A stretch of 64,000 bases of DNA, from positions 1 through 64,000 of the forward strand of contig JAKAKR010000016.1 of assembly GCA_021813435.1 (NCBI GenBank). The letters run 5' to 3'. Positions within the stretch are counted from its first letter, which is position 1; each line of letters opens with the position of its first letter. Under the pieces are notes generated by a model, which saw only the letters and a list, made by a program, of their open reading frames with translations, had not been told where the DNA came from and did no database searches. The DNA is from Nanobdellota archaeon (GTDB lineage Archaea > Nanobdellota > Nanobdellia > Woesearchaeales > UBA9642). A program made the translations under genes and the position numbers. Shown here one piece after another: positions 1-64,000 of this stretch.

Positions 1-56
1 TTATGTCGAAAACCTTTTTTCACAACGTCGGAAGAACCACAATAGTCGCAATTCAT
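1..56 (-). CDS. Transposase-like zinc-ribbon protein, N-terminal fragment cut by window edge
   Basis: Only the first 18 codons are inside the window, reading leftwards from an ATG at 54-56. They encode a start with a Cys-x-x-Cys pair (residues 3 and 6) followed by Ser-Ser, Val-Val and Lys-Lys-Gly-Phe-Arg. This N-terminal zinc ribbon is typical of several insertion-sequence transposases (InsA-type and related families). That family identity is an inference from few residues; the catalytic domain lies outside the window. Confidence 0.4.
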   Translation of the reverse strand, partial: MNCDYCGSSDVVKKGFRH

Positions 57-164
57 AAAACATCACCAATATTAAGAAGATGAACTTATATATAAAGATG
101 ACGTTTACTTGACATTATCATATAAAAGTAACATTTAAAAACCGTCTTCCAATTCTCTCTACTG

Positions 165-1301
165 ATGGCAAACGTCAATGCGCAAGAAGGCAAGGGAAAG
201 ATGACGCCCCAACAGCGTCAAAAACTCAAGCACTTCGTCAAGGAACTGGACAATTTCAAGGGCAGGCATACTGAACTTGTTACGGTATACGTCCCCCAGG
301 GATATGACTTAAATGGTGTCATCAACCAATTGCAGCAGGAACAGGGGACTGCAACAAATATCAAGAGCAAGAGTACGCGTGACAATGTGATTGCGGCACT
401 CGAAAAAATGACGCAGCACCTCAAACTGGTCAAGCGCACCCCGCCAAACGGTCTTGTGGCGTTTGCAGGAAATGTCGCAGAGCGTGAGGGATTCCAGAAT
501 TATCGCGTCTGGTCAATCGAGCCGCCCATGCCCATCAATATCCGCATCTATCGTTGCGACAAGGAATTCATCCTTGATCCATTAAAGGAGATGGCAACAG
601 ATAAGACGCTATATGGTCTTGTCGTCATGGACAAGCGCGACGCGACTGTTGCGATTCTGAAGGGGAAGACCATTGTTCCGCTCGTCAAGGAAGACTCGAT
701 GGTCCCGGGAAAGATGAAGGCAGGCGGGCAGTCCTCGGTCCGTTTTGCGCAGAACCGCGAACTTGCCGCAAAAGAATTCTACCGCAAGATCGGTGACATC
801 ATGAAAAACCAGTTCCTCATGATGGAAGAATTGAAGGGCATCATTATTGGCGGGCCCGGACCGACCAAATACGAATTTGTCGACGGGAACAATATCACCA
901 ATGAAGTCAAGAAGAAGATCATTGCAATCAAAGACATCACGTATACTGATGAATTCGGACTGCAGGAACTTGTCGAGAAATGCGAGGACGTCTTTGCAAA
1001 CGAGGAGATCGGCGAAGAAAAGAAGGTCATGCAAAAATTCTTTGACACCCTGGGAAAGACTCCGGGCAAGGCATCCTATGGTAAAGATGAAGTGATGAAG
1101 CAGATCAAGTTCGGTGCAGTGGACATCCTGCTCCTCTCTGAGGATCTGGATGATGCAACAATTGATGAATTCACTGCAGAAGCAGAGAAAGTGAATTCGC
1201 AGGTGGTTCTGGTGTCAACAGAGACCCGTGAAGGGATCCAATTGCGCGATATCGGAAAGATCGCGGCAATCCTGCGCTATGAAGTGCGTGGGGAATACTA
1301 G
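165..1301 (+). CDS. prf1: Peptide chain release factor aRF1
   Basis: Archaeal class I release factor that reads all three stop codons and triggers peptidyl-tRNA hydrolysis on the ribosome. The 378-residue length fits the aRF1/eRF1 family. The stop-codon recognition motif Asn-Ile-Lys-Ser is at residues 65-68, and the catalytic Gly-Gly-Gln is at 187-189, followed by the usual Ser-x-x-Arg-Phe stretch. The C-terminal domain is complete. A TATA-like element (TTTAAAAA, about 132-139) lies some 25-30 bases before the ATG, which suggests a leaderless or nearly leaderless transcript. Convergent with the alanine exporter-like gene. Confidence 0.97.
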   Translation: MANVNAQEGKGKMTPQQRQKLKHFVKELDNFKGRHTELVTVYVPQGYDLNGVINQLQQEQGTATNIKSKSTRDNVIAALEKMTQHLKLVKRTPPNGLVAFAGNVAEREGFQNYRVWSIEPPMPINIRIYRCDKEFILDPLKEMATDKTLYGLVVMDKRDATVAILKGKTIVPLVKEDSMVPGKMKAGGQSSVRFAQNRELAAKEFYRKIGDIMKNQFLMMEELKGIIIGGPGPTKYEFVDGNNITNEVKKKIIAIKDITYTDEFGLQELVEKCEDVFANEEIGEEKKVMQKFFDTLGKTPGKASYGKDEVMKQIKFGAVDILLLSEDLDDATIDEFTAEAEKVNSQVVLVSTETREGIQLRDIGKIAAILRYEVRGEY

Positions 1302-1342
1302 CGCGTGCGTATTCTTTTGTTCTCAGGGAGAAATATCATTTA

Positions 1343-1969
1343 TTAAGGAGTGGAATCTGCAGGAGTCTGATAATTATCCTTCTGCGGCAGCGCATCTTTT
1401 TGTTGCGGCGTGTGATGCGTCGTGATGTATTGCTCTGATTTTTCCCCTGATGTCTTTGCACCGAATAATTTTCTGACCACATCATTATACCATCCGTAGA
1501 GGATTCCAGTGAATGGCGATACCGCATAGATTGTTTTTGTTGCATTCCAGATAACATCCAGGGTCTGTTGTACTGTCACTCCATCGATTTTCCCGCGGGA
1601 GAGATAGAGCGAAATAAATTTCACTCCGCCGACAAACGGGAGATAGGTTGGCGCGCCGAATGTCGCAAAAGCAAGCCAATCAACGGTCTTTCTGCGGAGC
1701 AATGAATGGTATTCTGTTGTCTTTGTTTTGCGGTAGAGATAATCTTTCCAATCGCCATAAAGTGTTGATGTTGCAACTGCAAACGTACCGTTTAGTGCGC
1801 GCGAGAGTGCAACCTCTCCCAATGTTCGCAGGCCAGAATAGAAGTCGAGTGCTGTCCCAATCGTCAAAGAGAAGGATATGCTTGTCGCTATATCAGCGAG
1901 TTTTGTCTTTCGTTCATCTTCGCGCAATGGTGTTATTGGCGTGTGTCTGAGTTTTTCTTCAAGGCTCAT
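1343..1969 (-). CDS. AlaE-like L-alanine exporter family membrane protein
   Basis: Four predicted membrane segments in two similar halves match the AlaE (PF06610) layout from memory of the E. coli protein. An 'AD..' entry into helix 1 is followed by 'Y.D....LYR', then a 'DxLAxxTFxxPxY' segment and a closing 'GxxYGxxxDxxRKLFG' (about residues 135-160). E. coli AlaE exports L-alanine by proton antiport; that activity here is inferred. The C-terminal ~40 residues are a hydrophilic tail absent from the bacterial protein. The start at 1969 is preferred because AGGA lies six bases upstream; in-frame ATGs also occur at 1975 and 1990. Transport context: the Liv importer lies just downstream in the same orientation. 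Confidence 0.6.
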   Translation of the reverse strand: MSLEEKLRHTPITPLREDERKTKLADIATSISFSLTIGTALDFYSGLRTLGEVALSRALNGTFAVATSTLYGDWKDYLYRKTKTTEYHSLLRRKTVDWLAFATFGAPTYLPFVGGVKFISLYLSRGKIDGVTVQQTLDVIWNATKTIYAVSPFTGILYGWYNDVVRKLFGAKTSGEKSEQYITTHHTPQQKDALPQKDNYQTPADSTP

Positions 1970-2105
1970 AGGCATTCCTGCGTGTAGCAACTATTACTAT
2001 CCCAATCACCTCACAGAAGTTGTATAGACCAACGAGCAGGTTCGTGTCAGTCCCTGCGCGTAACTTCCCCACTAAAATATACGATAACTTCCCTCATTAA
2101 TTTCT

Positions 2106-2813
2106 CTAATAACTTCCCCCTAAATAGACCTGTTTGATCTTTTCATGGTGCACGATGTCTTTGCCGCCCATAAGTGCGATTTTCCCATCTTCCAAAACAT
2201 ACGTCCGGTCCGCCATCTCTATTGCTTTCTTGGCATTCTGCTCTACAATAAGGATGGCAATGCCCTCAGTACGAAGTTCTGCGATGAGCGCGAACACCTG
2301 TTTTTGCAGCAATGGACTGAGACCGAGCGATGGTTCATCAAGGAGTAGGAGTGTTGGCTTATTCATGAGCGCGCGACCAATGGCAAGCATCTGCTGCTGT
2401 CCCCCGCTCAGTCCATACGCCAGATCTTTCTTGCGTTCGCGGAGCACCGGGAATTTTTTGTAGACATCGGCAAGATTTTTCTGTATCACATTCTTGTCAT
2501 GGATGTCATCAGCGCCGATCAGGAGATTCTCCTCGACAGTGAGATTTCCGAAATTGATTCTTCCCTGATTGACATAACTGATGCCGCGCTTCATGAGCTG
2601 ATGCGTCTTAAGATTGGTGATATCCTCAGTGTGATAATGGATTGATCCGGAATACACATTTGCGATGTTGAATACTGATTTGATGACTGTACTCTTGCCT
2701 GCGCCATTCGGTCCGATAAGGGCAACGATCTCTTTTGGCTTGACCATGATGTCAATCCCTTTCAAAACTTTAAGTCCGTTGTATCCGGCGTGCAAATCTT
2801 TTATTGTTAACAT
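2106..2813 (-). CDS. livF: Branched-chain amino acid ABC transporter ATP-binding protein LivF
   Basis: One of the two ATPases that power a LivHMGF-type importer from the cytoplasmic face. Walker A (GPNGAGKS) is at about residues 34-41, the signature Leu-Ser-Gly-Gly-Gln follows mid-protein, and Walker B (LLLLDEPSLGLSP) precedes the switch His region. The 235-residue length is typical of LivF, shorter than LivG. A strong Shine-Dalgarno AGGAGG sits just before the ATG. It is the last gene of a livH-livM-livG-livF series on the minus strand. The substrate could be another amino acid, since the family is broad. Confidence 0.93.
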   Translation of the reverse strand: MLTIKDLHAGYNGLKVLKGIDIMVKPKEIVALIGPNGAGKSTVIKSVFNIANVYSGSIHYHTEDITNLKTHQLMKRGISYVNQGRINFGNLTVEENLLIGADDIHDKNVIQKNLADVYKKFPVLRERKKDLAYGLSGGQQQMLAIGRALMNKPTLLLLDEPSLGLSPLLQKQVFALIAELRTEGIAILIVEQNAKKAIEMADRTYVLEDGKIALMGGKDIVHHEKIKQVYLGGSY

Positions 2814-2864
2814 ACATCCTCCTGTAATTGTTCTCGTAATTAGTAGTAGTAATTGTTAGTAGTA

Positions 2865-3662
2865 TTATCCTCCCAGATATGCTTCCAGGACGCGCGTATT
2901 GTTTTGGATCTCGCGCGGCGTCCCGCGTGCAATCATGGTCCCTGCCTCAAGGACAAAGATCGTTCCTGCAAGCCCCATGACAAAATTCATATCGTGCTCG
3001 ATAATGATGATAGTCTCGCCACGCTCTTTCAATGATTTGATGATATCCATGATTTCCACACGCAGTTTGGGATTGACCCCTGCAACCGGTTCGTCAAGGA
3101 GCAGGATTTCGTGCGGTTTTGCAAGTGCGATTGCAAGATCGAGCAATTTGCGCTGACCATAACTCAGATCCGATGCAGGAGTGTCGAGCGGTTTTTCCAG
3201 ATGCACGAGCGATAGGATCTCCTGCATCCTGCGCGATTCCTCGCGTTTATGGTGGAAGAGTTTATCCCAGACACTTTTTGCAAGCGACTCATCCGTGCTA
3301 CTGAGCGCTATTGCAAGATGCTCTTTGATGGTCATATTCTTGAATAGTCGTACTTGCTGGAATGTCCGTGATATCCCATGTTTTGCGACCTCAAAATCCT
3401 TGCAGGTCGTAATGTCAATAGCATTGAGTATGATCTTTCCGTAATCAACAGGGATGAGGCTTGTTATTGCGTCAAAGAGTGTTGTCTTACCGCTTCCGTT
3501 CGGCCCGATGATTGCAGTGATTTCTCCGGCATGTATCTCCAGCGTGCAATGATCAAGCGCTTTTATCCCGCCAAAGTGTTTGCTCACATCAACTACCTTG
3601 AGGATTACACGCGGTGACGCAGGGCGAGGATTTTGTTTTGATGAAGTGTTTTGCGGTGTCAT
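2865..3662 (-). CDS. livG: Branched-chain amino acid ABC transporter ATP-binding protein LivG
   Basis: Second ATPase of the Liv importer. Walker A (GPNGSGKT) lies near residue 55, the signature is Leu-Ser-Tyr-Gly-Gln-Arg as usual for LivG, and Walker B reads LLLLDEPVAGVNP. The C-terminal extension ending near 'NTRVLEAYLGG' is the LivG-specific tail. The first ~20 residues (Ser/Pro/Lys-rich) are not part of the domain, so the start may lie further in. It is separated from livF by about 50 bases and from livM by about 53 bases. Confidence 0.93.
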   Translation of the reverse strand: MTPQNTSSKQNPRPASPRVILKVVDVSKHFGGIKALDHCTLEIHAGEITAIIGPNGSGKTTLFDAITSLIPVDYGKIILNAIDITTCKDFEVAKHGISRTFQQVRLFKNMTIKEHLAIALSSTDESLAKSVWDKLFHHKREESRRMQEILSLVHLEKPLDTPASDLSYGQRKLLDLAIALAKPHEILLLDEPVAGVNPKLRVEIMDIIKSLKERGETIIIIEHDMNFVMGLAGTIFVLEAGTMIARGTPREIQNNTRVLEAYLGG

Positions 3663-3715
3663 GGTGGATTGTGCATTACATGCATAGTGATTATGATTCG
3701 TGATGTTCTCCTATT

Positions 3716-4591
3716 TCATTCAAGGTCTATTTTTCCGAACAAGCCCTTAGGCCTAAGGAGTATGATAGTAAGCAGGATTATTGCATAGATGATCTGCCGA
3801 CCAGGACCCAGTATAGTACTGGGAAGATTCAGGAACCGCAAAAGTTCGGGGACCACAATGATGATTGCTGTTGCAGCAACCGTTCCCTTGATCGAGGCAA
3901 TCCCTCCGACGATCACAATCGTGAATACCAAGATGACTTCTGTCAGCATGAATGAGGAAGGATCAATATAACTGATATAGTGCGCAAAGAGCGATCCTGC
4001 GATCCCAGCAAAGAATGCAGAGACCATCATCACCTTGTACTTCACCTTGAAGGTGTCCTTACCTAAGGCGCGAAGGCCGATCTCATCGTCGCGTGTAGCG
4101 GCCATAAGCCTACCGAATGGAGAATGGGTGATGATATACATGATAAAGATCGAGATGAGCGCAATGAGCGCTGCAAAAACAAGGAATGCTGCATTTGCAG
4201 AAAGGCAAAACCCGAAGAAGCAGGGCTTACTGATGCCCGGTATCCCTAAGGGCCCGCGCGTGAGCGAAATCCAATTCAAGAGAAGCGAGTAGATGACAAA
4301 GCTGAATCCCAGTGTTGCAAGTCCAAGATAATCCCCGCGTAATTTTCTTGTCGCATAAACAAGTATGTAACCAAAGACGCTGGTAAAGAGCCCTGCAATG
4401 ATGAATGCCCATAGGAAAGGGAATCCTGCAGCCATGGTGAGAAGTGCAGAGGTATATGCGCCGATCCCAAAGAACGCAATGTGTCCCATATTCATAAGAC
4501 CCGTATATCCGAGTGTCAGGTTGAGACTGACTGCAAGGATGCAATAGATTGCGACAAGGATAAGAATGTGGATGATATATCCCTCAATCAT
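3716..4591 (-). CDS. livM: Branched-chain amino acid ABC transporter permease LivM
   Basis: Integral membrane permease of 291 residues with about eight hydrophobic segments. The family features 'LNLTLGYTGLMNMGHIAFFGIGAY' (abbreviated here to its GYTGL and GHIAFFGIGAY parts) near residues 25-45 and the EAA-like loop 'RALGKDTFKVK' near 190 are visible. It pairs with LivH to form the channel. Its ATG overlaps the livH stop codon by four bases (ATGA), indicating translational coupling. Confidence 0.94.
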   Translation of the reverse strand: MIEGYIIHILILVAIYCILAVSLNLTLGYTGLMNMGHIAFFGIGAYTSALLTMAAGFPFLWAFIIAGLFTSVFGYILVYATRKLRGDYLGLATLGFSFVIYSLLLNWISLTRGPLGIPGISKPCFFGFCLSANAAFLVFAALIALISIFIMYIITHSPFGRLMAATRDDEIGLRALGKDTFKVKYKVMMVSAFFAGIAGSLFAHYISYIDPSSFMLTEVILVFTIVIVGGIASIKGTVAATAIIIVVPELLRFLNLPSTILGPGRQIIYAIILLTIILLRPKGLFGKIDLE

Positions 4592-5466
4592 TTTCTCGCC
4601 CCCTTGTCAATGCCGAATAATCCGTTCGGTACAAATAAGAGGAATATGAAGAGAAGTATAAATGCGATGGCATCCTTATATTCTGATGGCAAGAACCAGA
4701 CACCGATATTTTCGACAAATCCCAAGATATAGCTTCCGATGATTGAACCCGGAACCGAAGCAATTCCTCCGACGACCGCACCGGTGAATCCTTTGATGAT
4801 AAGGCCGGTTCCCATGGTCGGCGTCAGGCTTTGTTCTATCGCGATAAGGATTCCTGCGATCCCTGCAAGCACTGACCCGATGATGAATGAGAGATCCGCG
4901 ATCCAGCGGTAATTGATGCCGATGATGCTCGTCAATTCCTTATTGTCAGATACTGCACGCATATTCCTGCCGGTCTTGGTCTTATTCATAAAGAGGTATA
5001 ATCCTGCAAGCAGGAGCAGCGAAACGACGATGATTGCGATCTGGACTGGTGTGATGATGGCTCCAAGAATTGTTAATCCCTTGCCGATCTCAAAATAACT
5101 GATGGTCTTTACATCCGGACCATAGATGAGCATGATACTATTTTCGATAAGAATCAAAAGGCCGAGCGATGCGATAAGAAGGATGATGTTCGAGGATTGG
5201 CGCTGTTGGAGCGGCGCATAGACGATCCGGTACGAGATAAGCCCCACAATCGCTGTGGCAATGAGCGTAAGGATACAGGAAATATAAAAATTCAGATGCG
5301 CAAGCGAGAAGAACGTAAATAAGAGGTATCCGCCTAGTGCGACCATGACTCCATGCGCGAAATGCATGAACTTATTGGTTGAGTAAATCAGCGAGAACCC
5401 TGAAGCGACAAGGGCATAGATGCTGCCGATGATGAGCGAGTTTGCAATGATCTGTGCAGCAATCAT
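4588..5466 (-). CDS. livH: Branched-chain amino acid ABC transporter permease LivH
   Basis: Permease partner of LivM, 292 residues with eight or so hydrophobic segments. The N-terminal 'GSIYALVASGFSLIYS' followed by 'FAHG' and the 'VGGIASVPGSIIGSY' loop near residue 235 are family hallmarks. An AGAGGA ribosome binding site precedes the ATG. It is the first gene of the livHMGF series. The matching substrate-binding protein is encoded upstream on the same strand at 6632-8815, with a methyltransferase and a small membrane protein in between. Confidence 0.94.
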   Translation of the reverse strand: MIAAQIIANSLIIGSIYALVASGFSLIYSTNKFMHFAHGVMVALGGYLLFTFFSLAHLNFYISCILTLIATAIVGLISYRIVYAPLQQRQSSNIILLIASLGLLILIENSIMLIYGPDVKTISYFEIGKGLTILGAIITPVQIAIIVVSLLLLAGLYLFMNKTKTGRNMRAVSDNKELTSIIGINYRWIADLSFIIGSVLAGIAGILIAIEQSLTPTMGTGLIIKGFTGAVVGGIASVPGSIIGSYILGFVENIGVWFLPSEYKDAIAFILLFIFLLFVPNGLFGIDKGARK

Positions 5467-5539
5467 AGTATGTCCTCTTTTTTTCAGGAATAGTCGTTTT
5501 TATATCTTCATATTTATTAATGTTATTTTATTCTATTTC

Positions 5540-6247
5540 TTATTCTACTTTTCCAATAACAAACGTCCAGACACCTGCATGGATGGTGCATTCAGGTATG
5601 ATCCCTTGTTGTCTCTCTTCTTCATGTAATTGGTCCGGATCAAGTCGTTTGAATACGCAATAATCCGTATCAGCAAAATCTGGCGTGATCTGATTGATCC
5701 GTATCCCGATATGTGGATAATACTGCTTCAGGAACGCAGTGGTGGATTTATCTCTGCTCCACGTTCCATTAATGATGTACCCCCCGGACGCGGTGAGCAT
5801 CTTTTGCGCCAAGATAAATCTCCTGCGTTCAGCATCAGTAAATGATCCTATAGTGTTATACGCAGAATAGATGACATCAAACCATTTTGTCAAGCGATCA
5901 TTACTCTGTTCTGCGAATAAAAGGACGTCCTGTTCATGAAAACTGCTATTTACTCTCAGGAGACCGGGAGCGTTTACTCTGTCATATGCTGCAGCGATCA
6001 TGTTCGGGTCATTGTCAAAACCCATAAACACGTTCTGGGGAAACCGTTGTGCAAGTGCAATCATTGGTCTCCCTGTCCCACAGCCAAAGTCAGCAATCTT
6101 GAGGGAGTTCATTCCTAATTCATCCATACGCTGAGTAATGTATCTTGAGAGCAACCATTCCTCCAAATCAAAAGCGCTTTTGAGTTTAGGAAGTGGATCA
6201 TTGATTGATTTCAAGTGGGGTTTGATATAATCGCCAGTTATTGACAT
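5540..6247 (-). CDS. SAM-dependent class I methyltransferase, substrate unknown
   Basis: A Rossmann-type methyltransferase of 235 residues. Motif I reads Ala-Asp-Phe-Gly-Cys-Gly-Thr-Gly-Arg at about residues 52-60, and the acidic end of strand 2 is 'FDNDP'. 'FDVIYSAYNTIGSF' matches motif IV, and 'LTASGGYIINGTW' follows. Nothing shows the acceptor molecule. Its start overlaps the end of the upstream 92-codon ORF by ten bases, so the two are probably co-transcribed. The position between livK and livH suggests insertion into an older liv operon rather than a transport role. Confidence 0.75.
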   Translation of the reverse strand: MSITGDYIKPHLKSINDPLPKLKSAFDLEEWLLSRYITQRMDELGMNSLKIADFGCGTGRPMIALAQRFPQNVFMGFDNDPNMIAAAYDRVNAPGLLRVNSSFHEQDVLLFAEQSNDRLTKWFDVIYSAYNTIGSFTDAERRRFILAQKMLTASGGYIINGTWSRDKSTTAFLKQYYPHIGIRINQITPDFADTDYCVFKRLDPDQLHEEERQQGIIPECTIHAGVWTFVIGKVE

Positions 6248-6516
6248 AGATAATCACCAATGGTTTTTGCCGTAGCATATAGATAGGGTGTTGCGCGGCC
6301 TGCAAAATAACCCATTGCAGTGATCAACGCAGTTTTTGTCGCGAGAGCGATTACCGAATTTTGCATCTTGGTCTCCAAAGTAGAGACATACTCATCGATA
6401 GTATGATTTTTCGACTCAAGATGAACCGTGATTTGTCTGTTCCTGAATGGGTCATGAACAACTTTTTTTACACGGGAAAACGCATACTGAAAAAATCCTC
6501 CCACAAGCGCCTGCAA
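6238..6516 (-). CDS. Small hypothetical membrane protein
   Basis: About 92 residues with a basic, amphipathic first half and one hydrophobic segment near the C-terminus ('ALITAMGYFAGRATPYLYA'). No family was recognised. The start is uncertain. The given start is TTG, and the open frame continues upstream without an ATG. A well-placed GGGGG and an ATG near 6570 belong to the neighbouring frame, so a frameshift or non-standard start is possible. It overlaps the downstream methyltransferase start. Confidence 0.4.
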   Translation of the reverse strand: MQALVGGFFQYAFSRVKKVVHDPFRNRQITVHLESKNHTIDEYVSTLETKMQNSVIALATKTALITAMGYFAGRATPYLYATAKTIGDYLCQ

Positions 6517-6631
6517 TGCAAAGGGTGCGCCTAAAACAATAATACGGTCTGTTGCGGAAAATCCATTTTTCCCCCAACTCTTTTTCTTCAGTGTCTTTTC
6601 GTGTGATAATCAAAAAAAATGAAAAATAAAT

Positions 6632-8815
6632 TTATCCGTCGATTGTGACGAATTTTCCGCCTTTGACCTGACGCACGACAGCCTCGCTTTGGACGATGTG
6701 GTTGCTGTCAACGTTCAATACGCCGATCTCGCCATGAAAGTCCTGGATTTTTGCAAATTCCTTTGCTGCAGCAAGTGCTGTCGGCTTATTGTTGGTGTAT
6801 CTTCCTGCATTCTCGTATGCAGTGACGATAAGGTCAAAGCAGTCATAGGCGTTTGGCCCTGCAATCTTAGGGTCCATGTTGAATCGTGCATGATACATCT
6901 CTTTGTATGCATCGGTTATCCCTGCGGCCTGGACATACCATGATCCTTCAAATAATTGTGGCTGTTCGGTGAATTCGATTGCCTCAATGGATGTAAAGGG
7001 AATAGTGAGTCCGAGATCTTTTGCCTGCTTTGCAATAAGCTCTAATTCAGGTGAGAACGATTCGACCATGATAACCTCAGGGTTTGCGTCTGCTGCCTTG
7101 AGAAGCATGGTCTTGAAATCTTTCTCTCCGCTGTTGAATGTCTGTTCAGAGACTATCTGGATGCTTGTTCCTGCAATGTCATTATGCAGCATGGAGACTA
7201 TTGCAGCGTTACCCTGCTGGTTCCAGGAAAGTACTGCAACCCGTGTGATGTTGCGTTTCTGCAATGCCTTGACAAATGCCCTGCTTTCTGCCTCAGGTGT
7301 TGTCCAGTGGATGAAGTTGTAATCGCCGCTTGCGATATTCTTGTCTGAAGCGATGCCGCAGTGGAGTACTTTATTTGCATTTGCGAGCGGACTGACGACG
7401 TTTCCCGGTCCTGAAGTCATACTGATGACTGCATCGACTCCGTCAACATTCACGACCTTCTGGAATGCAGAGGCGGTGAGTTTCGGATCCATCCGGTCAT
7501 CCTCAAAGACCAGTTCATAATGATATTTCGTATTGTTGGACAGTTTTTCTGAAGCAAGGATCACTGAGTTCTTTGCGCTGATGCCTAGGGGCGCGCTATC
7601 GCCAGTATACATGCCGATGACTCCGATCTTGATGACTGGTTTTCCGTCAACTAGTTCCGTAGCGGGTGTTGCATCAGGGAATGTGTATTCCTCAACTGCA
7701 TTGTTGCGTACTGTCTTGTAATCGAATTCCGGCTTTGCAAGTTCACGGTCCTTGAACTCAATCATACGCATCGATACACCTGCATAATGGGTTTCTGCAA
7801 GCGCTTTTTCGACTGCAGTCGGATCTGTTGTCCCTGCTTTCTGCATTGCTGCTGCAAGCACCTTGACTGAATCATAGGTAAGGGGCGCAATGAATAATAC
7901 TTTCAAATTTTGATACCCCTCAACTGTATGTATCTTTGCATCAAATGTCTGTGCATAATCGATCTTTGCCATGGTGAATACTGCACCGTTGGCGTATCCA
8001 CTAGTGATAATGGAATCATCAGAGAATGCGTCTCCTGAAACCACCAGCAGTGTCATCCCCAATTCATTCATCTGCCGTAATGCTGCCACTGCACCGATAG
8101 GGTAGAGCGGAAGATAGATTGCTTCTGCATCAGTATCTTTGATTTTGAGTAATTGTGTCTTGAAATCCTTATTATCCTGAGTTGCACCTGCACTGTAAGT
8201 GATGACTCCGCCAAGTTCCTTGAATCTCTTGGTGAATACTTCCTGGAGTCCTTCGCCCCAGTCATTTTGTACATAGAGTAGTGCGACCTTCTTTTTTCCG
8301 AGAGTATTATACATGAAATCTGCTGCGGCAACACCCTGGAACGAGTCTGAAGGGTATAATCGATAGATGTTTGTTCCGATGCTGGTGAGCTTAGGCGCGG
8401 AAGAGGCATAAAGCATGACTGGAACATTGTGTTCAGCAGTAATAGGCAATGCGGGTCCTGCTGCTGATGAGCAGAGCGGTCCGACCAATGCTGCAACATT
8501 GTCGACAGTTACAAGCTTTGTGACTGCAGCAACGCTTTTTGCTGAGCATGCATCGTCTTCGGCAACAAGTACCAGAGGACGCCCATTGACGCCGCCATTC
8601 GCGTTGATCTCATTAATAGCAAGTTGCGCTCCTGCAACCGCATTCTGTCCGAAAGATACTGCTTCACCGGACAATGGCGCCGAAAGTCCGATCTTGATCG
8701 GTTCTTTTGATTCAGTTGTCACTTTGCCCGTAGGCGTATTCGTACATGCAGTCGCAAGTACTGCGACGAGAACAATTGCCACAATTGCAATCCACAAACT
8801 TGTTTTTGTTTTCAT
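6632..8815 (-). CDS. livK: Liv-type substrate-binding lipoprotein with two tandem periplasmic-binding domains
   Basis: Extracellular substrate capture protein of the Liv importer. A basic start and one hydrophobic helix (residues 7-23) end at Ala-Thr-Ala-Cys24, a weak lipobox that would anchor the protein by Cys24. Two complete Peripla_BP_6/LivJ-like domains follow: about 38-375 (begins IKIGLSAPLSGEAVSFG) and about 394-727 (begins IKIGVIGMYTGDSAPLG). The usual protein has one such domain of ~370 residues, so 727 residues indicate duplication and fusion. Each domain retains a 'KDFKTQLLK' or 'KDFKTMLLK' segment. The permease genes lie downstream in the same orientation. Confidence 0.88.
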   Translation of the reverse strand: MKTKTSLWIAIVAIVLVAVLATACTNTPTGKVTTESKEPIKIGLSAPLSGEAVSFGQNAVAGAQLAINEINANGGVNGRPLVLVAEDDACSAKSVAAVTKLVTVDNVAALVGPLCSSAAGPALPITAEHNVPVMLYASSAPKLTSIGTNIYRLYPSDSFQGVAAADFMYNTLGKKKVALLYVQNDWGEGLQEVFTKRFKELGGVITYSAGATQDNKDFKTQLLKIKDTDAEAIYLPLYPIGAVAALRQMNELGMTLLVVSGDAFSDDSIITSGYANGAVFTMAKIDYAQTFDAKIHTVEGYQNLKVLFIAPLTYDSVKVLAAAMQKAGTTDPTAVEKALAETHYAGVSMRMIEFKDRELAKPEFDYKTVRNNAVEEYTFPDATPATELVDGKPVIKIGVIGMYTGDSAPLGISAKNSVILASEKLSNNTKYHYELVFEDDRMDPKLTASAFQKVVNVDGVDAVISMTSGPGNVVSPLANANKVLHCGIASDKNIASGDYNFIHWTTPEAESRAFVKALQKRNITRVAVLSWNQQGNAAIVSMLHNDIAGTSIQIVSEQTFNSGEKDFKTMLLKAADANPEVIMVESFSPELELIAKQAKDLGLTIPFTSIEAIEFTEQPQLFEGSWYVQAAGITDAYKEMYHARFNMDPKIAGPNAYDCFDLIVTAYENAGRYTNNKPTALAAAKEFAKIQDFHGEIGVLNVDSNHIVQSEAVVRQVKGGKFVTIDG

Positions 8816-8825
8816 GTGTTTCCCT

Positions 8826-9389
8826 CTAATAATTTTTTAGTTGCTCGTAAACCGGTTGAAGTCCATCAAGTAACGGCTTGTATAATTCTTGAAGAAATGC
8901 GTCAGAGAGAAGCAGATTATGCTTATTGAGCACTTCTGATTTGATTGTGGCTATCGCATCTGTATTCACTGTAGTACGCTTGTCAAAATTCTCAAAAAGT
9001 AATCTTTGGTTGTAAGTCGATGCAAAAACAATCCACGAAAAGGTGTATTGATTATCGTTATAGGTGAACAATGCCTTTTTTCCAAAAATCTTCTTGAGGA
9101 TGAATGCCGAGAAGACATGAGAATCGGTTTGTGACGTTGACTTGTCATAATATTTGAGGAAAAGGCTTCCATTCAAACTCGTGCCATCCAATGCCGGGCT
9201 ATTAAACCCTGCGGCATAGAGGCCGTCAGGTACAGGAATATAACATTTTGCAGAAATATCCCGAAGAGGGATATCTAAATCTTGAATTTTTCCCGAAATA
9301 TCAAGGATAGCCGGTTTAGAGACCACTAATGCACCATTGGTATCAGTAGTCCACCCGGGTACTTGTTGTGTTGTGAGATCATCCGTCAT
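8826..9389 (-). CDS. Hypothetical protein
   Basis: A soluble 187-residue protein with no signal peptide or transmembrane segment and no recognised family. The middle is rich in aromatic residues and predicted strands; the C-terminal third is helical. A GGGGGT ribosome binding site lies five bases before the ATG. Its stop is only ten bases from the livK start, so it heads the livK transcription unit. It is divergent from the AbrB-PhoU regulator across a very AT-rich promoter region, which makes it a plausible target of that regulator (inference). Confidence 0.6.
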   Translation of the reverse strand: MTDDLTTQQVPGWTTDTNGALVVSKPAILDISGKIQDLDIPLRDISAKCYIPVPDGLYAAGFNSPALDGTSLNGSLFLKYYDKSTSQTDSHVFSAFILKKIFGKKALFTYNDNQYTFSWIVFASTYNQRLLFENFDKRTTVNTDAIATIKSEVLNKHNLLLSDAFLQELYKPLLDGLQPVYEQLKNY

Positions 9390-9399
9390 TTTTTACCCC

Positions 9400-9551
9400 C
9401 AAACGATAGTTGCGAGGTTGTTCCTCGGCAGTGGTAATAATAGAATGAGTGTTGAGAAATTATATATATTTAATCCTAATATTATATATATCTATATAAT
9501 CATATATATAAAAACGAAAAATTAATATACTTCTTCTGCGTTCTCTATACC
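9400..9551. promoter_or_regulatory. AT-rich divergent promoter region before AbrB-PhoU copy 1
   Basis: A run of TATATA-like steps fills about 9460-9530 between the divergent 8826-9389 gene and the AbrB-PhoU gene. A TATA-like element around 9520-9530 is placed about 25 bases before the ATG at 9552. A very similar AT-rich block precedes the second AbrB-PhoU copy at 28160-28240. No clear palindromic operator was found within the repeats. Confidence 0.45.
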
Positions 9552-10451
9552 ATGAAGCGCAAGATCATGCGACTCGGACCCTCAACACTCGTCGTCAGCC
9601 TGCCACATCAATGGGGAGTGCAGCAGGGAATAAAACCTGGACAAGAACTCGAGGTAGTGGAAAAAGAAGGATCATTAGTGCTCCAGAGCAATAAACAAGT
9701 GCGTTTAGCAAAGGAGATTACCATAACCATCACGGGTGAAAATAAAGACGATATTGAAGTACTACTCACCCACGCATACCGACAGGGATTCGAAAAAATA
9801 AGATTAAAAAATATGGACAAGACAATAGAAGAAAAAACAAGAAGGACCGTCACCACACTTCTCCTCGGATTTGAAACAACAACCAAAGAAAAAGATACTT
9901 GGATACTGGAAAGTATCGCGCTTCCCGCAGAAGAAAAATACGAAGTATTACTCAAAAGAAGCCTTTGGATCATCAAAGAGACAATACAGAACAGCATAGA
10001 ATTTGCAAGAACAGAACAAAAATCGAATATCACCGAATTGCGAGCAGAACAAGACAAATATCTCCTCTATTGCCAACGGGTACTGACGCTAAATTCTAAG
10101 CGTAACACAGTCATTGAATGGGAACTCATCACCTTTCTCAGACATATTGAACATGCAGCATACTACCTCTATCAAGAGCTTGAACGAAATTATGCGAAAG
10201 ATACTGCTATTATCTCACTTCTTGAACAACTCGGGGCATATTACGAACTGTACATGAACGCCTACACTAACAGAGACATCAATGCGATCCATGCCATCAA
10301 CAAATTAAAATCAGCATATCAATTTGGCGAATGTATAAAACAGTTAAAGAAAGGAAAAAATACGGTAATCCATGCACAGATAAAGGAAGTGTTTAGAATG
10401 ATCCAAATCGGAAGCAGCCCTATTTTCCGATTAATTTTAGAGAACGCTTGA
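9552..10451 (+). CDS. AbrB-domain PhoU-like regulator, copy 1
   Basis: Archaeal two-domain regulator. Residues 1-45 form a SpoVT/AbrB swapped-hairpin DNA-binding domain ('MKRKIMRLGPSTLVVSLP', 'GIKPGQELEV'), followed by a long helical PhoU-like part. Such proteins are annotated as phosphate uptake regulators, but no pst genes are nearby, so the ligand is unknown. Its 3' end overlaps the convergent kinase gene by 32 bases. The same arrangement recurs at 28255-31101, so the pair appears to be a duplicated module. The promoter is AT-rich and likely gives a leaderless transcript. Confidence 0.82.
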   Translation: MKRKIMRLGPSTLVVSLPHQWGVQQGIKPGQELEVVEKEGSLVLQSNKQVRLAKEITITITGENKDDIEVLLTHAYRQGFEKIRLKNMDKTIEEKTRRTVTTLLLGFETTTKEKDTWILESIALPAEEKYEVLLKRSLWIIKETIQNSIEFARTEQKSNITELRAEQDKYLLYCQRVLTLNSKRNTVIEWELITFLRHIEHAAYYLYQELERNYAKDTAIISLLEQLGAYYELYMNAYTNRDINAIHAINKLKSAYQFGECIKQLKKGKNTVIHAQIKEVFRMIQIGSSPIFRLILENA

Positions 10452-11931
10452 TAGACTGTTCTGTGTCATACATCTTCTTTTGTAGCTGTTCTTCACGCGC
10501 AACACTATCCTGATACGTTTTCTTGAAATCAGCGACCTTGCCGGTAAATTTTTTGATAGCCTCACGTACAACTTCGCTTCTCCCGGTGATCATCCAATTA
10601 TCATAATAGTTATAGTCGACATAATCAATCAGAGCGATATGATCAAAATCTTTGGGAACATATTTCTTTAATGTATCAAAATCTTTTGCGCCATCGCTCA
10701 GTGCATATGCCCGTGCAGCTTGATCAGGGAATACATACGCAAACGCCGCGCTTTTTCTATCGCCATTAAAGAAGTCAATGTATCCGTCAATTGCCTGTGT
10801 ATCAATAATCGTCTCATCAGTTGTTGCATGATTAATGAAATAGTTATGGACAATACCCCATCGACGACTCAAATCATTCGCTAATGTTAATTGAATCAGC
10901 TTCTCATTTTTGGCCCCGCTTTCCACTGCAAAAAATGTTGCAAGGCTGAGAAGCGGAAGCGCAATTGCGGTACGTAGACCATATCGTTTTATGCGGTTTG
11001 AAGATCTGCTCTCTTCGTACTGCTGATTCGCATGTTCCACTGCGGTCAATAATTCTGCGCCATCTTTCAAACGATCAGTATGATGATACAACGCGGAACG
11101 CAATAATTTTTTGAAATATTTCGGCATCCCGGAGGTTTTTTTATCAATTAACCTGTTCCATTTTTTTCGGGCATAATTCTCGTGTATGAATGTCTTTGCG
11201 TGTGTAGGGGTGTTGCCGAATTCTTCTTTAAACAATTTTTTCCCGGCAAGCATTTCATAGAGGATTGTTCCTGCAGAATACACATCTGACGCCATAATCG
11301 GCGCTTCGGAAAAATTTTCAGGAGCACGCGAATACAAATACCCCACATTATCGCGACCATGCGATCCGCCGGTCGCATTTCCAAAATCAGTTATTTTCAC
11401 AATCTTTTGGGTAGTGTACCCGATATTATCCTTTTTGAGGTCTCCATGTATGACCCCGATTTTTTGTTCAAGAGTATTATTGACAATGTCGCCTGATTGT
11501 CGCATAATATGCGTGTGAAGATCACGAAGCCCTGCAGCGATACCTTGAGTAATATGTAATATTTCTTTCGTGTTGACTGATCCCTCAGCGATATAATCAG
11601 ACAAGAATCGATCGACGTATTCCTCAGCGACAAACGGCGTTCCATCATCAGCGACATCGACATAATGGAATGCAAGATTAGTAAACGCGGTCGTATTACC
11701 ATAGAGACCTTCTTTTATCCAGATTTCTTTTTCAGAAAGGTTTCTTTGCTTCGATTGCTCATATGCAACGTCGGTTCTATTAAGAAATTTAAGTGCCCAA
11801 GTAGAATGATCGGAATTTCTCTTTGCCTTCCATACGTCTTTCCAAAATCCTGAATTGATATAGTTCTCTATGGTGAATCCGGAGGTGTGCGGCAATGATT
11901 TTATTTGTTTCAGAGGCAGTATATTACTCAT
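10420..11931 (-). CDS. Membrane-anchored Ser/Thr protein kinase, module 1
   Basis: Eukaryotic-type kinase domain at about residues 20-300 of 503. The ATP-binding Lys is in 'WALKF' (K48), the catalytic loop reads HGDLKKDN (162-169) and Asp-Phe-Gly is at 182-184. The glycine loop is weak. A single transmembrane helix (about 319-336) is followed by a ~165-residue probably extracellular domain of unknown fold. The start at 11931 is chosen because GGAGGTG lies just upstream; an in-frame ATG at 11961 lacks this. The upstream ribbon-helix-helix gene overlaps it by eight bases, so the two are coupled. Confidence 0.82.
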   Translation of the reverse strand: MSNILPLKQIKSLPHTSGFTIENYINSGFWKDVWKAKRNSDHSTWALKFLNRTDVAYEQSKQRNLSEKEIWIKEGLYGNTTAFTNLAFHYVDVADDGTPFVAEEYVDRFLSDYIAEGSVNTKEILHITQGIAAGLRDLHTHIMRQSGDIVNNTLEQKIGVIHGDLKKDNIGYTTQKIVKITDFGNATGGSHGRDNVGYLYSRAPENFSEAPIMASDVYSAGTILYEMLAGKKLFKEEFGNTPTHAKTFIHENYARKKWNRLIDKKTSGMPKYFKKLLRSALYHHTDRLKDGAELLTAVEHANQQYEESRSSNRIKRYGLRTAIALPLLSLATFFAVESGAKNEKLIQLTLANDLSRRWGIVHNYFINHATTDETIIDTQAIDGYIDFFNGDRKSAAFAYVFPDQAARAYALSDGAKDFDTLKKYVPKDFDHIALIDYVDYNYYDNWMITGRSEVVREAIKKFTGKVADFKKTYQDSVAREEQLQKKMYDTEQSIKRSLKLIGK

Positions 11932-12088
11932 GCAACTCACCTCCTCCTGTAGTTTTTGCATAGCGCAAGAATTTTTCTATTGCATATTCAATGACGTGGC
12001 TCTTGTTCCGAAAGAGCGGATTTTGTGATAGTGATTCGAGTCTCTCGTCAAGTGTTTCCTCGATCGAGATACTGATCTTTTTCTTCAT
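11924..12088 (-). CDS. Ribbon-helix-helix (CopG-like) small DNA-binding protein
   Basis: A 54-residue ORF. It starts with a basic beta strand (MKKKISISI), then 'EETLDERLESL' and 'FRNKSHVIEYAIEKFL', the pattern of ribbon-helix-helix repressors with the turn at Asn-Lys-Ser. It overlaps the kinase start by eight bases. Three copies of the hexamer/heptamer AAAGTAG or its complement lie just upstream around its TATA box, suggesting autorepression. It could be an antitoxin-like regulator, but no toxin is adjacent; the partner is a kinase. Confidence 0.7.
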   Translation of the reverse strand: MKKKISISIEETLDERLESLSQNPLFRNKSHVIEYAIEKFLRYAKTTGGGELHE

Positions 12089-12090
12089 AC

Positions 12091-12140
12091 AAAGTAGCAA
12101 GACGTCCTACTTTATAAAGTTTGTTATTTTTAGCTACTTT
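12091..12140. promoter_or_regulatory. Repeated AAAGTAG sites around the RHH-kinase promoter
   Basis: AAAGTAG (12091-12097) and its complement CTACTTT (12107-12113) form a perfect inverted repeat with a nine-base spacer. A third CTACTTT is at about 12133-12139. They flank a palindromic TATA element (ACTTTATAAAGT, 12110-12121). This placement fits operator sites for the ribbon-helix-helix protein encoded immediately downstream (inference). Confidence 0.5.
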
Positions 12141-12161
12141 TTAGTGATAACATTATAAAAC

Positions 12162-12185
12162 AGCGTTTTTAGCTCCTAAAAACGC
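12162..12185. repeat. Near-perfect inverted repeat upstream of DUF2207 gene
   Basis: GCGTTTTTAG is followed by a short loop and CTAAAAAACGC, giving a ten-pair stem with one extra A. It lies between the RHH promoter and the DUF2207 gene's TATA element (about 12216-12225). It could be an operator or a small hairpin; nothing decides between them. Confidence 0.4.
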
Positions 12186-12256
12186 AAAATTCAGGATATT
12201 GTTGTGTGTTAAGTAACCTTTTTAAAAGCATAAGTCAAGATAGCAAGAGGCGCAAT

Positions 12257-13897
12257 ATGAAAGAGAAGACCACAATCACGATTGTCGTTCTGATATTCAT
12301 CCTATTCGGTCTGATCAATACCTATTATACAATCTTTTCAGCACCATTCAGTTTCTCACAGGCAACCATAACTGCAGACGGCCCGCAGATTACTGAAACA
12401 TTGATTTATGTCCCTAACAAGGATTATCATACGCTTTACCGAAATTTTATAACTCCAATCCGAGAAAATTTCGAACAAGGAGACTCTATCCATGTGACAG
12501 CGGTCGCATGCAGCGGCGGGGTATCCTATACCCGAGATTTTGACGGCAACACACACATCCGGATCGCTCCTGGCGCAACCATGTCATTACAGTACACAGA
12601 AAATAACGAGTATGGATGCACGTATGGTGAAGATACAGGATTCAAGCAGGGAACGACCTATGCAATCACCAGCCAATACACGCTCCATCCTTCAACAGTA
12701 TTTTTAATCAATGGACAATATTATATCAAATTCGTCGCCTACTCATCAGAAAAGCACCCTCTCCTTTCAAAAAGTTCCACGCTACAAACATCAGCAAACA
12801 TTGTCGCCAAATCATTCTATCTCCCTGATGAGAACGTGATTGTGTATCTCCCTATCAACCCGCAAGACATGCCGTATGCAAGAATCATTGACGCAAAGGA
12901 TTTTGTGTATGAAAATAGTGTCAGAAATATCCTCGTGACACTCTTTTTCTCCCTCATTCCGGCAATCGTATGTTTTTTTGGCTGGTTCTTTTTCGGAAGA
13001 GAAAAAAGAGAAGAGGATCTCCCGCATGAGTTAAGTCAATACCCGCAAGAACGAAAGGCCTGGGAGGTTGTCGCCTACTTCCATCCGCCATTCGGAGAGT
13101 TGGATAAACAATTCATCCCGACCATGATCATGGATTTCTATAATAGAAAGATTATCGACGTTAAAGAGATTGATGGAGACACGTATATGAGTATCAACGA
13201 GCATCATAACCAAAAACTTGATGATGTGGAACAAAAATTCCTTGACTTCCTCAATGATATCTATGCCGATGCAAAAATCAGCGGCAACGCAAAGGGCACC
13301 TCCTTTAATATGAATGACGCCATTACCCATGCCGGCGCGCTTGAAAAAAAAGAACTGCAGACCCATTACAAGTTATTGCAAAAGCGCATTAAAGAGAAAA
13401 GTAAAGAATACATTGATTACAGAGGTAATTGGTTTGTATTCAGCCCGCTTGCAATCATCGTCCTACTCTACAATATCATGGGCGCGCATGCGATAACACT
13501 GCTCTACATTGTTTGTTTTATCACTATGGGAATTATCGCCCACAAATCCGCACTCTTCATCCGCTACAAAAAAGAGTATTATCCTGAATACCAGAAATGG
13601 CAGGGATTCAAGAATTATCTCAAAACAATGGACTCCATGAAGAAAGCCCCACCACAAGCAGTGGTCCTATGGAATCAATACCTCGTTTATGCCACTGCGC
13701 TTGGCGTGGAGAAAACAGTGATTAAAAAATTCCAGGAATGGAAGATTATTACACCAACGCAATCGCACATCTATATGGGGATCTATCACACCAGCTCAGC
13801 AACCGGCGCAGTCGGCGGAAACAGCGGAGGCGCAGGCGGAGGATTTGGCGGCGCAGCAGGTGGAGGCGTCGGCGGTGGTGGAGGCGGGGGAAGATAA
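12257..13897 (+). CDS. DUF2207 family membrane protein with glycine-rich tail
   Basis: Predicted membrane protein of 546 residues. An N-terminal signal-anchor helix (about residues 6-26) is followed by a beta-rich extracytoplasmic domain (30-215), a transmembrane helix near 222-245, a cytoplasmic domain and two further helices near 405-445. It ends in a long Gly/Ala-rich tail, the hallmark of DUF2207 proteins (PF09972). Function is unknown for the family. The start at 12257 is preferred: AGAGG lies six bases upstream and a TATA element about 35 bases upstream. An ATG at 12206 would precede that promoter. Confidence 0.75.
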   Translation: MKEKTTITIVVLIFILFGLINTYYTIFSAPFSFSQATITADGPQITETLIYVPNKDYHTLYRNFITPIRENFEQGDSIHVTAVACSGGVSYTRDFDGNTHIRIAPGATMSLQYTENNEYGCTYGEDTGFKQGTTYAITSQYTLHPSTVFLINGQYYIKFVAYSSEKHPLLSKSSTLQTSANIVAKSFYLPDENVIVYLPINPQDMPYARIIDAKDFVYENSVRNILVTLFFSLIPAIVCFFGWFFFGREKREEDLPHELSQYPQERKAWEVVAYFHPPFGELDKQFIPTMIMDFYNRKIIDVKEIDGDTYMSINEHHNQKLDDVEQKFLDFLNDIYADAKISGNAKGTSFNMNDAITHAGALEKKELQTHYKLLQKRIKEKSKEYIDYRGNWFVFSPLAIIVLLYNIMGAHAITLLYIVCFITMGIIAHKSALFIRYKKEYYPEYQKWQGFKNYLKTMDSMKKAPPQAVVLWNQYLVYATALGVEKTVIKKFQEWKIITPTQSHIYMGIYHTSSATGAVGGNSGGAGGGFGGAAGGGVGGGGGGGR

Positions 13898-13945
13898 TAA
13901 TATAACTCCGCAACATTCATAAACTCTTTATTTCTTTCTGATACG

Positions 13946-14659
13946 ATGGAACCGTCCTGGATGATTGCGCAGCACGCATTTCTCGGCTTAGGAATCGAGG
14001 AGAAGCGGCAGATTACACTGAATTATTCCGGCCATTTCAAAGGCTACAATGCGCATGTACGGTATAGCGCGCAAAAGATCGCATTCACGGCGTCACGACA
14101 ATGGGAAGAGGTAGACCCTGACATCCAGATCGGATTGCTCCAGAACCTTATTGTAAAGATGCTCAAATTGAAGATCAAAAAGACTGCGCAGATGGAGCTC
14201 TATGAATCATTCATGAAAAATCTTTCGCGCTACGCCAAAAAGCATACCTATGACCCGCAACTTGAAGAAGCGTTTGACCGCATCAACGCGCAATTCTTTG
14301 AAGGCGGGATGCAAAAACCGAACCTTGTCTTTGCAAATGAATCATTCCATAAACTCGGGAGTTATGAGTATGGAACAGATACTGTCTATATGAGTACAAT
14401 CTTCAAGGATCTTTCGCCGCAGGACCAGATGTATCTTGAGTATGTTCTCTATCATGAATTATTGCACAAGAAGCATTCGTTTAGTGTCAAGAATGGCAGG
14501 CACTCAGCCCATACCCGCGCATTCCGGATCGATGAGGCAAAGTTCGGCAGCGGGATGGAAGCAAAACTCTCAGGATTTCTGCGCAGAAAAAAATATGCTG
14601 TAGGGCGGATAGCCCGATCGCCGCAGCGCTCATTCAAAGAACTATTCAGGTTCTGGTAA
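13946..14659 (+). CDS. SprT-like zinc metalloprotease
   Basis: The 237-residue protein carries the zincin motif His170-Glu-Leu-Leu-His174 and a likely third ligand His189 in 'HSAHTRAF', an arrangement seen in SprT/WLM-type peptidases. An upstream 'LEEAFDRINAQFFEGGMQKP' region corresponds to the SprT-like N-terminal helix and strand. SprT-like enzymes in eukaryotes (Spartan) and bacteria act on protein-DNA or misfolded substrates; the substrate here is unknown. A short TATA-containing gap separates it from the DUF2207 gene, so it may have its own promoter. Confidence 0.7.
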   Translation: MEPSWMIAQHAFLGLGIEEKRQITLNYSGHFKGYNAHVRYSAQKIAFTASRQWEEVDPDIQIGLLQNLIVKMLKLKIKKTAQMELYESFMKNLSRYAKKHTYDPQLEEAFDRINAQFFEGGMQKPNLVFANESFHKLGSYEYGTDTVYMSTIFKDLSPQDQMYLEYVLYHELLHKKHSFSVKNGRHSAHTRAFRIDEAKFGSGMEAKLSGFLRRKKYAVGRIARSPQRSFKELFRFW

Positions 14660-14729
14660 ACACCCGCAAGCTTTATAAACACTTCCAATTTCCTCTTCTT
14701 ATCGTAAAAATCAGATATTAGGTGAACTT

Positions 14730-15128
14730 ATGGGCGAGACAGTACCAAAATCAGTTGGAACATTACAAAAAGGAAATTATGTTGTTATCGACGGCGTTGC
14801 AAGTGTGGTCAGTGATACACAGACTTCACGGCCCGGAAAACACGGCCACGCAAAAGTACGTCTTGTCGCAGTCGGCATGATTGACGGCAAAAAACGCGAG
14901 GTCGTCCTGCCCGGACACGACAATATTGATGTTCCTATCATTGAGAAGAAGACCGCACAAGTTCTCTCTATCGCAAATAGTGTCGCCAATGTCATGGATT
15001 CAGAATCATTTGAAACATTCGACCTCAAAATCCCTGAAGAGTTGAAGGATTCCTGCGTAGAAGGAGCAAATATCCTCTACTGGATCATCCTCAATGATAA
15101 GGTCATGAAGCAGGTCAAACCAGAATAA
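14730..15128 (+). CDS. eif5A: Translation initiation factor aIF5A
   Basis: Homologue of eIF5A/EF-P, which relieves ribosome stalling during elongation. The 132-residue length and the N-terminal KOW-like domain are typical. The hypusination loop Arg-Pro-Gly-Lys-His-Gly-His-Ala-Lys places the modified lysine at K37. An AGGTGA ribosome binding site and an upstream TATAAA (about 14675) are present. It is followed after 11 bases by the eL40 gene, so the two form a translation-related unit. Confidence 0.97.
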   Translation: MGETVPKSVGTLQKGNYVVIDGVASVVSDTQTSRPGKHGHAKVRLVAVGMIDGKKREVVLPGHDNIDVPIIEKKTAQVLSIANSVANVMDSESFETFDLKIPEELKDSCVEGANILYWIILNDKVMKQVKPE

Positions 15129-15139
15129 CGAGGTATACC

Positions 15140-15301
15140 ATGGTCAAATTCCCTGAAGCACAAGCACGATTATACAAAAATGTCTTTGTCTGCCGCAGGT
15201 GCAAGCGTAAGATACGAACCGACAACATGAAGGTTATCGCAAAGGCAGTGAAATGCCGCAATTGCAATGACAAGGCATTACGGCCTGTTAGAAAGAAGTA
15301 A
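15140..15301 (+). CDS. rpl40e: Ribosomal protein eL40 (L40e)
   Basis: A 53-residue zinc-ribbon protein. Two Cys-x-x-Cys pairs (CRRC and CRNC) and the basic C-terminus fit archaeal L40e, a large-subunit protein. In eukaryotes this protein is made as a ubiquitin fusion; here it stands alone, as usual in archaea. It starts 11 bases after the aIF5A stop codon. Confidence 0.93.
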   Translation: MVKFPEAQARLYKNVFVCRRCKRKIRTDNMKVIAKAVKCRNCNDKALRPVRKK

Positions 15302-15434
15302 ATCTCTTGATTTTTTATTTCTTTAATTATTATTCTTTCCGAGATAGCGTTGCCATAGGAGAGTAAGGTACTGTGGTAAAGAGAGTATCCCACAATGACT
15401 AAATTTATAAATATCTGATTTCCCAGTAGGGATA

Positions 15435-16631
15435 ATGACGTCTGCGATCACTACATTCATTGTCACCCACAATTGGATCTGGGTATTATTGTTCTATGTG
15501 ATCCTTGCCGTTATCATATTCATCAACCGCAAAAAATTCACCGTCGAGAGCAAATTCATCCTCATGTACCGGGCCAAGTGGGGAATCAATTTCATCAATA
15601 AATTCGCAGACAAGAACAAGGAATTCCTCAAGATCATCGGGTATTCTGCAATCGGCATCGGATTTGTAGGGATGATCACCATTGTCGGGTTCTTTGTCAA
15701 GGGACTGTATGATCTTATCTTTGTTCCCAGTGCTCCTGCAGTCATGTCGCTTGTCATCCCCGGAGTCCAAATCCCTGGCAGTCCGGTCTTTGTCCCATTC
15801 TGGTATGGCATCATCGCATTATTCATCGTAGTGGTATTCCACGAATTCGGGCATGGCATTATTGCACGCGCGCATGGCATGAAGATCCAGAGTACAGGAA
15901 TCGTATTCTTCGGTCCTATCATCGGCGCATTTGTCGAACCAGACGAAAAACAGCTTACCAAGCAGTCAAGTCATATACAACAGTCAGTATTTGCTGCAGG
16001 ACCATTCTTTAATGTCATACTCTCAGCAGCAGTGCTTCTCGTACTCCTCCTCATCCTTAACCCGCTCCAATCCATGATGATTACGCCTTCAGGAGTCACA
16101 TTCTCCGGAATCCAAAAAGGATATCCTGCCGAACAATACGGAATCCAGAAAGATGTAGCCTATACTCAAGTCAATGGTGTCAACATCACTGACCAGAACG
16201 CGCTCATCACTGAACTCTCCTGCGTCAAGCCAAACCAGACCGTAGTCTTTACTAGCAATGAATCCAACGTAACTGTGATAACAGCTGCAAGTCCGACTGA
16301 TAAGACCAAGGGATATCTTGGAGTCACGGGCATTAGCACTAAATATGTTGTCAAGTCAGATGTCTGGTGGTACCAGGGACTCTACAATATACTCTTTATC
16401 ATTATCAATCTTTTTGAATGGGTATTCATGCTCAGTCTTGGTATCGGTCTTGCAAATCTTTTGCCGCTCGGACCAGTCGACGGCGGGCACATGCTCCGCA
16501 TTGGATTATGGGATGTAAAAGGAAAAGAAAAAGGGACCAAATGGTGGATAAGGATAAGCATCATCACTCTCGTCATCCTCATCATACTGGTCTTTGTGCC
16601 CATCATCAAGAACCTGCTCTTCAAGATGTAG
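15435..16631 (+). CDS. Site-2 protease family membrane metalloprotease (M50)
   Basis: Intramembrane zinc protease of 398 residues. The active-site His-Glu-Phe-Gly-His is at 136-140 within a membrane helix, and the second zinc-binding motif 'LLPLGPVDGGHM' is near 345-356. A PDZ-like domain occupies about 220-295. Around six transmembrane helices are visible. Such proteases cut membrane-bound regulators or signal peptides. A TATA element (ATTTATAAATA) precedes the ATG by about 25 bases. Convergent with the last gene of the ubiquitin-like operon. Confidence 0.9.
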   Translation: MTSAITTFIVTHNWIWVLLFYVILAVIIFINRKKFTVESKFILMYRAKWGINFINKFADKNKEFLKIIGYSAIGIGFVGMITIVGFFVKGLYDLIFVPSAPAVMSLVIPGVQIPGSPVFVPFWYGIIALFIVVVFHEFGHGIIARAHGMKIQSTGIVFFGPIIGAFVEPDEKQLTKQSSHIQQSVFAAGPFFNVILSAAVLLVLLLILNPLQSMMITPSGVTFSGIQKGYPAEQYGIQKDVAYTQVNGVNITDQNALITELSCVKPNQTVVFTSNESNVTVITAASPTDKTKGYLGVTGISTKYVVKSDVWWYQGLYNILFIIINLFEWVFMLSLGIGLANLLPLGPVDGGHMLRIGLWDVKGKEKGTKWWIRISIITLVILIILVFVPIIKNLLFKM

Positions 16632-16676
16632 GTGATATTATTGTTCTTCTCATGCAGTTATGATCACAAAAAATGA

Positions 16677-16735
16677 TTGGACTGGGCGCATTGTGGGTTG
16701 GAATACGCACATCGTATCCAGAACGCCCAGTCCAA
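16677..16735. terminator. Compound hairpin between convergent genes
   Basis: TTGGACTGGGCG (16677-16688) and its exact complement (16724-16735) form a 12-base-pair stem. Inside it, GGAATACG and CGTATCC form a second short stem around CACAT. It lies between the site-2 protease stop and the convergent gene's stop, so a bidirectional terminator or processed 3' end is likely. No long U-tract follows, so an independent small RNA is also possible. Confidence 0.45.
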
Positions 16736-16748
16736 CATGAAGAGCGCA

Positions 16749-17783
16749 TTAGTTTTTCTGCGCTTGACGCGCGAGCGCCTTCGAGTATGATTCACGATAC
16801 TGCATGCTTGCAAATATCATGTTTTCCATGAACTCGCGGTTATCATCGCCACGGACGACGATCAATGGATCTTTACGATTATAAAACGATTTTACTGCAC
16901 TATATACTGAGCCGTCCCAATCTGTTTTTTTGAGTTGGTCAGCTGCAACGAGCGGCGTCATCATATCCGGGGCAGTCATTTCATATTCGTACCGTTTATC
17001 CTTATGGAACATGATGATTGTCGCTTTTGAATAATCATTCTTGAAATTCTTTTCTTTGATCGCGGATGTTGCATATATCCCTTCGGGAATTGGGATGAGA
17101 AGGACGTCCTTGAGCGGTGTAAATAGCGGTTTCGTTGCAAGATATTCCTTTGTGAAACGCATTGCGTCTTTGATTGCCGGTCCAACACCTTTCACAATCT
17201 CAGGATTATGATGTTTTTGAGAGACATCTAATACGTATGTTATCATTTTTTTATACACATCCCCAGCAATATCAAGATTATCCAGCGAATAGGTATAATT
17301 ATTTACTAAAGAATTGAATTGTTCCTTTTCAGATTCGTTCAGCGGTGATTTTGATCTTATGTATTTACTGATTTTTCGTCCTAAACGTACGCCACTGTAT
17401 GCTGCTGCGATATCTGCGCCTAGTGTCATCATATCAGTGCCCACATCGCTTTTTGGAATAGTGAGATTTACGTATATACCGCTGATTGCTCCAAGTAAGG
17501 ATTCTTGCGTATTCACAAATTTTGATGGACTTAAGCCAGTATTTTTCTTATTCGCAGGATTATTGCCCTGCTTTGCTGCTTGCGTCTCATGATATAATTG
17601 TGTTTCTGTGCATGTATCATATGTATCACACGCAGTGTCATCACACTTATACGTGCTATGCATGACCGCGGTTATGGTATTGTTTATTTCGATTCTCGAA
17701 AGCAAATATCGATCATTTAAAAACCCTGCAATAGTTCCTGCAGTAAATGCTGTACCGATACTTACCAGTTGTTCAAGATTCAT
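16749..17783 (-). CDS. Hypothetical membrane protein, last gene of the ubiquitin-like operon
   Basis: A 344-residue protein of unknown family. An N-terminal hydrophobic stretch ('VSIGTAFTAGTIAGFL') is followed by a short Cys-containing region with four cysteines near residues 45-57. Two hydrophobic segments follow near 95-150 ending in 'GVRLGRKISKYIRS', then a long soluble C-terminal domain. The start at 17783 has GGTGA upstream and overlaps the preceding gene by 11 bases. The neighbour at 17773-18654 has the same layout, so the two are probably distant paralogues acting together. Confidence 0.6.
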   Translation of the reverse strand: MNLEQLVSIGTAFTAGTIAGFLNDRYLLSRIEINNTITAVMHSTYKCDDTACDTYDTCTETQLYHETQAAKQGNNPANKKNTGLSPSKFVNTQESLLGAISGIYVNLTIPKSDVGTDMMTLGADIAAAYSGVRLGRKISKYIRSKSPLNESEKEQFNSLVNNYTYSLDNLDIAGDVYKKMITYVLDVSQKHHNPEIVKGVGPAIKDAMRFTKEYLATKPLFTPLKDVLLIPIPEGIYATSAIKEKNFKNDYSKATIIMFHKDKRYEYEMTAPDMMTPLVAADQLKKTDWDGSVYSAVKSFYNRKDPLIVVRGDDNREFMENMIFASMQYRESYSKALARQAQKN

Positions 17784-18654
17784 AGGAATCACCTTTTTTG
17801 TAGTATTGACTAATGGTTTGCGCAATATGGCGCTTGATGGGTATGGAATTGAATTCACAATGCGCGTCTGCTTTGAGGATGATGAGTTGTGTTTCTGGAG
17901 TGAATCGTTTGATGAGTGATGGATACCCTTCAATAAACTTCTCTGCGCGTGCAACAATTGCGGTCGATGATACATCCTTGGTTGGATTGAGTGTATAGAG
18001 CATATCGCGATGGATAAGATAGAGCTGCGGATTTTCAGGTTTTTCCGATGCATACGTAAGTGTCGCAAACCCTTTTTCATCCACTAATTTCTGTGCACCT
18101 TGCCGGAATAATGATTGCGCTTCTGCAAGATGTATCGCATCAATAAGTCTAGTGTAGAGCTTCACATTTTTATGATGTCGAGTAATAGTATCTGCGTATA
18201 GTGTTGCTTCAGCGCTGGGTTGTACCGCTGATTCAGAGATATCACTATTGACAATATAGTCAAGTTTCTTCTCGAACTGTTTTTTTTCGTGTTTGGATAC
18301 TGTTGCATGATTGCGCAGGGTCTTACTTACTGCGCGTCCAATACGCATACTTGCAAGATAGATTGCCGTGTATCCAAAGCCATTCGCGGCAAGGCTTATC
18401 AGGGTCTCGCTCGGCGCAAATACGACGCCGGCAATTCCTGCGTGAATCGATGTGTAATAATCCAGATTTGGACTTTCTTCTATGACCAACGTACAGTCCT
18501 TAACCTTTTTATCATATTCTTGCTTCGTACACGATTCCTTGATAAGGATCGGTACGTATTCTGCATTAAATATGTCTGTGCGATCTTTCACGATCCCGTG
18601 CGTTATCCCTGCAGCGATGGTTGCAGAAATGAGTAACATATCGGTGAGTTCCAT
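17773..18654 (-). CDS. Hypothetical membrane protein, paralogue of the next gene
   Basis: A 293-residue protein. It has an N-terminal hydrophobic helix ('MLLISATIAAGITHGI'), two Cys residues near 42 and 53, a central hydrophobic pair (about 68-105) ending in 'SMRIGRAVSKTLRNHA', and a soluble C-terminal domain. The order of features matches the following gene. No known family was recognised. It begins 43 bases after the frameshifted member of the cysteine family and probably belongs to the same operon. Confidence 0.6.
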   Translation of the reverse strand: MELTDMLLISATIAAGITHGIVKDRTDIFNAEYVPILIKESCTKQEYDKKVKDCTLVIEESPNLDYYTSIHAGIAGVVFAPSETLISLAANGFGYTAIYLASMRIGRAVSKTLRNHATVSKHEKKQFEKKLDYIVNSDISESAVQPSAEATLYADTITRHHKNVKLYTRLIDAIHLAEAQSLFRQGAQKLVDEKGFATLTYASEKPENPQLYLIHRDMLYTLNPTKDVSSTAIVARAEKFIEGYPSLIKRFTPETQLIILKADAHCEFNSIPIKRHIAQTISQYYKKGDSYES

Positions 18655-18696
18655 GGTTTCACGTTTTTTATTGATATATGTTGATCATCTCCATTT

Positions 18697-19001
18697 TTAT
18701 TCGACATCAATCGCGCTAAGCAGCGTATTCAGGTTTACTGCAAGCTTCTTGTAATCTTTTTCAAGATATGATTGTTCTATTGCAATCCAATCCTGCGCGT
18801 AATATTTTACGTACACAGAATGTGTCTTGCAATCGATCGCTTCAACCTTTTACATGCACTATACACTTCGATTGCACGCTTCTCAAGCATCCCCAACTCA
18901 TCTGACGTATATTCAAGTGACTTTTTCAGGAACGGGAATTGTCCATTGAGCCAATCCCTCAAATCATACCGATGATGGGAGGTTATTTGAAATTCATTCA
19001 T
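18697..19001 (-). pseudogene. Frameshifted fifth member of the operon's cysteine family
   Basis: The first frame (start 19001) encodes 'DLRDWLNGQFPFLKK' and 'LEKRAIEVYSACKRL', matching the helical domain of the four neighbours, then stops at 18807. The next frame continues the homology: an 'IDC' segment at the position of the family's invariant Cys and a C-terminal helix, ending at 18697. Adding one A to the AAAA run near 18865-18870 joins the frames. It lacks the SH3-like N-terminus and the 'HHGT' end. It could be a decayed gene, a real frameshift or a sequencing error. Its start overlaps the preceding gene by eight bases. Confidence 0.6.
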
Positions 19002-19896
19002 TTTTGCCCCCAATAGGATTTACATATGCCATAGTTGCATCAAAATCATTATTTTTTTTCACAGCGTCGTATCTGGCGGGTTTACTCTCATTTCTTATAT
19101 CAAAATTATCATACCTATCAAAAAGGTCATATCTGTCGAAATGTTCACGCCTGCCAAATAATCCAGAGTAATAGCTTTGATTCGCATATGCTGTACGACA
19201 ACCGTCTACAGGGATTACTCGATCTATCTGTTCTATAAACGTTGTTTCTGGACCCTTGAATTTTTTAACAACGTGTTTCAAATATTTAACATCCTGCTTA
19301 GTGAGTCTGGTTAATTCCCCAATCAATATATAATTATTTTTTCCATCAAATTTTTGTCTTTCATTAAATACAAGATATCTTGTTGAAGTTCCATTTTCAT
19401 CTCCTATTCTATACACAAAAGCGTTAAGATTTCCAAATGAAAACCTGCCGTAACCTGCCCCATCCAAATATCGTCCTGCTTCGGTGTGATGTTTATCTCC
19501 TCCTAAACTTATGGATAATTTTTCTAATGAGCTCACAAAAGCCTCTAAACTTCTTGCTCTATTATTTGGATTGCCTGTGGTTCCAAATCCCTCCTCAAAT
19601 TTATTCCAACCGTAGCGTAATCCTGCAGTAGCGCAAGCTTCCGTGGATAAGACTCCATGATTGACTGCGCCTAATGCTGCTTGATATATCTCTTCCTTAC
19701 GGCTCTCTAAATCTTGATATACTCTTCTTTTTTTTGCGTATGTTTTAAGGTCAGGGAATTGTTCTCTAATCCATAGTGCAAATTCTTCTCTAACATTAAA
19801 TACGGGCTTGAACTCTTTACTCGTTGAATGCATTTCTTCAATCGGGGACTCTCCCAGTAGTAAATCATCTAGTTTATCGTTTATCATTTTAATCAT
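18994..19896 (-). CDS. Cysteine-family paralogue D with extra C-terminal domain
   Basis: About 300 residues. The first third lacks the SH3-like domain and begins directly with the family's helical module: 'EFKPVFNVREEFALW', 'QFPDLKTYAKK' and the invariant Cys88 in 'TEACATAG'. After a 'KHH' motif it has an extra ~150-residue domain not seen in its paralogues, with short Phe-Asp-Arg-Tyr repeats near the C-terminus. The domain 'YLVFNERQKFDGKNNYILIGELTRL' region (split here by its YLVF and ILIGEL parts) looks beta-rich. The start is uncertain: ATGs at 19896 and 19887 are both possible. It overlaps the preceding gene by a few bases. Confidence 0.6.
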   Translation of the reverse strand: MIKMINDKLDDLLLGESPIEEMHSTSKEFKPVFNVREEFALWIREQFPDLKTYAKKRRVYQDLESRKEEIYQAALGAVNHGVLSTEACATAGLRYGWNKFEEGFGTTGNPNNRARSLEAFVSSLEKLSISLGGDKHHTEAGRYLDGAGYGRFSFGNLNAFVYRIGDENGTSTRYLVFNERQKFDGKNNYILIGELTRLTKQDVKYLKHVVKKFKGPETTFIEQIDRVIPVDGCRTAYANQSYYSGLFGRREHFDRYDLFDRYDNFDIRNESKPARYDAVKKNNDFDATMAYVNPIGGKNE

Positions 19897-20746
19897 CCAT
19901 TTTCTTTGTTCCGTGATGTTTTTTATAGCCATTGCTTGAAATACTCTCTAGGTTCAATGAGAGGAATTCAATAAAGCTGACAAATTTTTCTAATCTAGCA
20001 GCAAACACACCAGAATATGTTGCAAAATCAGAGTAGTACAGGCCATCCGGTTTTTGCCCGTTAAATGTGCAATAAACAGTTCTGAAATCAATTAATGCAC
20101 AGCCTCTAAGAGTTTTTGTCCCGTGTTCATAAGCCATTTTTGCTCCATTCATCACTTCGATTTTTCTTTTTTCTAAAGAGTCGTATTCTTTTTCTTTTTT
20201 AGCGTAATCTTTTAATTCAGGGAATTCCTGCCTGACCCATACTGCATATTCTTCTCGTGGATTGAATTCTGGTTTGAATGGCTCGCTCTTTTTTATAGAG
20301 TCATCTGTTGTTTTGGAAATCTCATTACCATAATTCTTAATTCTTAACATGATCTTTTTATACTGCTCTGCAAGATTTAGCTTAATTAAAACCTTAGGAA
20401 CAACGACTTCTTCGATACTCATTGGTTCTTTTTTTGCATCTTTCTGTGTTGTAGGTTCCTCTAGTTGCAACATTTTTTCTAATTCTGAGTCTTTTTCTTT
20501 TTGCCTTTTCTTTTCTACTTCTTCAACTTCTTTGCTTGTACATAATTCATCGGGATGAACACTCCATGTTGTACCATTCGATAGTCTTACGTATATTTCT
20601 TTTTCGCTTACACTTTTGACAATCCCTTTCGATCCTAAAGGAACATCGCTAACACTACCACCATAATAATACCCCGATTTTCCATTTCCATGTTCTATTC
20701 CAAGATTTCTTCTGATGACAACATCCTGGCCTTTTTCGTAATTCAA
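19889..20746 (-). CDS. SH3-like/cysteine-family paralogue C
   Basis: 285 residues. Residues 1-68 form a beta-rich, SH3-like module ('GQDVVIRRNL', 'GSKGIVKSV', 'WSVHPDEL'). A charged coiled-coil linker (70-155) follows, then a helical module with 'FKPEFNPREEYAVW' and invariant Cys216 in 'RGCALIDF', and a C-terminal 'YKKHHGT' motif. No named family was recognised. It starts with TTG, overlapping the E1 stop by four bases with GGTGA upstream, so translation is coupled to the E1. A 207-base stretch is identical to paralogue B. The conserved Cys and His residues next to E1 and JAMM genes make an E2- or E3-like role possible but unproven. Confidence 0.65.
   Translation of the reverse strand: MNYEKGQDVVIRRNLGIEHGNGKSGYYYGGSVSDVPLGSKGIVKSVSEKEIYVRLSNGTTWSVHPDELCTSKEVEEVEKKRQKEKDSELEKMLQLEEPTTQKDAKKEPMSIEEVVVPKVLIKLNLAEQYKKIMLRIKNYGNEISKTTDDSIKKSEPFKPEFNPREEYAVWVRQEFPELKDYAKKEKEYDSLEKRKIEVMNGAKMAYEHGTKTLRGCALIDFRTVYCTFNGQKPDGLYYSDFATYSGVFAARLEKFVSFIEFLSLNLESISSNGYKKHHGTKKMDD
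20261..20467. repeat. 207-base direct repeat, copy 1 (in paralogue C)
   Basis: This stretch appears identical to 22535-22741, an offset of 2274 bases. It encodes the linker and the start of the helical module. The flanking parts of the two genes have diverged, which points to recent gene conversion or to selection on this linker. Confidence 0.85.
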
Positions 20747-22155
20747 CTTCCATCACCCTTTTCTCCAATTGATGCATATTTCTCTTTCAAATCACACAAC
20801 CACTCATGGATATCGCTACGAGAACAATCGCATGGATTGCTTGCACCCACTAATCCTCCCCTAGTCGAAACATTAGCATCATATTTGAGGATTCTCGAGA
20901 CTGGAGCGCCATACCCTTTATCAATCACTTTCAATGCTTCCCCAATCATCATTCCCCCAATAACTTCATTAGTCATAATTACACTAGGATCCGGCTCATC
21001 AGTACATTTATTGCCCTGCAGCGATATCCCGAGAGCTTTTTCAACACCCATTTTGCAATCAAGGCAAGCACTTTGCCCCGGTTCATATACGACAACCTGT
21101 CCCGAATGCGCATTTGTGCCGCCGCTGACTAGAGGAATACTATAATGCACTGCAAAATAATTTATGATGGCCCTTACTGAGAATTTATCAACACAATCAA
21201 ATATAAGGTCTGGCTTCTTTTGAGAGAAATATGTTGAATTCTCATCTAATTTTCCCACCAATCCCTCAACATGTATATTTGGATTAATTTTCTTAATTTT
21301 TTCTGCTAATGCAGCGGACTTTGCTTTTCCGACAGCATCATAAAATAGTATTTGCCTGTTGAGGTTATGATCTTCTACCTCATCATAATCTAAAATATCA
21401 ATATAACCAAATCCTTCTAATGCTGCTCCAAGAGCAACAAAATTACCCAGTGCACCTGCGCCAACTATCAGGATTCTTTTTTGTGATATATCTTCATAAG
21501 GTTGCGCGTCAAATTCTTTTTCAGCATTAAATCTTCTTTCAACAGTCGCATTGTAAACTAATTTTTTAATCGGTTTTTCTCCATCGGCAAGAGGCATTAT
21601 ATGCTTTCGGGTCTCTTCAGTGATCATTCCTCCGAATAGTTCACTACTAAAATTTCCTTGAGTCTCGCCAGCGTATTCTGATAGATTTGCGCCATTGACG
21701 TCTTCTCCGGGTTTTACATAATATAGTGCTCCTCCAGTTTTATCTGTTGATGCTGATATAACACTAATCCCTTCAGATGAAGCATAGTTCATCACTCTAT
21801 CTTTGAGATCAGGAGTATTTGTCAAATCTAAAATCAGGTCAGTTTTCTTATCGAGTGACCTCTCGAGGGAATCATCAATTTTGGTCTGCTTGACTTTTAT
21901 TCCAGAATTTATTTGTTGCAGTATATTCTCTATTGATTGGTTCTCATAGTTTTCAGATAAGGAAGTTAAGAATCCCTTATTTACACCATCATCATAAATT
22001 TCTATATTTCCTATCCCTAATGCTGCTAATGATGCAGCAGTAAACTGGGATAATGGACCACTACCGATGATTGCAACCTTTGCATCAGTTAATCTATTCT
22101 GATCCCAATTCTTAATCCGTTGTTGTCTATCATATCGAATATTGTCGTTTGTCAT
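20743..22155 (-). CDS. Tandem two-domain E1-like (ThiF/MoeB/Uba1-type) activating enzyme
   Basis: 470 residues with two ThiF/HesA folds. Domain 1 (about 1-200) has a nucleotide-loop-like 'IIGSGPLSQF' and looks degenerate. Domain 2 (about 205-430) is complete: GAGALG (232-237), 'DYDEVEDHNLNRQ' with the Arg finger (255-267), 'GKAKS', zinc ligands Cys364/Cys367 with Cys442/Cys444, and a candidate catalytic Cys384. This inactive-active order resembles the adenylation domains of eukaryotic Uba1. No ubiquitin-fold domain is present. It should adenylate the C-terminal glycine of a ubiquitin-like protein. It sits between paralogues B and C and near JAMM and ATPase genes in one operon. Confidence 0.85.
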   Translation of the reverse strand: MTNDNIRYDRQQRIKNWDQNRLTDAKVAIIGSGPLSQFTAASLAALGIGNIEIYDDGVNKGFLTSLSENYENQSIENILQQINSGIKVKQTKIDDSLERSLDKKTDLILDLTNTPDLKDRVMNYASSEGISVISASTDKTGGALYYVKPGEDVNGANLSEYAGETQGNFSSELFGGMITEETRKHIMPLADGEKPIKKLVYNATVERRFNAEKEFDAQPYEDISQKRILIVGAGALGNFVALGAALEGFGYIDILDYDEVEDHNLNRQILFYDAVGKAKSAALAEKIKKINPNIHVEGLVGKLDENSTYFSQKKPDLIFDCVDKFSVRAIINYFAVHYSIPLVSGGTNAHSGQVVVYEPGQSACLDCKMGVEKALGISLQGNKCTDEPDPSVIMTNEVIGGMMIGEALKVIDKGYGAPVSRILKYDANVSTRGGLVGASNPCDCSRSDIHEWLCDLKEKYASIGEKGDGS

Positions 22156-22156
22156 T

Positions 22157-23020
22157 TTATTTTACCTTTACTGTTCCATGATGTTTTTTATAACCTCTGC
22201 TTGAGACACTCTCTAAGTTGAGTGAGAGAAACTCAATAAAGCTGACAAATTTTTCTAACCTCTTGGCAAAAGTTCCAGAATCTGTTGCAAAGCTGGGGTA
22301 GCACAGATCTCTAGGATCGCCACCTGTTTTTCCATGAAGTACGTCATAGATATTCTTGAAATCAGTTAACGCGCAACCTGTGGCGGTTTTCATAGCATGA
22401 TCATACGCTTTTTTTGCACCATCCATAACCTCTGTTTTTCTCTTTTTCAAGGAATCGTATTCTTTTTCTTTTTCAGCATATTCTTTTAATTCAGGGAATT
22501 CCTGCCTAATCCATACTGCATATTCTTCTCTAACATTGAATTCTGGTTTGAATGGCTCGCTCTTTTTTATAGAGTCATCTGTTGTTTTGGAAATCTCATT
22601 ACCATAATTCTTAATTCTTAACATGATCTTTTTATACTGCTCTGCAAGATTTAGCTTAATTAAAACCTTAGGAACAACGACTTCTTCGATACTCATTGGT
22701 TCTTTTTTTGCATCTTTCTGTGTTGTAGGTTCCTCTAGTTGTAGTATTTCTTCTAATTGTGAATTCTTCGCTTCTTGTCTCTTCTTTTCTGCTTCTTCTG
22801 TTTCTTTGCTTGTACGTAATTCGTTAGGATGGACATTCCACCTGTTACCATTTGATAATCTTACATCTATTTTTTTCTCACTCACGTATTCGATAGTTCC
22901 TTTCGATCCGAGAGGAACATTGCTAACGCTACCACCATAATAATACCCCGATTTTCCATTTCCGTGTTCTATTCCAAGATTTCTTCTGATGACAACATCC
23001 TGACCTTTTTCGTAATTCAT
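22157..23020 (-). CDS. SH3-like/cysteine-family paralogue B
   Basis: 287 residues from the ATG at 23020, chosen to match its paralogues' 'MNYEKGQDVV' start. The SH3-like module (1-68), charged linker, helical module with Cys216 in 'TGCALTDF', and C-terminal 'YKKHHGT' follow the same order as paralogue C. The two proteins are identical over residues 108-162. It begins three bases after the stop of paralogue A and ends one base before the E1 start, so the three are translated from one message. Function unknown; see paralogue C for the proposed role. Confidence 0.65.
   Translation of the reverse strand: MNYEKGQDVVIRRNLGIEHGNGKSGYYYGGSVSNVPLGSKGTIEYVSEKKIDVRLSNGNRWNVHPNELRTSKETEEAEKKRQEAKNSQLEEILQLEEPTTQKDAKKEPMSIEEVVVPKVLIKLNLAEQYKKIMLRIKNYGNEISKTTDDSIKKSEPFKPEFNVREEYAVWIRQEFPELKEYAEKEKEYDSLKKRKTEVMDGAKKAYDHAMKTATGCALTDFKNIYDVLHGKTGGDPRDLCYPSFATDSGTFAKRLEKFVSFIEFLSLNLESVSSRGYKKHHGTVKVK
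22535..22741. repeat. 207-base direct repeat, copy 2 (in paralogue B)
   Basis: Identical to 20261-20467. Outside this block the genes differ at many positions, except for a second near-identical stretch of about 100 bases encoding the SH3-like start (around 20650-20746 and 22925-23020). Confidence 0.85.
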
Positions 23021-23025
23021 TTTAA

Positions 23026-23823
23026 TCAATCCATTATCGCGGTTCCATAGTGTCTCTCTTCTCTTCCATTGTTAAGATTATAGGATACATAAATGATATA
23101 CTTGAGAAAGTCATTTGTAGATCGCGTAAAATAATTTGTTTTACTTGATTCTACTAATGCGTTATACTTATCCGCAAAATTTCTCTTTACACAGTCCGTT
23201 GTTGTATCCATTGCATGTCTATATGCTTTTTTTGCTCCCCCGAGTACTTCTTCCTTTCTTTCAATTAATGCGATATACTTTTCCCCTCTTCTTGCATAGG
23301 TATCTAGTTCTGGAAATTCTTTTTTTAGCCAAACCGCATATTCTTCTCGTGGATTGAATTCTGGTTTGAACGGATTTCCTGCGTTCGATGCCACTTCTGT
23401 TCTTGATTTTCTAAAATAATTCAGGATTTTACTTACAATTCCTGTGTGTGTTTCCTTTTGATATTCGGTTCTGTTGCCCGTGTTTTCTTTTATGGCCTCT
23501 CTGTCTGTTATAATCTCTTCTTCTGTTTTAGGTTCTGCTACTTGTAGTATCTCTTCTAATTTTGAATCTATTATTTTTTGCCTTTTCTTTTCTGCTTCTT
23601 CATGCTCCTTGTTTGTACGTAATTCATCGGGATGAAGAGACCATTCTGTGCCATTCTGCAATTTTACATATATTGATGTTTTACTTACGCTTTCAATGAC
23701 TCCCTTTGATCCTAGAGGAACCTTTCTAATACTACCCCCATAATAATACTGAGATTTTTCTCTTCCATTTGCTATTCCAAGATTCCTTCTGATGACAACA
23801 TCTTGGCCTTCTTCGTAATCCAT
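23026..23823 (-). CDS. SH3-like/cysteine-family paralogue A
   Basis: 265 residues from the ATG at 23823, which aligns with its paralogues. An upstream GTG at 23874 would add 17 unrelated residues. It has the SH3-like module ('GQDVVIRRNLGIA', 'WSLHPDEL'), a linker that differs entirely from B and C, the helical module 'FKPEFNPREEYAVW', invariant Cys211 in 'TDCVKRNF', and a variant 'RHYGT' end. The linker divergence beside conserved ends suggests that the termini carry the function. It follows the JAMM gene after a short gap. Confidence 0.65.
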   Translation of the reverse strand: MDYEEGQDVVIRRNLGIANGREKSQYYYGGSIRKVPLGSKGVIESVSKTSIYVKLQNGTEWSLHPDELRTNKEHEEAEKKRQKIIDSKLEEILQVAEPKTEEEIITDREAIKENTGNRTEYQKETHTGIVSKILNYFRKSRTEVASNAGNPFKPEFNPREEYAVWLKKEFPELDTYARRGEKYIALIERKEEVLGGAKKAYRHAMDTTTDCVKRNFADKYNALVESSKTNYFTRSTNDFLKYIIYVSYNLNNGREERHYGTAIMD

Positions 23824-23880
23824 GTTATCATTTCTCCCAAGGTCTTTTCTTATTTCTGCTGCTGAGATACTCACTCACGG

Positions 23881-24807
23881 TCAGTATTTATCATCTTCCT
23901 GATTAGGACTAAAACCAAAATCAGGTTTAGTCAATGTCCCGGTGGTTTTCTTTTCTTCAAAAACTGAAGGCAAAAAATAATCTATAAGCTTCCGCGGTCT
24001 TTCAACAATTACCTTTTCATGGATTTCAGCTTTCAACTGATCATTATCTAATTTATATTCTTCTCCATCAAATATCTTGTAATTGACACGTTCACTTACA
24101 TCTTCAACATTCGCACAATTAAGGCATAAATCTCTAGTTGCAACTTCACAATACGGCACTCTTTTACTAAGCCATCTATGATGATTAACCACAAAACTAT
24201 ACGCAAACCCCACTCTTTTCTCTTCTAAAATCTGCAATTCTTGTGCTATGAGTTCAGGATTTTCTGTTTTTAATCCTATCCTGTAAGTGATTGATTGGTT
24301 TTCGGGATCCCAGAATATCAAATTGTTTCCCTCAACTCTGCTTTGCAAACCTCTGTACACCTTTTCTTTAGGGGATATGATATAATTGGAAGGAGAGATC
24401 TCATTTAACAAGACCATCTGATTATTTACATCAATTTTAGAATGAAATGTTTCATATCTTCCATGACTATGCCACCAGCCAACGATTTTTCTTCCCTGCT
24501 GATCCAACTCTTTACCTGCTTTAATGACATGTTCAGCACTTAATACGTACTCTCCCCGGTATACTTCTTGTTCACGAGGAAGAAACGCGTCTGTAGCTAC
24601 ACGATCCCTGGCATCTTTTGCCTTAGTGAGAAACCCTCCTATCTCAACATTCTTATTTCTGCTAAATTGCAAAACAAGCGCTGCATACCTGAATGCTTTA
24701 TCGTATGCAAACCGCGATATGTGCAATTCGTCAATACCAAAATTTTTGATCGGTACTTGATGTTCTACGGGTTCATCTCCTTGAAGGAGTGCATCTATGT
24801 TTGTCAT
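23881..24807 (-). CDS. JAMM/MPN+ metalloprotease (candidate deubiquitinase-like isopeptidase)
   Basis: 308 residues with a complete JAMM zinc site: Glu55 in 'VEIGGFL', His113-Ser-His115, seven residues, Ser123 and Asp126 (HxH-x7-S-x2-D). JAMM enzymes such as Rpn11 and archaeal HvJAMM1 remove ubiquitin-like proteins or trim their C-terminal tails. The C-terminal half adds a Cys-x(n)-Cys-x-x-Cys cluster near residues 195-215 that could bind zinc. A strong GGAGGA site precedes the ATG. It lies directly after the candidate ubiquitin-like gene, so a natural job is to expose that protein's Gly-Gly end and to reverse conjugation (inference). Confidence 0.88.
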   Translation of the reverse strand: MTNIDALLQGDEPVEHQVPIKNFGIDELHISRFAYDKAFRYAALVLQFSRNKNVEIGGFLTKAKDARDRVATDAFLPREQEVYRGEYVLSAEHVIKAGKELDQQGRKIVGWWHSHGRYETFHSKIDVNNQMVLLNEISPSNYIISPKEKVYRGLQSRVEGNNLIFWDPENQSITYRIGLKTENPELIAQELQILEEKRVGFAYSFVVNHHRWLSKRVPYCEVATRDLCLNCANVEDVSERVNYKIFDGEEYKLDNDQLKAEIHEKVIVERPRKLIDYFLPSVFEEKKTTGTLTKPDFGFSPNQEDDKY

Positions 24808-24839
24808 TTTTCCTCCTACTTAAATCGTAAGATTAAGCA

Positions 24840-25277
24840 TTAAATTCTATAGCCGCCTTGCTGTACCGCAGAGACTTCTATCTCGAGTTGCTGATAATTG
24901 ATTTTTTTACCAGCAACGTCCTTGTTTGCTTTGATAATGTAATCAGATACTTTATCAGTCAGTTTTGCATTCTTGCCATTAATGACGATAACACTACCTG
25001 CTGCTCCAAGCTCTTTTTTCAAGCTTGCAGCTGTTGCAGCCTCACTATCTTTTACTTGCGAATCTACAATATAGGCTAACACATCCCTAACACTCTTATC
25101 TACATAGCTTGAAGGAAGCCTTCTCATTAAAGCAGATTCAGAATCGGCCAAACCAGGTCTTGCAGTTGCAATCAAGGGCGTTGTTTCCTCTTGAGAACCT
25201 AAGACTTTCCTTTCTTGTTCTTTTATACTTTTGTATACACTATTTTCTAATCCGTCTTTTTTTTGTAATCCTGTCAT
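24840..25277 (-). CDS. Candidate ubiquitin-like modifier precursor
   Basis: 145 residues. The N-terminal ~85 residues are charged and partly helical. Residues 95-142 could form a compact beta-grasp: strand 'SVIVINGKNAKL', helix 'DKVSDYIIKANKD', strand 'QQLEIEVSAV', ending in Gly141-Gly142 followed by Tyr-Arg-Ile. A Gly-Gly with a short tail is the classic precursor form cut by a protease before E1 activation. The domain is shorter than most beta-grasp folds, so this call rests heavily on the adjacent JAMM, E1 and ATPase genes. GGAGGA lies seven bases upstream of the ATG. Confidence 0.55.
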   Translation of the reverse strand: MTGLQKKDGLENSVYKSIKEQERKVLGSQEETTPLIATARPGLADSESALMRRLPSSYVDKSVRDVLAYIVDSQVKDSEAATAASLKKELGAAGSVIVINGKNAKLTDKVSDYIIKANKDVAGKKINYQQLEIEVSAVQQGGYRI

Positions 25278-25287
25278 TTTATTCCTC

Positions 25288-26754
25288 CTAATTTACATTT
25301 CTCTGTAAATTAATATATCCATGTCTAAACATCTCTTCGTATTGACTGGCTTTTTCTCCAAATACATCTTTCCAGTCGTCTTTTACCAGAGTTTGAGTCA
25401 TTTGTGTTGTCTCATTCAATTCATCTTTGAAAGCACTATAGAGATCATCTTTACATATCCCTTTCTTACCATTTGCAATTTCCCTTTTTATCGCATAACC
25501 ACAGGCTCTTGCAACCATCCCTTCAATCATAGCACCGCTGATGAGATTCTTATATCCGAATTTTCCTAGGCATTGACCATCGGAGCTCATCACCCGATAT
25601 GCCATACTGTCATCTGAGAATATTTCATCAAGAATAGGTGATATAAAATCCCGTACTGATGTAAATGCGCCTTGCAAAGGCTTGTTTTTAAAATAAATAT
25701 CAAATATTTCATTGCAGCCTTTTTTGTTTGGTCGAGGAATTCTGATTTTTCTATCCACTCTACCATCTCTTAAAATCGCAGGATCAAGTATATCTTCCCT
25801 ATTAGTGGCAAGAATTGTTATGACATTATCAGTTGTTGACATACCATCTATTTCTGAAAGCCATTGTGGAACAATAGAATCATACACATCAGTAGATATT
25901 CCTGTTCCCCTCTTTTTTGCAATAGCTTCTGCTTCATCAACAAATACAACTGTAGGTGCTTTAGTTTCCCTCGAATTTTCCCTTGCTGCAGCATAAATAT
26001 TTCTTATATTCAATTCTGAGTTTCCAACATACTTATCTAGAATCTCGGGTCCTTTAACACTTATAAAGTGTGCATTTCCATTATTTGCAAGAACCCCAAG
26101 ATTATATGCAATAGATTTTGCGAGTTTCGTCTTACCACAGCCTGGCGGCCCAAATAATAAAATACCTTTCGCGGGTTTTTTGCCGTAGCGCTCATAGATC
26201 TTGCTGTGAGTTATTGGATATTCTATTTCCTCTTTGATAACAGAAATAACATCTTCTAAACCCCCAATGGTATTCCAAGGAGCTTTCTCTACTTCTTCAA
26301 GCATGTATTTTGTTTTTTTCTTATCAAAACGCTGAAGCGCAATGTATCCACCCTCATCGAGAAGAACTTCATCACCAACTTTTACAGTTCCGTTCATTGA
26401 ATTGTAAACAATGTGCGGCTTTCCATCTTTGATGACTTTTAGTCTGCCATCTTGGATTTCTTCAACAGACACTACTTGACCGGTCGGTGTAGGAAATTCA
26501 GATATACCCATTACTGCTGAAGTTTTTGGGTTCAATATTACTCTTGATCCTCTCGTGATAGATGTTTTTTCGAATTTCTCAGGCACTTTTGCTATTTCAT
26601 AAATCCCCTGATGATCTATTGCAATATGTGTTGTTTTAGTGCCTGAATCCAATACTGTTCCCGTCATATAAGGCGGCTGTTGAATTCGTTCTAATTCATC
26701 TTTAAGTAAAAGTATTTCTTTTTCCGCTTCCTCTAATTTTTGTTTATCATTCAT
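25288..26754 (-). CDS. ARC/Mpa-type AAA ATPase with tandem OB domains
   Basis: 488 residues from the ATG at 26754 (GGTGAGG nine bases upstream). A short coiled coil (about 3-27) leads into 'PPYMTGTVLD' and two OB folds (about 30-90 and 92-145), then an AAA module. Walker A GPPGCGKT is at 202-209, pore loop Tyr-Val-Gly near 242, Walker B 'VVFVDEAEA' near 269, and Arg fingers in 'LRDGRVDR'. The C-terminal part ('SGAMIEGMVARA', 'DDWKDVFGEKA') matches Mpa/ARC proteasomal ATPases rather than PAN, which has one OB domain. It lacks a C-terminal HbYX or Gln-Tyr-Leu docking motif, ending Arg-Asn-Val-Asn. It probably unfolds modified proteins or remodels complexes. Confidence 0.85.
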   Translation of the reverse strand: MNDKQKLEEAEKEILLLKDELERIQQPPYMTGTVLDSGTKTTHIAIDHQGIYEIAKVPEKFEKTSITRGSRVILNPKTSAVMGISEFPTPTGQVVSVEEIQDGRLKVIKDGKPHIVYNSMNGTVKVGDEVLLDEGGYIALQRFDKKKTKYMLEEVEKAPWNTIGGLEDVISVIKEEIEYPITHSKIYERYGKKPAKGILLFGPPGCGKTKLAKSIAYNLGVLANNGNAHFISVKGPEILDKYVGNSELNIRNIYAAARENSRETKAPTVVFVDEAEAIAKKRGTGISTDVYDSIVPQWLSEIDGMSTTDNVITILATNREDILDPAILRDGRVDRKIRIPRPNKKGCNEIFDIYFKNKPLQGAFTSVRDFISPILDEIFSDDSMAYRVMSSDGQCLGKFGYKNLISGAMIEGMVARACGYAIKREIANGKKGICKDDLYSAFKDELNETTQMTQTLVKDDWKDVFGEKASQYEEMFRHGYINLQRNVN

Positions 26755-26842
26755 CTTCATCTTCCTCACCGAGTTTCTCTTTCTTAATTTGATCGATGAC
26801 CTCGCCCTTTGGTTCTGTCATCCATAGATCGTATTTGTTCAT
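26747..26842 (-). CDS. Tiny acidic ORF before the ATPase
   Basis: A 31-codon ORF in the operon, starting 23 bases after the beta-rich protein's stop and overlapping the ATPase start by eight bases. AAGGGT lies seven bases upstream. The C-terminus is a run of Glu and Asp residues. It could be a real small protein or only a coupling ORF that guides ribosomes to the ATPase start. It does not carry the Gly-Gly-Gln/Glu end of Pup. Confidence 0.35.
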   Translation of the reverse strand: MNKYDLWMTEPKGEVIDQIKKEKLGEEDEDE

Positions 26843-26864
26843 TGTTTTACCCTTTTGCCTTTGT

Positions 26865-28118
26865 TCAAAATCCATAATTTGCGATTACGTATAGATGTGT
26901 CTTCTTATTGAGCCCATCGTAGCGTGCTTCGATTGCACCTTTGAAATCCCCGATGTTGATGGGTTTGAATGCTTCAATGATGAGTCCACTCTTTTTTTCC
27001 GTATCATGACCATATTGTGTATTGATCCCGATTCCGAATTGCAGGATGTCATTACGATTTGCGGCAACAACTTCGAATGCCTTTGCTCCATGCTCATTCC
27101 CTTTTGCTTCGACTTTGAGTGCGATATCTGCCTTGGTAGAGACTGGTCCAAGATGCATGGGATTGAATTGGTCGAGACAGAAGTAATTTGATGCAATGTT
27201 GAACATCTCTGTTGAATAGAATCCTTGGTTTACATCGCCGAATCCTGTCTGTGATTTGATCCAGTAGTCTCCTGTCCTGCGATCGTATTTTGCGAATGCA
27301 AATTCTCCGAAATCCTTGAACCCCTTGATTCCTGCAAATCCATAAGTAACATTTGTATTATTTCCAAGTGCAAGATATCCATGTTCAGGATGCACGGCTA
27401 TCCATCCATAGATTCCGGTATTATCAAAATCCATCCATTTTGTTCCGATAAGTCCGCGTGCTGAAAAGAATCCGCCTTCTGCTGTAAAATTTTCATGGCT
27501 TAATCTGGAAATTATAAAGTCCTGTCTATGGGTCTTTTGCCCGACGCCTGTTCCAAGTTCAAGGTATCCTTCGATTTTACCTAGAGACGTTTCGAATTTT
27601 TTCTTTCCATAGAGGTCCAGATAATGGACATCGCGTTCATTCCAATCGCCTGTCTTCAGATATCCTGCACCCAGCGTTATTCCGGCAACTGAGAACTCTG
27701 GCCCGAACATTGTAAGAACATCACCCTGTTCTTTACCGGTCTTGATATCATGTTGTGCGACATATCTGATGAATGTACCATTATTGAATGTGATCTTTGT
27801 GTCTTGCACTCCTGAACCGTTCGCATCAGGTGATTGCGTGATTGATCCTTCCATAGAAATATTTGTAGGTACAAATCCATGTTTTAGCGCATGATTTTCC
27901 TGAGCATCTTTATGCGCATCTTCCTGTAGTTTCTTTGCATAGAGCGCATTAAAAGAATCAAGCTGCGCTCGTGTAGTGTCCTTCTTTTCGTAGAATTGAA
28001 CAGCTGCTGCAGTAGCGATATCTTGCACATATTTCTGTTCGAGCACAGTGGTATCTGGCTGTCCAGATAATGCATTCAACAGCTTCACTGTGTTTACGAT
28101 GTGCGATAGGCTCATCAT
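26865..28118 (-). CDS. Beta-rich hypothetical protein, first gene of the ubiquitin-like operon
   Basis: About 417 residues from the ATG at 28118 (GGAGG four bases upstream). The first ~80 residues are helical; the rest is a long series of alternating strands with Gly and aromatic residues ('GITLGAGYLKTGDW', 'GKIEGYLELGTGVG', 'TNVTYGFAGIKGF', ending 'LYVIANYGF'). The pattern and the final aromatic residue resemble outer-membrane beta-barrels, but there is no signal peptide and archaea usually lack such a membrane. It may be a large soluble beta structure, or a substrate or scaffold for the system encoded downstream. No family recognised. Confidence 0.6.
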   Translation of the reverse strand: MMSLSHIVNTVKLLNALSGQPDTTVLEQKYVQDIATAAAVQFYEKKDTTRAQLDSFNALYAKKLQEDAHKDAQENHALKHGFVPTNISMEGSITQSPDANGSGVQDTKITFNNGTFIRYVAQHDIKTGKEQGDVLTMFGPEFSVAGITLGAGYLKTGDWNERDVHYLDLYGKKKFETSLGKIEGYLELGTGVGQKTHRQDFIISRLSHENFTAEGGFFSARGLIGTKWMDFDNTGIYGWIAVHPEHGYLALGNNTNVTYGFAGIKGFKDFGEFAFAKYDRRTGDYWIKSQTGFGDVNQGFYSTEMFNIASNYFCLDQFNPMHLGPVSTKADIALKVEAKGNEHGAKAFEVVAANRNDILQFGIGINTQYGHDTEKKSGLIIEAFKPINIGDFKGAIEARYDGLNKKTHLYVIANYGF

Positions 28119-28139
28119 GCTACCTCCAATAACCCACAA

Positions 28140-28254
28140 TTACTATTACATAGTGATTAATAGATATATATACTTTTTTATTATACTATATATATATGTA
28201 TAAAGATATAAATAAAAACAAAAACTTTATATATTTCTGTGCTTAACTTTTTTC
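28140..28254. promoter_or_regulatory. AT-rich divergent promoter of the ubiquitin-like operon and AbrB-PhoU copy 2
   Basis: On the minus strand a TATA-like AGTATATATATC (28164-28175) lies about 50 bases before the first operon gene. On the plus strand TTTATATAT (about 28226-28235) lies about 25 bases before the AbrB-PhoU ATG. A half-site AGTGAT (28152-28157) of a palindrome seen elsewhere in the window lies next to the minus-strand start. The shared region suggests that the AbrB-PhoU protein controls the operon (inference). Confidence 0.5.
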
Positions 28255-29169
28255 ATGAAACGCAAAATTGTACGACAGGGGAAGGCCACACTCATGATCA
28301 GTCTCCCTACAAAATGGTGCCACGAGTACAATCTTCAGAAAGGGGGAGAAGTTGATGTTGAGATAAAAGAAGGAAGCGTTCTCATCAATGCCACACCCCA
28401 TGCACAGCGACGGGAAACGACGATTGCACTTGCAGGACTCGTCGAATCAGCAATACGCACAGTCATCACAAACACCTACCGGACAGGATTCGACCGTATC
28501 CGTGTTAATATCGCAAATGATGAGCAGTATAGCATCGTTCAACAAGTCATCAAGAATAATCTTATCGGGTTCGACATCACCAAAAAGGAGAAAGAGTATC
28601 TTATCATTGAAAATATTACAGAGCCTGGATCCGAACATTTCGAGAATCTTCTTACAAAAATATTTTACAATATTCTTGAATTATTTACATACACTAGCGA
28701 TCGACTTAAGGGGAAAAAACCTATCGAAGATTATCATGAAATCGAGTCACGGATACAGCAATACGACAATTTCTGCCGAAGAGTCATCACGAAGCAAAAT
28801 ATCGACCATGAACGGAACCCGTTATTTTGGACATTTCTGACGCTTATGATCCACGGGCAGCGCGAACTCTATCTTGCAAACACTTATCTCGATGCGCATG
28901 CATTCAAAGTGTCTAAAGAAACGAATGCACTTCTTGAACGCATTAAAGCAGTATTTGAGCATATCATGGATGCCTATCTCAAAAAGGACATTACCCTTCT
29001 CGAATCTATCCATGCAGAAGAAAAGACACTTATCTACAACGAGTCATATTTCCTGCTCGAAAAAAAACACGGGAAAGAATCCGTATTGCTATACCACTTT
29101 TCTGCGAGTTTACGTAATTTTTATCTATCAAGCAGTCCACTGATAGGATTAATTCTTCGCAATAAATGA
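28255..29169 (+). CDS. AbrB-domain PhoU-like regulator, copy 2
   Basis: 304 residues, a paralogue of the 9552-10451 protein along its whole length. The AbrB domain starts 'MKRKIVRQGKATLMISLP' with 'LQKGGEVDVEIKEGSV', and a PhoU-like helical region follows with 'NTYRTGFDRIRV' matching 'HAYRQGFEKIRL' in copy 1. Divergent from the ubiquitin-like operon and convergent with kinase 2, overlapping that gene by 21 bases. Copy 1 has the same relation to kinase 1. A leaderless transcript is likely. Confidence 0.82.
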   Translation: MKRKIVRQGKATLMISLPTKWCHEYNLQKGGEVDVEIKEGSVLINATPHAQRRETTIALAGLVESAIRTVITNTYRTGFDRIRVNIANDEQYSIVQQVIKNNLIGFDITKKEKEYLIIENITEPGSEHFENLLTKIFYNILELFTYTSDRLKGKKPIEDYHEIESRIQQYDNFCRRVITKQNIDHERNPLFWTFLTLMIHGQRELYLANTYLDAHAFKVSKETNALLERIKAVFEHIMDAYLKKDITLLESIHAEEKTLIYNESYFLLEKKHGKESVLLYHFSASLRNFYLSSSPLIGLILRNK

Positions 29170-31101
29170 GTCTCTCGTTGAAGATGCGGGCATCGCTGCA
29201 TGCGTACTGTCGTGAGCGTATGCGGCAAGAGATGGCGATTGCTGCTTTTCCGATGCATCAACAGATTTTACTGTCCCATCGTCATTAAGCGCGAAATAAA
29301 AGGCGATAGCGCGATCAACAAGCTCACGCTTCTCGGATGGAAGATAGAATCGATAGCCGTTTACATATCCTTCAACAGTCTGACTTACTACTTTCTCAGT
29401 GATGTGATCAGCTTTGATGGACGGACCGACTTCAGTAATACTTATGGGAAAATATCTTGTGGATTTGGCCCGTTCTTTTGCTGTCGCGATATCTTCTGAT
29501 GTGCAGAAATATTTGACAAAAGTATCCTCGAGTCTGTCATCTGATGAGGATTGCGCAACATAGTAATTCAGCGCGGCGCCTATTGATTGTAAAGTGCTTG
29601 ACTCTATGCCACTCATCCGATCATCTACAGCCGACATCACATCTGCCTTGCTCATAACATATATGAATGGTTTTGGAACAAGCGTTTTGGAAAGATGATT
29701 GGCATATGCGCGCCGAGTGCCATCATTGCGTCCGAGGTATGCTGCGAGAATAATTGCAGTAAAATCTTTAGGTTCCTCTACAAAAAATGTTCTACTCGCC
29801 ATATGAATGTCTGCAAGGACATCCTGCACATCACTTCGCGTCATCTGATGACGCAATTCCTGTACGTATCCTTTCATGTCATCGAGAAGCCCCAGCGGAC
29901 TTGGAGTAGCGGTGTTACCTAAAATGAGATTGTGTGAAAGATATCTTTTTGTGTCAAGAAGTTCACGTAGCGTGGGCGAATGATCATTAACAAATTTTGT
30001 ATTCGGTTGAAGGGCTATCACCGCAGCAAGCGAAGCGATAGCGGAGAGCATAAAACTCGCCGGCTTACGAATCCGTTTCAACGTTTCCTTAAAATTTTTC
30101 TTACGATCAATGCGTTCAAGATCATATGCAAGATCGGTGGTGTTATAGTAGATGTCTTTTTTGAAACTCATGCATTTACGGATGACTTTACGATATTCGG
30201 ACGGCGCTGCCTTTAGTGCCTTCTCCAGATTGTGTTCGTGTTCTTCGAGTGATATTGATTTTATCTTTTTATTATTGTTAGTCAATGAGACTTTTATTTC
30301 ACGATCGGGAAGTTTGATTGCGGAACCGTTATCATCATACGTCACATCATAAGAGAACGGCACTTTTCCCGTAAGCGCAAAATACATCGACGCACCGATC
30401 GCATACATATCTGTCTTAATATTGCAACTTGATTCCTGCATAGAGACGAGCGCATTAAGAATTTTTGGTGAAGTATAATTTGTTCCTCCACGCGTTGGAA
30501 GCAGTTGATCACGGATTTTACTTTCACGTTTAGCATTCTGTAGATCTGTGATTTTTATGCGAAGATTCTTATCGATAATGATGTTGGAGGGCTTGATGTC
30601 GCGATGAATGAGCGGGTCAAAGAAGTGCCCGGGAGTGTGCATGTGATGGAGATAGGATATTCCTGCGGTGACGCCGCTAAAGATTGCAAGGAATTGATCT
30701 TTTTTTAATGGACCATTCTTATTCACGAAATCCTCGAGTGTTTCTCCATCGATATAATCTTCAACCGTACAGTATTTATTATTGATGATGATCACATCGC
30801 GGATGGTTGCGATGTTAGGATGATCTTCAAGTTCGTTAGCGCATTCAATCTCGTTAATGTTGATATTGTTCCTCGGGAATTTTGACTGATTAATGACCGT
30901 ACAGATAGAATTTTCATTGATTTTAGGTTTCGTAATTTTTACTGCAAGTGTCTTTACTAATCCATTGTGCTGATAGCGCGCTTTAAATACATCGCGCGTC
31001 TGGCCTTCACCAACCCACTCCAATATCTCATAATGTTGGTCTTGGAGCGACTGCAAATCTTTTTCTGTGAGTACCTCTTCGATTGATTTGTGATTCATCA
31101 T
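29149..31101 (-). CDS. Membrane-anchored Ser/Thr protein kinase, module 2
   Basis: 650 residues. Kinase domain at about 22-330: glycine loop 'GEGQTRDVF', ATP-binding Lys in 'LAVKI', catalytic loop HRDIKPSN (166-173), and the metal-binding motif changed from Asp-Phe-Gly to Asp-Leu-Gln (186-188). The key Asp is kept, so activity remains plausible. A transmembrane helix near 345-363 is followed by a ~285-residue domain, probably extracellular, with no recognised fold. AGGAG precedes two adjacent ATGs (31101, 31098); the second has better spacing. A palindrome lies upstream of its TATA element. Confidence 0.82.
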   Translation of the reverse strand: MMNHKSIEEVLTEKDLQSLQDQHYEILEWVGEGQTRDVFKARYQHNGLVKTLAVKITKPKINENSICTVINQSKFPRNNININEIECANELEDHPNIATIRDVIIINNKYCTVEDYIDGETLEDFVNKNGPLKKDQFLAIFSGVTAGISYLHHMHTPGHFFDPLIHRDIKPSNIIIDKNLRIKITDLQNAKRESKIRDQLLPTRGGTNYTSPKILNALVSMQESSCNIKTDMYAIGASMYFALTGKVPFSYDVTYDDNGSAIKLPDREIKVSLTNNNKKIKSISLEEHEHNLEKALKAAPSEYRKVIRKCMSFKKDIYYNTTDLAYDLERIDRKKNFKETLKRIRKPASFMLSAIASLAAVIALQPNTKFVNDHSPTLRELLDTKRYLSHNLILGNTATPSPLGLLDDMKGYVQELRHQMTRSDVQDVLADIHMASRTFFVEEPKDFTAIILAAYLGRNDGTRRAYANHLSKTLVPKPFIYVMSKADVMSAVDDRMSGIESSTLQSIGAALNYYVAQSSSDDRLEDTFVKYFCTSEDIATAKERAKSTRYFPISITEVGPSIKADHITEKVVSQTVEGYVNGYRFYLPSEKRELVDRAIAFYFALNDDGTVKSVDASEKQQSPSLAAYAHDSTHAAMPASSTRDSFIAKN

Positions 31102-31164
31102 ATCTCCTGATGTTTATTCTGAGATAACAAAACATCGCGGTATTTATAAAGTTTTCGAATTATT

Positions 31165-31180
31165 ATCACTAATCAGTGAT
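31165..31180. promoter_or_regulatory. ATCACT-N4-AGTGAT palindrome upstream of kinase 2
   Basis: Perfect inverted repeat with six-base arms and a four-base spacer. It lies about 15 bases upstream of the kinase gene's TATA element (31142-31151, minus strand). The same palindrome occurs at 63796-63811 at the same distance from the TATA element of an unrelated gene. It could also act on the divergent TrmJ gene. Confidence 0.55.
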
Positions 31181-31258
31181 TACATTTAAATGATTGGTTC
31201 AAACGACGACAGAATCCACAATAACTACATTTATTAATAAAAAAGAACCACGCTGAGT

Positions 31259-31981
31259 ATGCAACTGACTGTTATTCTTATGGAGCCTGAGCATCCAGGC
31301 AACACCGGCGCAATAGCGCGCGCCATGAAGAATTTTGACTGCAATAAACTGCTGCTCATCCATCCTGCATTCAAGAAAGACAATGAGGAATTGCGTAACC
31401 GTGCCAAATGGGCTAATGATGTCATTGATCACGCGCGCATCATCAAGAGTCTTAATACAACAACACTCAAAAAACTTCGGAAAGATTTTGATTATCTTAT
31501 CGCCACCACTGCAAAGATCGGCAGGGACTATAATATCCCCCGAAGCCCTATCACTCCTGGACAGCTTGCAGAAAGGCTATGCGAGATCAAGAAGGGGTCC
31601 AAAACAAGAATCGGCCTACTCGTTGGACGCGAAAGCGCTGGTCTGACCAATGCAGAGATTGCAGGATGCGATTTTGTCGTGACCATCCCTACCTCAAAAA
31701 CCTATGGGACCATGAACATCTCGCATGCAACAACCATCATCCTCTATGAGATATTCAAGAAAACAAGTGAGGAGAATCTCATCTCGCATATCAGCCCTAT
31801 TTCTGCAAGAGAGAAAGAGCAGATTCTTAAGATTCTAGATGCGCAACTCAAAAAGATGGAGTTTGCAACCGCCGAGAAGCGTGAAACACAGCGCATGGTC
31901 TGGAAAAAACTCATCAGTAAAGGATTTCTTTCCAAACGCGAAGCCTACGCGCTTATGGGATTTCTGAAGAAGATAAAATAA
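31259..31981 (+). CDS. trmJ: tRNA (cytidine/uridine-2'-O)-methyltransferase TrmJ
   Basis: SPOUT-class RNA 2'-O-methyltransferase of 240 residues. The N-terminal 'PEHPGNTGAIARAMKNF' with catalytic Asn and Arg, 'LLVGRESAGLTNAEI' and the knotted 'TMNISHATTIILYEIF' are TrmH/TrmJ family motifs. The C-terminal helical extension of about 75 residues matches TrmJ, which modifies position 32 of tRNA. Position specificity in archaea is Cm32 or Um32 from family knowledge. Single gene with its own promoter; a TTTAAAT element lies upstream. Confidence 0.9.
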   Translation: MQLTVILMEPEHPGNTGAIARAMKNFDCNKLLLIHPAFKKDNEELRNRAKWANDVIDHARIIKSLNTTTLKKLRKDFDYLIATTAKIGRDYNIPRSPITPGQLAERLCEIKKGSKTRIGLLVGRESAGLTNAEIAGCDFVVTIPTSKTYGTMNISHATTIILYEIFKKTSEENLISHISPISAREKEQILKILDAQLKKMEFATAEKRETQRMVWKKLISKGFLSKREAYALMGFLKKIK

Positions 31982-31997
31982 CAACAGTAACAACAAT

Positions 31998-32016
31998 TCT
32001 AATGGTAACCATTAGA
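31998..32016. promoter_or_regulatory. Perfect palindromic operator before the cysteine-containing HTH regulator
   Basis: TCTAATGGTAACCATTAGA is a perfect palindrome with nine-base arms and one central base. It abuts and partly overlaps the upstream edge of the TATA element (ATTTTTAAAG, about 32016-32025) and lies 30 bases before the regulator's ATG. Its core also occurs before sufB (41991-42003). Confidence 0.75.
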
Positions 32017-32045
32017 TTTTTAAAGTTTCCTGACATCCGACAGTC

Positions 32046-32522
32046 ATGGATAACGCTGAAAAACAGATTCTTGCAATCCTCCAAAAATCCAAGAAAGGAG
32101 TGACCATCAACGAAATTGCAGCAGCGCTCGAAAAGGAGCGTCATACCACTGCAAAATATCTTGAGAAGATGCAATCTGCAGGGCTTATTGAGATGCAGGA
32201 GCGCGGAAAATCAAAACTGTACTCGCCAAGCGGATCCTCGCTTGCTGCAGCAATGAAAAAGAACCAATCATTGCATGATGAATTGACCCAGGTGTTCAAC
32301 GCCACAGGACAAAAAATCATACTCAAGACTCCCCAGGAAATGGAAGTACGCTGCGACGATGAAGCGTGCTGCAAGACCTGCGCAGTCAAGGAGACGTTCA
32401 AGACCGGAAAACCATCAACAAGCACCAACCGGACCGCACAGATCAACGCGCACCCCATCACTAAAGACAATAAAGTCGTTGCCGTGGTCGAGATCATTAA
32501 GAGAAGGACTGCAAAAAAATGA
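32046..32522 (+). CDS. Winged-helix regulator with cysteine cluster, candidate Fe-S sensor of the suf operon
   Basis: 158 residues. Residues 1-60 form a winged helix ('ILQKSKKGVTINEIAAALE', 'HTTAKYLEKMQSAGLIE'). A linker helix leads to a cluster Cys103, Cys108, Cys109, Cys112 in a PAS-like C-terminal part. This resembles archaeal regulators with redox or iron-sulfur sensing domains. A perfect palindrome precedes its promoter and the same core precedes the suf operon, so it likely represses itself and suf until clusters are sufficient. That logic is like bacterial SufR/IscR and is inferred. The next gene, a DUF1858 protein, overlaps its stop. Confidence 0.7.
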   Translation: MDNAEKQILAILQKSKKGVTINEIAAALEKERHTTAKYLEKMQSAGLIEMQERGKSKLYSPSGSSLAAAMKKNQSLHDELTQVFNATGQKIILKTPQEMEVRCDDEACCKTCAVKETFKTGKPSTSTNRTAQINAHPITKDNKVVAVVEIIKRRTAKK

Positions 32523-32776
32523 TCGCCAAAGACATGCTCATCATAGATATCGTCGAAAAATATCCTCAACTTGCAGAAGTATTCATGCTCGAATATGGAC
32601 TCCACTGTTTTGGATGCGGCGCAAATGTCTTTGAGACTCTTGAAGATGGCATGAGCGCGCATGGCATGACTGCAGAGGAGATTGATAAGATCGTCTCTGA
32701 TGTGAACAGTCAACTCGTAGAGAAAGAAAGCGCCACGGAGGGCACCGATGAAGGAAGTAGAAGTAAAAATTCTTGA
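32519..32776 (+). CDS. DUF1858 redox-disulfide domain protein
   Basis: 85 residues. The DUF1858 pattern is clear: 'DIVEKYPQLAEVF', then His-Cys30-Phe-Gly-Cys33-Gly, then 'ETLEDGMSAHGM'. The domain occurs in proteins linked to hybrid-cluster and redox functions; the CxxC pair may be redox active. The last ~15 residues are a charged tail shared in sequence space with the start of the next gene, which overlaps it by 29 bases. Its start overlaps the regulator's stop (ATGA), so they are coupled. Confidence 0.8.
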   Translation: MIAKDMLIIDIVEKYPQLAEVFMLEYGLHCFGCGANVFETLEDGMSAHGMTAEEIDKIVSDVNSQLVEKESATEGTDEGSRSKNS

Positions 32777-33284
32777 AATCAACCGCAAAGAGATCGAAGA
32801 GAAACTTATCAATCTTGGTGCAAAGAAGATTTTCGATGGGGATATACACGATTTTAGGCTTGATAATGCACAAAAACAGATACGATCTTGCGGCCAACTT
32901 CTTCGGATTAGAACAGAAGGGAAGAAAACCCTATTAACCTTCAAGGAAAAATCAGGGGAAAATACCGTTCTTTCGACTCATGAGCTAGAGGTCGTGGTGA
33001 GCGATTTTGATACAATCAAAGAACTATTATCGAATCTTGGATTCACGGCATTTGCATCTCTTAAAAAACATCGCACAAGTTATGAACACAACGGACTACA
33101 TTACGAATTTGATAGATATATCGAAGAACATGCATTTGTCCCGGAATATTTAGAGATAGAAGGACATGACACTGAAGAAGTGTTTGCTGCTGCGCGTACA
33201 TTGGGATTTTCTCAGGATGACTGTAAACCCTGGGTTGTGCCCGAAGTCATTGATTATTATACAAAAAAGAAGAACAAATTATAA
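32748..33284 (+). CDS. CYTH domain protein (CyaB/thiamine-triphosphatase-like)
   Basis: 178 residues with the CYTH tunnel-fold signature: 'EVEVKILEI' (ExExK), then 'LRIRTEGKKTLLTFKEK', 'ELEVVVSDF', 'HRTSYEHNGLHYEFDRY' and 'PEYLEIEG'. Archaeal members are annotated as class IV adenylate cyclases or triphosphatases; the substrate here cannot be told. A strong GGAGGG precedes the ATG. It overlaps the DUF1858 gene and its end overlaps the convergent elp3 by six bases. Confidence 0.88.
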   Translation: MKEVEVKILEINRKEIEEKLINLGAKKIFDGDIHDFRLDNAQKQIRSCGQLLRIRTEGKKTLLTFKEKSGENTVLSTHELEVVVSDFDTIKELLSNLGFTAFASLKKHRTSYEHNGLHYEFDRYIEEHAFVPEYLEIEGHDTEEVFAAARTLGFSQDDCKPWVVPEVIDYYTKKKNKL

Positions 33285-35012
33285 TTCTTTACTCACGTAT
33301 GGTCCTTCATTCTGATATCCGCGTTTCCAATAATATTCGCGGACACCGACGCCGGAAATAACGACTATTTTTGTCTTTCCATTGGCGCAAGCAATCTCTT
33401 CTGCCTTGGCTAAAAGCATTTTGCCAAATCCCCGATGCTGGGTCTTAGTCGCATCGACACCCTTGATTGCAACGGCCTGTCCATACACATGGAGTTCGCG
33501 GATGAGTGCAGAATCCAGTGTGATTGCAGGATGCAGTGATCGGGGTGGAAAGCGCAAACGGACAAACCCGAGCAGTCTATCATCTGATTCGATGCTGATG
33601 AAGAATTCTTTTCCACCGCTGGCATCGTATTCACGGACAATGATTGTCGGTTGTGTTATCGTATCATTAAATTTTATCTCGCGGCAGCGGATGCATCTGC
33701 ACTGCACGCTGCGCTCGCGCGCAAGATCAGTAACATACTGCCGTAGATTAGTACGATCGACTCCTGATGTCGTCGCATAAGTCGGGATATCACGCTGGAC
33801 GCGCATGATGCGACAATATTCAGGGACATGTTTTTTGAATTCCACAATAATATCTGCAGCTTCAGGCATGGTGAGTGGTGTGAATATTCCATTCTTGAAT
33901 TCTTTTTCGAGCGCTGTTCCCGGCATTACCATGCAGGGATAGATCTTGAGCATATCCGGGCGAAATGCAGGATCAGAAAAGATTGTCTTGAGTGATGCAA
34001 TATCTTTTTCCCTGCTTATACGTCTTCCATCGACATCTGGAAGCCCGGGCATCAGGTGAAAGTTGAGTTTGAACCCGAGATCGCGCAGGTCTGCAATGGC
34101 GCGTTTGGTGTCTTCAATAGTGTGCCCGCGATGGATTTTTTTCAGGATATCATCATAGACTGTCTGCACCCCCAGCTCGACTCTCGTGCATCCATACCTG
34201 AGGAATTCCAATCCGTAATCAGCAAATGCCCAATCAGGCTTTGTTTCAATTGTTAAACCGATGCATCGGATTGCTGCTGTCTCATTGATGTGCTGTTCTT
34301 CTCCAAGATTTTTTATGTTGTTGTTTTTTGATGCGAGGATTTTTGCTTTTAATCTCTCCCTGCGATCGTCATCATAGATGTCTCCAGGAAGTTCAAAGAA
34401 TTCCCTGAATTGATCAACATCAAGAATTCCATCCTTATAGAACAATGTCGAGAAATCATTATATGCCTTGTAGGAAAAATAAATGTATTCATCGCGATAT
34501 TCCTTCGGATAGCTTGGGAATGTCCCGCCCATGATTATCTGGTCAACCTTGTCAGGATTCTGTCCGAGGATAATGTATTGTTCAAGACGATTGAAGATGA
34601 TTCGATAGGGGTCATAATCATTCCTGATGCCGCGCATGGTGCTTGGCTCCTTGCCTGTATAACTTTTCGGCACATCACCAAACGCAGAATTTAAACCGCC
34701 CGGACAATAGGTACATGAACCGTGCGGACAATTGAATGGCTCAGTCATTGTTGCAATCACCGCAACGCCACTGCCTGTCCTCATTGGTTTTGTCTGGAGA
34801 AACTGTTTGACTTTCAGGATTGATTCCTTTGGAGTGTTGAGATAGATCTCGATATCAGTCATATTCTGCAATTTGTATTTCTTCGAAAGTTCGCGCTTCT
34901 TTTTCGAAAGCTCCATCTTATTCGGATGATGTTCGATGATCCAGGGAATGATCTCTGTAAAGAACTGCTTCTTTGTTGAAGGTTCATCCATCACAGCCTT
35001 GTTCTCTTGCAT
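33279..35012 (-). CDS. elp3: Archaeal Elp3 tRNA uridine-34 modifying enzyme
   Basis: Radical SAM and acetyltransferase enzyme that forms carboxymethyl-type modifications at wobble uridine of tRNA. 577 residues. The cluster motif Cys-x4-Cys-x2-Cys ('CPHGSCTYC') is near residue 98, followed by 'CIGLTIETKPDW' and 'GCTRVELGVQT'. The C-terminal GNAT domain (about 430-577) has 'VRLRFPP', 'IRELHVYG' and 'HRGFGKMLLAKAEEIA', which form the acetyl-CoA site. Architecture and length match archaeal Elp3. Standalone transcription unit. Confidence 0.95.
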   Translation of the reverse strand: MQENKAVMDEPSTKKQFFTEIIPWIIEHHPNKMELSKKKRELSKKYKLQNMTDIEIYLNTPKESILKVKQFLQTKPMRTGSGVAVIATMTEPFNCPHGSCTYCPGGLNSAFGDVPKSYTGKEPSTMRGIRNDYDPYRIIFNRLEQYIILGQNPDKVDQIIMGGTFPSYPKEYRDEYIYFSYKAYNDFSTLFYKDGILDVDQFREFFELPGDIYDDDRRERLKAKILASKNNNIKNLGEEQHINETAAIRCIGLTIETKPDWAFADYGLEFLRYGCTRVELGVQTVYDDILKKIHRGHTIEDTKRAIADLRDLGFKLNFHLMPGLPDVDGRRISREKDIASLKTIFSDPAFRPDMLKIYPCMVMPGTALEKEFKNGIFTPLTMPEAADIIVEFKKHVPEYCRIMRVQRDIPTYATTSGVDRTNLRQYVTDLARERSVQCRCIRCREIKFNDTITQPTIIVREYDASGGKEFFISIESDDRLLGFVRLRFPPRSLHPAITLDSALIRELHVYGQAVAIKGVDATKTQHRGFGKMLLAKAEEIACANGKTKIVVISGVGVREYYWKRGYQNEGPYVSKEL

Positions 35013-35051
35013 AAGAGAAAGAAGTTGACGGGGATTTAAATGGGTTATGGA

Positions 35052-35405
35052 TTACGAGTATCGCTTTCTTGAGACAGCATAATATAATACCGATGCAAGT
35101 ACGCCATGAATTTCTACCAATCTTCCTAAAAAATCCGCAGTATGATCTCCAGAGTTATAATCATGCAATTCCTTAGGAGTTGTTTTCGCACGTAATGAAT
35201 CTAATTGCGCCCGTGAATAGATTCTTGCTTCTAAACTATCTTTTTCAATCTGATGAATTTTCGCAATGTGTGGGAATTTATTATCTAATTCAGTCATGCT
35301 TGTTGTGTATATATAATTACCTGCGAATACGCTAAGACAACTGCCAATGACTGCAATGGCAATTTTTTTCTTAATGTTAGTTCGATAAGTTTGGTATATG
35401 CTCAT
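35052..35405 (-). CDS. Small hypothetical membrane protein
   Basis: 117 residues from the ATG at 35405 (GGGGGT upstream); an ATG at 35417 is also in frame. One hydrophobic helix lies near residues 18-38, and a second weaker one near the C-terminus ('EIHGVLASVLYYAV'). The middle is charged and helical. No family recognised. It is divergent from the TrmB-like gene at 35504. Confidence 0.55.
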   Translation of the reverse strand: MSIYQTYRTNIKKKIAIAVIGSCLSVFAGNYIYTTSMTELDNKFPHIAKIHQIEKDSLEARIYSRAQLDSLRAKTTPKELHDYNSGDHTADFLGRLVEIHGVLASVLYYAVSRKRYS

Positions 35406-35461
35406 GGTAACCCCCATTCATCACATAGTAGTAATGGTGTTGGACTATATCAATTTATGTA

Positions 35462-35475
35462 GTCAAATTTTTGAC
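35462..35475. promoter_or_regulatory. GTCAAA-TT-TTTGAC palindrome at TrmB-like gene 1 promoter
   Basis: Perfect palindrome with six-base arms and two central bases, just upstream of the TATA element (TTTATAA, 35480-35486) and 29 bases before the ATG at 35504. Its place fits autoregulation by the TrmB-like protein or control of the divergent membrane protein. Confidence 0.5.
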
Positions 35476-35503
35476 AACATTTATAATTAAGAACATCTCC
35501 TAT

Positions 35504-36247
35504 ATGAAGATGAATACTGAAATACTGCGCGAACTCGGTCTGAACGATTTAGAGATACGCGTATATCTTGAACTCACAAGATCTGGAGATCTTCTTGCAT
35601 CAGGGATTTCTTCAAAACTATCATTACACCGGACCACTTCATACTATATCCTCGAGAATCTTATCAGGAAAGGTCTTGTTTCATATGTTATAACATCAGG
35701 CAAGAAATATTTCCACGCAACGAATCCTGAAAATCTTATCAATATTGAAAATGAACGATTGGCTCAATTGAGTGCGCTTGCAGCAGAGCTAAAAAAATTA
35801 AAATCTCTTGACGAACAAAAAACCTTTGTTGAAGTGTATGAAGGGACTGATGGATTAAAGACAATATGGGAGGATGCTATCCGATCATCAAAAAAAAGGG
35901 ATGAACTCTGCATCATCGGTCGCGGGAAAGCACCAAAGTTACTGCCTTATTACATGCCAAATTTTCATCTCAGAAGGATTGAAAAAAAGATTAGTATAAG
36001 AATAATCTATAACGATATCCCTGAATCGCGGGAACGTGGACGAGAGTTAAAGAAGATGAAGTTTACAACTGTGAGATACCTCTCTAGGGATCATATGATG
36101 CCGATGTCTGCATGGATCTATGCAGATAAGACTGTATTGATAACCTGGAATGAGAAGAACATCACTGCAATACTCATGCAGGATAAAGCAGTGAATCAAA
36201 GCTTCAAAAGCCAATTTGATATTATCTGGATGCAGGGAAAAGGATAA
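35504..36247 (+). CDS. TrmB-like transcription regulator 1
   Basis: 247 residues. The N-terminal winged helix shows 'ILRELGLNDLEIRVYLELTRSG' (given here by its LGLND and VYLEL parts), 'HRTTSYYILENLIRKGLVS' and 'KYFHATNPE', then a coiled-coil dimerisation helix and a C-terminal phospholipase D-like sensor region ('VYEGTDGLKTIWEDAI'). TrmB proteins sense sugars or other small molecules. The start at 35504 is used because the TATA element ends about 20 bases upstream; an earlier in-frame codon at 35471 would precede the promoter. Confidence 0.8.
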   Translation: MKMNTEILRELGLNDLEIRVYLELTRSGDLLASGISSKLSLHRTTSYYILENLIRKGLVSYVITSGKKYFHATNPENLINIENERLAQLSALAAELKKLKSLDEQKTFVEVYEGTDGLKTIWEDAIRSSKKRDELCIIGRGKAPKLLPYYMPNFHLRRIEKKISIRIIYNDIPESRERGRELKKMKFTTVRYLSRDHMMPMSAWIYADKTVLITWNEKNITAILMQDKAVNQSFKSQFDIIWMQGKG

Positions 36248-36250
36248 CAC

Positions 36251-37105
36251 TTATGTTAAGCGATAATTACTTTCTTCTTTCTTAATAAGTTCTTCCCCTA
36301 CCATATCCCCGATCACTTCTTCAATAAATTCCCTGTCCCCAAGTTCCTTGATGAGTGCGGCAGTTAATGTTTTCTTTGTCATCGGCTTCTTGAGGAGAAT
36401 CCGCAGTATGGCGCCACGGTACTGCCGTTTTGATCCCTCAAATTTTGATTGTGGCGGCGCAATTCTTGTATATCTGCCTGTTTTTCCTGCTTCGAATGCG
36501 CTGCAAGTCTTCCTGAATTGGCATTCATGGCACTTCGGATTTTTTGCAGTGCAGATGAGTGATCCGAAATCCATGAGCGCATTATTCCATACACGGCCAT
36601 GAGTTGGTGTTTCTGATTCGATTTTGTTATTGATAGATGTGATTGATCCTGCGCCTTTAAAGTAATATCTTGAGAATATCCTGCGGATATTGGTATCTGT
36701 TGCAGTTACGCCTGCATCCCAACTGAATGCCGCTATTGCGCGCGCAGCATAGGGGCCGATGCCGGAAAGTTCCTGAAGCTCTTCGATCGTTCGGGGAAGA
36801 TGTGATTCTTTTTCCTTATTCACTAATTCTTCTGCGGCACGTTTGAGAAAGAGCGCCCGGCGATTATACCCGAGACCTGACCAATATCTGAGCACTTCTG
36901 CATTCGATGCCTTCGCCAGTGCTGCTGCATTGGGAAATCTCTTCAACCATCGCTCATAGTAATCAATGACCCTATCGACTTGTGTCTGTTGCAGCATAAC
37001 TTCTGAGACCATGATCCTGTAGAGGTCGGTTGTTTTTCTCCAGGGAAGATCGCGCTTGTTCTGGCTATACCAGGAAAGGATTGTGTTTTGGAATGGTTGC
37101 GGCAT
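36251..37105 (-). CDS. mutY: A/G-specific adenine DNA glycosylase MutY
   Basis: Removes adenine mispaired with 8-oxoguanine or guanine. 284 residues, shorter than bacterial MutY. The catalytic Glu is in 'SEVMLQQTQVDRV', the helix-hairpin-helix is 'LSGIGPYAARAIAAF' with the downstream Asp in 'ATDTNIRRI', and the [4Fe-4S] ligands are in 'CTAKNPKCHECQFRKTC' (C-x6-C-x2-C-x5-C). The C-terminal MutT-like domain is missing and replaced by a short helical region, which may affect 8-oxoguanine recognition. Confidence 0.92.
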   Translation of the reverse strand: MPQPFQNTILSWYSQNKRDLPWRKTTDLYRIMVSEVMLQQTQVDRVIDYYERWLKRFPNAAALAKASNAEVLRYWSGLGYNRRALFLKRAAEELVNKEKESHLPRTIEELQELSGIGPYAARAIAAFSWDAGVTATDTNIRRIFSRYYFKGAGSITSINNKIESETPTHGRVWNNALMDFGSLICTAKNPKCHECQFRKTCSAFEAGKTGRYTRIAPPQSKFEGSKRQYRGAILRILLKKPMTKKTLTAALIKELGDREFIEEVIGDMVGEELIKKEESNYRLT

Positions 37106-37176
37106 ACGTTCAAGTAAAAAGCGTGGTATAAAAAAGTTATGGAAAATTATTTAAATCAAAAGGACCGCGGGGGATT

Positions 37177-37755
37177 ATGGCTGTTGTTTCAGTGGTCGGG
37201 ACAAGCGGTGTCGGCAAGTCATTTCTCGTAAAGCAGCTTGCATCCTATTACTGCGCTCCGGCATTCTTTGAAGGCGAGGAAGGCACAATCCCGAAAAAGA
37301 TCCTCCAGAATGTATTCAGCGCAAAGACGCCTTATGACCGATGGAAATTCTTTGTCGCAAGATATGTCAAGAATCTTTCTAAGGCAAAAATCATCTCCCA
37401 GAACTGCATCCACTGTTTTGTTGACGGATCGCCCCTCAGCACTTCTGCCATCATGGTATACGAAGAGAAGAAATATCATGTAAAACTTGAAAAAATACGC
37501 TCACCGCTCAACAAGCTCTGGCCTGATAAGACAATCCTGCTTATTGCAAGCGATGCGTATCTCAAAAAGACCATTGCTTTGCGCAATCGTTCCACTGAGC
37601 AGAACAAGGAGGCGATCAATCGCGCCATACATATACAGAACGAGTATATCGTACTTGCAAAAAAAGAAAAATCAGTTATTATCATCGATAGGACAAAACT
37701 GGACTTTGGCAGCGAAGAAGACATGATGAAGATCGTCAAGAAATTAAGATTATGA
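37177..37755 (+). CDS. Deoxynucleoside kinase-like P-loop protein
   Basis: 192 residues. Walker A is Gly-Thr-Ser-Gly-Val-Gly-Lys-Ser near residues 8-15; an 'FVDGSPLSTSA' segment corresponds to the DRS/substrate region, and 'RNRSTEQN' to the Arg-rich lid of deoxynucleoside or thymidylate kinases. It probably phosphorylates a (deoxy)nucleoside or nucleotide; the substrate is not clear. A TATA element and GGGGGA precede the ATG. Convergent with the dph2 C-terminal part. Confidence 0.65.
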   Translation: MAVVSVVGTSGVGKSFLVKQLASYYCAPAFFEGEEGTIPKKILQNVFSAKTPYDRWKFFVARYVKNLSKAKIISQNCIHCFVDGSPLSTSAIMVYEEKKYHVKLEKIRSPLNKLWPDKTILLIASDAYLKKTIALRNRSTEQNKEAINRAIHIQNEYIVLAKKEKSVIIIDRTKLDFGSEEDMMKIVKKLRL

Positions 37756-37764
37756 GATGAATAA

Positions 37765-38508
37765 TTATTTCTGCAATGTCTCAAGTGTCTTGATGGGACT
37801 CAGCGCGTGGTTGATGTTGAGTAATGGCTTTGGCGCATTGATGATGTCATCAAGTCCTATGCGCGGACAGGCAGTATTTACCCATACTTCGATGAAGGGA
37901 TAATTCTCAAAGTGACCCATATCGATGGTGTTGTCAATAAAAATATAAGCTTCTTTTCCTTCGGCAATGAGTTTTTCGCGCAGTTTCATTGCGCCATGCA
38001 GGTATTGCTGACCTGGCTTGAGCGTGACTGTTATCCCGATGGTCTTTGCCGCGATAAATGCCTTGAGATTGCGGCGGAGCTTATCGATATTCTCCTGGAT
38101 GTTCTCTTTTCCAATGATGCGCATATGATCGCCTAAAGGGTCATAGATGATGATCTCTTTGATACGCGAGGATTGTATCTGCGCGTAGAGTGCTGCCTGC
38201 GGGTGGAATAATCCGTCGCCGATATAGAGGATTGCGTCGCTCTTGTCAATAATGTTATCTGCAAAGGAATCATGGTACGCATCGCATCCCAGAATCTGAA
38301 CGCCCTTATCGGTGCGTTTGGCAGCGGTAGTGAGCATTGTGATATTGAGGTCTTGCAATTGTTTTTTGACAGTATCCAGTGCCAGGAATTGTACTGAAGC
38401 AAAGAGTGCAAGTTTTTGTGGAGCGATCTTTTTGAGATAATCAAGTGTCTTTTTGCTGAGTTGCATCTTTCCGGTATATTTCGCATCAATATAGAGGGTT
38501 TCGACCAT
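37765..38508 (-). CDS. dph2: Diphthamide synthase Dph2, C-terminal part of a split gene
   Basis: Residues 1-247 align with the last two thirds of archaeal Dph2, the radical-SAM-like enzyme that transfers an aminocarboxypropyl group to the diphthamide histidine of aEF2. The second and third cluster cysteines are present in 'ILGCDAYHD' and 'NTACPRIGLDD'. The first is in the separate upstream ORF. Together the parts total 336 residues, close to an intact archaeal Dph2 as I recall it. AAGGTGG lies a few bases before the ATG, so this part can be translated alone. A structured element separates the two parts. Confidence 0.85.
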   Translation of the reverse strand: MVETLYIDAKYTGKMQLSKKTLDYLKKIAPQKLALFASVQFLALDTVKKQLQDLNITMLTTAAKRTDKGVQILGCDAYHDSFADNIIDKSDAILYIGDGLFHPQAALYAQIQSSRIKEIIIYDPLGDHMRIIGKENIQENIDKLRRNLKAFIAAKTIGITVTLKPGQQYLHGAMKLREKLIAEGKEAYIFIDNTIDMGHFENYPFIEVWVNTACPRIGLDDIINAPKPLLNINHALSPIKTLETLQK

Positions 38509-38522
38509 TTATACACCCACCT

Positions 38523-38635
38523 TATTTGCGTCGCTCGCATTTTGATGTGTTTTTCGATTGCAAAAAGCCCCATTTGCAATTCTGGTTTTTTGCTCGATAC
38601 ATCGATATGAAGATGCTTGCACATGGACGCAAATA
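38523..38635 (+). ncRNA. Structured element A (related to element B), inside dph2
   Basis: On the plus strand the outer stem is TATTTGCGTC (38523-38532) with GACGCAAATA (38626-38635). The inner stem is GCAAAAAGCC (38560-38569) with GGTTTTTTGC (38584-38593), and its loop contains CATTTGCAATTCT. Directly after the 5' stem is GCTCGCAT, and before the 3' stem is GAAGATGCTTGCACAT. Element B shares the loop and these two single-stranded motifs while its stems have different but still pairing bases. It lies antisense to dph2. It could be a small RNA gene or a mobile structured element. Confidence 0.6.
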
Positions 38636-38644
38636 GAACTCATC

Positions 38645-38914
38645 TTACCATCCCTCCGGCAATCGGTGGAATTGGTTGTGGCCGAATGCGACGAGTAAAT
38701 CGATTTGCTTGGGTAGTCCTACCGGGATATCGCAGCCGCCATAGCAGCTGGAGAGCCAGATGAGCGATTTTGCAGTGGTCTTTTGCTCAATCGTATCCAC
38801 CACGAGTTTTGCCTGCGGCTTGAGTCCGTCAGGTAATTGGATAAGGACGAGTTTTGCTTCTTTTTCCTTGACTTCTCTGACAATGCGGTCAAGTTCCAAG
38901 TCGAATGTTGACAT
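38645..38914 (-). CDS. dph2: Diphthamide synthase Dph2, N-terminal part of a split gene
   Basis: 89 residues aligning with the first third of archaeal Dph2: 'LVLIQLPDGLKPQA' and 'SSCYGGCDIPVG', whose second Cys is the first cluster ligand, then 'LLVAFGHNQF'. The frame ends at Pro-Glu-Gly-Trp followed by TAA, exactly where Dph2 should continue with the strand that opens the second ORF. No residues appear to be missing at the join. The two polypeptides may assemble, or the gene may be broken. Confidence 0.85.
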   Translation of the reverse strand: MSTFDLELDRIVREVKEKEAKLVLIQLPDGLKPQAKLVVDTIEQKTTAKSLIWLSSCYGGCDIPVGLPKQIDLLVAFGHNQFHRLPEGW

Positions 38915-38970
38915 GATGAAAGGAACTAAAACGGGTTTAAAAGGGTTATGAATAAAAAAATATCTACGAT

Positions 38971-39354
38971 TTATTCGTAGGGTTTAAAGAATTCTTTATC
39001 GACAAAGCGTAGCGGTATTGCAGGCGATACTGATTGCGCGGGGCCAAATCCTTTCTTGTAGTAGAGTTTATGCACTGTTGGTGGAGTCGCGTATAACCCT
39101 GATTTAGGTATGTGTAGGTATTCTGCAGCATCCCATGTCCCGTCACTATCGATATCTGTAAGAAGAGTATAGCCCACTTCAACTTTCCCGTTCAGATAAT
39201 CAGGATGTAAAATAATCGTCTGATTAGAAGCAACTTTGGGGACTGCGATATGTTGCATCTTATCCGCAACTTTGTTATTGGATGTGCAGGCATACAGCAA
39301 ACTGCCCACTACCAATCCATTGACGATGTTTCGAAATGTAGTCAGTTTATTCAT
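38971..39354 (-). CDS. Putative secreted lipoprotein with a calcium-type DxDxDG loop
   Basis: 127 residues. A hydrophobic N-terminal helix ends at a lipobox-like Leu-Leu-Tyr-Ala-Cys23. The exported part includes 'DIDSDGTWDAAEYL', which matches an EF-hand/dockerin-type calcium-binding loop. No family recognised. GAGGTG precedes the ATG. A palindrome with eight-base arms lies about 20 bases upstream, shared with the divergent TrmB-like gene. Confidence 0.55.
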   Translation of the reverse strand: MNKLTTFRNIVNGLVVGSLLYACTSNNKVADKMQHIAVPKVASNQTIILHPDYLNGKVEVGYTLLTDIDSDGTWDAAEYLHIPKSGLYATPPTVHKLYYKKGFGPAQSVSPAIPLRFVDKEFFKPYE

Positions 39355-39373
39355 AACACACCTCTTTATTATT

Positions 39374-39396
39374 TATTTACTGTTCAATAGTAAATA
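39374..39396. promoter_or_regulatory. TATTTACT-N7-AGTAAATA palindrome between divergent genes
   Basis: Perfect inverted repeat with eight-base arms (39374-39381 and 39389-39396) between the lipoprotein gene and TrmB-like gene 2. A second near-palindrome (39420-39438, centre CCCTTAAGGG) lies immediately before the TrmB ATG, downstream of a TATA element (TATTTAAATA, about 39408-39417). Both are candidate binding sites of the TrmB-like protein. Confidence 0.5.
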
Positions 39397-39439
39397 GACG
39401 AAGTAATATTTAAATATAAGGGACCCCTTAAGGGTTCCT

Positions 39440-40189
39440 ATGAAAGATATCCTGCGGGAAATCGGACTTACTGATTCTGAAATCAGGGTATATCTCGGCG
39501 TACTTGACCTCGGGGATTCGACTAAGGGGCCGATTACAGACAGATCGCAGGTTACTGGTTCAAAGACATATGAGGTGCTTGAACGGTTAAAACAGAAAGG
39601 GCTCATCACTGAGTATCTTAAGAACAAGGTCAAACATTATAAGGCTGCAAGCCCCAAACAACTTCTCCAGTATCTTGAGGAGAAAAAACAGAAAATCGAT
39701 TCTACAGAAAGCCATATCAAAACAATTCTTCCGCAACTTCTCGGAAAATATCATGCATCCATCAAGGAGAACGAAGTGGAACTCTATACCGGGCTTAAGG
39801 GCATGCAGGCAATATTCTATGAACAGATCGATATCATGAACCCGGGGGAAACCAATTATGTGATTGGCGGAACTGCAGGGATTGGTGAAGAGGCAATGAT
39901 GGCATTCTTCCAAAAGATCCATAAACTTCGCGCAGAAAAAAAGATCAAAACAAGAATGCTCTACAACAATCGGCAGAAGAAAGAGACTGAAAAATTGTTC
40001 AGTAGATATAAGTACACTGAAACGAGATATATCGCGCATACCTCGCCGGTTGCGATCAATATCTACAAGGATCGGACAGTCATCATCATCTTCGGCGCAG
40101 AAATAACTGCAATCCATATCCGGTCGCAGGATGTCGCAGGAAGCTTTATGGAGTATTTCAACATGCTCTGGAAGCAAAGCGAGAAATAA
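39440..40189 (+). CDS. TrmB-like transcription regulator 2
   Basis: 249 residues with a winged helix ('ILREIGLTDSEIRVYLGVLDLG' given by its GLTDSEIRVY core, 'GSKTYEVLERLKQKGLI'), a coiled coil and a C-terminal sensor region ('ELYTGLKGMQAIF'). The same layout is found in the proteins at 35504 and 52546. The ligand is unknown. The start follows directly on a near-palindrome that covers the likely transcription start, which suggests self-repression. Confidence 0.8.
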   Translation: MKDILREIGLTDSEIRVYLGVLDLGDSTKGPITDRSQVTGSKTYEVLERLKQKGLITEYLKNKVKHYKAASPKQLLQYLEEKKQKIDSTESHIKTILPQLLGKYHASIKENEVELYTGLKGMQAIFYEQIDIMNPGETNYVIGGTAGIGEEAMMAFFQKIHKLRAEKKIKTRMLYNNRQKKETEKLFSRYKYTETRYIAHTSPVAINIYKDRTVIIIFGAEITAIHIRSQDVAGSFMEYFNMLWKQSEK

Positions 40190-40200
40190 GAATCACAGCA

Positions 40201-40560
40201 CTATAAGTTAAACACTTCATCATCTGCAAGAACATGCTGCTGTAATGCGCGATACGTTTCCTCAAAGGTATGTGTTTCTGGAGTAAATTCCGCGTGCCAA
40301 TGTTTTTGAGGAAGCTTGAGAAAGTCTTCTTGAGAAAGGACATGATACCCGTAAATGGTGGTACGGTGTTTATTACATGTGATGGCTGTTCGATGATGTC
40401 CGTCATAAATAAGTTTCTTTTCCCCGAAAACGACTATAGGATCAGCAAAATCGCTTTTTCCTGTTTCGATTAATTCTTTTTCGAGTCCAAAATAAGTTTC
40501 GGGATCAAGATGGTGCGTTGGCTTGAGCGTATACGGATCAAATTTGTGTGTGCTGAGCAT
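40201..40560 (-). CDS. ParB/sulfiredoxin-fold small protein
   Basis: 119 residues. 'DPIVVFGEKKLIYDGHHRTAI' contains the Asp-Gly-His-His-Arg box of the ParB N-terminal/Srx fold (about residues 45-58). ParB-like folds bind nucleotides and DNA, but no ParA, DNA-binding domain or parS-like site is near, so a partition role is unlikely. It overlaps the end of pyrF by 23 bases, suggesting co-transcription with pyrE-pyrF. Confidence 0.6.
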   Translation of the reverse strand: MLSTHKFDPYTLKPTHHLDPETYFGLEKELIETGKSDFADPIVVFGEKKLIYDGHHRTAITCNKHRTTIYGYHVLSQEDFLKLPQKHWHAEFTPETHTFEETYRALQQHVLADDEVFNL

Positions 40561-41275
40561 GCGCTATCTCCTCGAGAACTTTTTTTGCTGCTGCGATACG
40601 ATCAGAGGCATTAAGTATTGGCCTGCCGATCACCAGCAATGTTGCGCCATCATGAATCGCAGATTCCGGAGTTGCGATCCGCTGTTGATCATTCTTCTCA
40701 GACCATAAAGGGCGTATTCCGGGGGTGACGAATTGGAGTTGCATAAAATTTTTGCGCAGTCCAGCAAGCTCTCGGGGTGAACACACTATTCCCGTGATAC
40801 CTTGGGTGACACCGAGTTCGATGAGTGATCGCACGTGACTTGACATCTCACTAGTGACCTGTAGTTCATTGCGCAATTGTTCAGGGGATAATGAGGTAAG
40901 AACAGTCACTCCTAAGATTGACAATCTGCTATGCGGCGATTGTGCTGCGGCGTCAACTGCTGCTTTAATCATTGCCGATCCGCCACTGAGATGGATAGTG
41001 AGATAAGAAACATCGAGCTTAGCCGCTTCTTGCACTGCATGTACTACAGTGTTGGGGATGTCGTGAAGTTTTAAATCTAGAAAAACCATGCATCCGCGTT
41101 TGCGGATCTCACGGACAATTGCAGGACCCTCAGCAGTATAGAGCTGTAATCCCACCTTGAACACGCCCACATACTCTTTGAGTTCATCCACAAGTTGCAA
41201 TGCCTCTTTTCCTGTGGCGATATCGAGCGGGAGACAAAGTGATTGCTTTGCACGGTTAAGATCATTCGAATCCAT
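40538..41275 (-). CDS. pyrF: Orotidine 5'-phosphate decarboxylase PyrF
   Basis: Last step of UMP synthesis. 245 residues in a TIM barrel. The catalytic motif 'FLDLKLHDIPNTV' (Asp-x-Lys-x-x-Asp) is near residues 61-73, an N-terminal 'LPLDIATG' holds the first Asp, and the phosphate-binding end is 'TPGIRP' and 'VIGRPI'. It overlaps pyrE by 14 bases, and the ParB-like gene overlaps its 3' end. Confidence 0.95.
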   Translation of the reverse strand: MDSNDLNRAKQSLCLPLDIATGKEALQLVDELKEYVGVFKVGLQLYTAEGPAIVREIRKRGCMVFLDLKLHDIPNTVVHAVQEAAKLDVSYLTIHLSGGSAMIKAAVDAAAQSPHSRLSILGVTVLTSLSPEQLRNELQVTSEMSSHVRSLIELGVTQGITGIVCSPRELAGLRKNFMQLQFVTPGIRPLWSEKNDQQRIATPESAIHDGATLLVIGRPILNASDRIAAAKKVLEEIAHAQHTQI

Positions 41276-41894
41276 GTTTCTTCCCCCACCCCGCAGTGTC
41301 TGCAGTCCAGTCGATCACTATATCTTTTTCCTGGTGATTGATCGCATTGCCTGCTACTGCAACCTCGAGGAGTTCGTGAAGTGTCGTCAGGGTGTACAGT
41401 ACGCATTGGGTTTCAGTAAATGCGTTTCGCGACTTTTCCATCCCGTAAGAAAATATTGCGACACAATGCGTGACGATTCCGCCGGCTTGCCGGACATTCT
41501 CTATTGCCTTGATGCTGCTCCCTCCCGTACTCACCAGATCCTCGATCATCAAAACATATTGTCCGGGCTCCAGCCGCCCTTCGACAGCCCGCTCTTTGCC
41601 ATGTTCTTTCTTTTCAGAGCGCACATAGATAAATGGTTTTTTAAGCTGTTCAGCAACTAATATTCCCCATGCAATCGCCCCTGTTGCAATGCCGCATATC
41701 ACATCGAATTGAAGCTGCTGCTTCTTGATAAGATCAACAAAGTAGTCAGCGATCAGGCGGCGTGCATTCGGGTCAGTCAACAACAGGCGGTTATCACAAT
41801 AGATCGGACTCAATATCCCTGAGGCATACCGAAATGGTTTTTGCGGTGAAAGACTGACGGCTTTTTGTGTTAAGAGTAGTTGTGCGGCGTTCAT
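41262..41894 (-). CDS. pyrE: Orotate phosphoribosyltransferase PyrE
   Basis: Adds phosphoribose to orotate. 210 residues. The PRPP-binding motif 'YVLMIEDLVSTGGSSIKAIE' is near residues 111-130, the N-terminal 'FRYASGILSPIYCDNR' binds orotate, and 'KKEHGKERAVEG' is the flexible catalytic loop. Upstream of and overlapping pyrF, so both form a pyrimidine unit. Other pathway genes are not in this window. Confidence 0.95.
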   Translation of the reverse strand: MNAAQLLLTQKAVSLSPQKPFRYASGILSPIYCDNRLLLTDPNARRLIADYFVDLIKKQQLQFDVICGIATGAIAWGILVAEQLKKPFIYVRSEKKEHGKERAVEGRLEPGQYVLMIEDLVSTGGSSIKAIENVRQAGGIVTHCVAIFSYGMEKSRNAFTETQCVLYTLTTLHELLEVAVAGNAINHQEKDIVIDWTADTAGWGKKHGFE

Positions 41895-41990
41895 AATAGC
41901 GTACGATAGATATCGTTTATTTAGTTTCCCATTTTATGAAAACCAGTATAACAATAAGTATCCCTGGAAGTATATATTCGAGTATCTATC

Positions 41991-42024
41991 AATGGTTACC
42001 ATTAGGACAACCTTTATAAAACAT
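41991..42024 (+). promoter_or_regulatory. suf operon promoter with AATGGT-T-ACCATT operator
   Basis: AATGGTTACCATT (41991-42003) is a palindrome immediately upstream of the TATA element CCTTTATAAAAC (42011-42022). The core equals that before the cysteine-containing HTH regulator at 31998-32016. Placed next to the TATA box, a bound protein would block or help TBP/TFB loading. Confidence 0.75.
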
Positions 42025-42052
42025 TCCTGCTTCCAAAGACAAGATACCGAGG

Positions 42053-43450
42053 ATGAACCTCATGGAAATCTCGCGTGAATTATTCGACCATTCGGACAGT
42101 ATCAGCGCAAAGTTCAAGATACCGCAAGGACTCAGCGAAGAAGTCATCAGAAAAATTTCTGCATACAAAAAAGAGCCGGAATGGATGCTCCAGAAACGGC
42201 TTGAGGCACTTAAGATTTTTGCCGCTAAAGAGATGCCGAACTGGGGTCCCTCGCTCAAGGATCTTGACCTGAACAGCATTTCCTATTTTCACATCCCTGA
42301 CGCAGCGCATAATGCAAACGCGTGGGAGAAAGTCCCTGAAGAGATCAAGAACACATTCGAGCGGCTTGGAATCCCTGAAGCAGAACGGACAGCCCTTGCA
42401 GGCGCTGGCGCGCAGTACGACAGCCAGGTCGTCTATCACAACTTGCAGGAAGAGATCAAAAAACAAGGCGTCATATTCGAAGACATGGATGTTGCAGTCC
42501 AAGAGCATCCTGATCTCATCAAAGAATATTTCATGACGAAATGCGTCAAGCCTGACCTGCATAAATTTGCAGCACTCCACAGCGCAGTATGGAGCGGCGG
42601 GACATTCATCTATGTCCCCAAAGGCGTCCATGTCGAAAAGCCGCTTCAGGCATATTTTCGCATGAATGCGCAGAGCCTTGGACAATTCGAGCATACCTTA
42701 ATCATCATCGATGAGGATGCATCATGCCATTACATTGAGGGATGCTCAGCCCCAAGATATTCGACCAATTCGCTGCACGCAGGATGCGTCGAGATCATTG
42801 TCCACAAGAATGCGCGGATGCGATACAGTTCGATTGAGAACTGGTCAAAAAATACATATAACCTCAACACCAAACGCGCAATAGTCGAGGAGAACGGGAT
42901 CATGGAATGGGTCTCTGGAAACCTTGGATCCGGAGTCACCATGCTCTATCCTGCAAGTGCGCTTCTCGGCAGGGGCGCAAAAGCAGACCATATCGGCATT
43001 GCCTTTGCAGGACCCGGACAGAACCAGGATACTGGTTCAAAGGTCTATCATCTTGCACCGCACACCACAAGCACTGTCAAGAGCAAGAGCATCAGTCGCG
43101 GCGGCGGCATCAGCAGTTATCGCGGCCTTGTCAAGATCAAGGAGGGCGCAAAGAACAGCAAGTGTTCAGTCAATTGCGACGCGCTCATGTTCGACAATGA
43201 AAGCGAATCAAATACCTACCCCACAATCGATGTCCAGGAAAAAGATGTTGACATGGTCCATGAAGCAAAGGTCGGAAAAATCAGTGAGGCGCAACTCTTC
43301 TATCTCATGAGCCGCGGGCTTTCTGAGGAAGAGGCACTGCAGATGATTGTGAATGGATTCATTGAGCCGATTGTAAAGGAATTGCCGCTCGAATATGCAG
43401 TCGAGATGAACCGGCTGATACAGCTGGAAATGGAAAAAAGCTTAGGATAA
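42053..43450 (+). CDS. sufB: Fe-S cluster assembly protein SufB
   Basis: Scaffold subunit of the SUF system, 465 residues (462 if it starts at the ATG at 42062, which is better spaced from GAGG). The beta-helix core contains 'VHKNARMRYSSIENWSKNTYNLNTKR' (cited by its first ten residues), 'DTGSKVYHLAP' and 'CSVNCDALMFDNES'. The C-terminal helical region 'EEALQMIVNGFIEPI' contacts SufC. First gene of an operon with sufD, sufS, a U-type scaffold, a hydrolase, sufC and an oxidoreductase. Confidence 0.96.
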   Translation: MNLMEISRELFDHSDSISAKFKIPQGLSEEVIRKISAYKKEPEWMLQKRLEALKIFAAKEMPNWGPSLKDLDLNSISYFHIPDAAHNANAWEKVPEEIKNTFERLGIPEAERTALAGAGAQYDSQVVYHNLQEEIKKQGVIFEDMDVAVQEHPDLIKEYFMTKCVKPDLHKFAALHSAVWSGGTFIYVPKGVHVEKPLQAYFRMNAQSLGQFEHTLIIIDEDASCHYIEGCSAPRYSTNSLHAGCVEIIVHKNARMRYSSIENWSKNTYNLNTKRAIVEENGIMEWVSGNLGSGVTMLYPASALLGRGAKADHIGIAFAGPGQNQDTGSKVYHLAPHTTSTVKSKSISRGGGISSYRGLVKIKEGAKNSKCSVNCDALMFDNESESNTYPTIDVQEKDVDMVHEAKVGKISEAQLFYLMSRGLSEEEALQMIVNGFIEPIVKELPLEYAVEMNRLIQLEMEKSLG

Positions 43451-43458
43451 TAAGACGC

Positions 43459-43572
43459 GTGTTAGCGCCGCTCGCATGAGAATGTAAAAGTGAAGGAAAT
43501 TCTTGCCACTTGCAATCCTGCAAGAATTTCTCGACGTACACAGTGAAGATGCTCGCACATTGGCGCTAACAC
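43459..43572 (+). ncRNA. Structured element B (related to element A), between sufB and sufD
   Basis: The outer stem is GTGTTAGCGCC (43459-43469) with GGCGCTAACAC (43562-43572), 11 pairs. The inner stem is AAATTCTTGC (43497-43506) with GCAAGAATTT (43520-43529), 10 pairs, and its loop is CACTTGCAATCCT. GCTCGCAT follows the 5' stem, and GAAGATGCTCGCACAT precedes the 3' stem. Length, order and unpaired motifs match element A, while both stems differ in sequence and still pair. Here it is in the sense direction within the suf message. Confidence 0.65.
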
Positions 43573-43585
43573 AAAGAATACTACA

Positions 43586-44254
43586 ATGGAGAAAGCCGAA
43601 ATCATCGGGGGCGAAATCGCCATTACTGAAAACACAGTCCATTATATTGAGGACACTGCAGCAGATATCACGTTCACTATCGGGGCGCATGCAACACTGA
43701 CGCTTGTGGTATTCTCGCGTAATGCAGGAAAGAGCAGCATCAGGTGCATCCTTCAGGGCGAAGGATCGCGCGTTGAATTGCATAATATCTATCTTATCAA
43801 TGGAACAGGAAGCGCTGAGGGCACTCGCCCGGCATATGAACTGGACATGCAGGCAGTGCATGCAAACCGCAACACGTATTCGCGACTCACGGCAAACGGG
43901 ATTGTAATCAATGGCAGATCACTCATCAAAGGACTCATCAAAATCAATGAGAATGCAGAGGATTCAGACGGTTATGAGAAGTCAAATGCGCTCATCATCA
44001 AAGATGGAACTGCAGTGTCTGTCCCTAATCTTAAGATTCATAACAATAATGTGAAGTGCAGCCACGGCTCAACAGTCACCCGGCTTGATGAGGAAAAACT
44101 TTTTTACCTGCAAAGCAGGGGACTTTCGCGAAAGGACGCATCAACAATTGCAATCAAGGGATTTTACGCGCAGGCATTGAATGCGGTCAGTGATGAAAAG
44201 ATCCGTACGGCCATTGCAGGAATCATCGACAAGGAGATAGAGGTGCTTACATGA
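43586..44254 (+). CDS. sufD: SufD-like Fe-S assembly protein, short form
   Basis: 222 residues, about half the size of bacterial SufD. It keeps only the SufB/SufD beta-helix and C-terminal helices: 'HATLTLVVFSRNAG', 'SLIKGLIKINENAEDSDGY', 'HNNNVKCSHGSTVTRLDEEKLFYLQSRGLSRK' (given here in part). It pairs with SufB in the SufBC2D complex. Its stop overlaps the sufS start (ATGA). Short SufD proteins are known in archaea from family experience. Confidence 0.88.
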   Translation: MEKAEIIGGEIAITENTVHYIEDTAADITFTIGAHATLTLVVFSRNAGKSSIRCILQGEGSRVELHNIYLINGTGSAEGTRPAYELDMQAVHANRNTYSRLTANGIVINGRSLIKGLIKINENAEDSDGYEKSNALIIKDGTAVSVPNLKIHNNNVKCSHGSTVTRLDEEKLFYLQSRGLSRKDASTIAIKGFYAQALNAVSDEKIRTAIAGIIDKEIEVLT

Positions 44255-45477
44255 GAAAGGATTTTCCATTATTCAAATATCGCAAGACATTGCATTATCT
44301 TGATAATGCTGCAACGACCCAGAAACCGAAAGTGGTTATCGATACCATCAGCGGGCACTTGTCAAAGGATAATGCGAATACGCACCGGGGCATCTATGAT
44401 CTTTCTGAACAAGTGACTGCGCGGGTTGCAGCGTCACGAAAAACCATTGCAGGATTCGTGAATGCAGATCCATTGGAAATCATCTTTGTGCGCAATACCA
44501 CTGAAGGCATGAATCAGCTTGCAAATTCATTGGGCAAGAATTTTGCGCAAGGATCAGGCAATGCAGGAAATATTGTCGTGACTGAGATCGAGCATCATAG
44601 CAATTTTGTTCCCTGGCAGGAACTTGCGCGCAGCAAGGGAATGGAATTTCGTGTTGCGCGGCTCGATAAGGAATCGCTGCTCTTAGAATCCATTGCAGGG
44701 CTTGTCGATGATAAGACGAGGATCGTCTCATTTACTGCAATATCCAATGTCACCGGCGCAATGCTTGATGTAAAAAAGATCGTGGGAGACATCCGTGCAA
44801 AGAATCCAAATACTATTATCATTGTTGATGCCGCCCAGGCAATTGCCCATGAAAAAGTTGATGTCAAGGACTGGGATGTTGACTTCCTCTGTTTTTCCAT
44901 GCATAAAATCTATGGCCCGCTTATCGGCGTAGTGTACGGGAAAAAATCCTTGCTGGAAAGGATCCATCCCTTCTTTTATGGCGGCAACATGATCAGCACT
45001 GTGACGATTGAGAAGAGCACGTGGGCTGATCTTCCAGAAAAGTTCGAGGCAGGAACAATCAATGGACCGGCAATCATCGCATCAGCAGAAGCAGTCAAAT
45101 ATCTTGAGGGTATCGGCTTTGCAAAGACCATGGCTGTCGAGGAGCGATTACGCGCGTATACCATAAAACAATTGCGCGCAATCCCGCAAGTAAAAATTCT
45201 CGGGCATTCAAAAGTCAAGGATCCTGTTCATCAGATAACAGGCTATGGTCCGGTGATCAGTTTCACTGTTGATGGCGTGCATCCTCATGATCTTGCAACT
45301 ATCTGCAACAAGCATCAGGTCTGCATTCGTGCAGGACATCACTGCTGCCAGCCATTCATGCACGCACTCGGTATTGCCGCAACCGCTCGCGCAAGCCTTG
45401 CATTCTATAATAAGAAGCAGGATAGTGATGCGCTCATCACTGCCATAAAAGATGCCATAAAGACCATTACCCGATAA
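44251..45477 (+). CDS. sufS: Cysteine desulfurase SufS
   Basis: PLP enzyme that takes sulfur from cysteine for cluster assembly. 408 residues. The PLP Lys is in 'FSMHKIYGP' (about 217), and the catalytic Cys is in 'AGHHCCQPFM' near 372, the type II position. N-terminal 'YLDNAATTQKP' and 'NTHRGIYDLSE' are class V aminotransferase signatures. Coupled to sufD by an ATGA overlap. Confidence 0.96.
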   Translation: MRKDFPLFKYRKTLHYLDNAATTQKPKVVIDTISGHLSKDNANTHRGIYDLSEQVTARVAASRKTIAGFVNADPLEIIFVRNTTEGMNQLANSLGKNFAQGSGNAGNIVVTEIEHHSNFVPWQELARSKGMEFRVARLDKESLLLESIAGLVDDKTRIVSFTAISNVTGAMLDVKKIVGDIRAKNPNTIIIVDAAQAIAHEKVDVKDWDVDFLCFSMHKIYGPLIGVVYGKKSLLERIHPFFYGGNMISTVTIEKSTWADLPEKFEAGTINGPAIIASAEAVKYLEGIGFAKTMAVEERLRAYTIKQLRAIPQVKILGHSKVKDPVHQITGYGPVISFTVDGVHPHDLATICNKHQVCIRAGHHCCQPFMHALGIAATARASLAFYNKKQDSDALITAIKDAIKTITR

Positions 45478-45516
45478 AACCAGATAAAAAAAATAAAATA
45501 TGAACGACGTTAACAT

Positions 45517-45936
45517 ATGATACTAAAAATGGAACCTGACGCCATAAACAATATTGATGCAATGTATCGCGAAGAGCTCTTAGAGTATTATCACAATCCT
45601 GCAAATAAGGGAACTATCGCAAATGCAGATATACAATTTAGCGACAAGAATCCGCTCTGCGGTGACAGCGTCGATATTTACGTGAAGCTTGAGGTCAAGG
45701 ATCGCATCATCACACAGATGCGGTTCGTGGGTACAGGCTGCGTTATCAGCATGGCATCTGCCGCAATCGTCAGCGAATACGCTGAGGGAAAATCCATTGA
45801 TGAGATGCAGCGCATGACCCGTGAAGATATGCTGGGGCTCTTAGGACTGCAACTGACTCCGAGCAGGGTGAAATGCGCCATGCTTGCACTCACTGCATTA
45901 AAGAAGGGAATAGTCGATTATGAGAGTAAAAAATGA
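45517..45936 (+). CDS. sufU: SufU/IscU-type Fe-S scaffold or sulfur-transfer protein
   Basis: 139 residues. The three conserved cysteines are in 'NPLCGDSVD', 'GTGCVISMASAAIVSEY' and 'VKCAMLAL'. The N-terminal 'YREELLEYYHNPANKG' is typical. It accepts sulfur from SufS. Start choice is open: ATG at 45517 or 45529. The stop overlaps the following hydrolase start. Confidence 0.92.
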   Translation: MILKMEPDAINNIDAMYREELLEYYHNPANKGTIANADIQFSDKNPLCGDSVDIYVKLEVKDRIITQMRFVGTGCVISMASAAIVSEYAEGKSIDEMQRMTREDMLGLLGLQLTPSRVKCAMLALTALKKGIVDYESKK

Positions 45937-46685
45937 AAATAAATTTTAAAAATAATAGGAATGAAAAAATCGTCGGGATATTATCTGTCCCTGATAAGAA
46001 ATCACCTGAGATTACGATAATCATTCATGGATTCTCTTCAAATAAGGATGGTGGAAGCAGGTTTACTGCAGGAATACTCGCAAAACACAGGCTGAATAGT
46101 ATTGCTATTGATCTTGATAATTGCGGGGAATCAGAGCCAAAATTTGAGGATATGACGATAACAACATATGTCGATACAATAATGAGCACGATACAGTATT
46201 GCAAAAGTCAGGGATTTACGAAAATCAATCTTATCGGCACAAGCGCTGGCGGATTATCTGCGATGGTAACTGCATTGAAATATCCTAAAATCAATTCACT
46301 GATACTCAGATCCGCAAGTCCGTCAGATGCAGAATGGTTCAGGAATTATCTTGGCAGCAAAGGAGTAGATGAATGGAAGAGAAAAGGTTATTTCACATAC
46401 ACACTAAAGAACGGCAGGACAAAGAGAATAAAATATTCGCTGTATAGCGATGCGTTAAAATATGATATGTATAAAAGAGCAAGAAACATCAAAGCACCAA
46501 CGTTAATGATTCATGGAAGTGCAGATACTATTGTACCGCTGAGATCTGTGGTTAGACTTGCAAAGCATTTCCAAAAAGCAAAGCTCGTCATCATTAAGGG
46601 CGCAGATCATGGTTTAGGTGTGGATGGGGATTATACTGAATCGCAAAAAAATATTGTTGAATGGCTAAAGAAGGAGAGAAAATGA
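45933..46685 (+). CDS. Alpha/beta hydrolase within the suf operon
   Basis: 250 residues with the hydrolase triad: nucleophile elbow Gly-Thr-Ser-Ala-Gly near residue 100, acid in 'GSADTIVP' near 195 and His in 'GADHGLG' near 225. An oxyanion region 'IIIHGFSSNKDGG' is near the N-terminus. The substrate is unknown, and no known link to Fe-S assembly exists. It is coupled on both sides, overlapping the sufU stop and the sufC start by four bases each. Confidence 0.85.
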   Translation: MKINFKNNRNEKIVGILSVPDKKSPEITIIIHGFSSNKDGGSRFTAGILAKHRLNSIAIDLDNCGESEPKFEDMTITTYVDTIMSTIQYCKSQGFTKINLIGTSAGGLSAMVTALKYPKINSLILRSASPSDAEWFRNYLGSKGVDEWKRKGYFTYTLKNGRTKRIKYSLYSDALKYDMYKRARNIKAPTLMIHGSADTIVPLRSVVRLAKHFQKAKLVIIKGADHGLGVDGDYTESQKNIVEWLKKERK

Positions 46686-47428
46686 GAGAGATATTAGCAT
46701 TAAAGGATTTCAAGGTTGCAATTGAAGGAAAAGAAGTTGTCAAGGGATTGGACCTTGAAGTAGGCGAGGGAGAGATCATTGCAATCATGGGGCCTAATGG
46801 TTCTGGAAAGAGCAGTCTGGCAAATGGTATCATGGGGCATCCACTGTATACGACAAGCGGCAGCGTCACAGTCGACGGTGTTGAGATGCTTGGGCTTTCT
46901 GCAGATAAAAGATCAAAGCAGGGACTCTTCATGTCATTCCAGTACCCGATGGAGATAGCAGGAGTGAGTGTCGCAAATTTCCTGCGCACTGCAATGAACA
47001 GTCACCGGGAAAAAGACCAGAAAATACGGATTCTTGAATTCAACAAGCTATTGCATGAAAATATGGAACTACTGCATATCCCTAAAGAATTTTCCTTACG
47101 ATACCTCAACGAGGGATTCTCCGGCGGCGAGAAAAAGAAGATGGAAATACTCCAGATGGCAATGCTCAAGCCCAAAGTTGCAATACTTGACGAGACTGAT
47201 TCAGGCCTTGACATTGACTCATTACAGAAGGTCTGCGAGAGCATCAATATCCTCAAGGAAAAGAATCCTGCATTGACACTCATCATCATCACGCATTACC
47301 AGCGCATGTTAAATTACATCAAACCAGACAAGGTCTATGTGATGATGGATGGATCGATTGTTGCCCAAGGCGATGCGTCACTTGTCCATCAATTGGAAGA
47401 GAAAGGATACAAGTCATTTCGGGAATAA
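46682..47428 (+). CDS. sufC: Fe-S cluster assembly ATPase SufC
   Basis: ABC-type ATPase that drives the SufBCD scaffold. 248 residues from the ATG at 46682, which overlaps the hydrolase stop (ATGA) with GGAG upstream; an in-frame ATG at 46661 is less likely. Walker A GPNGSGKSS, signature 'GFSGGEKKK' and Walker B 'VAILDETDSGLDID' are all SufC-like. Unusually it is separated from sufB by four genes. Confidence 0.95.
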   Translation: MREILALKDFKVAIEGKEVVKGLDLEVGEGEIIAIMGPNGSGKSSLANGIMGHPLYTTSGSVTVDGVEMLGLSADKRSKQGLFMSFQYPMEIAGVSVANFLRTAMNSHREKDQKIRILEFNKLLHENMELLHIPKEFSLRYLNEGFSGGEKKKMEILQMAMLKPKVAILDETDSGLDIDSLQKVCESINILKEKNPALTLIIITHYQRMLNYIKPDKVYVMMDGSIVAQGDASLVHQLEEKGYKSFRE

Positions 47429-47449
47429 TGCGCTGCGGGGCTGCAATCG

Positions 47450-48145
47450 ATGGTTGAAACATTCAATTCAAAAGTTCTGGAAAAAAAACAATTGACTGAT
47501 ACTGTCATCTGCATCACGCTTGATGCCCCAAAATATTTCACATTCATTCCCGGACAATTCGTACAATTGACCATCACGAATCCAGAGAGCGGGAATGACA
47601 AGAATTATGCGTATTCAATCCTGAACAACCCAAAAGAGAAAGGCAGGATCGATCTTTGCATCAAATTAATCCCTGATGGTATTGCCTCCCGCGTCTTCAA
47701 GAATATGCACCTTGGCGATATATTCAGTGTACGCGGGCCTTTCGGGAGGATGCGATTCAATGAAAGAGCGCATGAACATTATTTTCTCTGTACAGGCACC
47801 GGCATTGCGCCGCTCTATAGCATCATTACTGAATATATTGATCGCAGTGATCATTCGTTCAAGCTTTTTTTTGGTGCAAAAACCAAAGATGACCTACTCT
47901 TTTATGATGAATTCTCTGCGCTTGCAGAAACACATGACAATTTCGAGTATATCCCTATCTTGAGCCGTGAGGAATGGGATAAGACCGGACATATCCAGGA
48001 TCATCTTGCAAGCCATATCGGAACAGATCTTGCAGAAAAGACATTCTATATTTGTGGGCGACAGGAATTTGTCTCTGAGACTGTAGCGTTATTGCAGAAG
48101 AAGGGTGTTGCCAACGAGTGCATTGTCAAAGAGAGTTATGGGTAA
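47450..48145 (+). CDS. Ferredoxin-NADP reductase-like flavoprotein
   Basis: 231 residues. The FAD site is 'NYAYSILNNP' (variant of the Arg-x-Tyr-Ser motif), followed by 'GPFGRMRF', and the nucleotide site is 'LCTGTGIAPLYSII'. The C-terminus 'TFYICGRQEFVSETV' fits FNR/oxygenase-reductase proteins. It could supply electrons for cluster assembly or ferredoxin reduction. Twenty-one bases after sufC in the same orientation, so likely in the operon. Confidence 0.85.
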   Translation: MVETFNSKVLEKKQLTDTVICITLDAPKYFTFIPGQFVQLTITNPESGNDKNYAYSILNNPKEKGRIDLCIKLIPDGIASRVFKNMHLGDIFSVRGPFGRMRFNERAHEHYFLCTGTGIAPLYSIITEYIDRSDHSFKLFFGAKTKDDLLFYDEFSALAETHDNFEYIPILSREEWDKTGHIQDHLASHIGTDLAEKTFYICGRQEFVSETVALLQKKGVANECIVKESYG

Positions 48146-48182
48146 TCGAAAACTATTTAAGAGGGGATAAACAGTTCACAGC

Positions 48183-49205
48183 ATGGGACTCACTGCGGCA
48201 GAAAAAAAGATTCTCAATGCGATCAGGGTTGCTTCTGAAAATGATCCGCGCAACCCGGAATTTCCTCCTGAAAATCCTAAATTTCCTGCAACACCAACAT
48301 ATAAGATCAAGGTTCCTGGATTCTCCAATGTCTGGCTCAAGGATGAAAGTCACAATCCGACCGGAACACATAAGGATAGGATGGCCTGGGAGATCATCGT
48401 TACGTACCGTGATTTTCTTCTGGCAAAAAAGAATGGACAGATGAAGGGATCGCTCCCGCACATGTCCATCATCTCTTCAGGATCAGCTGCGACTGCAATA
48501 CAGAAGCGATTGCGGGAATACCATCTCCCTGCATTGAAAGTGCTTATCGATGTCAATACGAATCCCAAAATCATCCAGTCACTCAAAAAGATCGGATGCG
48601 AAATTTATGAGACTGACCTTGGCAAAAAACCGCTGCACTGGAAGGAAATCCTTGAATTAACCCATAATCCTGAAGGGTTTGACATCACTTCTGCAGAGGC
48701 GCTGGACCCGACCACGCGATTCTACGACTGGCTTAGCTATGAGGTCATTAATAATAATCCGGATTACTGTTTCATCCCATTCGGTACTGGCAATCTGTAT
48801 GAGAATGTATTGAACATCACCAAAAAGGAGATCTCAACAAAAAATCATGATCCACGATTCAAAGGCAATACAAAGATTTTAAGGCAGTGCAATTTCATGG
48901 GCGTCACGACAAATAATCCGCGTTCAAAAGCAGAAAAATTATACTCGTCGCATCTGCCGTTTGTCCATTATGATGAGCAATGGATCAGGATGTATCGTTA
49001 TGCCGGATTCTGCGGCCCGACATCAAATGTATATTTGCTCAAGGAGCAATTTCTCGACGAGGCAATGCAGATCGCAGCGTCCCAGAATATCAGTTGCGAG
49101 CCTTCAGGTATCGCCGGACTTGCATTACTATTGCAGATGAAAAACAAGATTCCGAAGGATAAGAAAATAGTGATTGTGAGTACAGGGAAGACCAAGTATG
49201 ACTAA
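48183..49205 (+). CDS. PLP-dependent fold-type II enzyme (threonine synthase-like)
   Basis: 340 residues. The PLP Lys is in 'NPTGTHKDRMAW' near residue 62, with the phosphate loop 'FGTGN' near 200 and a changed Asn loop 'SSGSAAT' near 98. The family includes threonine synthase, cysteate synthase and cysteine synthase. The substrate cannot be assigned, though the location next to the suf operon and the lack of other threonine genes are noted. It has its own TATA element (CTATTTAAG) 25-30 bases before the ATG. Confidence 0.75.
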   Translation: MGLTAAEKKILNAIRVASENDPRNPEFPPENPKFPATPTYKIKVPGFSNVWLKDESHNPTGTHKDRMAWEIIVTYRDFLLAKKNGQMKGSLPHMSIISSGSAATAIQKRLREYHLPALKVLIDVNTNPKIIQSLKKIGCEIYETDLGKKPLHWKEILELTHNPEGFDITSAEALDPTTRFYDWLSYEVINNNPDYCFIPFGTGNLYENVLNITKKEISTKNHDPRFKGNTKILRQCNFMGVTTNNPRSKAEKLYSSHLPFVHYDEQWIRMYRYAGFCGPTSNVYLLKEQFLDEAMQIAASQNISCEPSGIAGLALLLQMKNKIPKDKKIVIVSTGKTKYD

Positions 49206-49214
49206 GTCGCGTTG

Positions 49215-50387
49215 CTATTGTTTCTTCTTGCTCACATTTGTTCCGACAGCGTGTGTCGGGTGATGCTTGTCCTTGCGATAGATGTCGATAATGTGCTTCT
49301 TATAGGTTTCGAATGTCCCTTTTTTTATGGACTGCCGTACCTCTTCCATGAATCGTTGCATGAATCGCAGGTTATGGATTGTCGCGTAGCGCTTTCCTGC
49401 AGGCTCGTTTAATTTGAGGAGGTGACGGACATAGCTTGCAGAGAATGTCCTGCAGGTAAAACAGTCGCACCCCTTCTCTATGGGCCCTTTTTCTTTTGCG
49501 TATATTCCCTTGATGATGTCGATCTTTCCCTGGAAAGTAAACATTGTCCCGTGGCGTGCCGCCTGCGTGGGATAGACTGAATCAAAAGTGTCGAGGCCGA
49601 GGCTCACTGCTTCAACAATATCATCCGGACTTCCCACACCAAGGAGATGTTTTGGTTTTTTCGGATCGAGATGCGGTAGTGATGCGTTGATTGCAAGAAA
49701 CATCTCTGCGCGGGTTTCGCCGATTGCAACACCGCCGATGGCGTTGCCGTCAAAATCCATCTCACGCACCCACTGCGCAGATTTCTCGCGCAGATCCTTT
49801 TCATACCCGCCCTGGACTATCCCGTAGAGGAATTGGTCTTTTTTGGTGTGGTATTTTTTTGAGAGCGCGCCCCAGCGCATGGCATTTTCAAGCGATTTTT
49901 CGTATTGCGCGCGTGTCGCATTGTATGGTGCAACATCATCGAGCGCCATGACGCAGTCTGCATCAAGTTTCTGCTCTATCTCCATGATTTTTTCCGGTGT
50001 CAGAAGGAATCGTTTGCCGTCAAACGGGCTCTTGAAATGGATCCCTTTCTTTGAGGTTGTCTCAAGAAAGCTCTCGCGCAGCATCTGGAATGCCCCGCAG
50101 TCAAGAAATATCGGCTTATGATAGTTCATGAAATGATGGACCCCATCAAACGCTTCGATAACATCAAGCCCGGGACGGATGGAAAGTATCAAGGCATTGG
50201 CGATGAGCCCGTCAGTTGTTTCTGCATAATCATCTGGTCCAATGCATTTTCCAACGCCTTTTGTCGCAACTGCCATGAAATAAGGGGTCTCTGCAGTGCC
50301 ATGCTTTGTTCTGAGCAGGCCGATGCGCGCGGCAGAGTGCGTATCCTGATGCGTGATCGTAAATGCGATGTGCGCTGATTTTGGCAT
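49215..50387 (-). CDS. tgt: tRNA-guanine transglycosylase, short bacterial-like form
   Basis: 390 residues. 'LDCGAFQML' holds the first active Asp, 'GIVQGG' and 'GGVAIGE' form the base pocket, and 'FDSVYPTQAARHG' contains the nucleophile Asp. Zinc ligands are 'CDCFTC' plus a later His in 'IHNLRF'. The size and the 'SASYVRHLLKLNE' segment resemble bacterial/eukaryotic queuine-type enzymes rather than archaeal ArcTGT, which has extra C-terminal domains. So the target could be position 34 rather than 15; that is inference. TTTTTAAAC lies about 25 bases upstream of the start. Confidence 0.88.
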   Translation of the reverse strand: MPKSAHIAFTITHQDTHSAARIGLLRTKHGTAETPYFMAVATKGVGKCIGPDDYAETTDGLIANALILSIRPGLDVIEAFDGVHHFMNYHKPIFLDCGAFQMLRESFLETTSKKGIHFKSPFDGKRFLLTPEKIMEIEQKLDADCVMALDDVAPYNATRAQYEKSLENAMRWGALSKKYHTKKDQFLYGIVQGGYEKDLREKSAQWVREMDFDGNAIGGVAIGETRAEMFLAINASLPHLDPKKPKHLLGVGSPDDIVEAVSLGLDTFDSVYPTQAARHGTMFTFQGKIDIIKGIYAKEKGPIEKGCDCFTCRTFSASYVRHLLKLNEPAGKRYATIHNLRFMQRFMEEVRQSIKKGTFETYKKHIIDIYRKDKHHPTHAVGTNVSKKKQ

Positions 50388-50487
50388 GAAAGATGGAGGG
50401 ACAGATTGTTTAAAAAGTTGAGGATTTTAATTCGATGTAATCCTAAAATAACAATCATTAAAAATAACCACACTGATGAGTATAGTA

Positions 50488-52527
50488 ATGGTTGAAAAAC
50501 GTCAGTTAAAAATTGCGGATAAGAAGCATGCAGAGATCATTGAAAAACTTCCTGACGAGCTCAAGAGCGGAGAGGAGATTGTCTTTCACGGATTCACCCT
50601 TGACCGTTTCCAGATAGAGGCAATCCACAGCATTGAATCGAATCATTCAGTCGTCGTCTCTGCAGCGACAGGGACAGGCAAGACCCTGATCGCAGATTAT
50701 GTGATCGATAAATATCTCAAGCAAGGCAAGCACATCATTTATACCGCGCCTATCAAGGCATTATCAAACCAGAAATATCGCGACTTCAAATCGCAGTACG
50801 GGGAAGAGTGCGTCGGGATACTTACTGGTGATGTGACCATCAATCCTGAAGCTCCGCTCAAGATCATGACGACTGAGATCTACCGCAATATGCTGCTTGC
50901 AAAAGATGATGTCCTTGAAAACTTATCCTACGTTATCTTTGACGAAATCCATTACTTAGGGGACTTGGAGCGCGGCACAGTATGGGAAGAATCTGTCATT
51001 TTCAGCCGTGAAACCACACGGTTCCTATGTCTTTCTGCAACCATCCCGAACGCCAAGCAATTTGCGAATTGGATCGCATACATCAAAAAACATGCAGTTG
51101 ATGTAGTGACTGAAAAGAGGCGTGCAGTGCCGCTCGCACATGAATTCTATGATGATGAGAAAGGATTTGCAACACTTGAAGAGATCGAGAAATGGAAAAA
51201 ACTCGATAGTTATCCGAAATATCATCAGGCATTCCGGCAGCGCAAGAAACAATTCGAGGAGATGCAGCGCAGAAAAAGACTCAATTTCTTCAACATCCTT
51301 GAGGACTTGGAGCGCGAGGAAAAGCTTCCTGCAATCTATTTCTGCTTCTCGCGGCAATTGACACAAAAAAAAGCAGAGGCACTGCAATACAAGAAAAATT
51401 ATCTCACGACTGCAGAGAGCACGACAGTTTCGCGTCTTGTACGCGAAAAATTTGAGAAGGCAGACCCTTCTGTCATGACGCTCAAGACCACGCGACTTCT
51501 CCGTGAATGCCTTTCCAAGGGCATTGGATTCCATCATGCAGGGATTCTTCCTACACTCAAAGAAATTGTCGAGGAATTGTTTGCAATGGGACTGGTGAAG
51601 GTCCTGTTTGCGACAGAGACATTTGCAGTCGGGATCAATATGCCGGCAAAGACAGTCTGTTTTGACTCGCTTGAAAAATTTGACGGCATAAATTTTCGCT
51701 ACCTGTACAGCAAGGAATACTTCCAGATCGCGGGGCGCGCTGGGCGACGCGGGATTGACAAGCAGGGATTTGTCGTCACGCGCATCGAGCGGGAATTTGC
51801 CGACCTGAAAAAAATCCGGCAGATCACTGCGGCAGACACTGAACCATTGCAATCGCAATTCCAGCTCTCCTATAATACTGTCCTCAATCTCCTGCATGCG
51901 CATACTCCTGAAGAGCAGACGATCATTCTTGAAAGCTCATTTTATTCCTATCAGAAAGAGGGTAAAGGCGGCGCGCAACAGATCATCAACTCATTCAACA
52001 AGAAAAAAAAGAAGCTCTATGACGCAGAGTATATCACCAAAGGACCGCACGGCGATAAACTGACAGCAAAAGGACATTTTGGGCTGCGCATCTATACCGA
52101 AGAACTCCTGGTCTCTGAGGTATTCTGCACTGCGCTCACCCCACAACTCATCCCGTTCGAGATATTGCTCATTGCAGGAACCATCGTGTATGAGGAACGC
52201 AAGAATACTGCGTTCAAAGAAGGGAGCCGCAATGCTGCAAAAGCAGTATTCAAGAAGATGCAGGAATATTCATATGTCCGGCAATATTTTCAGGAACGAA
52301 AACTCCATGTGCTCGAGCCGTTCCTGCATGCATGGTATGACGGTGCAGCATTCATTGACCTGATGAAATATACGAACATGCCTGAGGGGGATATTGTCCG
52401 GTTCATCCGGCAGATCCTTGACCTCCTGCAGCAGATCCTGCATGCAACGACAGATGACAACCTCAAGGATAAGATCAGATTCATCGAGAAGAAGATCGAT
52501 CGCGACGTGATTGCAGTGAGATTCTAA
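50488..52527 (+). CDS. Ski2-like superfamily 2 RNA/DNA helicase
   Basis: 679 residues. The N-terminal RecA domain has 'FQIEAIHSIE', Walker A 'SAATGTGKT', 'DEIHYLGDLERG' as motif II and 'CLSATIPN' as motif III. The second has 'GIGFHHAGILP', 'LFATETFAVGINMPAKTVCF' and 'QIAGRAGRRGID'. The pattern is that of Ski2/Mtr4, exosome-linked helicases, with a shortened C-terminus. The start at 50488 is favoured because a TATA-like ATTAAAAATA (50457-50466) lies about 25 bases upstream. An ATG at 50476 is also in frame. Confidence 0.9.
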   Translation: MVEKRQLKIADKKHAEIIEKLPDELKSGEEIVFHGFTLDRFQIEAIHSIESNHSVVVSAATGTGKTLIADYVIDKYLKQGKHIIYTAPIKALSNQKYRDFKSQYGEECVGILTGDVTINPEAPLKIMTTEIYRNMLLAKDDVLENLSYVIFDEIHYLGDLERGTVWEESVIFSRETTRFLCLSATIPNAKQFANWIAYIKKHAVDVVTEKRRAVPLAHEFYDDEKGFATLEEIEKWKKLDSYPKYHQAFRQRKKQFEEMQRRKRLNFFNILEDLEREEKLPAIYFCFSRQLTQKKAEALQYKKNYLTTAESTTVSRLVREKFEKADPSVMTLKTTRLLRECLSKGIGFHHAGILPTLKEIVEELFAMGLVKVLFATETFAVGINMPAKTVCFDSLEKFDGINFRYLYSKEYFQIAGRAGRRGIDKQGFVVTRIEREFADLKKIRQITAADTEPLQSQFQLSYNTVLNLLHAHTPEEQTIILESSFYSYQKEGKGGAQQIINSFNKKKKKLYDAEYITKGPHGDKLTAKGHFGLRIYTEELLVSEVFCTALTPQLIPFEILLIAGTIVYEERKNTAFKEGSRNAAKAVFKKMQEYSYVRQYFQERKLHVLEPFLHAWYDGAAFIDLMKYTNMPEGDIVRFIRQILDLLQQILHATTDDNLKDKIRFIEKKIDRDVIAVRF

Positions 52528-52545
52528 GTCAGAAAGAGAGAAGGA

Positions 52546-53262
52546 TCAGTTCTGTTTCCATAATTCCTTGAACTGGTTGCGATACGCCTCAGCGATATCC
52601 GCATCAAGAATCCGCACAGTCTTCACATGCTTTTGCCAGTTGATGATGAGCGTCGTGTTGCCGCAAACCATGGTCGAGACTGTTGAATTGCGATGATAGG
52701 GTCCTTGTTTTGCATAGGTGTATTTTAGTTTCTTCAGAAAAGCGATGCGCTCACGTGCATCATAATCATAGATGTGATACATCGCAACGCGCTTTTTGAT
52801 GCGCTCTTTATGGAAGTCAGTGATGTGCGCCTGGACAATCTTTGGGACATAGGCCGGGATGTCGAATACATAAATCGGCGTATTCTGTTTGAGGATTTCG
52901 TACATGAGATTCATGAATGCATTCACGCCCTGGAATACGCTGATCTCTTCCAGATCCTCCTGAAAGCTGCGCGCCATCAGCGGGATGATGGATTGCATGC
53001 GCTCTTTTTTCTGATCGAGAATCGAGATGAATTCTTCCGGAGGGACTGCTGTGAGTTTCTGTTTTCCGTTAATGACGACCTTGATGACGAGGTTTTTCTG
53101 GATGAGTGATTCTATAGCCTGGTAGGTGTTTGCCTTGTAGAGTCCTGACTCTTTTGATATCCGGTAGGCAGTCGACGATCCCTGCCGGAGCAGGGTCAGA
53201 TAGATTGTTGCTTCTGTTTTGGTAAGCCCGAACTCTTCGAGAACCAATTGAATATCTTGCAT
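52546..53262 (-). CDS. TrmB-like transcription regulator 3
   Basis: 238 residues with winged helix 'LEEFGLTKTEATIYL', 'ESGLYKANTYQAIESLIQ' and a TrmB-type C-terminal domain ('VSVFQGVNAFMNLMYEIL' region). Ligand unknown. A strong palindrome and a TATA element lie directly upstream. Convergent with the helicase gene. Confidence 0.78.
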   Translation of the reverse strand: MQDIQLVLEEFGLTKTEATIYLTLLRQGSSTAYRISKESGLYKANTYQAIESLIQKNLVIKVVINGKQKLTAVPPEEFISILDQKKERMQSIIPLMARSFQEDLEEISVFQGVNAFMNLMYEILKQNTPIYVFDIPAYVPKIVQAHITDFHKERIKKRVAMYHIYDYDARERIAFLKKLKYTYAKQGPYHRNSTVSTMVCGNTTLIINWQKHVKTVRILDADIAEAYRNQFKELWKQN

Positions 53263-53269
53263 GAAAGGG

Positions 53270-53287
53270 TAGTAGTAAGTACTACTA
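53270..53287. promoter_or_regulatory. TAGTAGTA-AG-TACTACTA palindrome at TrmB-like gene 3
   Basis: Perfect palindrome with eight-base arms and a two-base spacer just before the ATG. It lies between the start and a TATA element (about 53288-53298, minus strand). A half-site ATACTACTA occurs at about 53311. Placement over the transcription start fits autorepression. Confidence 0.6.
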
Positions 53288-53372
53288 TTTAAATTTATAT
53301 ACTCAAAAGGATACTACTAAGAGATAGTTAATAAAAAATCAATAAAAATAACTCACAAAAGAGGTGTTAACC

Positions 53373-53783
53373 ATGAACATAACAAAAGGATTAAAAAAAC
53401 AGATTTATCATTCCGAGACATCATACCCTGACTACGAGAAAACCCTTGCACTATTGGAAGAAGCAGAACAGCAGGGGGCGATCGTCGATTCAGGCAGCAT
53501 ACAATTCGGACACATGCGCAAAGAACAAAAATTGCGACAGCAAGAGCATAATCTGCATGAGCTTATTGAGGATATGGGATTATACATAAAACCAGGGATT
53601 CATCAACCCGGAGAACAATACAAGCCATACATCATCACATTTGAAGCAACGCACACGGTTATTGATGCGAAAAGATCAATAGAACATTATGTAGACATAA
53701 AAACAACATGCTTTGGCGGCAACGGGGAATCAAAAGGCACCCTCAATGACAAAATCAACATCGCATATCATATCGCGCGATAA
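53373..53783 (+). CDS. Hypothetical protein
   Basis: 136 residues from the ATG at 53373, which has GAGGTG upstream; a GTG at 53364 is in frame but unlikely. The N-terminal half is helical and charged. The C-terminal half is beta-rich with a conserved-looking 'TTCFGGNGESKG'. No family recognised and no membrane segment. It is divergent from TrmB-like gene 3. Confidence 0.55.
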   Translation: MNITKGLKKQIYHSETSYPDYEKTLALLEEAEQQGAIVDSGSIQFGHMRKEQKLRQQEHNLHELIEDMGLYIKPGIHQPGEQYKPYIITFEATHTVIDAKRSIEHYVDIKTTCFGGNGESKGTLNDKINIAYHIAR

Positions 53784-53792
53784 ACCAAAAAT

Positions 53793-53958
53793 AGTTGCAG
53801 ACAAAAGTTTCTTATAATTTAGCGTCCTAAGGCGAGCGCATATCGGACAATGTTAGAACATTGTCAGAGGGTTGGCTCCTTCGGAGATGACAATACTCCG
53901 TTTACACTTCGATTAGAGCGAGAAGACGCTAAATTATAGCGTATTCATGTCCGCAACT
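53793..53958. ncRNA. Long structured intergenic element C
   Basis: Nested stems fill the gap. Outer AGTTGCAGACA (53793-53803) pairs with TGTCCGCAACT (53948-53958), with one mismatch. ATAATTTAGCGTC (53814-53826) pairs exactly with 53925-53937 (13 pairs). A hairpin GACAATGT-TAGA-ACATTGTC lies at 53846-53865, and CTCC-TTC-GGAG at 53876-53886. It may be a small RNA or a structured 3' end. It does not clearly share motifs with elements A and B. The rest of the 53784-54012 gap holds a TATA element near 53971-53980. Confidence 0.5.
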
Positions 53959-54012
53959 AAAAAACAGCTAAATTTATAAACAGTTTTTACCGTAGAGTGA
54001 TTGGTGATGCCT

Positions 54013-54255
54013 ATGAATAGCAATATTGGCCTTGCAGATCGATTGATTCGATTGATTCTTACTATTGTCTTTGTCGTGTTCGGATTTATCTATGGATGGG
54101 GATGGTTCATCCCTGCAGCATTGCTCCTGATTACTGCAATAACCGGATGGTGCTGTCTTTATACACTCTTCGGATGGAACACTTGCAGTACGAGTGCAAA
54201 GACGACCGCAAAAAGTGCTGCACCAAAGAAGACGGCAAAGAAAAGAAAGAAGTAA
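54013..54255 (+). CDS. DUF2892 small membrane protein
   Basis: 80 residues. The DUF2892 pattern is present: 'NIGLADRLIRL' start, two membrane helices, then 'TGWCCLYTLFGWNTC', ending in a Lys-rich tail. The family is often fused to or near rhodanese-type proteins; function unknown. The start at 54013 follows GGTGA by five bases. A TATA element (AAATTTATAAAC) precedes it. Confidence 0.8.
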   Translation: MNSNIGLADRLIRLILTIVFVVFGFIYGWGWFIPAALLLITAITGWCCLYTLFGWNTCSTSAKTTAKSAAPKKTAKKRKK

Positions 54256-54295
54256 GCAGTACTATTTTATTTTTTATATTTTTATTATTCTCATA

Positions 54296-54799
54296 TTAAT
54301 TGAGTATTCGCATTATCCTGCCATACTCCAGCGATTCTTGAGGTGTAATGGCATTGAATGATTGAGGATTACGATACTGATATTTCTGCGTCTGCTGCGC
54401 AGTCACCAGTGAAGCATTCAATGCATCTTGCATTACCTGATGATACGAAGCACTCTGGATGGCAATGCGCATATTCAGATCACGAGCGTGTTGTTCAAAT
54501 ACTCTCCCTTCAGCAGTATGGATTCGCGCACGTGTAAAAAGCGAGCTGCGAAACGTAGAGGAAAGCGTTGCAAAGTTTTCATGGAGAGAAAGATAGGTCT
54601 CAAGACCTTGCGTATAATGCGCATTCGCGCGCTCAATCGCATGGTCGCGCTGCGCGATCATTTTGGCAATATAAGGGATCTTAGGAACATTTCGCGCAAT
54701 AGAATAATTTGTCTTGACAAGATAAATTTTTGAGCAGATGCTATTTTGTAGTTTAATCTCTTGCTTGATGTCATCAATTGAGAACGCAGTATTGTCCAT
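54296..54799 (-). CDS. Hypothetical helical protein
   Basis: 167 residues from the ATG at 54799, 25 bases after a TATA element (TTTTTAAATAC, about 54818-54830); an ATG at 54817 is too close to it. The sequence is largely helical with no membrane segment and no known family. It lies between the DUF2892 and Lrp genes. Confidence 0.5.
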   Translation of the reverse strand: MDNTAFSIDDIKQEIKLQNSICSKIYLVKTNYSIARNVPKIPYIAKMIAQRDHAIERANAHYTQGLETYLSLHENFATLSSTFRSSLFTRARIHTAEGRVFEQHARDLNMRIAIQSASYHQVMQDALNASLVTAQQTQKYQYRNPQSFNAITPQESLEYGRIMRILN

Positions 54800-54879
54800 A
54801 CCTACACTGAACATCACGTATTTAAAAAGTTTACTGTTATTATTGTAAAGTGACTACAAATCAAGGCATATTGGTGATA

Positions 54880-55332
54880 TCACGCAGTCTCATGGATGAC
54901 AATAAGCGATTGTGTCCTATCAATCCCATCAATCATCTGGATCTTTGTCAGGAGCGCCTTGTCATACTCAGTGACATCGCGGACGCGGACCACAGCAACA
55001 ATATCTGTTCCGCCAGAGACCACGTCTGCGCGTTCCACAAAATACTGCTTACGCAAATCAGCCACGATATCATATTGCGATTTATGCTTTGATTTGAGGT
55101 ATTTGAGATTGACTGAGATCAGAACATAGACGAGTAATCCGCGATCGAGTGCGGCATAGTCAGGCTCAATCGTATAGCGCCTTATGATGCCTTCTTTGCG
55201 CAGCTTCTGTAAACGGTGATGAATGGTAGTTACTGGAAGGAGTGTCTTTTTGGCGATCTGACGCGTCGTAAACTCTGCGTGGTCCTTGAGTACTGCAAGA
55301 ATCTGCTTATCTTTTTCATCAATTGTGCTCAT
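54880..55332 (-). CDS. Lrp/AsnC-family transcription regulator
   Basis: 150 residues. The winged helix 'DEKDKQILAVLKDHA', 'FTTRQIAKKTLLPVTTIHHRLQKLRKEGII' (cited by its QIAKKTLLPVTTIHHR core) is followed by a RAM ligand domain ('YVLISVNLKYLK', 'VVSGGTDIVAVVRV'). These proteins sense amino acids. The start at 55332 lies about 25 bases after TTTTATATATA and downstream of a GAACA-TT-TGTTC site. It faces away from tRNA-Asn, asnB and asnS, so regulation of asparagine genes is plausible (inference). Confidence 0.9.
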   Translation of the reverse strand: MSTIDEKDKQILAVLKDHAEFTTRQIAKKTLLPVTTIHHRLQKLRKEGIIRRYTIEPDYAALDRGLLVYVLISVNLKYLKSKHKSQYDIVADLRKQYFVERADVVSGGTDIVAVVRVRDVTEYDKALLTKIQMIDGIDRTQSLIVIHETA

Positions 55333-55336
55333 AATG

Positions 55337-55348
55337 GAACATTTGTTC
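55337..55348. promoter_or_regulatory. GAACA-TT-TGTTC palindrome at the Lrp/AsnC promoter
   Basis: Short perfect palindrome between the TATA element (about 55350-55364) and the chosen start codon. Lrp-type proteins often autoregulate from such sites. Confidence 0.45.
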
Positions 55349-55453
55349 AATTATATATATAAAATTAGCGATTTTGTGCATTTTTTTAGCGAAATATTGG
55401 GCATAGATATATAAACATGCCAAACATATCTAAAGATATCGAGGATTGATCGT

Positions 55454-55510
55454 ATGACTTCAATGGTAACATTACCTGGTTTACGGAATCATAGTACAAG
55501 ATCATTCTAG
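55454..55510 (+). CDS. Possible 18-codon leader peptide before tRNA-Asn
   Basis: A short ORF (starts Met-Thr-Ser-Met, contains one Asn, ends Ser-Phe) with GAGGA eight bases upstream and a TATATAAAC element about 40 bases upstream. A small hairpin TCAGG-GTT-CCTGA follows at about 55514. The order leader, hairpin, tRNA-Asn, asnB resembles an attenuator, but the leader is not rich in Asn codons, so this is tentative. Confidence 0.25.
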   Translation: MTSMVTLPGLRNHSTRSF

Positions 55511-55575
55511 ATTCAGGGTTCCTGACCATTATTCTTCTCCCCGTATTCATCGACTAGGTTCACGTATATTCTTTT

Positions 55576-55669
55576 GGCTTCGTAGCTCAGCGGTTAGAGC
55601 GTCCGACTGTTATAGATCAGATGATACACAGTCATCGGAAGGTCGAGGGTTCAAATCCCTCCGAAGCCG
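55576..55669 (+). tRNA. tRNA-Asn (anticodon GTT) with a 21-base intron
   Basis: Complete cloverleaf: acceptor GGCTTCG/CGAAGCC, D stem GCTC/GAGC, anticodon stem TCCGA/TCGGA, T stem GAGGG/CCCTC with loop TTCAAAT, and discriminator G at 55669. The anticodon is at 55609-55611. A 21-base intron (55613-55633) interrupts the anticodon loop after position 37. GACTGT pairs with ACAGTC across the junction, as expected for a bulge-helix-bulge substrate of the archaeal splicing endonuclease. Mature length is 73 without CCA, which is not encoded. Confidence 0.95.
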
Positions 55670-55703
55670 CTGCATTCGGAGGCTCCAAACGCAGTACGGA
55701 AGT

Positions 55704-55714
55704 CTCCGAAGCCG
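55704..55714. repeat. 11-base repeat of the tRNA-Asn 3' end
   Basis: CTCCGAAGCCG at 55704-55714 repeats the last bases of the tRNA gene (55659-55669), 45 bases downstream. Such short tRNA-end repeats can mark old integration sites, but no integrase lies between. It may be a chance or slippage product. Confidence 0.35.
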
Positions 55715-55802
55715 TCAGGCGAGGAAACTGTACACGCAAGTGAAAAAGTCTCTGAAACTATAAGATAACGACAATATATGACAAGAAAACAAGGTGGTTA
55801 CC

Positions 55803-57500
55803 GTGTGTGGAATAATTGGGATATTCGACTATAAAAAAGATGTAAAAACAGCAAAAGCGCAGGCATTAGAGATGGCAAAACTTATCCGGCATCGCGGTCC
55901 GGACTGGAGCGGGATATATAGTGATGCATATGCAGTCATTGCCCATGAACGACTCTCCATTGTCGATGTCGAGCATGGCGCGCAACCGCTTATCGATACC
56001 AAGACTGGCAGGGTTCTTGCAGTGAACGGCGAGATCTATACACATATGCAACTGCGAAAGAAACTTAAAAAGAAACACGATTGGCAGACAAAATCTGACT
56101 GTGAAATCATCCTCTACTTATATGACGAATTCGGAGCGCAATGCGTGGATATGCTCAGCGGGATATTCGCGTTCGTGCTGTATGATCCAAAGAAGAGAGC
56201 ATACTTTGCCGCGCGGGATCATATCGGAATCATCCCCCTCTATTATGGCTATGATGCTGACGGGGCAATGTATTTTGCAAGCGAGATGAAAGCGCTTGAC
56301 GCATACTGCACCATCATCAAGGAGTTTCCGCCCGGGCATTATTATTCAAGTGAATCAAAAACGTTTGTGCGATGGTATGATCGCTCCTGGATGCATGAGG
56401 TCCCGTTGCAAAAAGCATCAAAAACAGCATTACGCAAGGCCCTTGAATCCGCAGTAACACAGCAGCTCATGTCCGATGTCCCTTATGGAGTATTGATATC
56501 TGGAGGGCTTGATTCCTCGCTCATCGCAGCAATTGCCGCAAAACATCGCAAGAAGCGCATCGAGACCGGGGAGAAAGAAGAAGCATGGTGGCCGCGGCTC
56601 CACTCATTTTCCGTGGGACTCAAGGATTCGCCGGACATGAAGTATGCACGACTTGTCGCCAAACATATCGGAACAGTCCATCATGAGATCACCTTCACCA
56701 TCGAAGAAGGGTTTGATGCCATCCGTGACGTCATTTACCACCTTGAGACATTTGACATGACAACAATCCGTGCAGCAACCCCGATGTATCTGATGGCGCG
56801 GCGCATCAAATCAATGGGCATCAAGATGGTCCTCTCCGGCGAGGGCGCAGATGAAGTGTTCGGCGGGTACCTCTACTTCCACATGGCTCCTGATGCAAAG
56901 GAGTTCCACGAGGAAACGGTTCGGAAATTACTGGCGCTCAGCAGATATGATTGCCTGCGTGCAAACAAGGCCATGGCAGCGTGGGGTGTTGAGGCGCGCG
57001 TCCCATTCCTTGACAAGGATTTTTTGGAATATGCAATGGCAATCGATCCTGCAGCAAAGATGTGTACAGGAAAGATCATTGAGAAAAAGATCCTACGCGA
57101 TGCATTCAAGGATGTATTGCCGACAGAAGTGCTCTGGCGCCAGAAAGAACAATTTTCAGACGGGGTAGGATATGAGTGGATCGACTATCTGAAACAATAC
57201 ACTGAATCGCATGTGACTGATGCGATGATGCAGGATGCTGCAGCGCGATTCCCCCTGCAGACCCCGACATCCAAGGAGCAGTATTATTACCGGACACTAT
57301 TTGATGAATTATTCAAGGGAAAGAGTGCAGCAATGACTGTTCCCGTTGGGCCGTCCATTGCCTGCTCGACACCAACAGCATTCCGGTGGAGTAAAGAGTT
57401 CGAAAAGATGGATGATCCATCAGGCAGGGCAGTGCAGAGTGTCCATAAAAAAGGCATATCAAAACCTAAGTCCGTGGGAAAACAGGAAATTTTTAAATAA
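55803..57500 (+). CDS. asnB: Asparagine synthetase B (glutamine-hydrolysing)
   Basis: Makes asparagine from aspartate using glutamine. About 565 residues. The start is GTG at 55803 with AGGTGG five bases upstream. This places the catalytic Cys at position 2 ('CGIIGIF'), to be exposed after Met removal; a start at 55794 would block it. The glutaminase domain has 'RHRGPDWSGIY', and the synthetase domain has the PP-loop 'SGGLDSSLIAA' and 'SGEGADEVFGGYLYF'. Between tRNA-Asn and asnS. Confidence 0.95.
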   Translation: MCGIIGIFDYKKDVKTAKAQALEMAKLIRHRGPDWSGIYSDAYAVIAHERLSIVDVEHGAQPLIDTKTGRVLAVNGEIYTHMQLRKKLKKKHDWQTKSDCEIILYLYDEFGAQCVDMLSGIFAFVLYDPKKRAYFAARDHIGIIPLYYGYDADGAMYFASEMKALDAYCTIIKEFPPGHYYSSESKTFVRWYDRSWMHEVPLQKASKTALRKALESAVTQQLMSDVPYGVLISGGLDSSLIAAIAAKHRKKRIETGEKEEAWWPRLHSFSVGLKDSPDMKYARLVAKHIGTVHHEITFTIEEGFDAIRDVIYHLETFDMTTIRAATPMYLMARRIKSMGIKMVLSGEGADEVFGGYLYFHMAPDAKEFHEETVRKLLALSRYDCLRANKAMAAWGVEARVPFLDKDFLEYAMAIDPAAKMCTGKIIEKKILRDAFKDVLPTEVLWRQKEQFSDGVGYEWIDYLKQYTESHVTDAMMQDAAARFPLQTPTSKEQYYYRTLFDELFKGKSAAMTVPVGPSIACSTPTAFRWSKEFEKMDDPSGRAVQSVHKKGISKPKSVGKQEIFK

Positions 57501-57527
57501 GAGAAAGTTCAGCAAAAGGTGGTTATC

Positions 57528-58829
57528 ATGAAAACAGAATTCATTGCAATCAAGGATGCGATGCGCCAAGGCGCAGGAACAGTTCATTTACGCGGATGGT
57601 GCTATCGCGCCCGCGGCAGCAATGCCCTGCGATTCATTGTCCTGCGCGATGCGACAGATATCATCCAATGCGTTGTTGAAAAAGCGCTGGTTGATGAATC
57701 AAGCTGGACTGATGCACAAAAGACCGATATCGAGGCATCAATTGAAGTGGTGGGAGAGATTGCAGAGGACAAACGCGCACCGACAGGTTTTGAGGTAAAG
57801 GTCAAATCATTGAAGCTGGTCGGCGAAAGTGTCGGCTGGCCAATCCAGAAGGACCAGTCAACTGAGCTTCTTGCAGATATGAAACATTTATGGCTCAGGT
57901 CCCGCTACACGACTGCGATACTCAAGATCAGAAGCACTGTCTTTGGCGCAATCCACGAGTATTTTCGTGGAGCAGGATTTTATGAGTATCAATCACCAAT
58001 ATTTCAGGCTACGCAGGCAGAGGGCGGCTCAACACTCTTTAGTGTAAATTATTTTGGGAATCCGGTGTATCTTGCGCAAACCTGGCAACTCTACGCCGAG
58101 CCCGCAATCTTTTCGCTCGAGAAGATCTATACCATTGCGCCCAGTTTTCGCGCAGAAAAATCCAAGACTTCACGCCACTTGACAGAATACTGGCATGCAG
58201 AAATGGAAGTCGCCTGGGCGACATTCAAGGATATCCAGGATTACGGTGAAGCGCTCATCAAGTTTGTAGTCAAACGCGTGCTCGAACTGCACCAGGAAGA
58301 GTTAAAGATACTTGAACGGGATACTAAAATACTTGAAAAGGTCGCGCATGAACCATTCATCCGCATGACTTATGATGAAGCGCTTCAGGAATTGAAAGAA
58401 AAACACGAGACAGATCTTGAATGGGGTGAAGATCTGCGCACTATCGAAGAAGATATATTAAGTAAAGCGCATGGACATTTCACGATTGTCACAAACTATC
58501 CTAAGAAGGTCAAGGCATTCTACATGAAAGAGGATGAGAAGAATCCGGAAGTCGTGCATGGATGCGATTTCATTGCTCCGGAAGGGTATGGCGAGATCAT
58601 CGGCGGTTCAGAACGCGAGTCAGATTTGGAAAAGATCAAAGAGCGACTCATTGCGCAGGACGAGGATCCAGAGAGATACACTTTCTATCTTGACACGCGC
58701 AAGTATGGAAGCGTTCCGCACGGCGGATTCGGCATGGGTGTAGAACGGTTAATATCATGGATCTGTCATCTTGAAACTATCAAGGATGCAATCCCATTCC
58801 CGCGCACAATGCTGCGAGTGACACCGTAA
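57528..58829 (+). CDS. asnS: Asparaginyl-tRNA synthetase
   Basis: Class IIb synthetase of 433 residues, charging tRNA-Asn. N-terminal OB domain ('VHLRGWCYRARGSNALRFIVLRD' cited by VHLRGW), then motif 2 'IAPSFRAEKSKTSRHLTEYWHAEME' region and motif 3 'GGFGMGVERLISW'. The 'GGSERESD' and 'PHGGFGMG' parts fit AsnRS rather than archaeal AspRS. GGTGG precedes the ATG at 57528. It directly follows asnB, so synthesis and charging of Asn are encoded together. Confidence 0.92.
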   Translation: MKTEFIAIKDAMRQGAGTVHLRGWCYRARGSNALRFIVLRDATDIIQCVVEKALVDESSWTDAQKTDIEASIEVVGEIAEDKRAPTGFEVKVKSLKLVGESVGWPIQKDQSTELLADMKHLWLRSRYTTAILKIRSTVFGAIHEYFRGAGFYEYQSPIFQATQAEGGSTLFSVNYFGNPVYLAQTWQLYAEPAIFSLEKIYTIAPSFRAEKSKTSRHLTEYWHAEMEVAWATFKDIQDYGEALIKFVVKRVLELHQEELKILERDTKILEKVAHEPFIRMTYDEALQELKEKHETDLEWGEDLRTIEEDILSKAHGHFTIVTNYPKKVKAFYMKEDEKNPEVVHGCDFIAPEGYGEIIGGSERESDLEKIKERLIAQDEDPERYTFYLDTRKYGSVPHGGFGMGVERLISWICHLETIKDAIPFPRTMLRVTP

Positions 58830-58870
58830 ATTTTTTATCTTATTTTCAATTATTCTAGAATTGAGAAGAG

Positions 58871-60700
58871 TCATGTCGGCCATGTTCCAGTGGTTCTGAG
58901 TCTTTTATATCCTTCAATCCCTTCAGTTTCGATTATGGACCCTACCCGTATGAGATCCAGCCAATTTCGCGACCATCCTTTTCCATCGCCAAAATCAAAT
59001 ATTTCTATTGTCGCCAATTCGTGCGAAAATCCGTCATCAGTTGAAGTATCAACCATTGGCAAAAGGTCAAAGAAATGTTCTGCTCCTGGAAGTATAGTGT
59101 AACAGAATGGATTGACGAATTTTGTTCCTGCCTGTTTTAATCTCTTGCCGTAGGAGATACTCTGACGTATCATCTGTTTTGATTCCCCAAAACGGTAAAT
59201 CCCTTTACTATGACCTCCAATAAATCCGAGCATGAATCCGCAGGTTACATCAAGTCCATAATCTGTCATCATACGGACTATTTTTATTGTCTGTTCCTGA
59301 TTGGCATTAAGTGCAGGCTTGTGGCTATCATACAATGATTCAGTATTTGCTGATTCGACTGCAAGGTATAATCCGTAGAACCCGCTTTCATGCATGGCGC
59401 GAACCATATCTGTTGTTGTGACGCCACTCTTTTTTGCAGCAAGAATCCTGTTGAATTTGTTTTCTTCACCTGCCCGGACACTGCGCTGTATCTCACTGAT
59501 ACTTACTTCAGGGAGCAGGGCGATGAGTGAATATAACGCCACTCCCCCTTCTTCATAGCATGCAAAATCATATTTTTTCAATGTAGACATCATCTGCAGT
59601 GCAGCGAGCGGGTCATGAAATAAGTTATCGTCATCGATCAACAATTCTGTCACTCCTGCAGCTTGAAGTGTTGAAAAATACTGTTCTTGCAATGCCTGCG
59701 GAACATACCGGGTCGGTCCCTGTATCGAAGGTATGGTGCAAAAATCGCATTTCACATTGCATCCGATTGATGTGAACCCGTAAAGTATATTTCCATCGAT
59801 CTGTTTTCTTGCGCCTGCAGAGTGGAATGGTTTGTTATAGCGGTCGAGATTTATTAATGATAGATCAGGGATTGCAATGGCGCTGATATCTGATAAGAAT
59901 TTTTGTTGCGGCCTGATTTCAAGCAGATTATTATTCCGATAGGCAATACCATTGATTTCCGAGATTGGCCTACTGTTTTTTCCTGTCAGAAAATCCGCTA
60001 ATGCAACAAAAGCGTGATCTGCTTCTTGCAGGACAACATAATCTATCGGTGAATCAATGAGCGCGTCGCGCACGCAACTGTTGTCCGGTTCTCCCACATG
60101 CGCTCCACCCATGACAACAGGGATTTCTGGTTTGAGTAATTTCATAAGGTCTGCAACCTCGCGCGCATTGCCCCATTGATGAGTATAGTCGATGGTGATG
60201 CCGACAATATGCGGATCATACTGTCGCACAATTTGCGCGATTTTTGCACGTGAAAGCCCATAAGACATCATGATGCTGCCTTCTGCCGAGGTGAAATAGT
60301 GTTGTTCGTTGTCCCAATCCTCAAATGGCGCATCAAGTATTCTCACATTGTACCCTGCACGCTTTGCTGCAGTCCCTACGCGCAATAGTCCCATCGGGAT
60401 ACCTGCACGTTTCATCTCTGACAGTTCAGTGATGCTGTTGTCGCGCAACGTTTGCGTCACGGTTTTGCAATAGGCTAATTCTTGAGGATCCTTTTCGTCA
60501 CGATAGATTCCTTCCATGATAATATCCAATGGTTTTACGATCCGAGTATAATACGGAACAATAAGTAATATGCGCGGCTTCTCATCACTACAATCAATAT
60601 GCGTCAGGGAATCCGGCAGTTTTCCGTGGGATAATTCTTTAGCGAGTATGCTTTCGAGTTTTGGTCTATTACAGTCAGGTGTTAAATCAGGATGTATCAT
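58871..60700 (-). CDS. B12-binding-domain radical SAM enzyme
   Basis: 609 residues. The N-terminal region (about 45-260) is a cobalamin-binding-like Rossmann domain with 'RILDAPFEDW' and 'IPVVMGGAHVGEP'. The radical SAM core begins with 'GFTSIGCNVKCDFCTIPS' (C-x3-C-x2-C, about residue 320). Such enzymes methylate or rearrange unreactive carbons in lipids, cofactors or natural products; the substrate is not evident. A perfect palindrome CACTTTAAAGTG (60709-60720) sits just before the start and includes a TATA-like core. Confidence 0.85.
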   Translation of the reverse strand: MIHPDLTPDCNRPKLESILAKELSHGKLPDSLTHIDCSDEKPRILLIVPYYTRIVKPLDIIMEGIYRDEKDPQELAYCKTVTQTLRDNSITELSEMKRAGIPMGLLRVGTAAKRAGYNVRILDAPFEDWDNEQHYFTSAEGSIMMSYGLSRAKIAQIVRQYDPHIVGITIDYTHQWGNAREVADLMKLLKPEIPVVMGGAHVGEPDNSCVRDALIDSPIDYVVLQEADHAFVALADFLTGKNSRPISEINGIAYRNNNLLEIRPQQKFLSDISAIAIPDLSLINLDRYNKPFHSAGARKQIDGNILYGFTSIGCNVKCDFCTIPSIQGPTRYVPQALQEQYFSTLQAAGVTELLIDDDNLFHDPLAALQMMSTLKKYDFACYEEGGVALYSLIALLPEVSISEIQRSVRAGEENKFNRILAAKKSGVTTTDMVRAMHESGFYGLYLAVESANTESLYDSHKPALNANQEQTIKIVRMMTDYGLDVTCGFMLGFIGGHSKGIYRFGESKQMIRQSISYGKRLKQAGTKFVNPFCYTILPGAEHFFDLLPMVDTSTDDGFSHELATIEIFDFGDGKGWSRNWLDLIRVGSIIETEGIEGYKRLRTTGTWPT

Positions 60701-60780
60701 ATAGTAATCACTTTAAAGTGGTGTAGACAAGAGTATATCTTTTTTTACCCGAACATGTTCGGCTCAAGAAAGAATGCGCA

Positions 60781-61455
60781 TTATCCCTGCTTCAATTCCT
60801 GCTCGATAATCACCGGCAATAATGTTAATTCTGCCTTGCGCAGATGCTCTTGATAGGTTGATACTGCAAGTTTTGCGATCTTTGCAAGCCGGTGTACAGT
60901 GATTTTTCTCGGATAGGAATAATAGCCGTGCGCATAGGCGAGTTCGAGTGCACGCTTCTGATGCGGAGAAAGTTTGGGCATGACATTCGGGAAATAGATG
61001 TCAGTGAGGACTGATTGTTCAAGCCGCAGTATGGTGCAGACATCCATATGCGATTTCAATGATTTGATGAATTGCATGAGCTCCTCCTTATCCCATGCGG
61101 CGACCTCCCAATATTCATGCCCATCATAATGGTTCACGACCGGCTTTACAAAAAATATTCTGCGCGTATGATAGAGCATGACATGCTCGCCATCAGGTGC
61201 AAGCTTAATCTCATAGGTAAACATATCGCCTGAAATCTCGACTTTTGTTATGCGCTTATCTGACTGTAAATCCTTGAGAAATTTTTTCTTTTGCGCTTCA
61301 TCATTGCTCTGAAAAAAACAGGTTGTCGTCGCATATTTCTGTTTTTTCTCCTCGTACCAGGTACTGGGATAAGAATAAACAATCAGATGAAATTTTTTGC
61401 AGCGATTGACGATCGGACAATCTTTATGATTCAATTTGAGCTTTGTAATCCACAT
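60781..61455 (-). CDS. Bat-type HTH_10 transcription regulator
   Basis: 224 residues from the ATG at 61455, 25-30 bases after the TATA element ACTATATAAACC (about 61479-61488). An ATG at 61500 would be upstream of this promoter. The N-terminus 'MWITKLKLNHKDCPI' is typical of the family. The C-terminal HTH_10 domain reads 'LSPHQKRALELAYAHGYYSYPRKI' (cited by LSPHQKRALELA) and 'LAVSTYQEHLRKAE'. The family was defined by bacterio-opsin activator; the target here is unknown. Divergent from 61574-61885. Confidence 0.85.
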   Translation of the reverse strand: MWITKLKLNHKDCPIVNRCKKFHLIVYSYPSTWYEEKKQKYATTTCFFQSNDEAQKKKFLKDLQSDKRITKVEISGDMFTYEIKLAPDGEHVMLYHTRRIFFVKPVVNHYDGHEYWEVAAWDKEELMQFIKSLKSHMDVCTILRLEQSVLTDIYFPNVMPKLSPHQKRALELAYAHGYYSYPRKITVHRLAKIAKLAVSTYQEHLRKAELTLLPVIIEQELKQG

Positions 61456-61573
61456 ATCCAGATAGTGCGCGCAAGGGTTTATATAGTTAGCGTCCGGCAT
61501 AAGAAAGAGCGCGACAGGAAAACAGGAAAAATATTAAAGAAAGATTTATATAATGATGCAGCATCTCTTCTGT

Positions 61574-61885
61574 ATGGGTGTTGCCCGAAAAACAACGACC
61601 ACTCATACCTCAAATTCTTTAGACATCTTTGTGAATGGCGAAGTAGACAAGATTGTTCAGCAGGAAGTCTCTTACGCGCTCCAAAAAGGCATTAAAGGAC
61701 ATCGTTCAGTGAATGTGTATATCCCTGCTGCACGTGAAACGCTCTATGAAAAACTCAAAAAGACGTATCCCTTCAGTGTAGTAACCTTCATGATCAATAC
61801 AAAGGATCGAGAGCATGATATCATGGGAGATTATTACTGCCTTTTCATGGATAATGGCACACGCCCGCCTTATCGCGCCGTCTGA
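61574..61885 (+). CDS. Small hypothetical protein divergent from the bat-type regulator
   Basis: 103 residues from the ATG at 61574, about 25 bases after TTTATATAAT (61544-61553); an ATG at 61553 overlaps that element. A compact alpha/beta protein with no membrane segment ('SLDIFVNGEVDKIVQQEV', 'RSVNVYIPAARETLYEKL'). No family recognised. Confidence 0.5.
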   Translation: MGVARKTTTTHTSNSLDIFVNGEVDKIVQQEVSYALQKGIKGHRSVNVYIPAARETLYEKLKKTYPFSVVTFMINTKDREHDIMGDYYCLFMDNGTRPPYRAV

Positions 61886-61933
61886 ACTCATCCTATCGAC
61901 TAAGAAGTCTGGTGTGTGCTGCAGAAAACAGTA

Positions 61934-63145
61934 TCAGAGTTCAAGTATCTTGTCTCCTGCTTTGCGCACCCTATCCTCATACTCATAGACTTTTTCGCCC
62001 TCATGTTTTTCGGTCTCGAATGCCGCGATGAGTTTTTTGGCAAGTAGGAATTCTTTATCAGTATCAACGCCCGTGATCTTTGCCTGCCCCAGATGCTCTC
62101 TGACCAGCGCATCTTCCAATTCAGCAATGCTCTTCTCCTCGATCTTTATCTCTTCAAATTCCTGAGCAAGGAGCTTATGCGTATTCTTGAGGATAAAGAA
62201 TGCGCCTTGCGCATTGATCTTCCGGAATAATTCGCGGAAATTGATATCAGAAACCTTGCCGGTCTTTAATCTTCCGGCAATGCGCAAAAGTACAATCGTA
62301 TCAGTGAATTGTCGGTCATGGATTTTTGCAGCGATCATCTCCTCGACTTCTTCAGGGCTCTTATGTTCTGCATCAATCACCAAGGCTGCGGTTTTTTTTA
62401 TGAGCACTTCTTTTCTGATGAGTTTTCCATTATCGTAGATGTAGAATCCGCCATTGCCCAGCTTTTCAAGTTCTGCAAAACTGTCAGGAAAAAGCGGTCC
62501 GGGATAGATGACATTCTTATAATCCTTGCCGGTATATTCCTTGACAATATGCACATGTCCTCCGGCATAATAATCAAATCCTTTGGGAAGATAGGATAAT
62601 TCCGAAGCGCCGATACTGGTCAATTCCTTAGGCATAAGTTCAGTGATTGCAGAATGGAACAGAAATATCTTGAATCCTTTTTCTTTCTCTAAAGATTCCT
62701 TGTCCAGCGATTCATAGAATTGTTTTTCAAGAGTTCCACGTTTGCCAAGCATCCCTGCGATTTTTACGCCGGTCTTTTTGTCCGTGAACAGTTTGAGATG
62801 AAGCTTTCCATCGACGATTGATCCCTTGACGACATTCAGGACCAGCCCTGCTTCCTCAAGAACATCAATCATGGTCTTTCCGGATGGTGAGTAATCGTGT
62901 GATCCGGCGATAATATAAACCGGGATTCCTGCGTCTTTCAATCGCTTCAATTCTTTTACTGCACTGCGAATGTGTTCAATGCCTGGTATTGCGGTGTGAA
63001 ATAGATCTCCGGCGATAAGGAGAAAATCGACTTTTTCTTCTATGCATTGTGCGATTGCTGTCTTGAATGCTTCACTGGATAATTCCCGCAATTGCGGATC
63101 CCTCCAGGAACCGATATGACAGTCTGCCATATGCGCAAATTTCAT
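61934..63145 (-). CDS. mre11: Mre11/SbcD-type DNA repair nuclease
   Basis: Metal-dependent nuclease for DNA double-strand break processing. 403 residues. Phosphoesterase motifs: 'MADCHIGSW' (DxH), 'IAGDLFH', 'IAGSHDYS' (Asn of the usual GNHD replaced by Ser) and 'YAGGHVHIV'. The C-terminal helical region would bind Rad50. No rad50, herA or nurA lies in this window. TATA-like CTTAATAAATCC precedes the start. Confidence 0.9.
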   Translation of the reverse strand: MKFAHMADCHIGSWRDPQLRELSSEAFKTAIAQCIEEKVDFLLIAGDLFHTAIPGIEHIRSAVKELKRLKDAGIPVYIIAGSHDYSPSGKTMIDVLEEAGLVLNVVKGSIVDGKLHLKLFTDKKTGVKIAGMLGKRGTLEKQFYESLDKESLEKEKGFKIFLFHSAITELMPKELTSIGASELSYLPKGFDYYAGGHVHIVKEYTGKDYKNVIYPGPLFPDSFAELEKLGNGGFYIYDNGKLIRKEVLIKKTAALVIDAEHKSPEEVEEMIAAKIHDRQFTDTIVLLRIAGRLKTGKVSDINFRELFRKINAQGAFFILKNTHKLLAQEFEEIKIEEKSIAELEDALVREHLGQAKITGVDTDKEFLLAKKLIAAFETEKHEGEKVYEYEDRVRKAGDKILEL

Positions 63146-63279
63146 ATGATGAGGGAGTAGGAACGGATTTATTAAGGTAGTGGAATACTCCGGTCGCAGA
63201 ATAGTACACGAAAAAATAGTGTGAGTAAAAAAGAGAATAAGAGAAAAGAATACCTGAACGAGAAGATAACTAAAAAAAA

Positions 63280-63750
63280 TTATTTCAGTTTCTTGAGCAC
63301 TGTGTATTGCCGGTCAGCAGGGTTCTGCGCGTTGTTGTGAAAATCATCCATGATGTAAAGCCAATCTGCACCGGATTTTGTGTAGACAGCGACCTTATGC
63401 GCATTGCCGCCATAGAGGTCTGCCTGGATGGTTTCCAGAAGCGACGGTCCCTCGAGTATGAGTTGGTAGAGTTTATGATGCGGATTTTTGAGAGTAGGGT
63501 GTGATTCTGTGATCGTATCAATGGTGGTTTTTCCCATGTCGTGCCATTGACCATCAGCATCGTCGCAGATATAGCGGGCAACAGTTGTCCCCTGAGAAAA
63601 TTTCTCTGCGATGGTGTCGTATATTGCTTTGAAATCAGCATATTTATCCAATCGCGTTGATGCGCCGGGAAGTGCTATTCCAAGTGCTTCTCCTGAAGGG
63701 ATGCGTTTGATTGTGTTCATTTTTTGTGTGTCTGTTTGTTCTGTATTCAT
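63280..63750 (-). CDS. Hypothetical protein
   Basis: 156 residues, soluble, no signal peptide, no known family. 'GQWHDMGKTTIDTI' and 'DWLYIMDDFHNNAQ' are distinctive. A TATA element (ATTTTTAAATAC, about 63771-63782) lies 25 bases upstream, preceded by the same ATCACT-N4-AGTGAT palindrome found before kinase 2. Confidence 0.5.
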   Translation of the reverse strand: MNTEQTDTQKMNTIKRIPSGEALGIALPGASTRLDKYADFKAIYDTIAEKFSQGTTVARYICDDADGQWHDMGKTTIDTITESHPTLKNPHHKLYQLILEGPSLLETIQADLYGGNAHKVAVYTKSGADWLYIMDDFHNNAQNPADRQYTVLKKLK

Positions 63751-63795
63751 AGTGCTTAAGAAAAAATAATGTATTTAAAAATCTTTCGATTATTA

Positions 63796-63811
63796 ATCAC
63801 TATTAAGTGAT
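63796..63811. promoter_or_regulatory. ATCACT-N4-AGTGAT palindrome, second occurrence
   Basis: Perfect inverted repeat with six-base arms, about 15 bases upstream of the TATA element of the 63280-63750 gene. The same sequence and spacing occur at 31165-31180 before kinase 2, which suggests one regulator for both. Confidence 0.55.
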
Positions 63812-63851
63812 AATACATCTTGATCGATGAATGCCTTCAGAATATCACGCA

Positions 63852-64000
63852 TCATTTGCGCTTTGTTTCCCTCGAATAAAGCGATCCATAATACTTGCGC
63901 AGCGCAGGCTCGGTTGGCGTCAGGAAAAATGTTTGATAACCAAAAGAAGATTCAAGACATGCCTGTACGTACGCATTATCAGCGCCGGTCGCCACCGGGC
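63852..64000 (-). CDS. C-terminal fragment of an unidentified protein, cut by window edge
   Basis: An open frame enters from the right edge and ends at TGA 63852-63854, giving about 48 residues ('NAYVQACLESSFGYQ', 'YYGSLYSRETKRK' at the end). The codon use looks coding. Too little is present to assign a family. Confidence 0.4.
   Translation of the reverse strand, partial: PVATGADNAYVQACLESSFGYQTFFLTPTEPALRKYYGSLYSRETKRK

Follow-up and report, generated by a model that had tools for sequence, protein, structure and literature searches.

The window analysed here is a stretch of 64,000 nucleotides from a Nanobdellota archaeon of the order Woesearchaeales (assembly GCA_021813435.1, contig JAKAKR010000016.1, positions 1 to 64,000). 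On its minus strand, at 25288–26754, lies a gene for an ARC-clan AAA+ unfoldase comprising a short N-terminal coil, tandem OB domains, an AAA module and an ARC-type insert in the small subdomain. The gene encodes 488 amino acids from an ATG, or 493 from an alternative GTG start at 26769; the plus strand across the same interval is full of stops and non-coding. By sequence, the AAA motifs are intact, including Walker A (GPPGCGKT), Walker B (VFVDEA), a KYVG pore loop and an arginine region, RDGR.

Ten base pairs after the ATPase stop begins a gene for a putative ubiquitin-like modifier of 145 amino acids (24840–25277, on the minus strand like all genes of the cassette). The protein has a disordered-looking N-terminal extension and ends in LEIEVSAVQQGG-YRI (...VSAVQQGGYRI). 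Next comes a JAB/JAMM metalloprotease of 308 amino acids (23881–24807; Pfam Prok-JAB 3.5e-7, desampylase 6e-6), whose H-x-H-x7-S-x2-D motif is intact (HSHGRYETFHSKID) and whose predicted role is the processing or removal of the modifier. It is followed by two SH3-like-domain paralogues of 282 and 290 amino acids (23026–23874 and 22157–23029), an E1-like enzyme of 470 amino acids (20743–22155; Pfam ThiF 2.3e-61) with two ThiF modules, one with an intact GxGxxG, a third SH3-like paralogue of 285 amino acids (19889–20746) and related genes. The name SH3-like was assigned by eye and has no library match; the N-terminal domain of the first paralogue recurs in the SH3/X438 fusion proteins of two relatives discussed below, G411 and G008 (E about 3e-7). 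Of the related genes, one encodes a 312-residue protein (18994–19932) that shares a helical domain with the C-termini of the SH3-like paralogues (1.4e-22) and the other a 68-residue protein with a TTG start (18807–19013) that by eye is like the product of L211:6630-6956, located beside another such cassette. The GC content of the window is lowest over the cassette, at 0.366 (20–24 kb) and 0.385 (24–28 kb) versus 0.40–0.47 elsewhere. Directly downstream of the cassette, at 16749–18654, two adjacent genes encode related-looking proteins.

The ATPase belongs to the ARC/Mpa clan and lies far from PAN and Cdc48, as a sequence-only reading of this DNA had proposed; profile scores, trees, Foldseek and VIA-align agree on this point. 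Its best NCBIfam match is TIGR03689 (pup_AAA), at 378 bits over profile positions 23–506 of 512, with PAN (221 bits) and CDC48 (218 bits) as runners-up. The curated TIGR03689 equivalog cut-off of 504.75 is missed by 126 bits and is passed by none of the 371 genomes in our phylum sample; against the PAN profile the protein reaches 221 of the 500 bits needed and so stays below that cut-off too. Residues of about 363–404 align with the insert of bacterial ARCs, where PAN has a gap, and the region 'SGAMIEGMV...DDWKDVF' aligns with 'SGAMIQNIV...DDWARIS' of actinobacterial ARC. PAN was rejected as an identity on the profile score, the two OB domains, the tree and the presence of a separate PAN gene in the genome, and Cdc48 on the single AAA module and the tree.

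Structure prediction gives the same picture. An AF2 model built from 28 sequences (mean pLDDT 84.8) comprises an N-terminal helix (residues 3–25), two five-strand groups (30–85 and 94–143) and the AAA module, and shows in model form the tandem OB domains ahead of the AAA module that had been read from the sequence. The insert region is modelled as a helix (367–378) and two strands (384–390 and 395–400). Mpa chains account for all of the first 30 PDB matches in Foldseek, and the top VIA-align match is Mpa 5kwa (Z 32.4, 428 residues aligned, rmsd 6.5). These Mpa alignments cover model residues 27–488, up to the C-terminus. Because model residue 27 corresponds to Mpa residue 97, the N-terminal coil of Mpa is longer than this one by about 70 residues; Mpa binds Pup through its coil (PMC8755798).

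Homologues in genome contigs were found with an alignment scan; a single-sequence scan gave nothing. The set comprises five archaeal proteins: that of the window, two from the same order (G008 and G045), one from the same class (G394) and one from Nanoarchaeota DeMMO1_8 (L050, also G411). They group as a single clade within the ARC clan (support 92 in the AAA-domain tree and 91/86 in the full-length tree), and the split between the ARC clan and PAN has a support of 100/100 in the full-length tree and 99 in the AAA-domain tree. In the full-length tree the archaeal clade is joined first by ARC-like proteins of large viral contigs (99/97) and then by ARCs from Armatimonadota, Bipolaricaulota and Verrucomicrobiota (96/88), whose tails have no GQYL either; the AAA-only tree places the viral ARC-like group outside. 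Since the branches are long, the relative order of the neighbours deserves less confidence than the placement within ARC. By the full-length tree, the archaeal ARCs are a separate branch, closer to the viral-contig proteins and the tail-less bacterial ARCs than to actinobacterial ARC. The match to actinobacterial Mpa/ARC first proposed is too narrow a description, and a recent transfer from Actinobacteria is not favoured, since the archaeal branch lies outside that of actinobacterial ARC.

The viral ARC-like ATPases are encoded on contigs of about 60–608 kb (L130, L131, L134, L137 and L139–L143) and form a separate branch within the ARC clan. Searches with phmmer of the genes beside the GQYL-less ARCs from Armatimonadota, Bipolaricaulota and Verrucomicrobiota (L065, L087 and L111) detected neither a Pup ligase nor an E1, JAMM or modifier gene. 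Within the archaea sampled the ATPase is rare: it occurs in 3 of 145 relatives, 4 of 371 genomes of the phylum sample and 4 of 378 of the class sample, these samples overlapping. It is absent from same-genus genomes, and one of these, G001, has neither the ATPase nor the modifier.

In bacteria, ARC-type ATPases have been described as partners of Pup. None of the genes scanned around the window ATPase has a Pup_ligase match in Pfam, and the gene context supports well a coupling of the ATPase to the ubiquitin-like modifier. The two genes adjoin in three genomes, separated by 10 bp (window), 1 bp (DeMMO1_8) and 5 bp (G045), and the ATPases of the three genomes with an adjacent modifier share 42–53% identity with that of the window. 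The G045 operon runs ATPase, modifier, X438, JAMM, E1 and SH3-like protein, and in DeMMO1_8 the JAMM, the E1 and an SH3-like/X438 fusion are on another contig than the ATPase and modifier. The C-terminal pair of the modifier is Gly-Gly in the window, DeMMO1_8 and G008, and Gly-Ala in G045. Profile searches of Pfam, NCBIfam and PDB gave no credible match to the window modifier, its single-sequence AF2 model failed (mean pLDDT 35.5), and hhalign to a five-sequence ThiS/MoaD profile (with E. coli ThiS, identical to 1f0z, and E. coli MoaD among its sequences) was collinear and non-significant (E 0.076). The 145-residue protein is probably a Gly-Gly ubiquitin-like modifier with a putative β-grasp fold.

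The remaining partners recur as well. E1s of the window type are found in 24 of the 145 relatives and in all three ATPase carriers among them (P about 0.004 by counting, kinship ignored). Those closest to the window E1 come from G411 (514 bits), G008 (420 bits) and G045 (279 bits), all ATPase-bearing, followed by that of G070, a genome without the ATPase; by eye, the candidate catalytic cysteine, in NKCTDEPDPSVIMTN, is also kept in G411, G008 and G045. A family that we call X438, with a conserved proline and cysteine ('HPF...C'), is present in the same three genomes. It has no credible Pfam, NCBIfam or PDB profile match and is possibly a divergent E2; no E2-like gene of this type was found in the window genome. 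X438 genes between modifier and JAMM genes lie at L010:6339-7655, L211:294-1604, L212:3316-4614, L213:12203-13837 and L216:5096-6454.

The C-terminus of the window ATPase, NLQRNVN, ends Arg-Asn-Val-Asn without HbYX, as had been read from the sequence, and the four homologues likewise lack the motif. The tails in the five genomes are RNVN, RKSG, SIMR, QEVK and KHGH, so that an HbYX or GQYL end occurs in none of the five, and no member falls inside PAN. Among bacterial ARCs, complete proteins at proteasome-gene loci nearly all end in GQYL, GHYL or a similar aromatic motif. The GQYL-type end is missing in ARCs of Corynebacterium, Actinotignum and Nesterenkonia, and no 20S gene was found near those ARCs. 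For Corynebacterium glutamicum, which has no proteasome, ARC has been proposed to unfold pupylated ferritin (PMC8223512).

A second type of unfoldase accompanies the modifier in G008. There the ARC and modifier genes are on different contigs, and the modifier orthologue (...EIEVASVQRGGYRRGG...) lies not behind the ARC but 5 bp behind a gene for a ClpX-like unfoldase (contig C68, L264: unfoldase 1932–3086, modifier 1465–1926), with an SH3/X438 fusion and the start of a JAMM gene downstream of the modifier. ClpX docks ClpP through its IGF loop. The G008 protein scores 296 bits to ClpX and has a GYVG pore loop, and shows no IGF-type loop and no zinc-finger cysteines. Two unrelated unfoldases beside the same modifier, both without their docking element, provide the strongest argument for a tag-and-unfold system that is not protease-coupled in the usual way, with the ClpX-like case known from one genome.

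The fifth archaeal ARC has other neighbours. In G394 (contig C6, L015) the ARC gene (9233–10744) is followed by a Dop/PafA homologue (10734–12420; TIGR03688, 275 bits, split over two frames), a 62-residue Pup-like protein (12407–12595) and a second PafA/Dop gene (12577–13602) truncated by the contig end. Part of the first PafA/Dop gene recurs at the contig end, so the frame break may be an artefact of the assembly edge. The 62-residue protein ends in IEDLLGEIDKVVGKSNLSREYKQTGGQ (GGQ), which gives it a Pup-like look, and is unmatched by Pup profiles. The locus is an apparent pupylation operon in a DPANN archaeon. Pup_ligase (PF03136) homologues are present in 6 of 200 genomes of the order to which G394 belongs (G394 itself and, at L252–L257, G509, G518, G574, G604 and G496). 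That the archaeal ARC branch also appears to serve a Pup operon suggests that unfoldases and tags may have changed partners in the course of evolution.

We lean, by a modest degree, towards a model in which DPANN archaea pair a hexameric ARC-clan AAA+ unfoldase with a ubiquitin-like modifier in the place of Pup, and in which the unfolded product is probably released. The JAMM would trim the modifier behind Gly-Gly, removing YRI in the window, and the double-ThiF E1 would adenylate it before its attachment to targets, a step in which the relatives would use an E2-like partner and the window organism possibly none. The ATPase would use its short coil and OB ring to bind the tagged protein, possibly starting from the loose N-terminal extension of the modifier; threading by Mpa begins at the N-terminus of Pup (PMC8755798). 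The KYVG pore loops would then thread and unfold the tagged protein, and the JAMM would recover the modifier. With the HbYX tail gone, the unfolded product would probably be released in a segregase or remodelling mode, not handed to the 20S by standard docking. We infer that the modifier is a conjugated β-grasp protein, that the ATPase recognizes it and that the outcome is protease-independent.

The original proposal of a modifier-directed unfoldase working without the 20S core survives in its first half, given the adjacent ubiquitin-like gene with E1 and JAMM in several diverged genomes. Its second half is not established: the genome encodes 20S α and β subunits, so that a window organism without 20S had to be rejected, together with a separate PAN ending in KMFG and a Cdc48 ending in NYFG, both Hb-(Y/F)-X ends. 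An alternative is that the modifier-directed ATPase delivers substrates to the host 20S, by way of a β-grasp hairpin, of rings shared with PAN or Cdc48, or of a transient contact that needs no HbYX; this would amount to an archaeal ubiquitin–proteasome-like route. Genes for 20S α and β are present in all four ATPase-bearing genomes examined (the window genome, G008, G045 and G394), and G394 has Cdc48 and ARC with no PAN match. Mpa contacts the 20S α ring also via a β-grasp hairpin of its small-domain insert (PMC9599533), the type of insert that the archaeal proteins retain, so loss of HbYX alone does not exclude contact with the 20S. Nor does such a tail prove uncoupling, since the insert is kept and C-terminally extended Mpa could still drive degradation by an open-gate 20S (PMC9599533). 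Against delivery stand the tail motif missing throughout the archaeal clade, the Mpa hairpin residues ANGDK, which the alignment shows are not kept in the archaeal proteins, and the missing docking loop of the ClpX-like partner in G008. On this evidence we regard delivery to the 20S as unlikely, though the strongest of the alternatives.

More doubtful still is the possibility that the operon belongs to a ThiS/MoaD-like pathway that does not conjugate, such as a sulfur-carrier pathway, and that the ATPase is a general chaperone, adjacent by chance or co-regulation. E1s of this class do resemble ThiF/MoeB, the C-terminal pattern of the window modifier (VIVINGK..., LEIEVSAVQQGG) is ThiS-like by eye and the window genome yielded no E2. 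However, such a pathway fits poorly with ATPase–modifier adjacency in three genomes with diverged sequences, a fourth genome where a ClpX-like unfoldase takes that position, intact JAMM proteases and, in several relatives, E2-like genes whose cysteine is conserved. A defence-like or mobile cassette, in which tagging and unfolding disable foreign (for example, viral) protein assemblies, is the least probable reading, for although the patchy distribution, the lower GC at 20–28 kb, the repeated paralogues, the ARC-like ATPases of very large viral contigs as nearest outsiders and a 6A-MBL anti-phage E1 among weak NCBIfam matches would suit it, no effector or mobile-element gene was found beside the cassette and patchiness fits loss too.

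Returning to release of the unfolded product as the favoured outcome, we tentatively extend it, with somewhat less confidence than we place in the window model itself, to a DPANN tag-and-unfold system that would pair a ubiquitin-like modifier with an interchangeable AAA+ partner, either of ARC type or resembling ClpX, that has lost its protease-docking element, for remodelling and not degradation; the same ARC branch would serve a Pup operon, unfoldase and tag having been swapped. An ARC found with a ubiquitin-like set here and with Pup-type genes in a related archaeon offers a testable swap between two prokaryotic protein-tagging logics, and suggests that unfoldases may be re-plumbed to different protein tags, possibly without destroying the targets. 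In eukaryotes, Cdc48 exemplifies ubiquitin-like tagging that ends in unfolding, and the cassette would be a concrete case of such an ending, instead of proteolysis, for comparison. With four core genes the system is small and could be reconstituted.

There is a fair chance that this is a distinct tag-and-unfold system. Among open-access papers, none was found that reports pupylation or ARC for a DPANN archaeon or that pairs ARC with a ubiquitin-like cassette, and a text search of a JAB/E1 neighbourhood survey for AAA and ClpX found neither (PMC1779556). The window protein shares with ARC/Mpa (TIGR03689) the N-terminal coil, tandem OB domains, AAA module, small-subdomain insert and an Ar-Hb-Gly pore loop, but has a shorter coil, lacks GQYL and sits on a separate archaeal branch, and its gene partners are a ubiquitin-like modifier, E1 and JAMM whereas those of bacterial ARC/Mpa are Pup, PafA and Dop. 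Like Corynebacterium ARC, for which tag-directed unfolding without degradation has been proposed (PMC8223512), it has no GQYL end; there, however, the tag is Pup and the organism lacks the 20S that the window organism possesses. With PAN it has in common an AAA module with OB ring and coil, and common ancestry, but PAN has a single OB domain, no small-domain insert and an Hb-(Y/F)-X end. The SAMP/UbaA/HvJAMM and Caldiarchaeum Ub–E1–E2–Rpn11 systems likewise combine an E1-like enzyme, a JAMM isopeptidase and a small Gly-Gly modifier, from which the putative window modifier differs in having no detectable sequence similarity, in its N-terminal extension and in being co-encoded with its own unfoldase.
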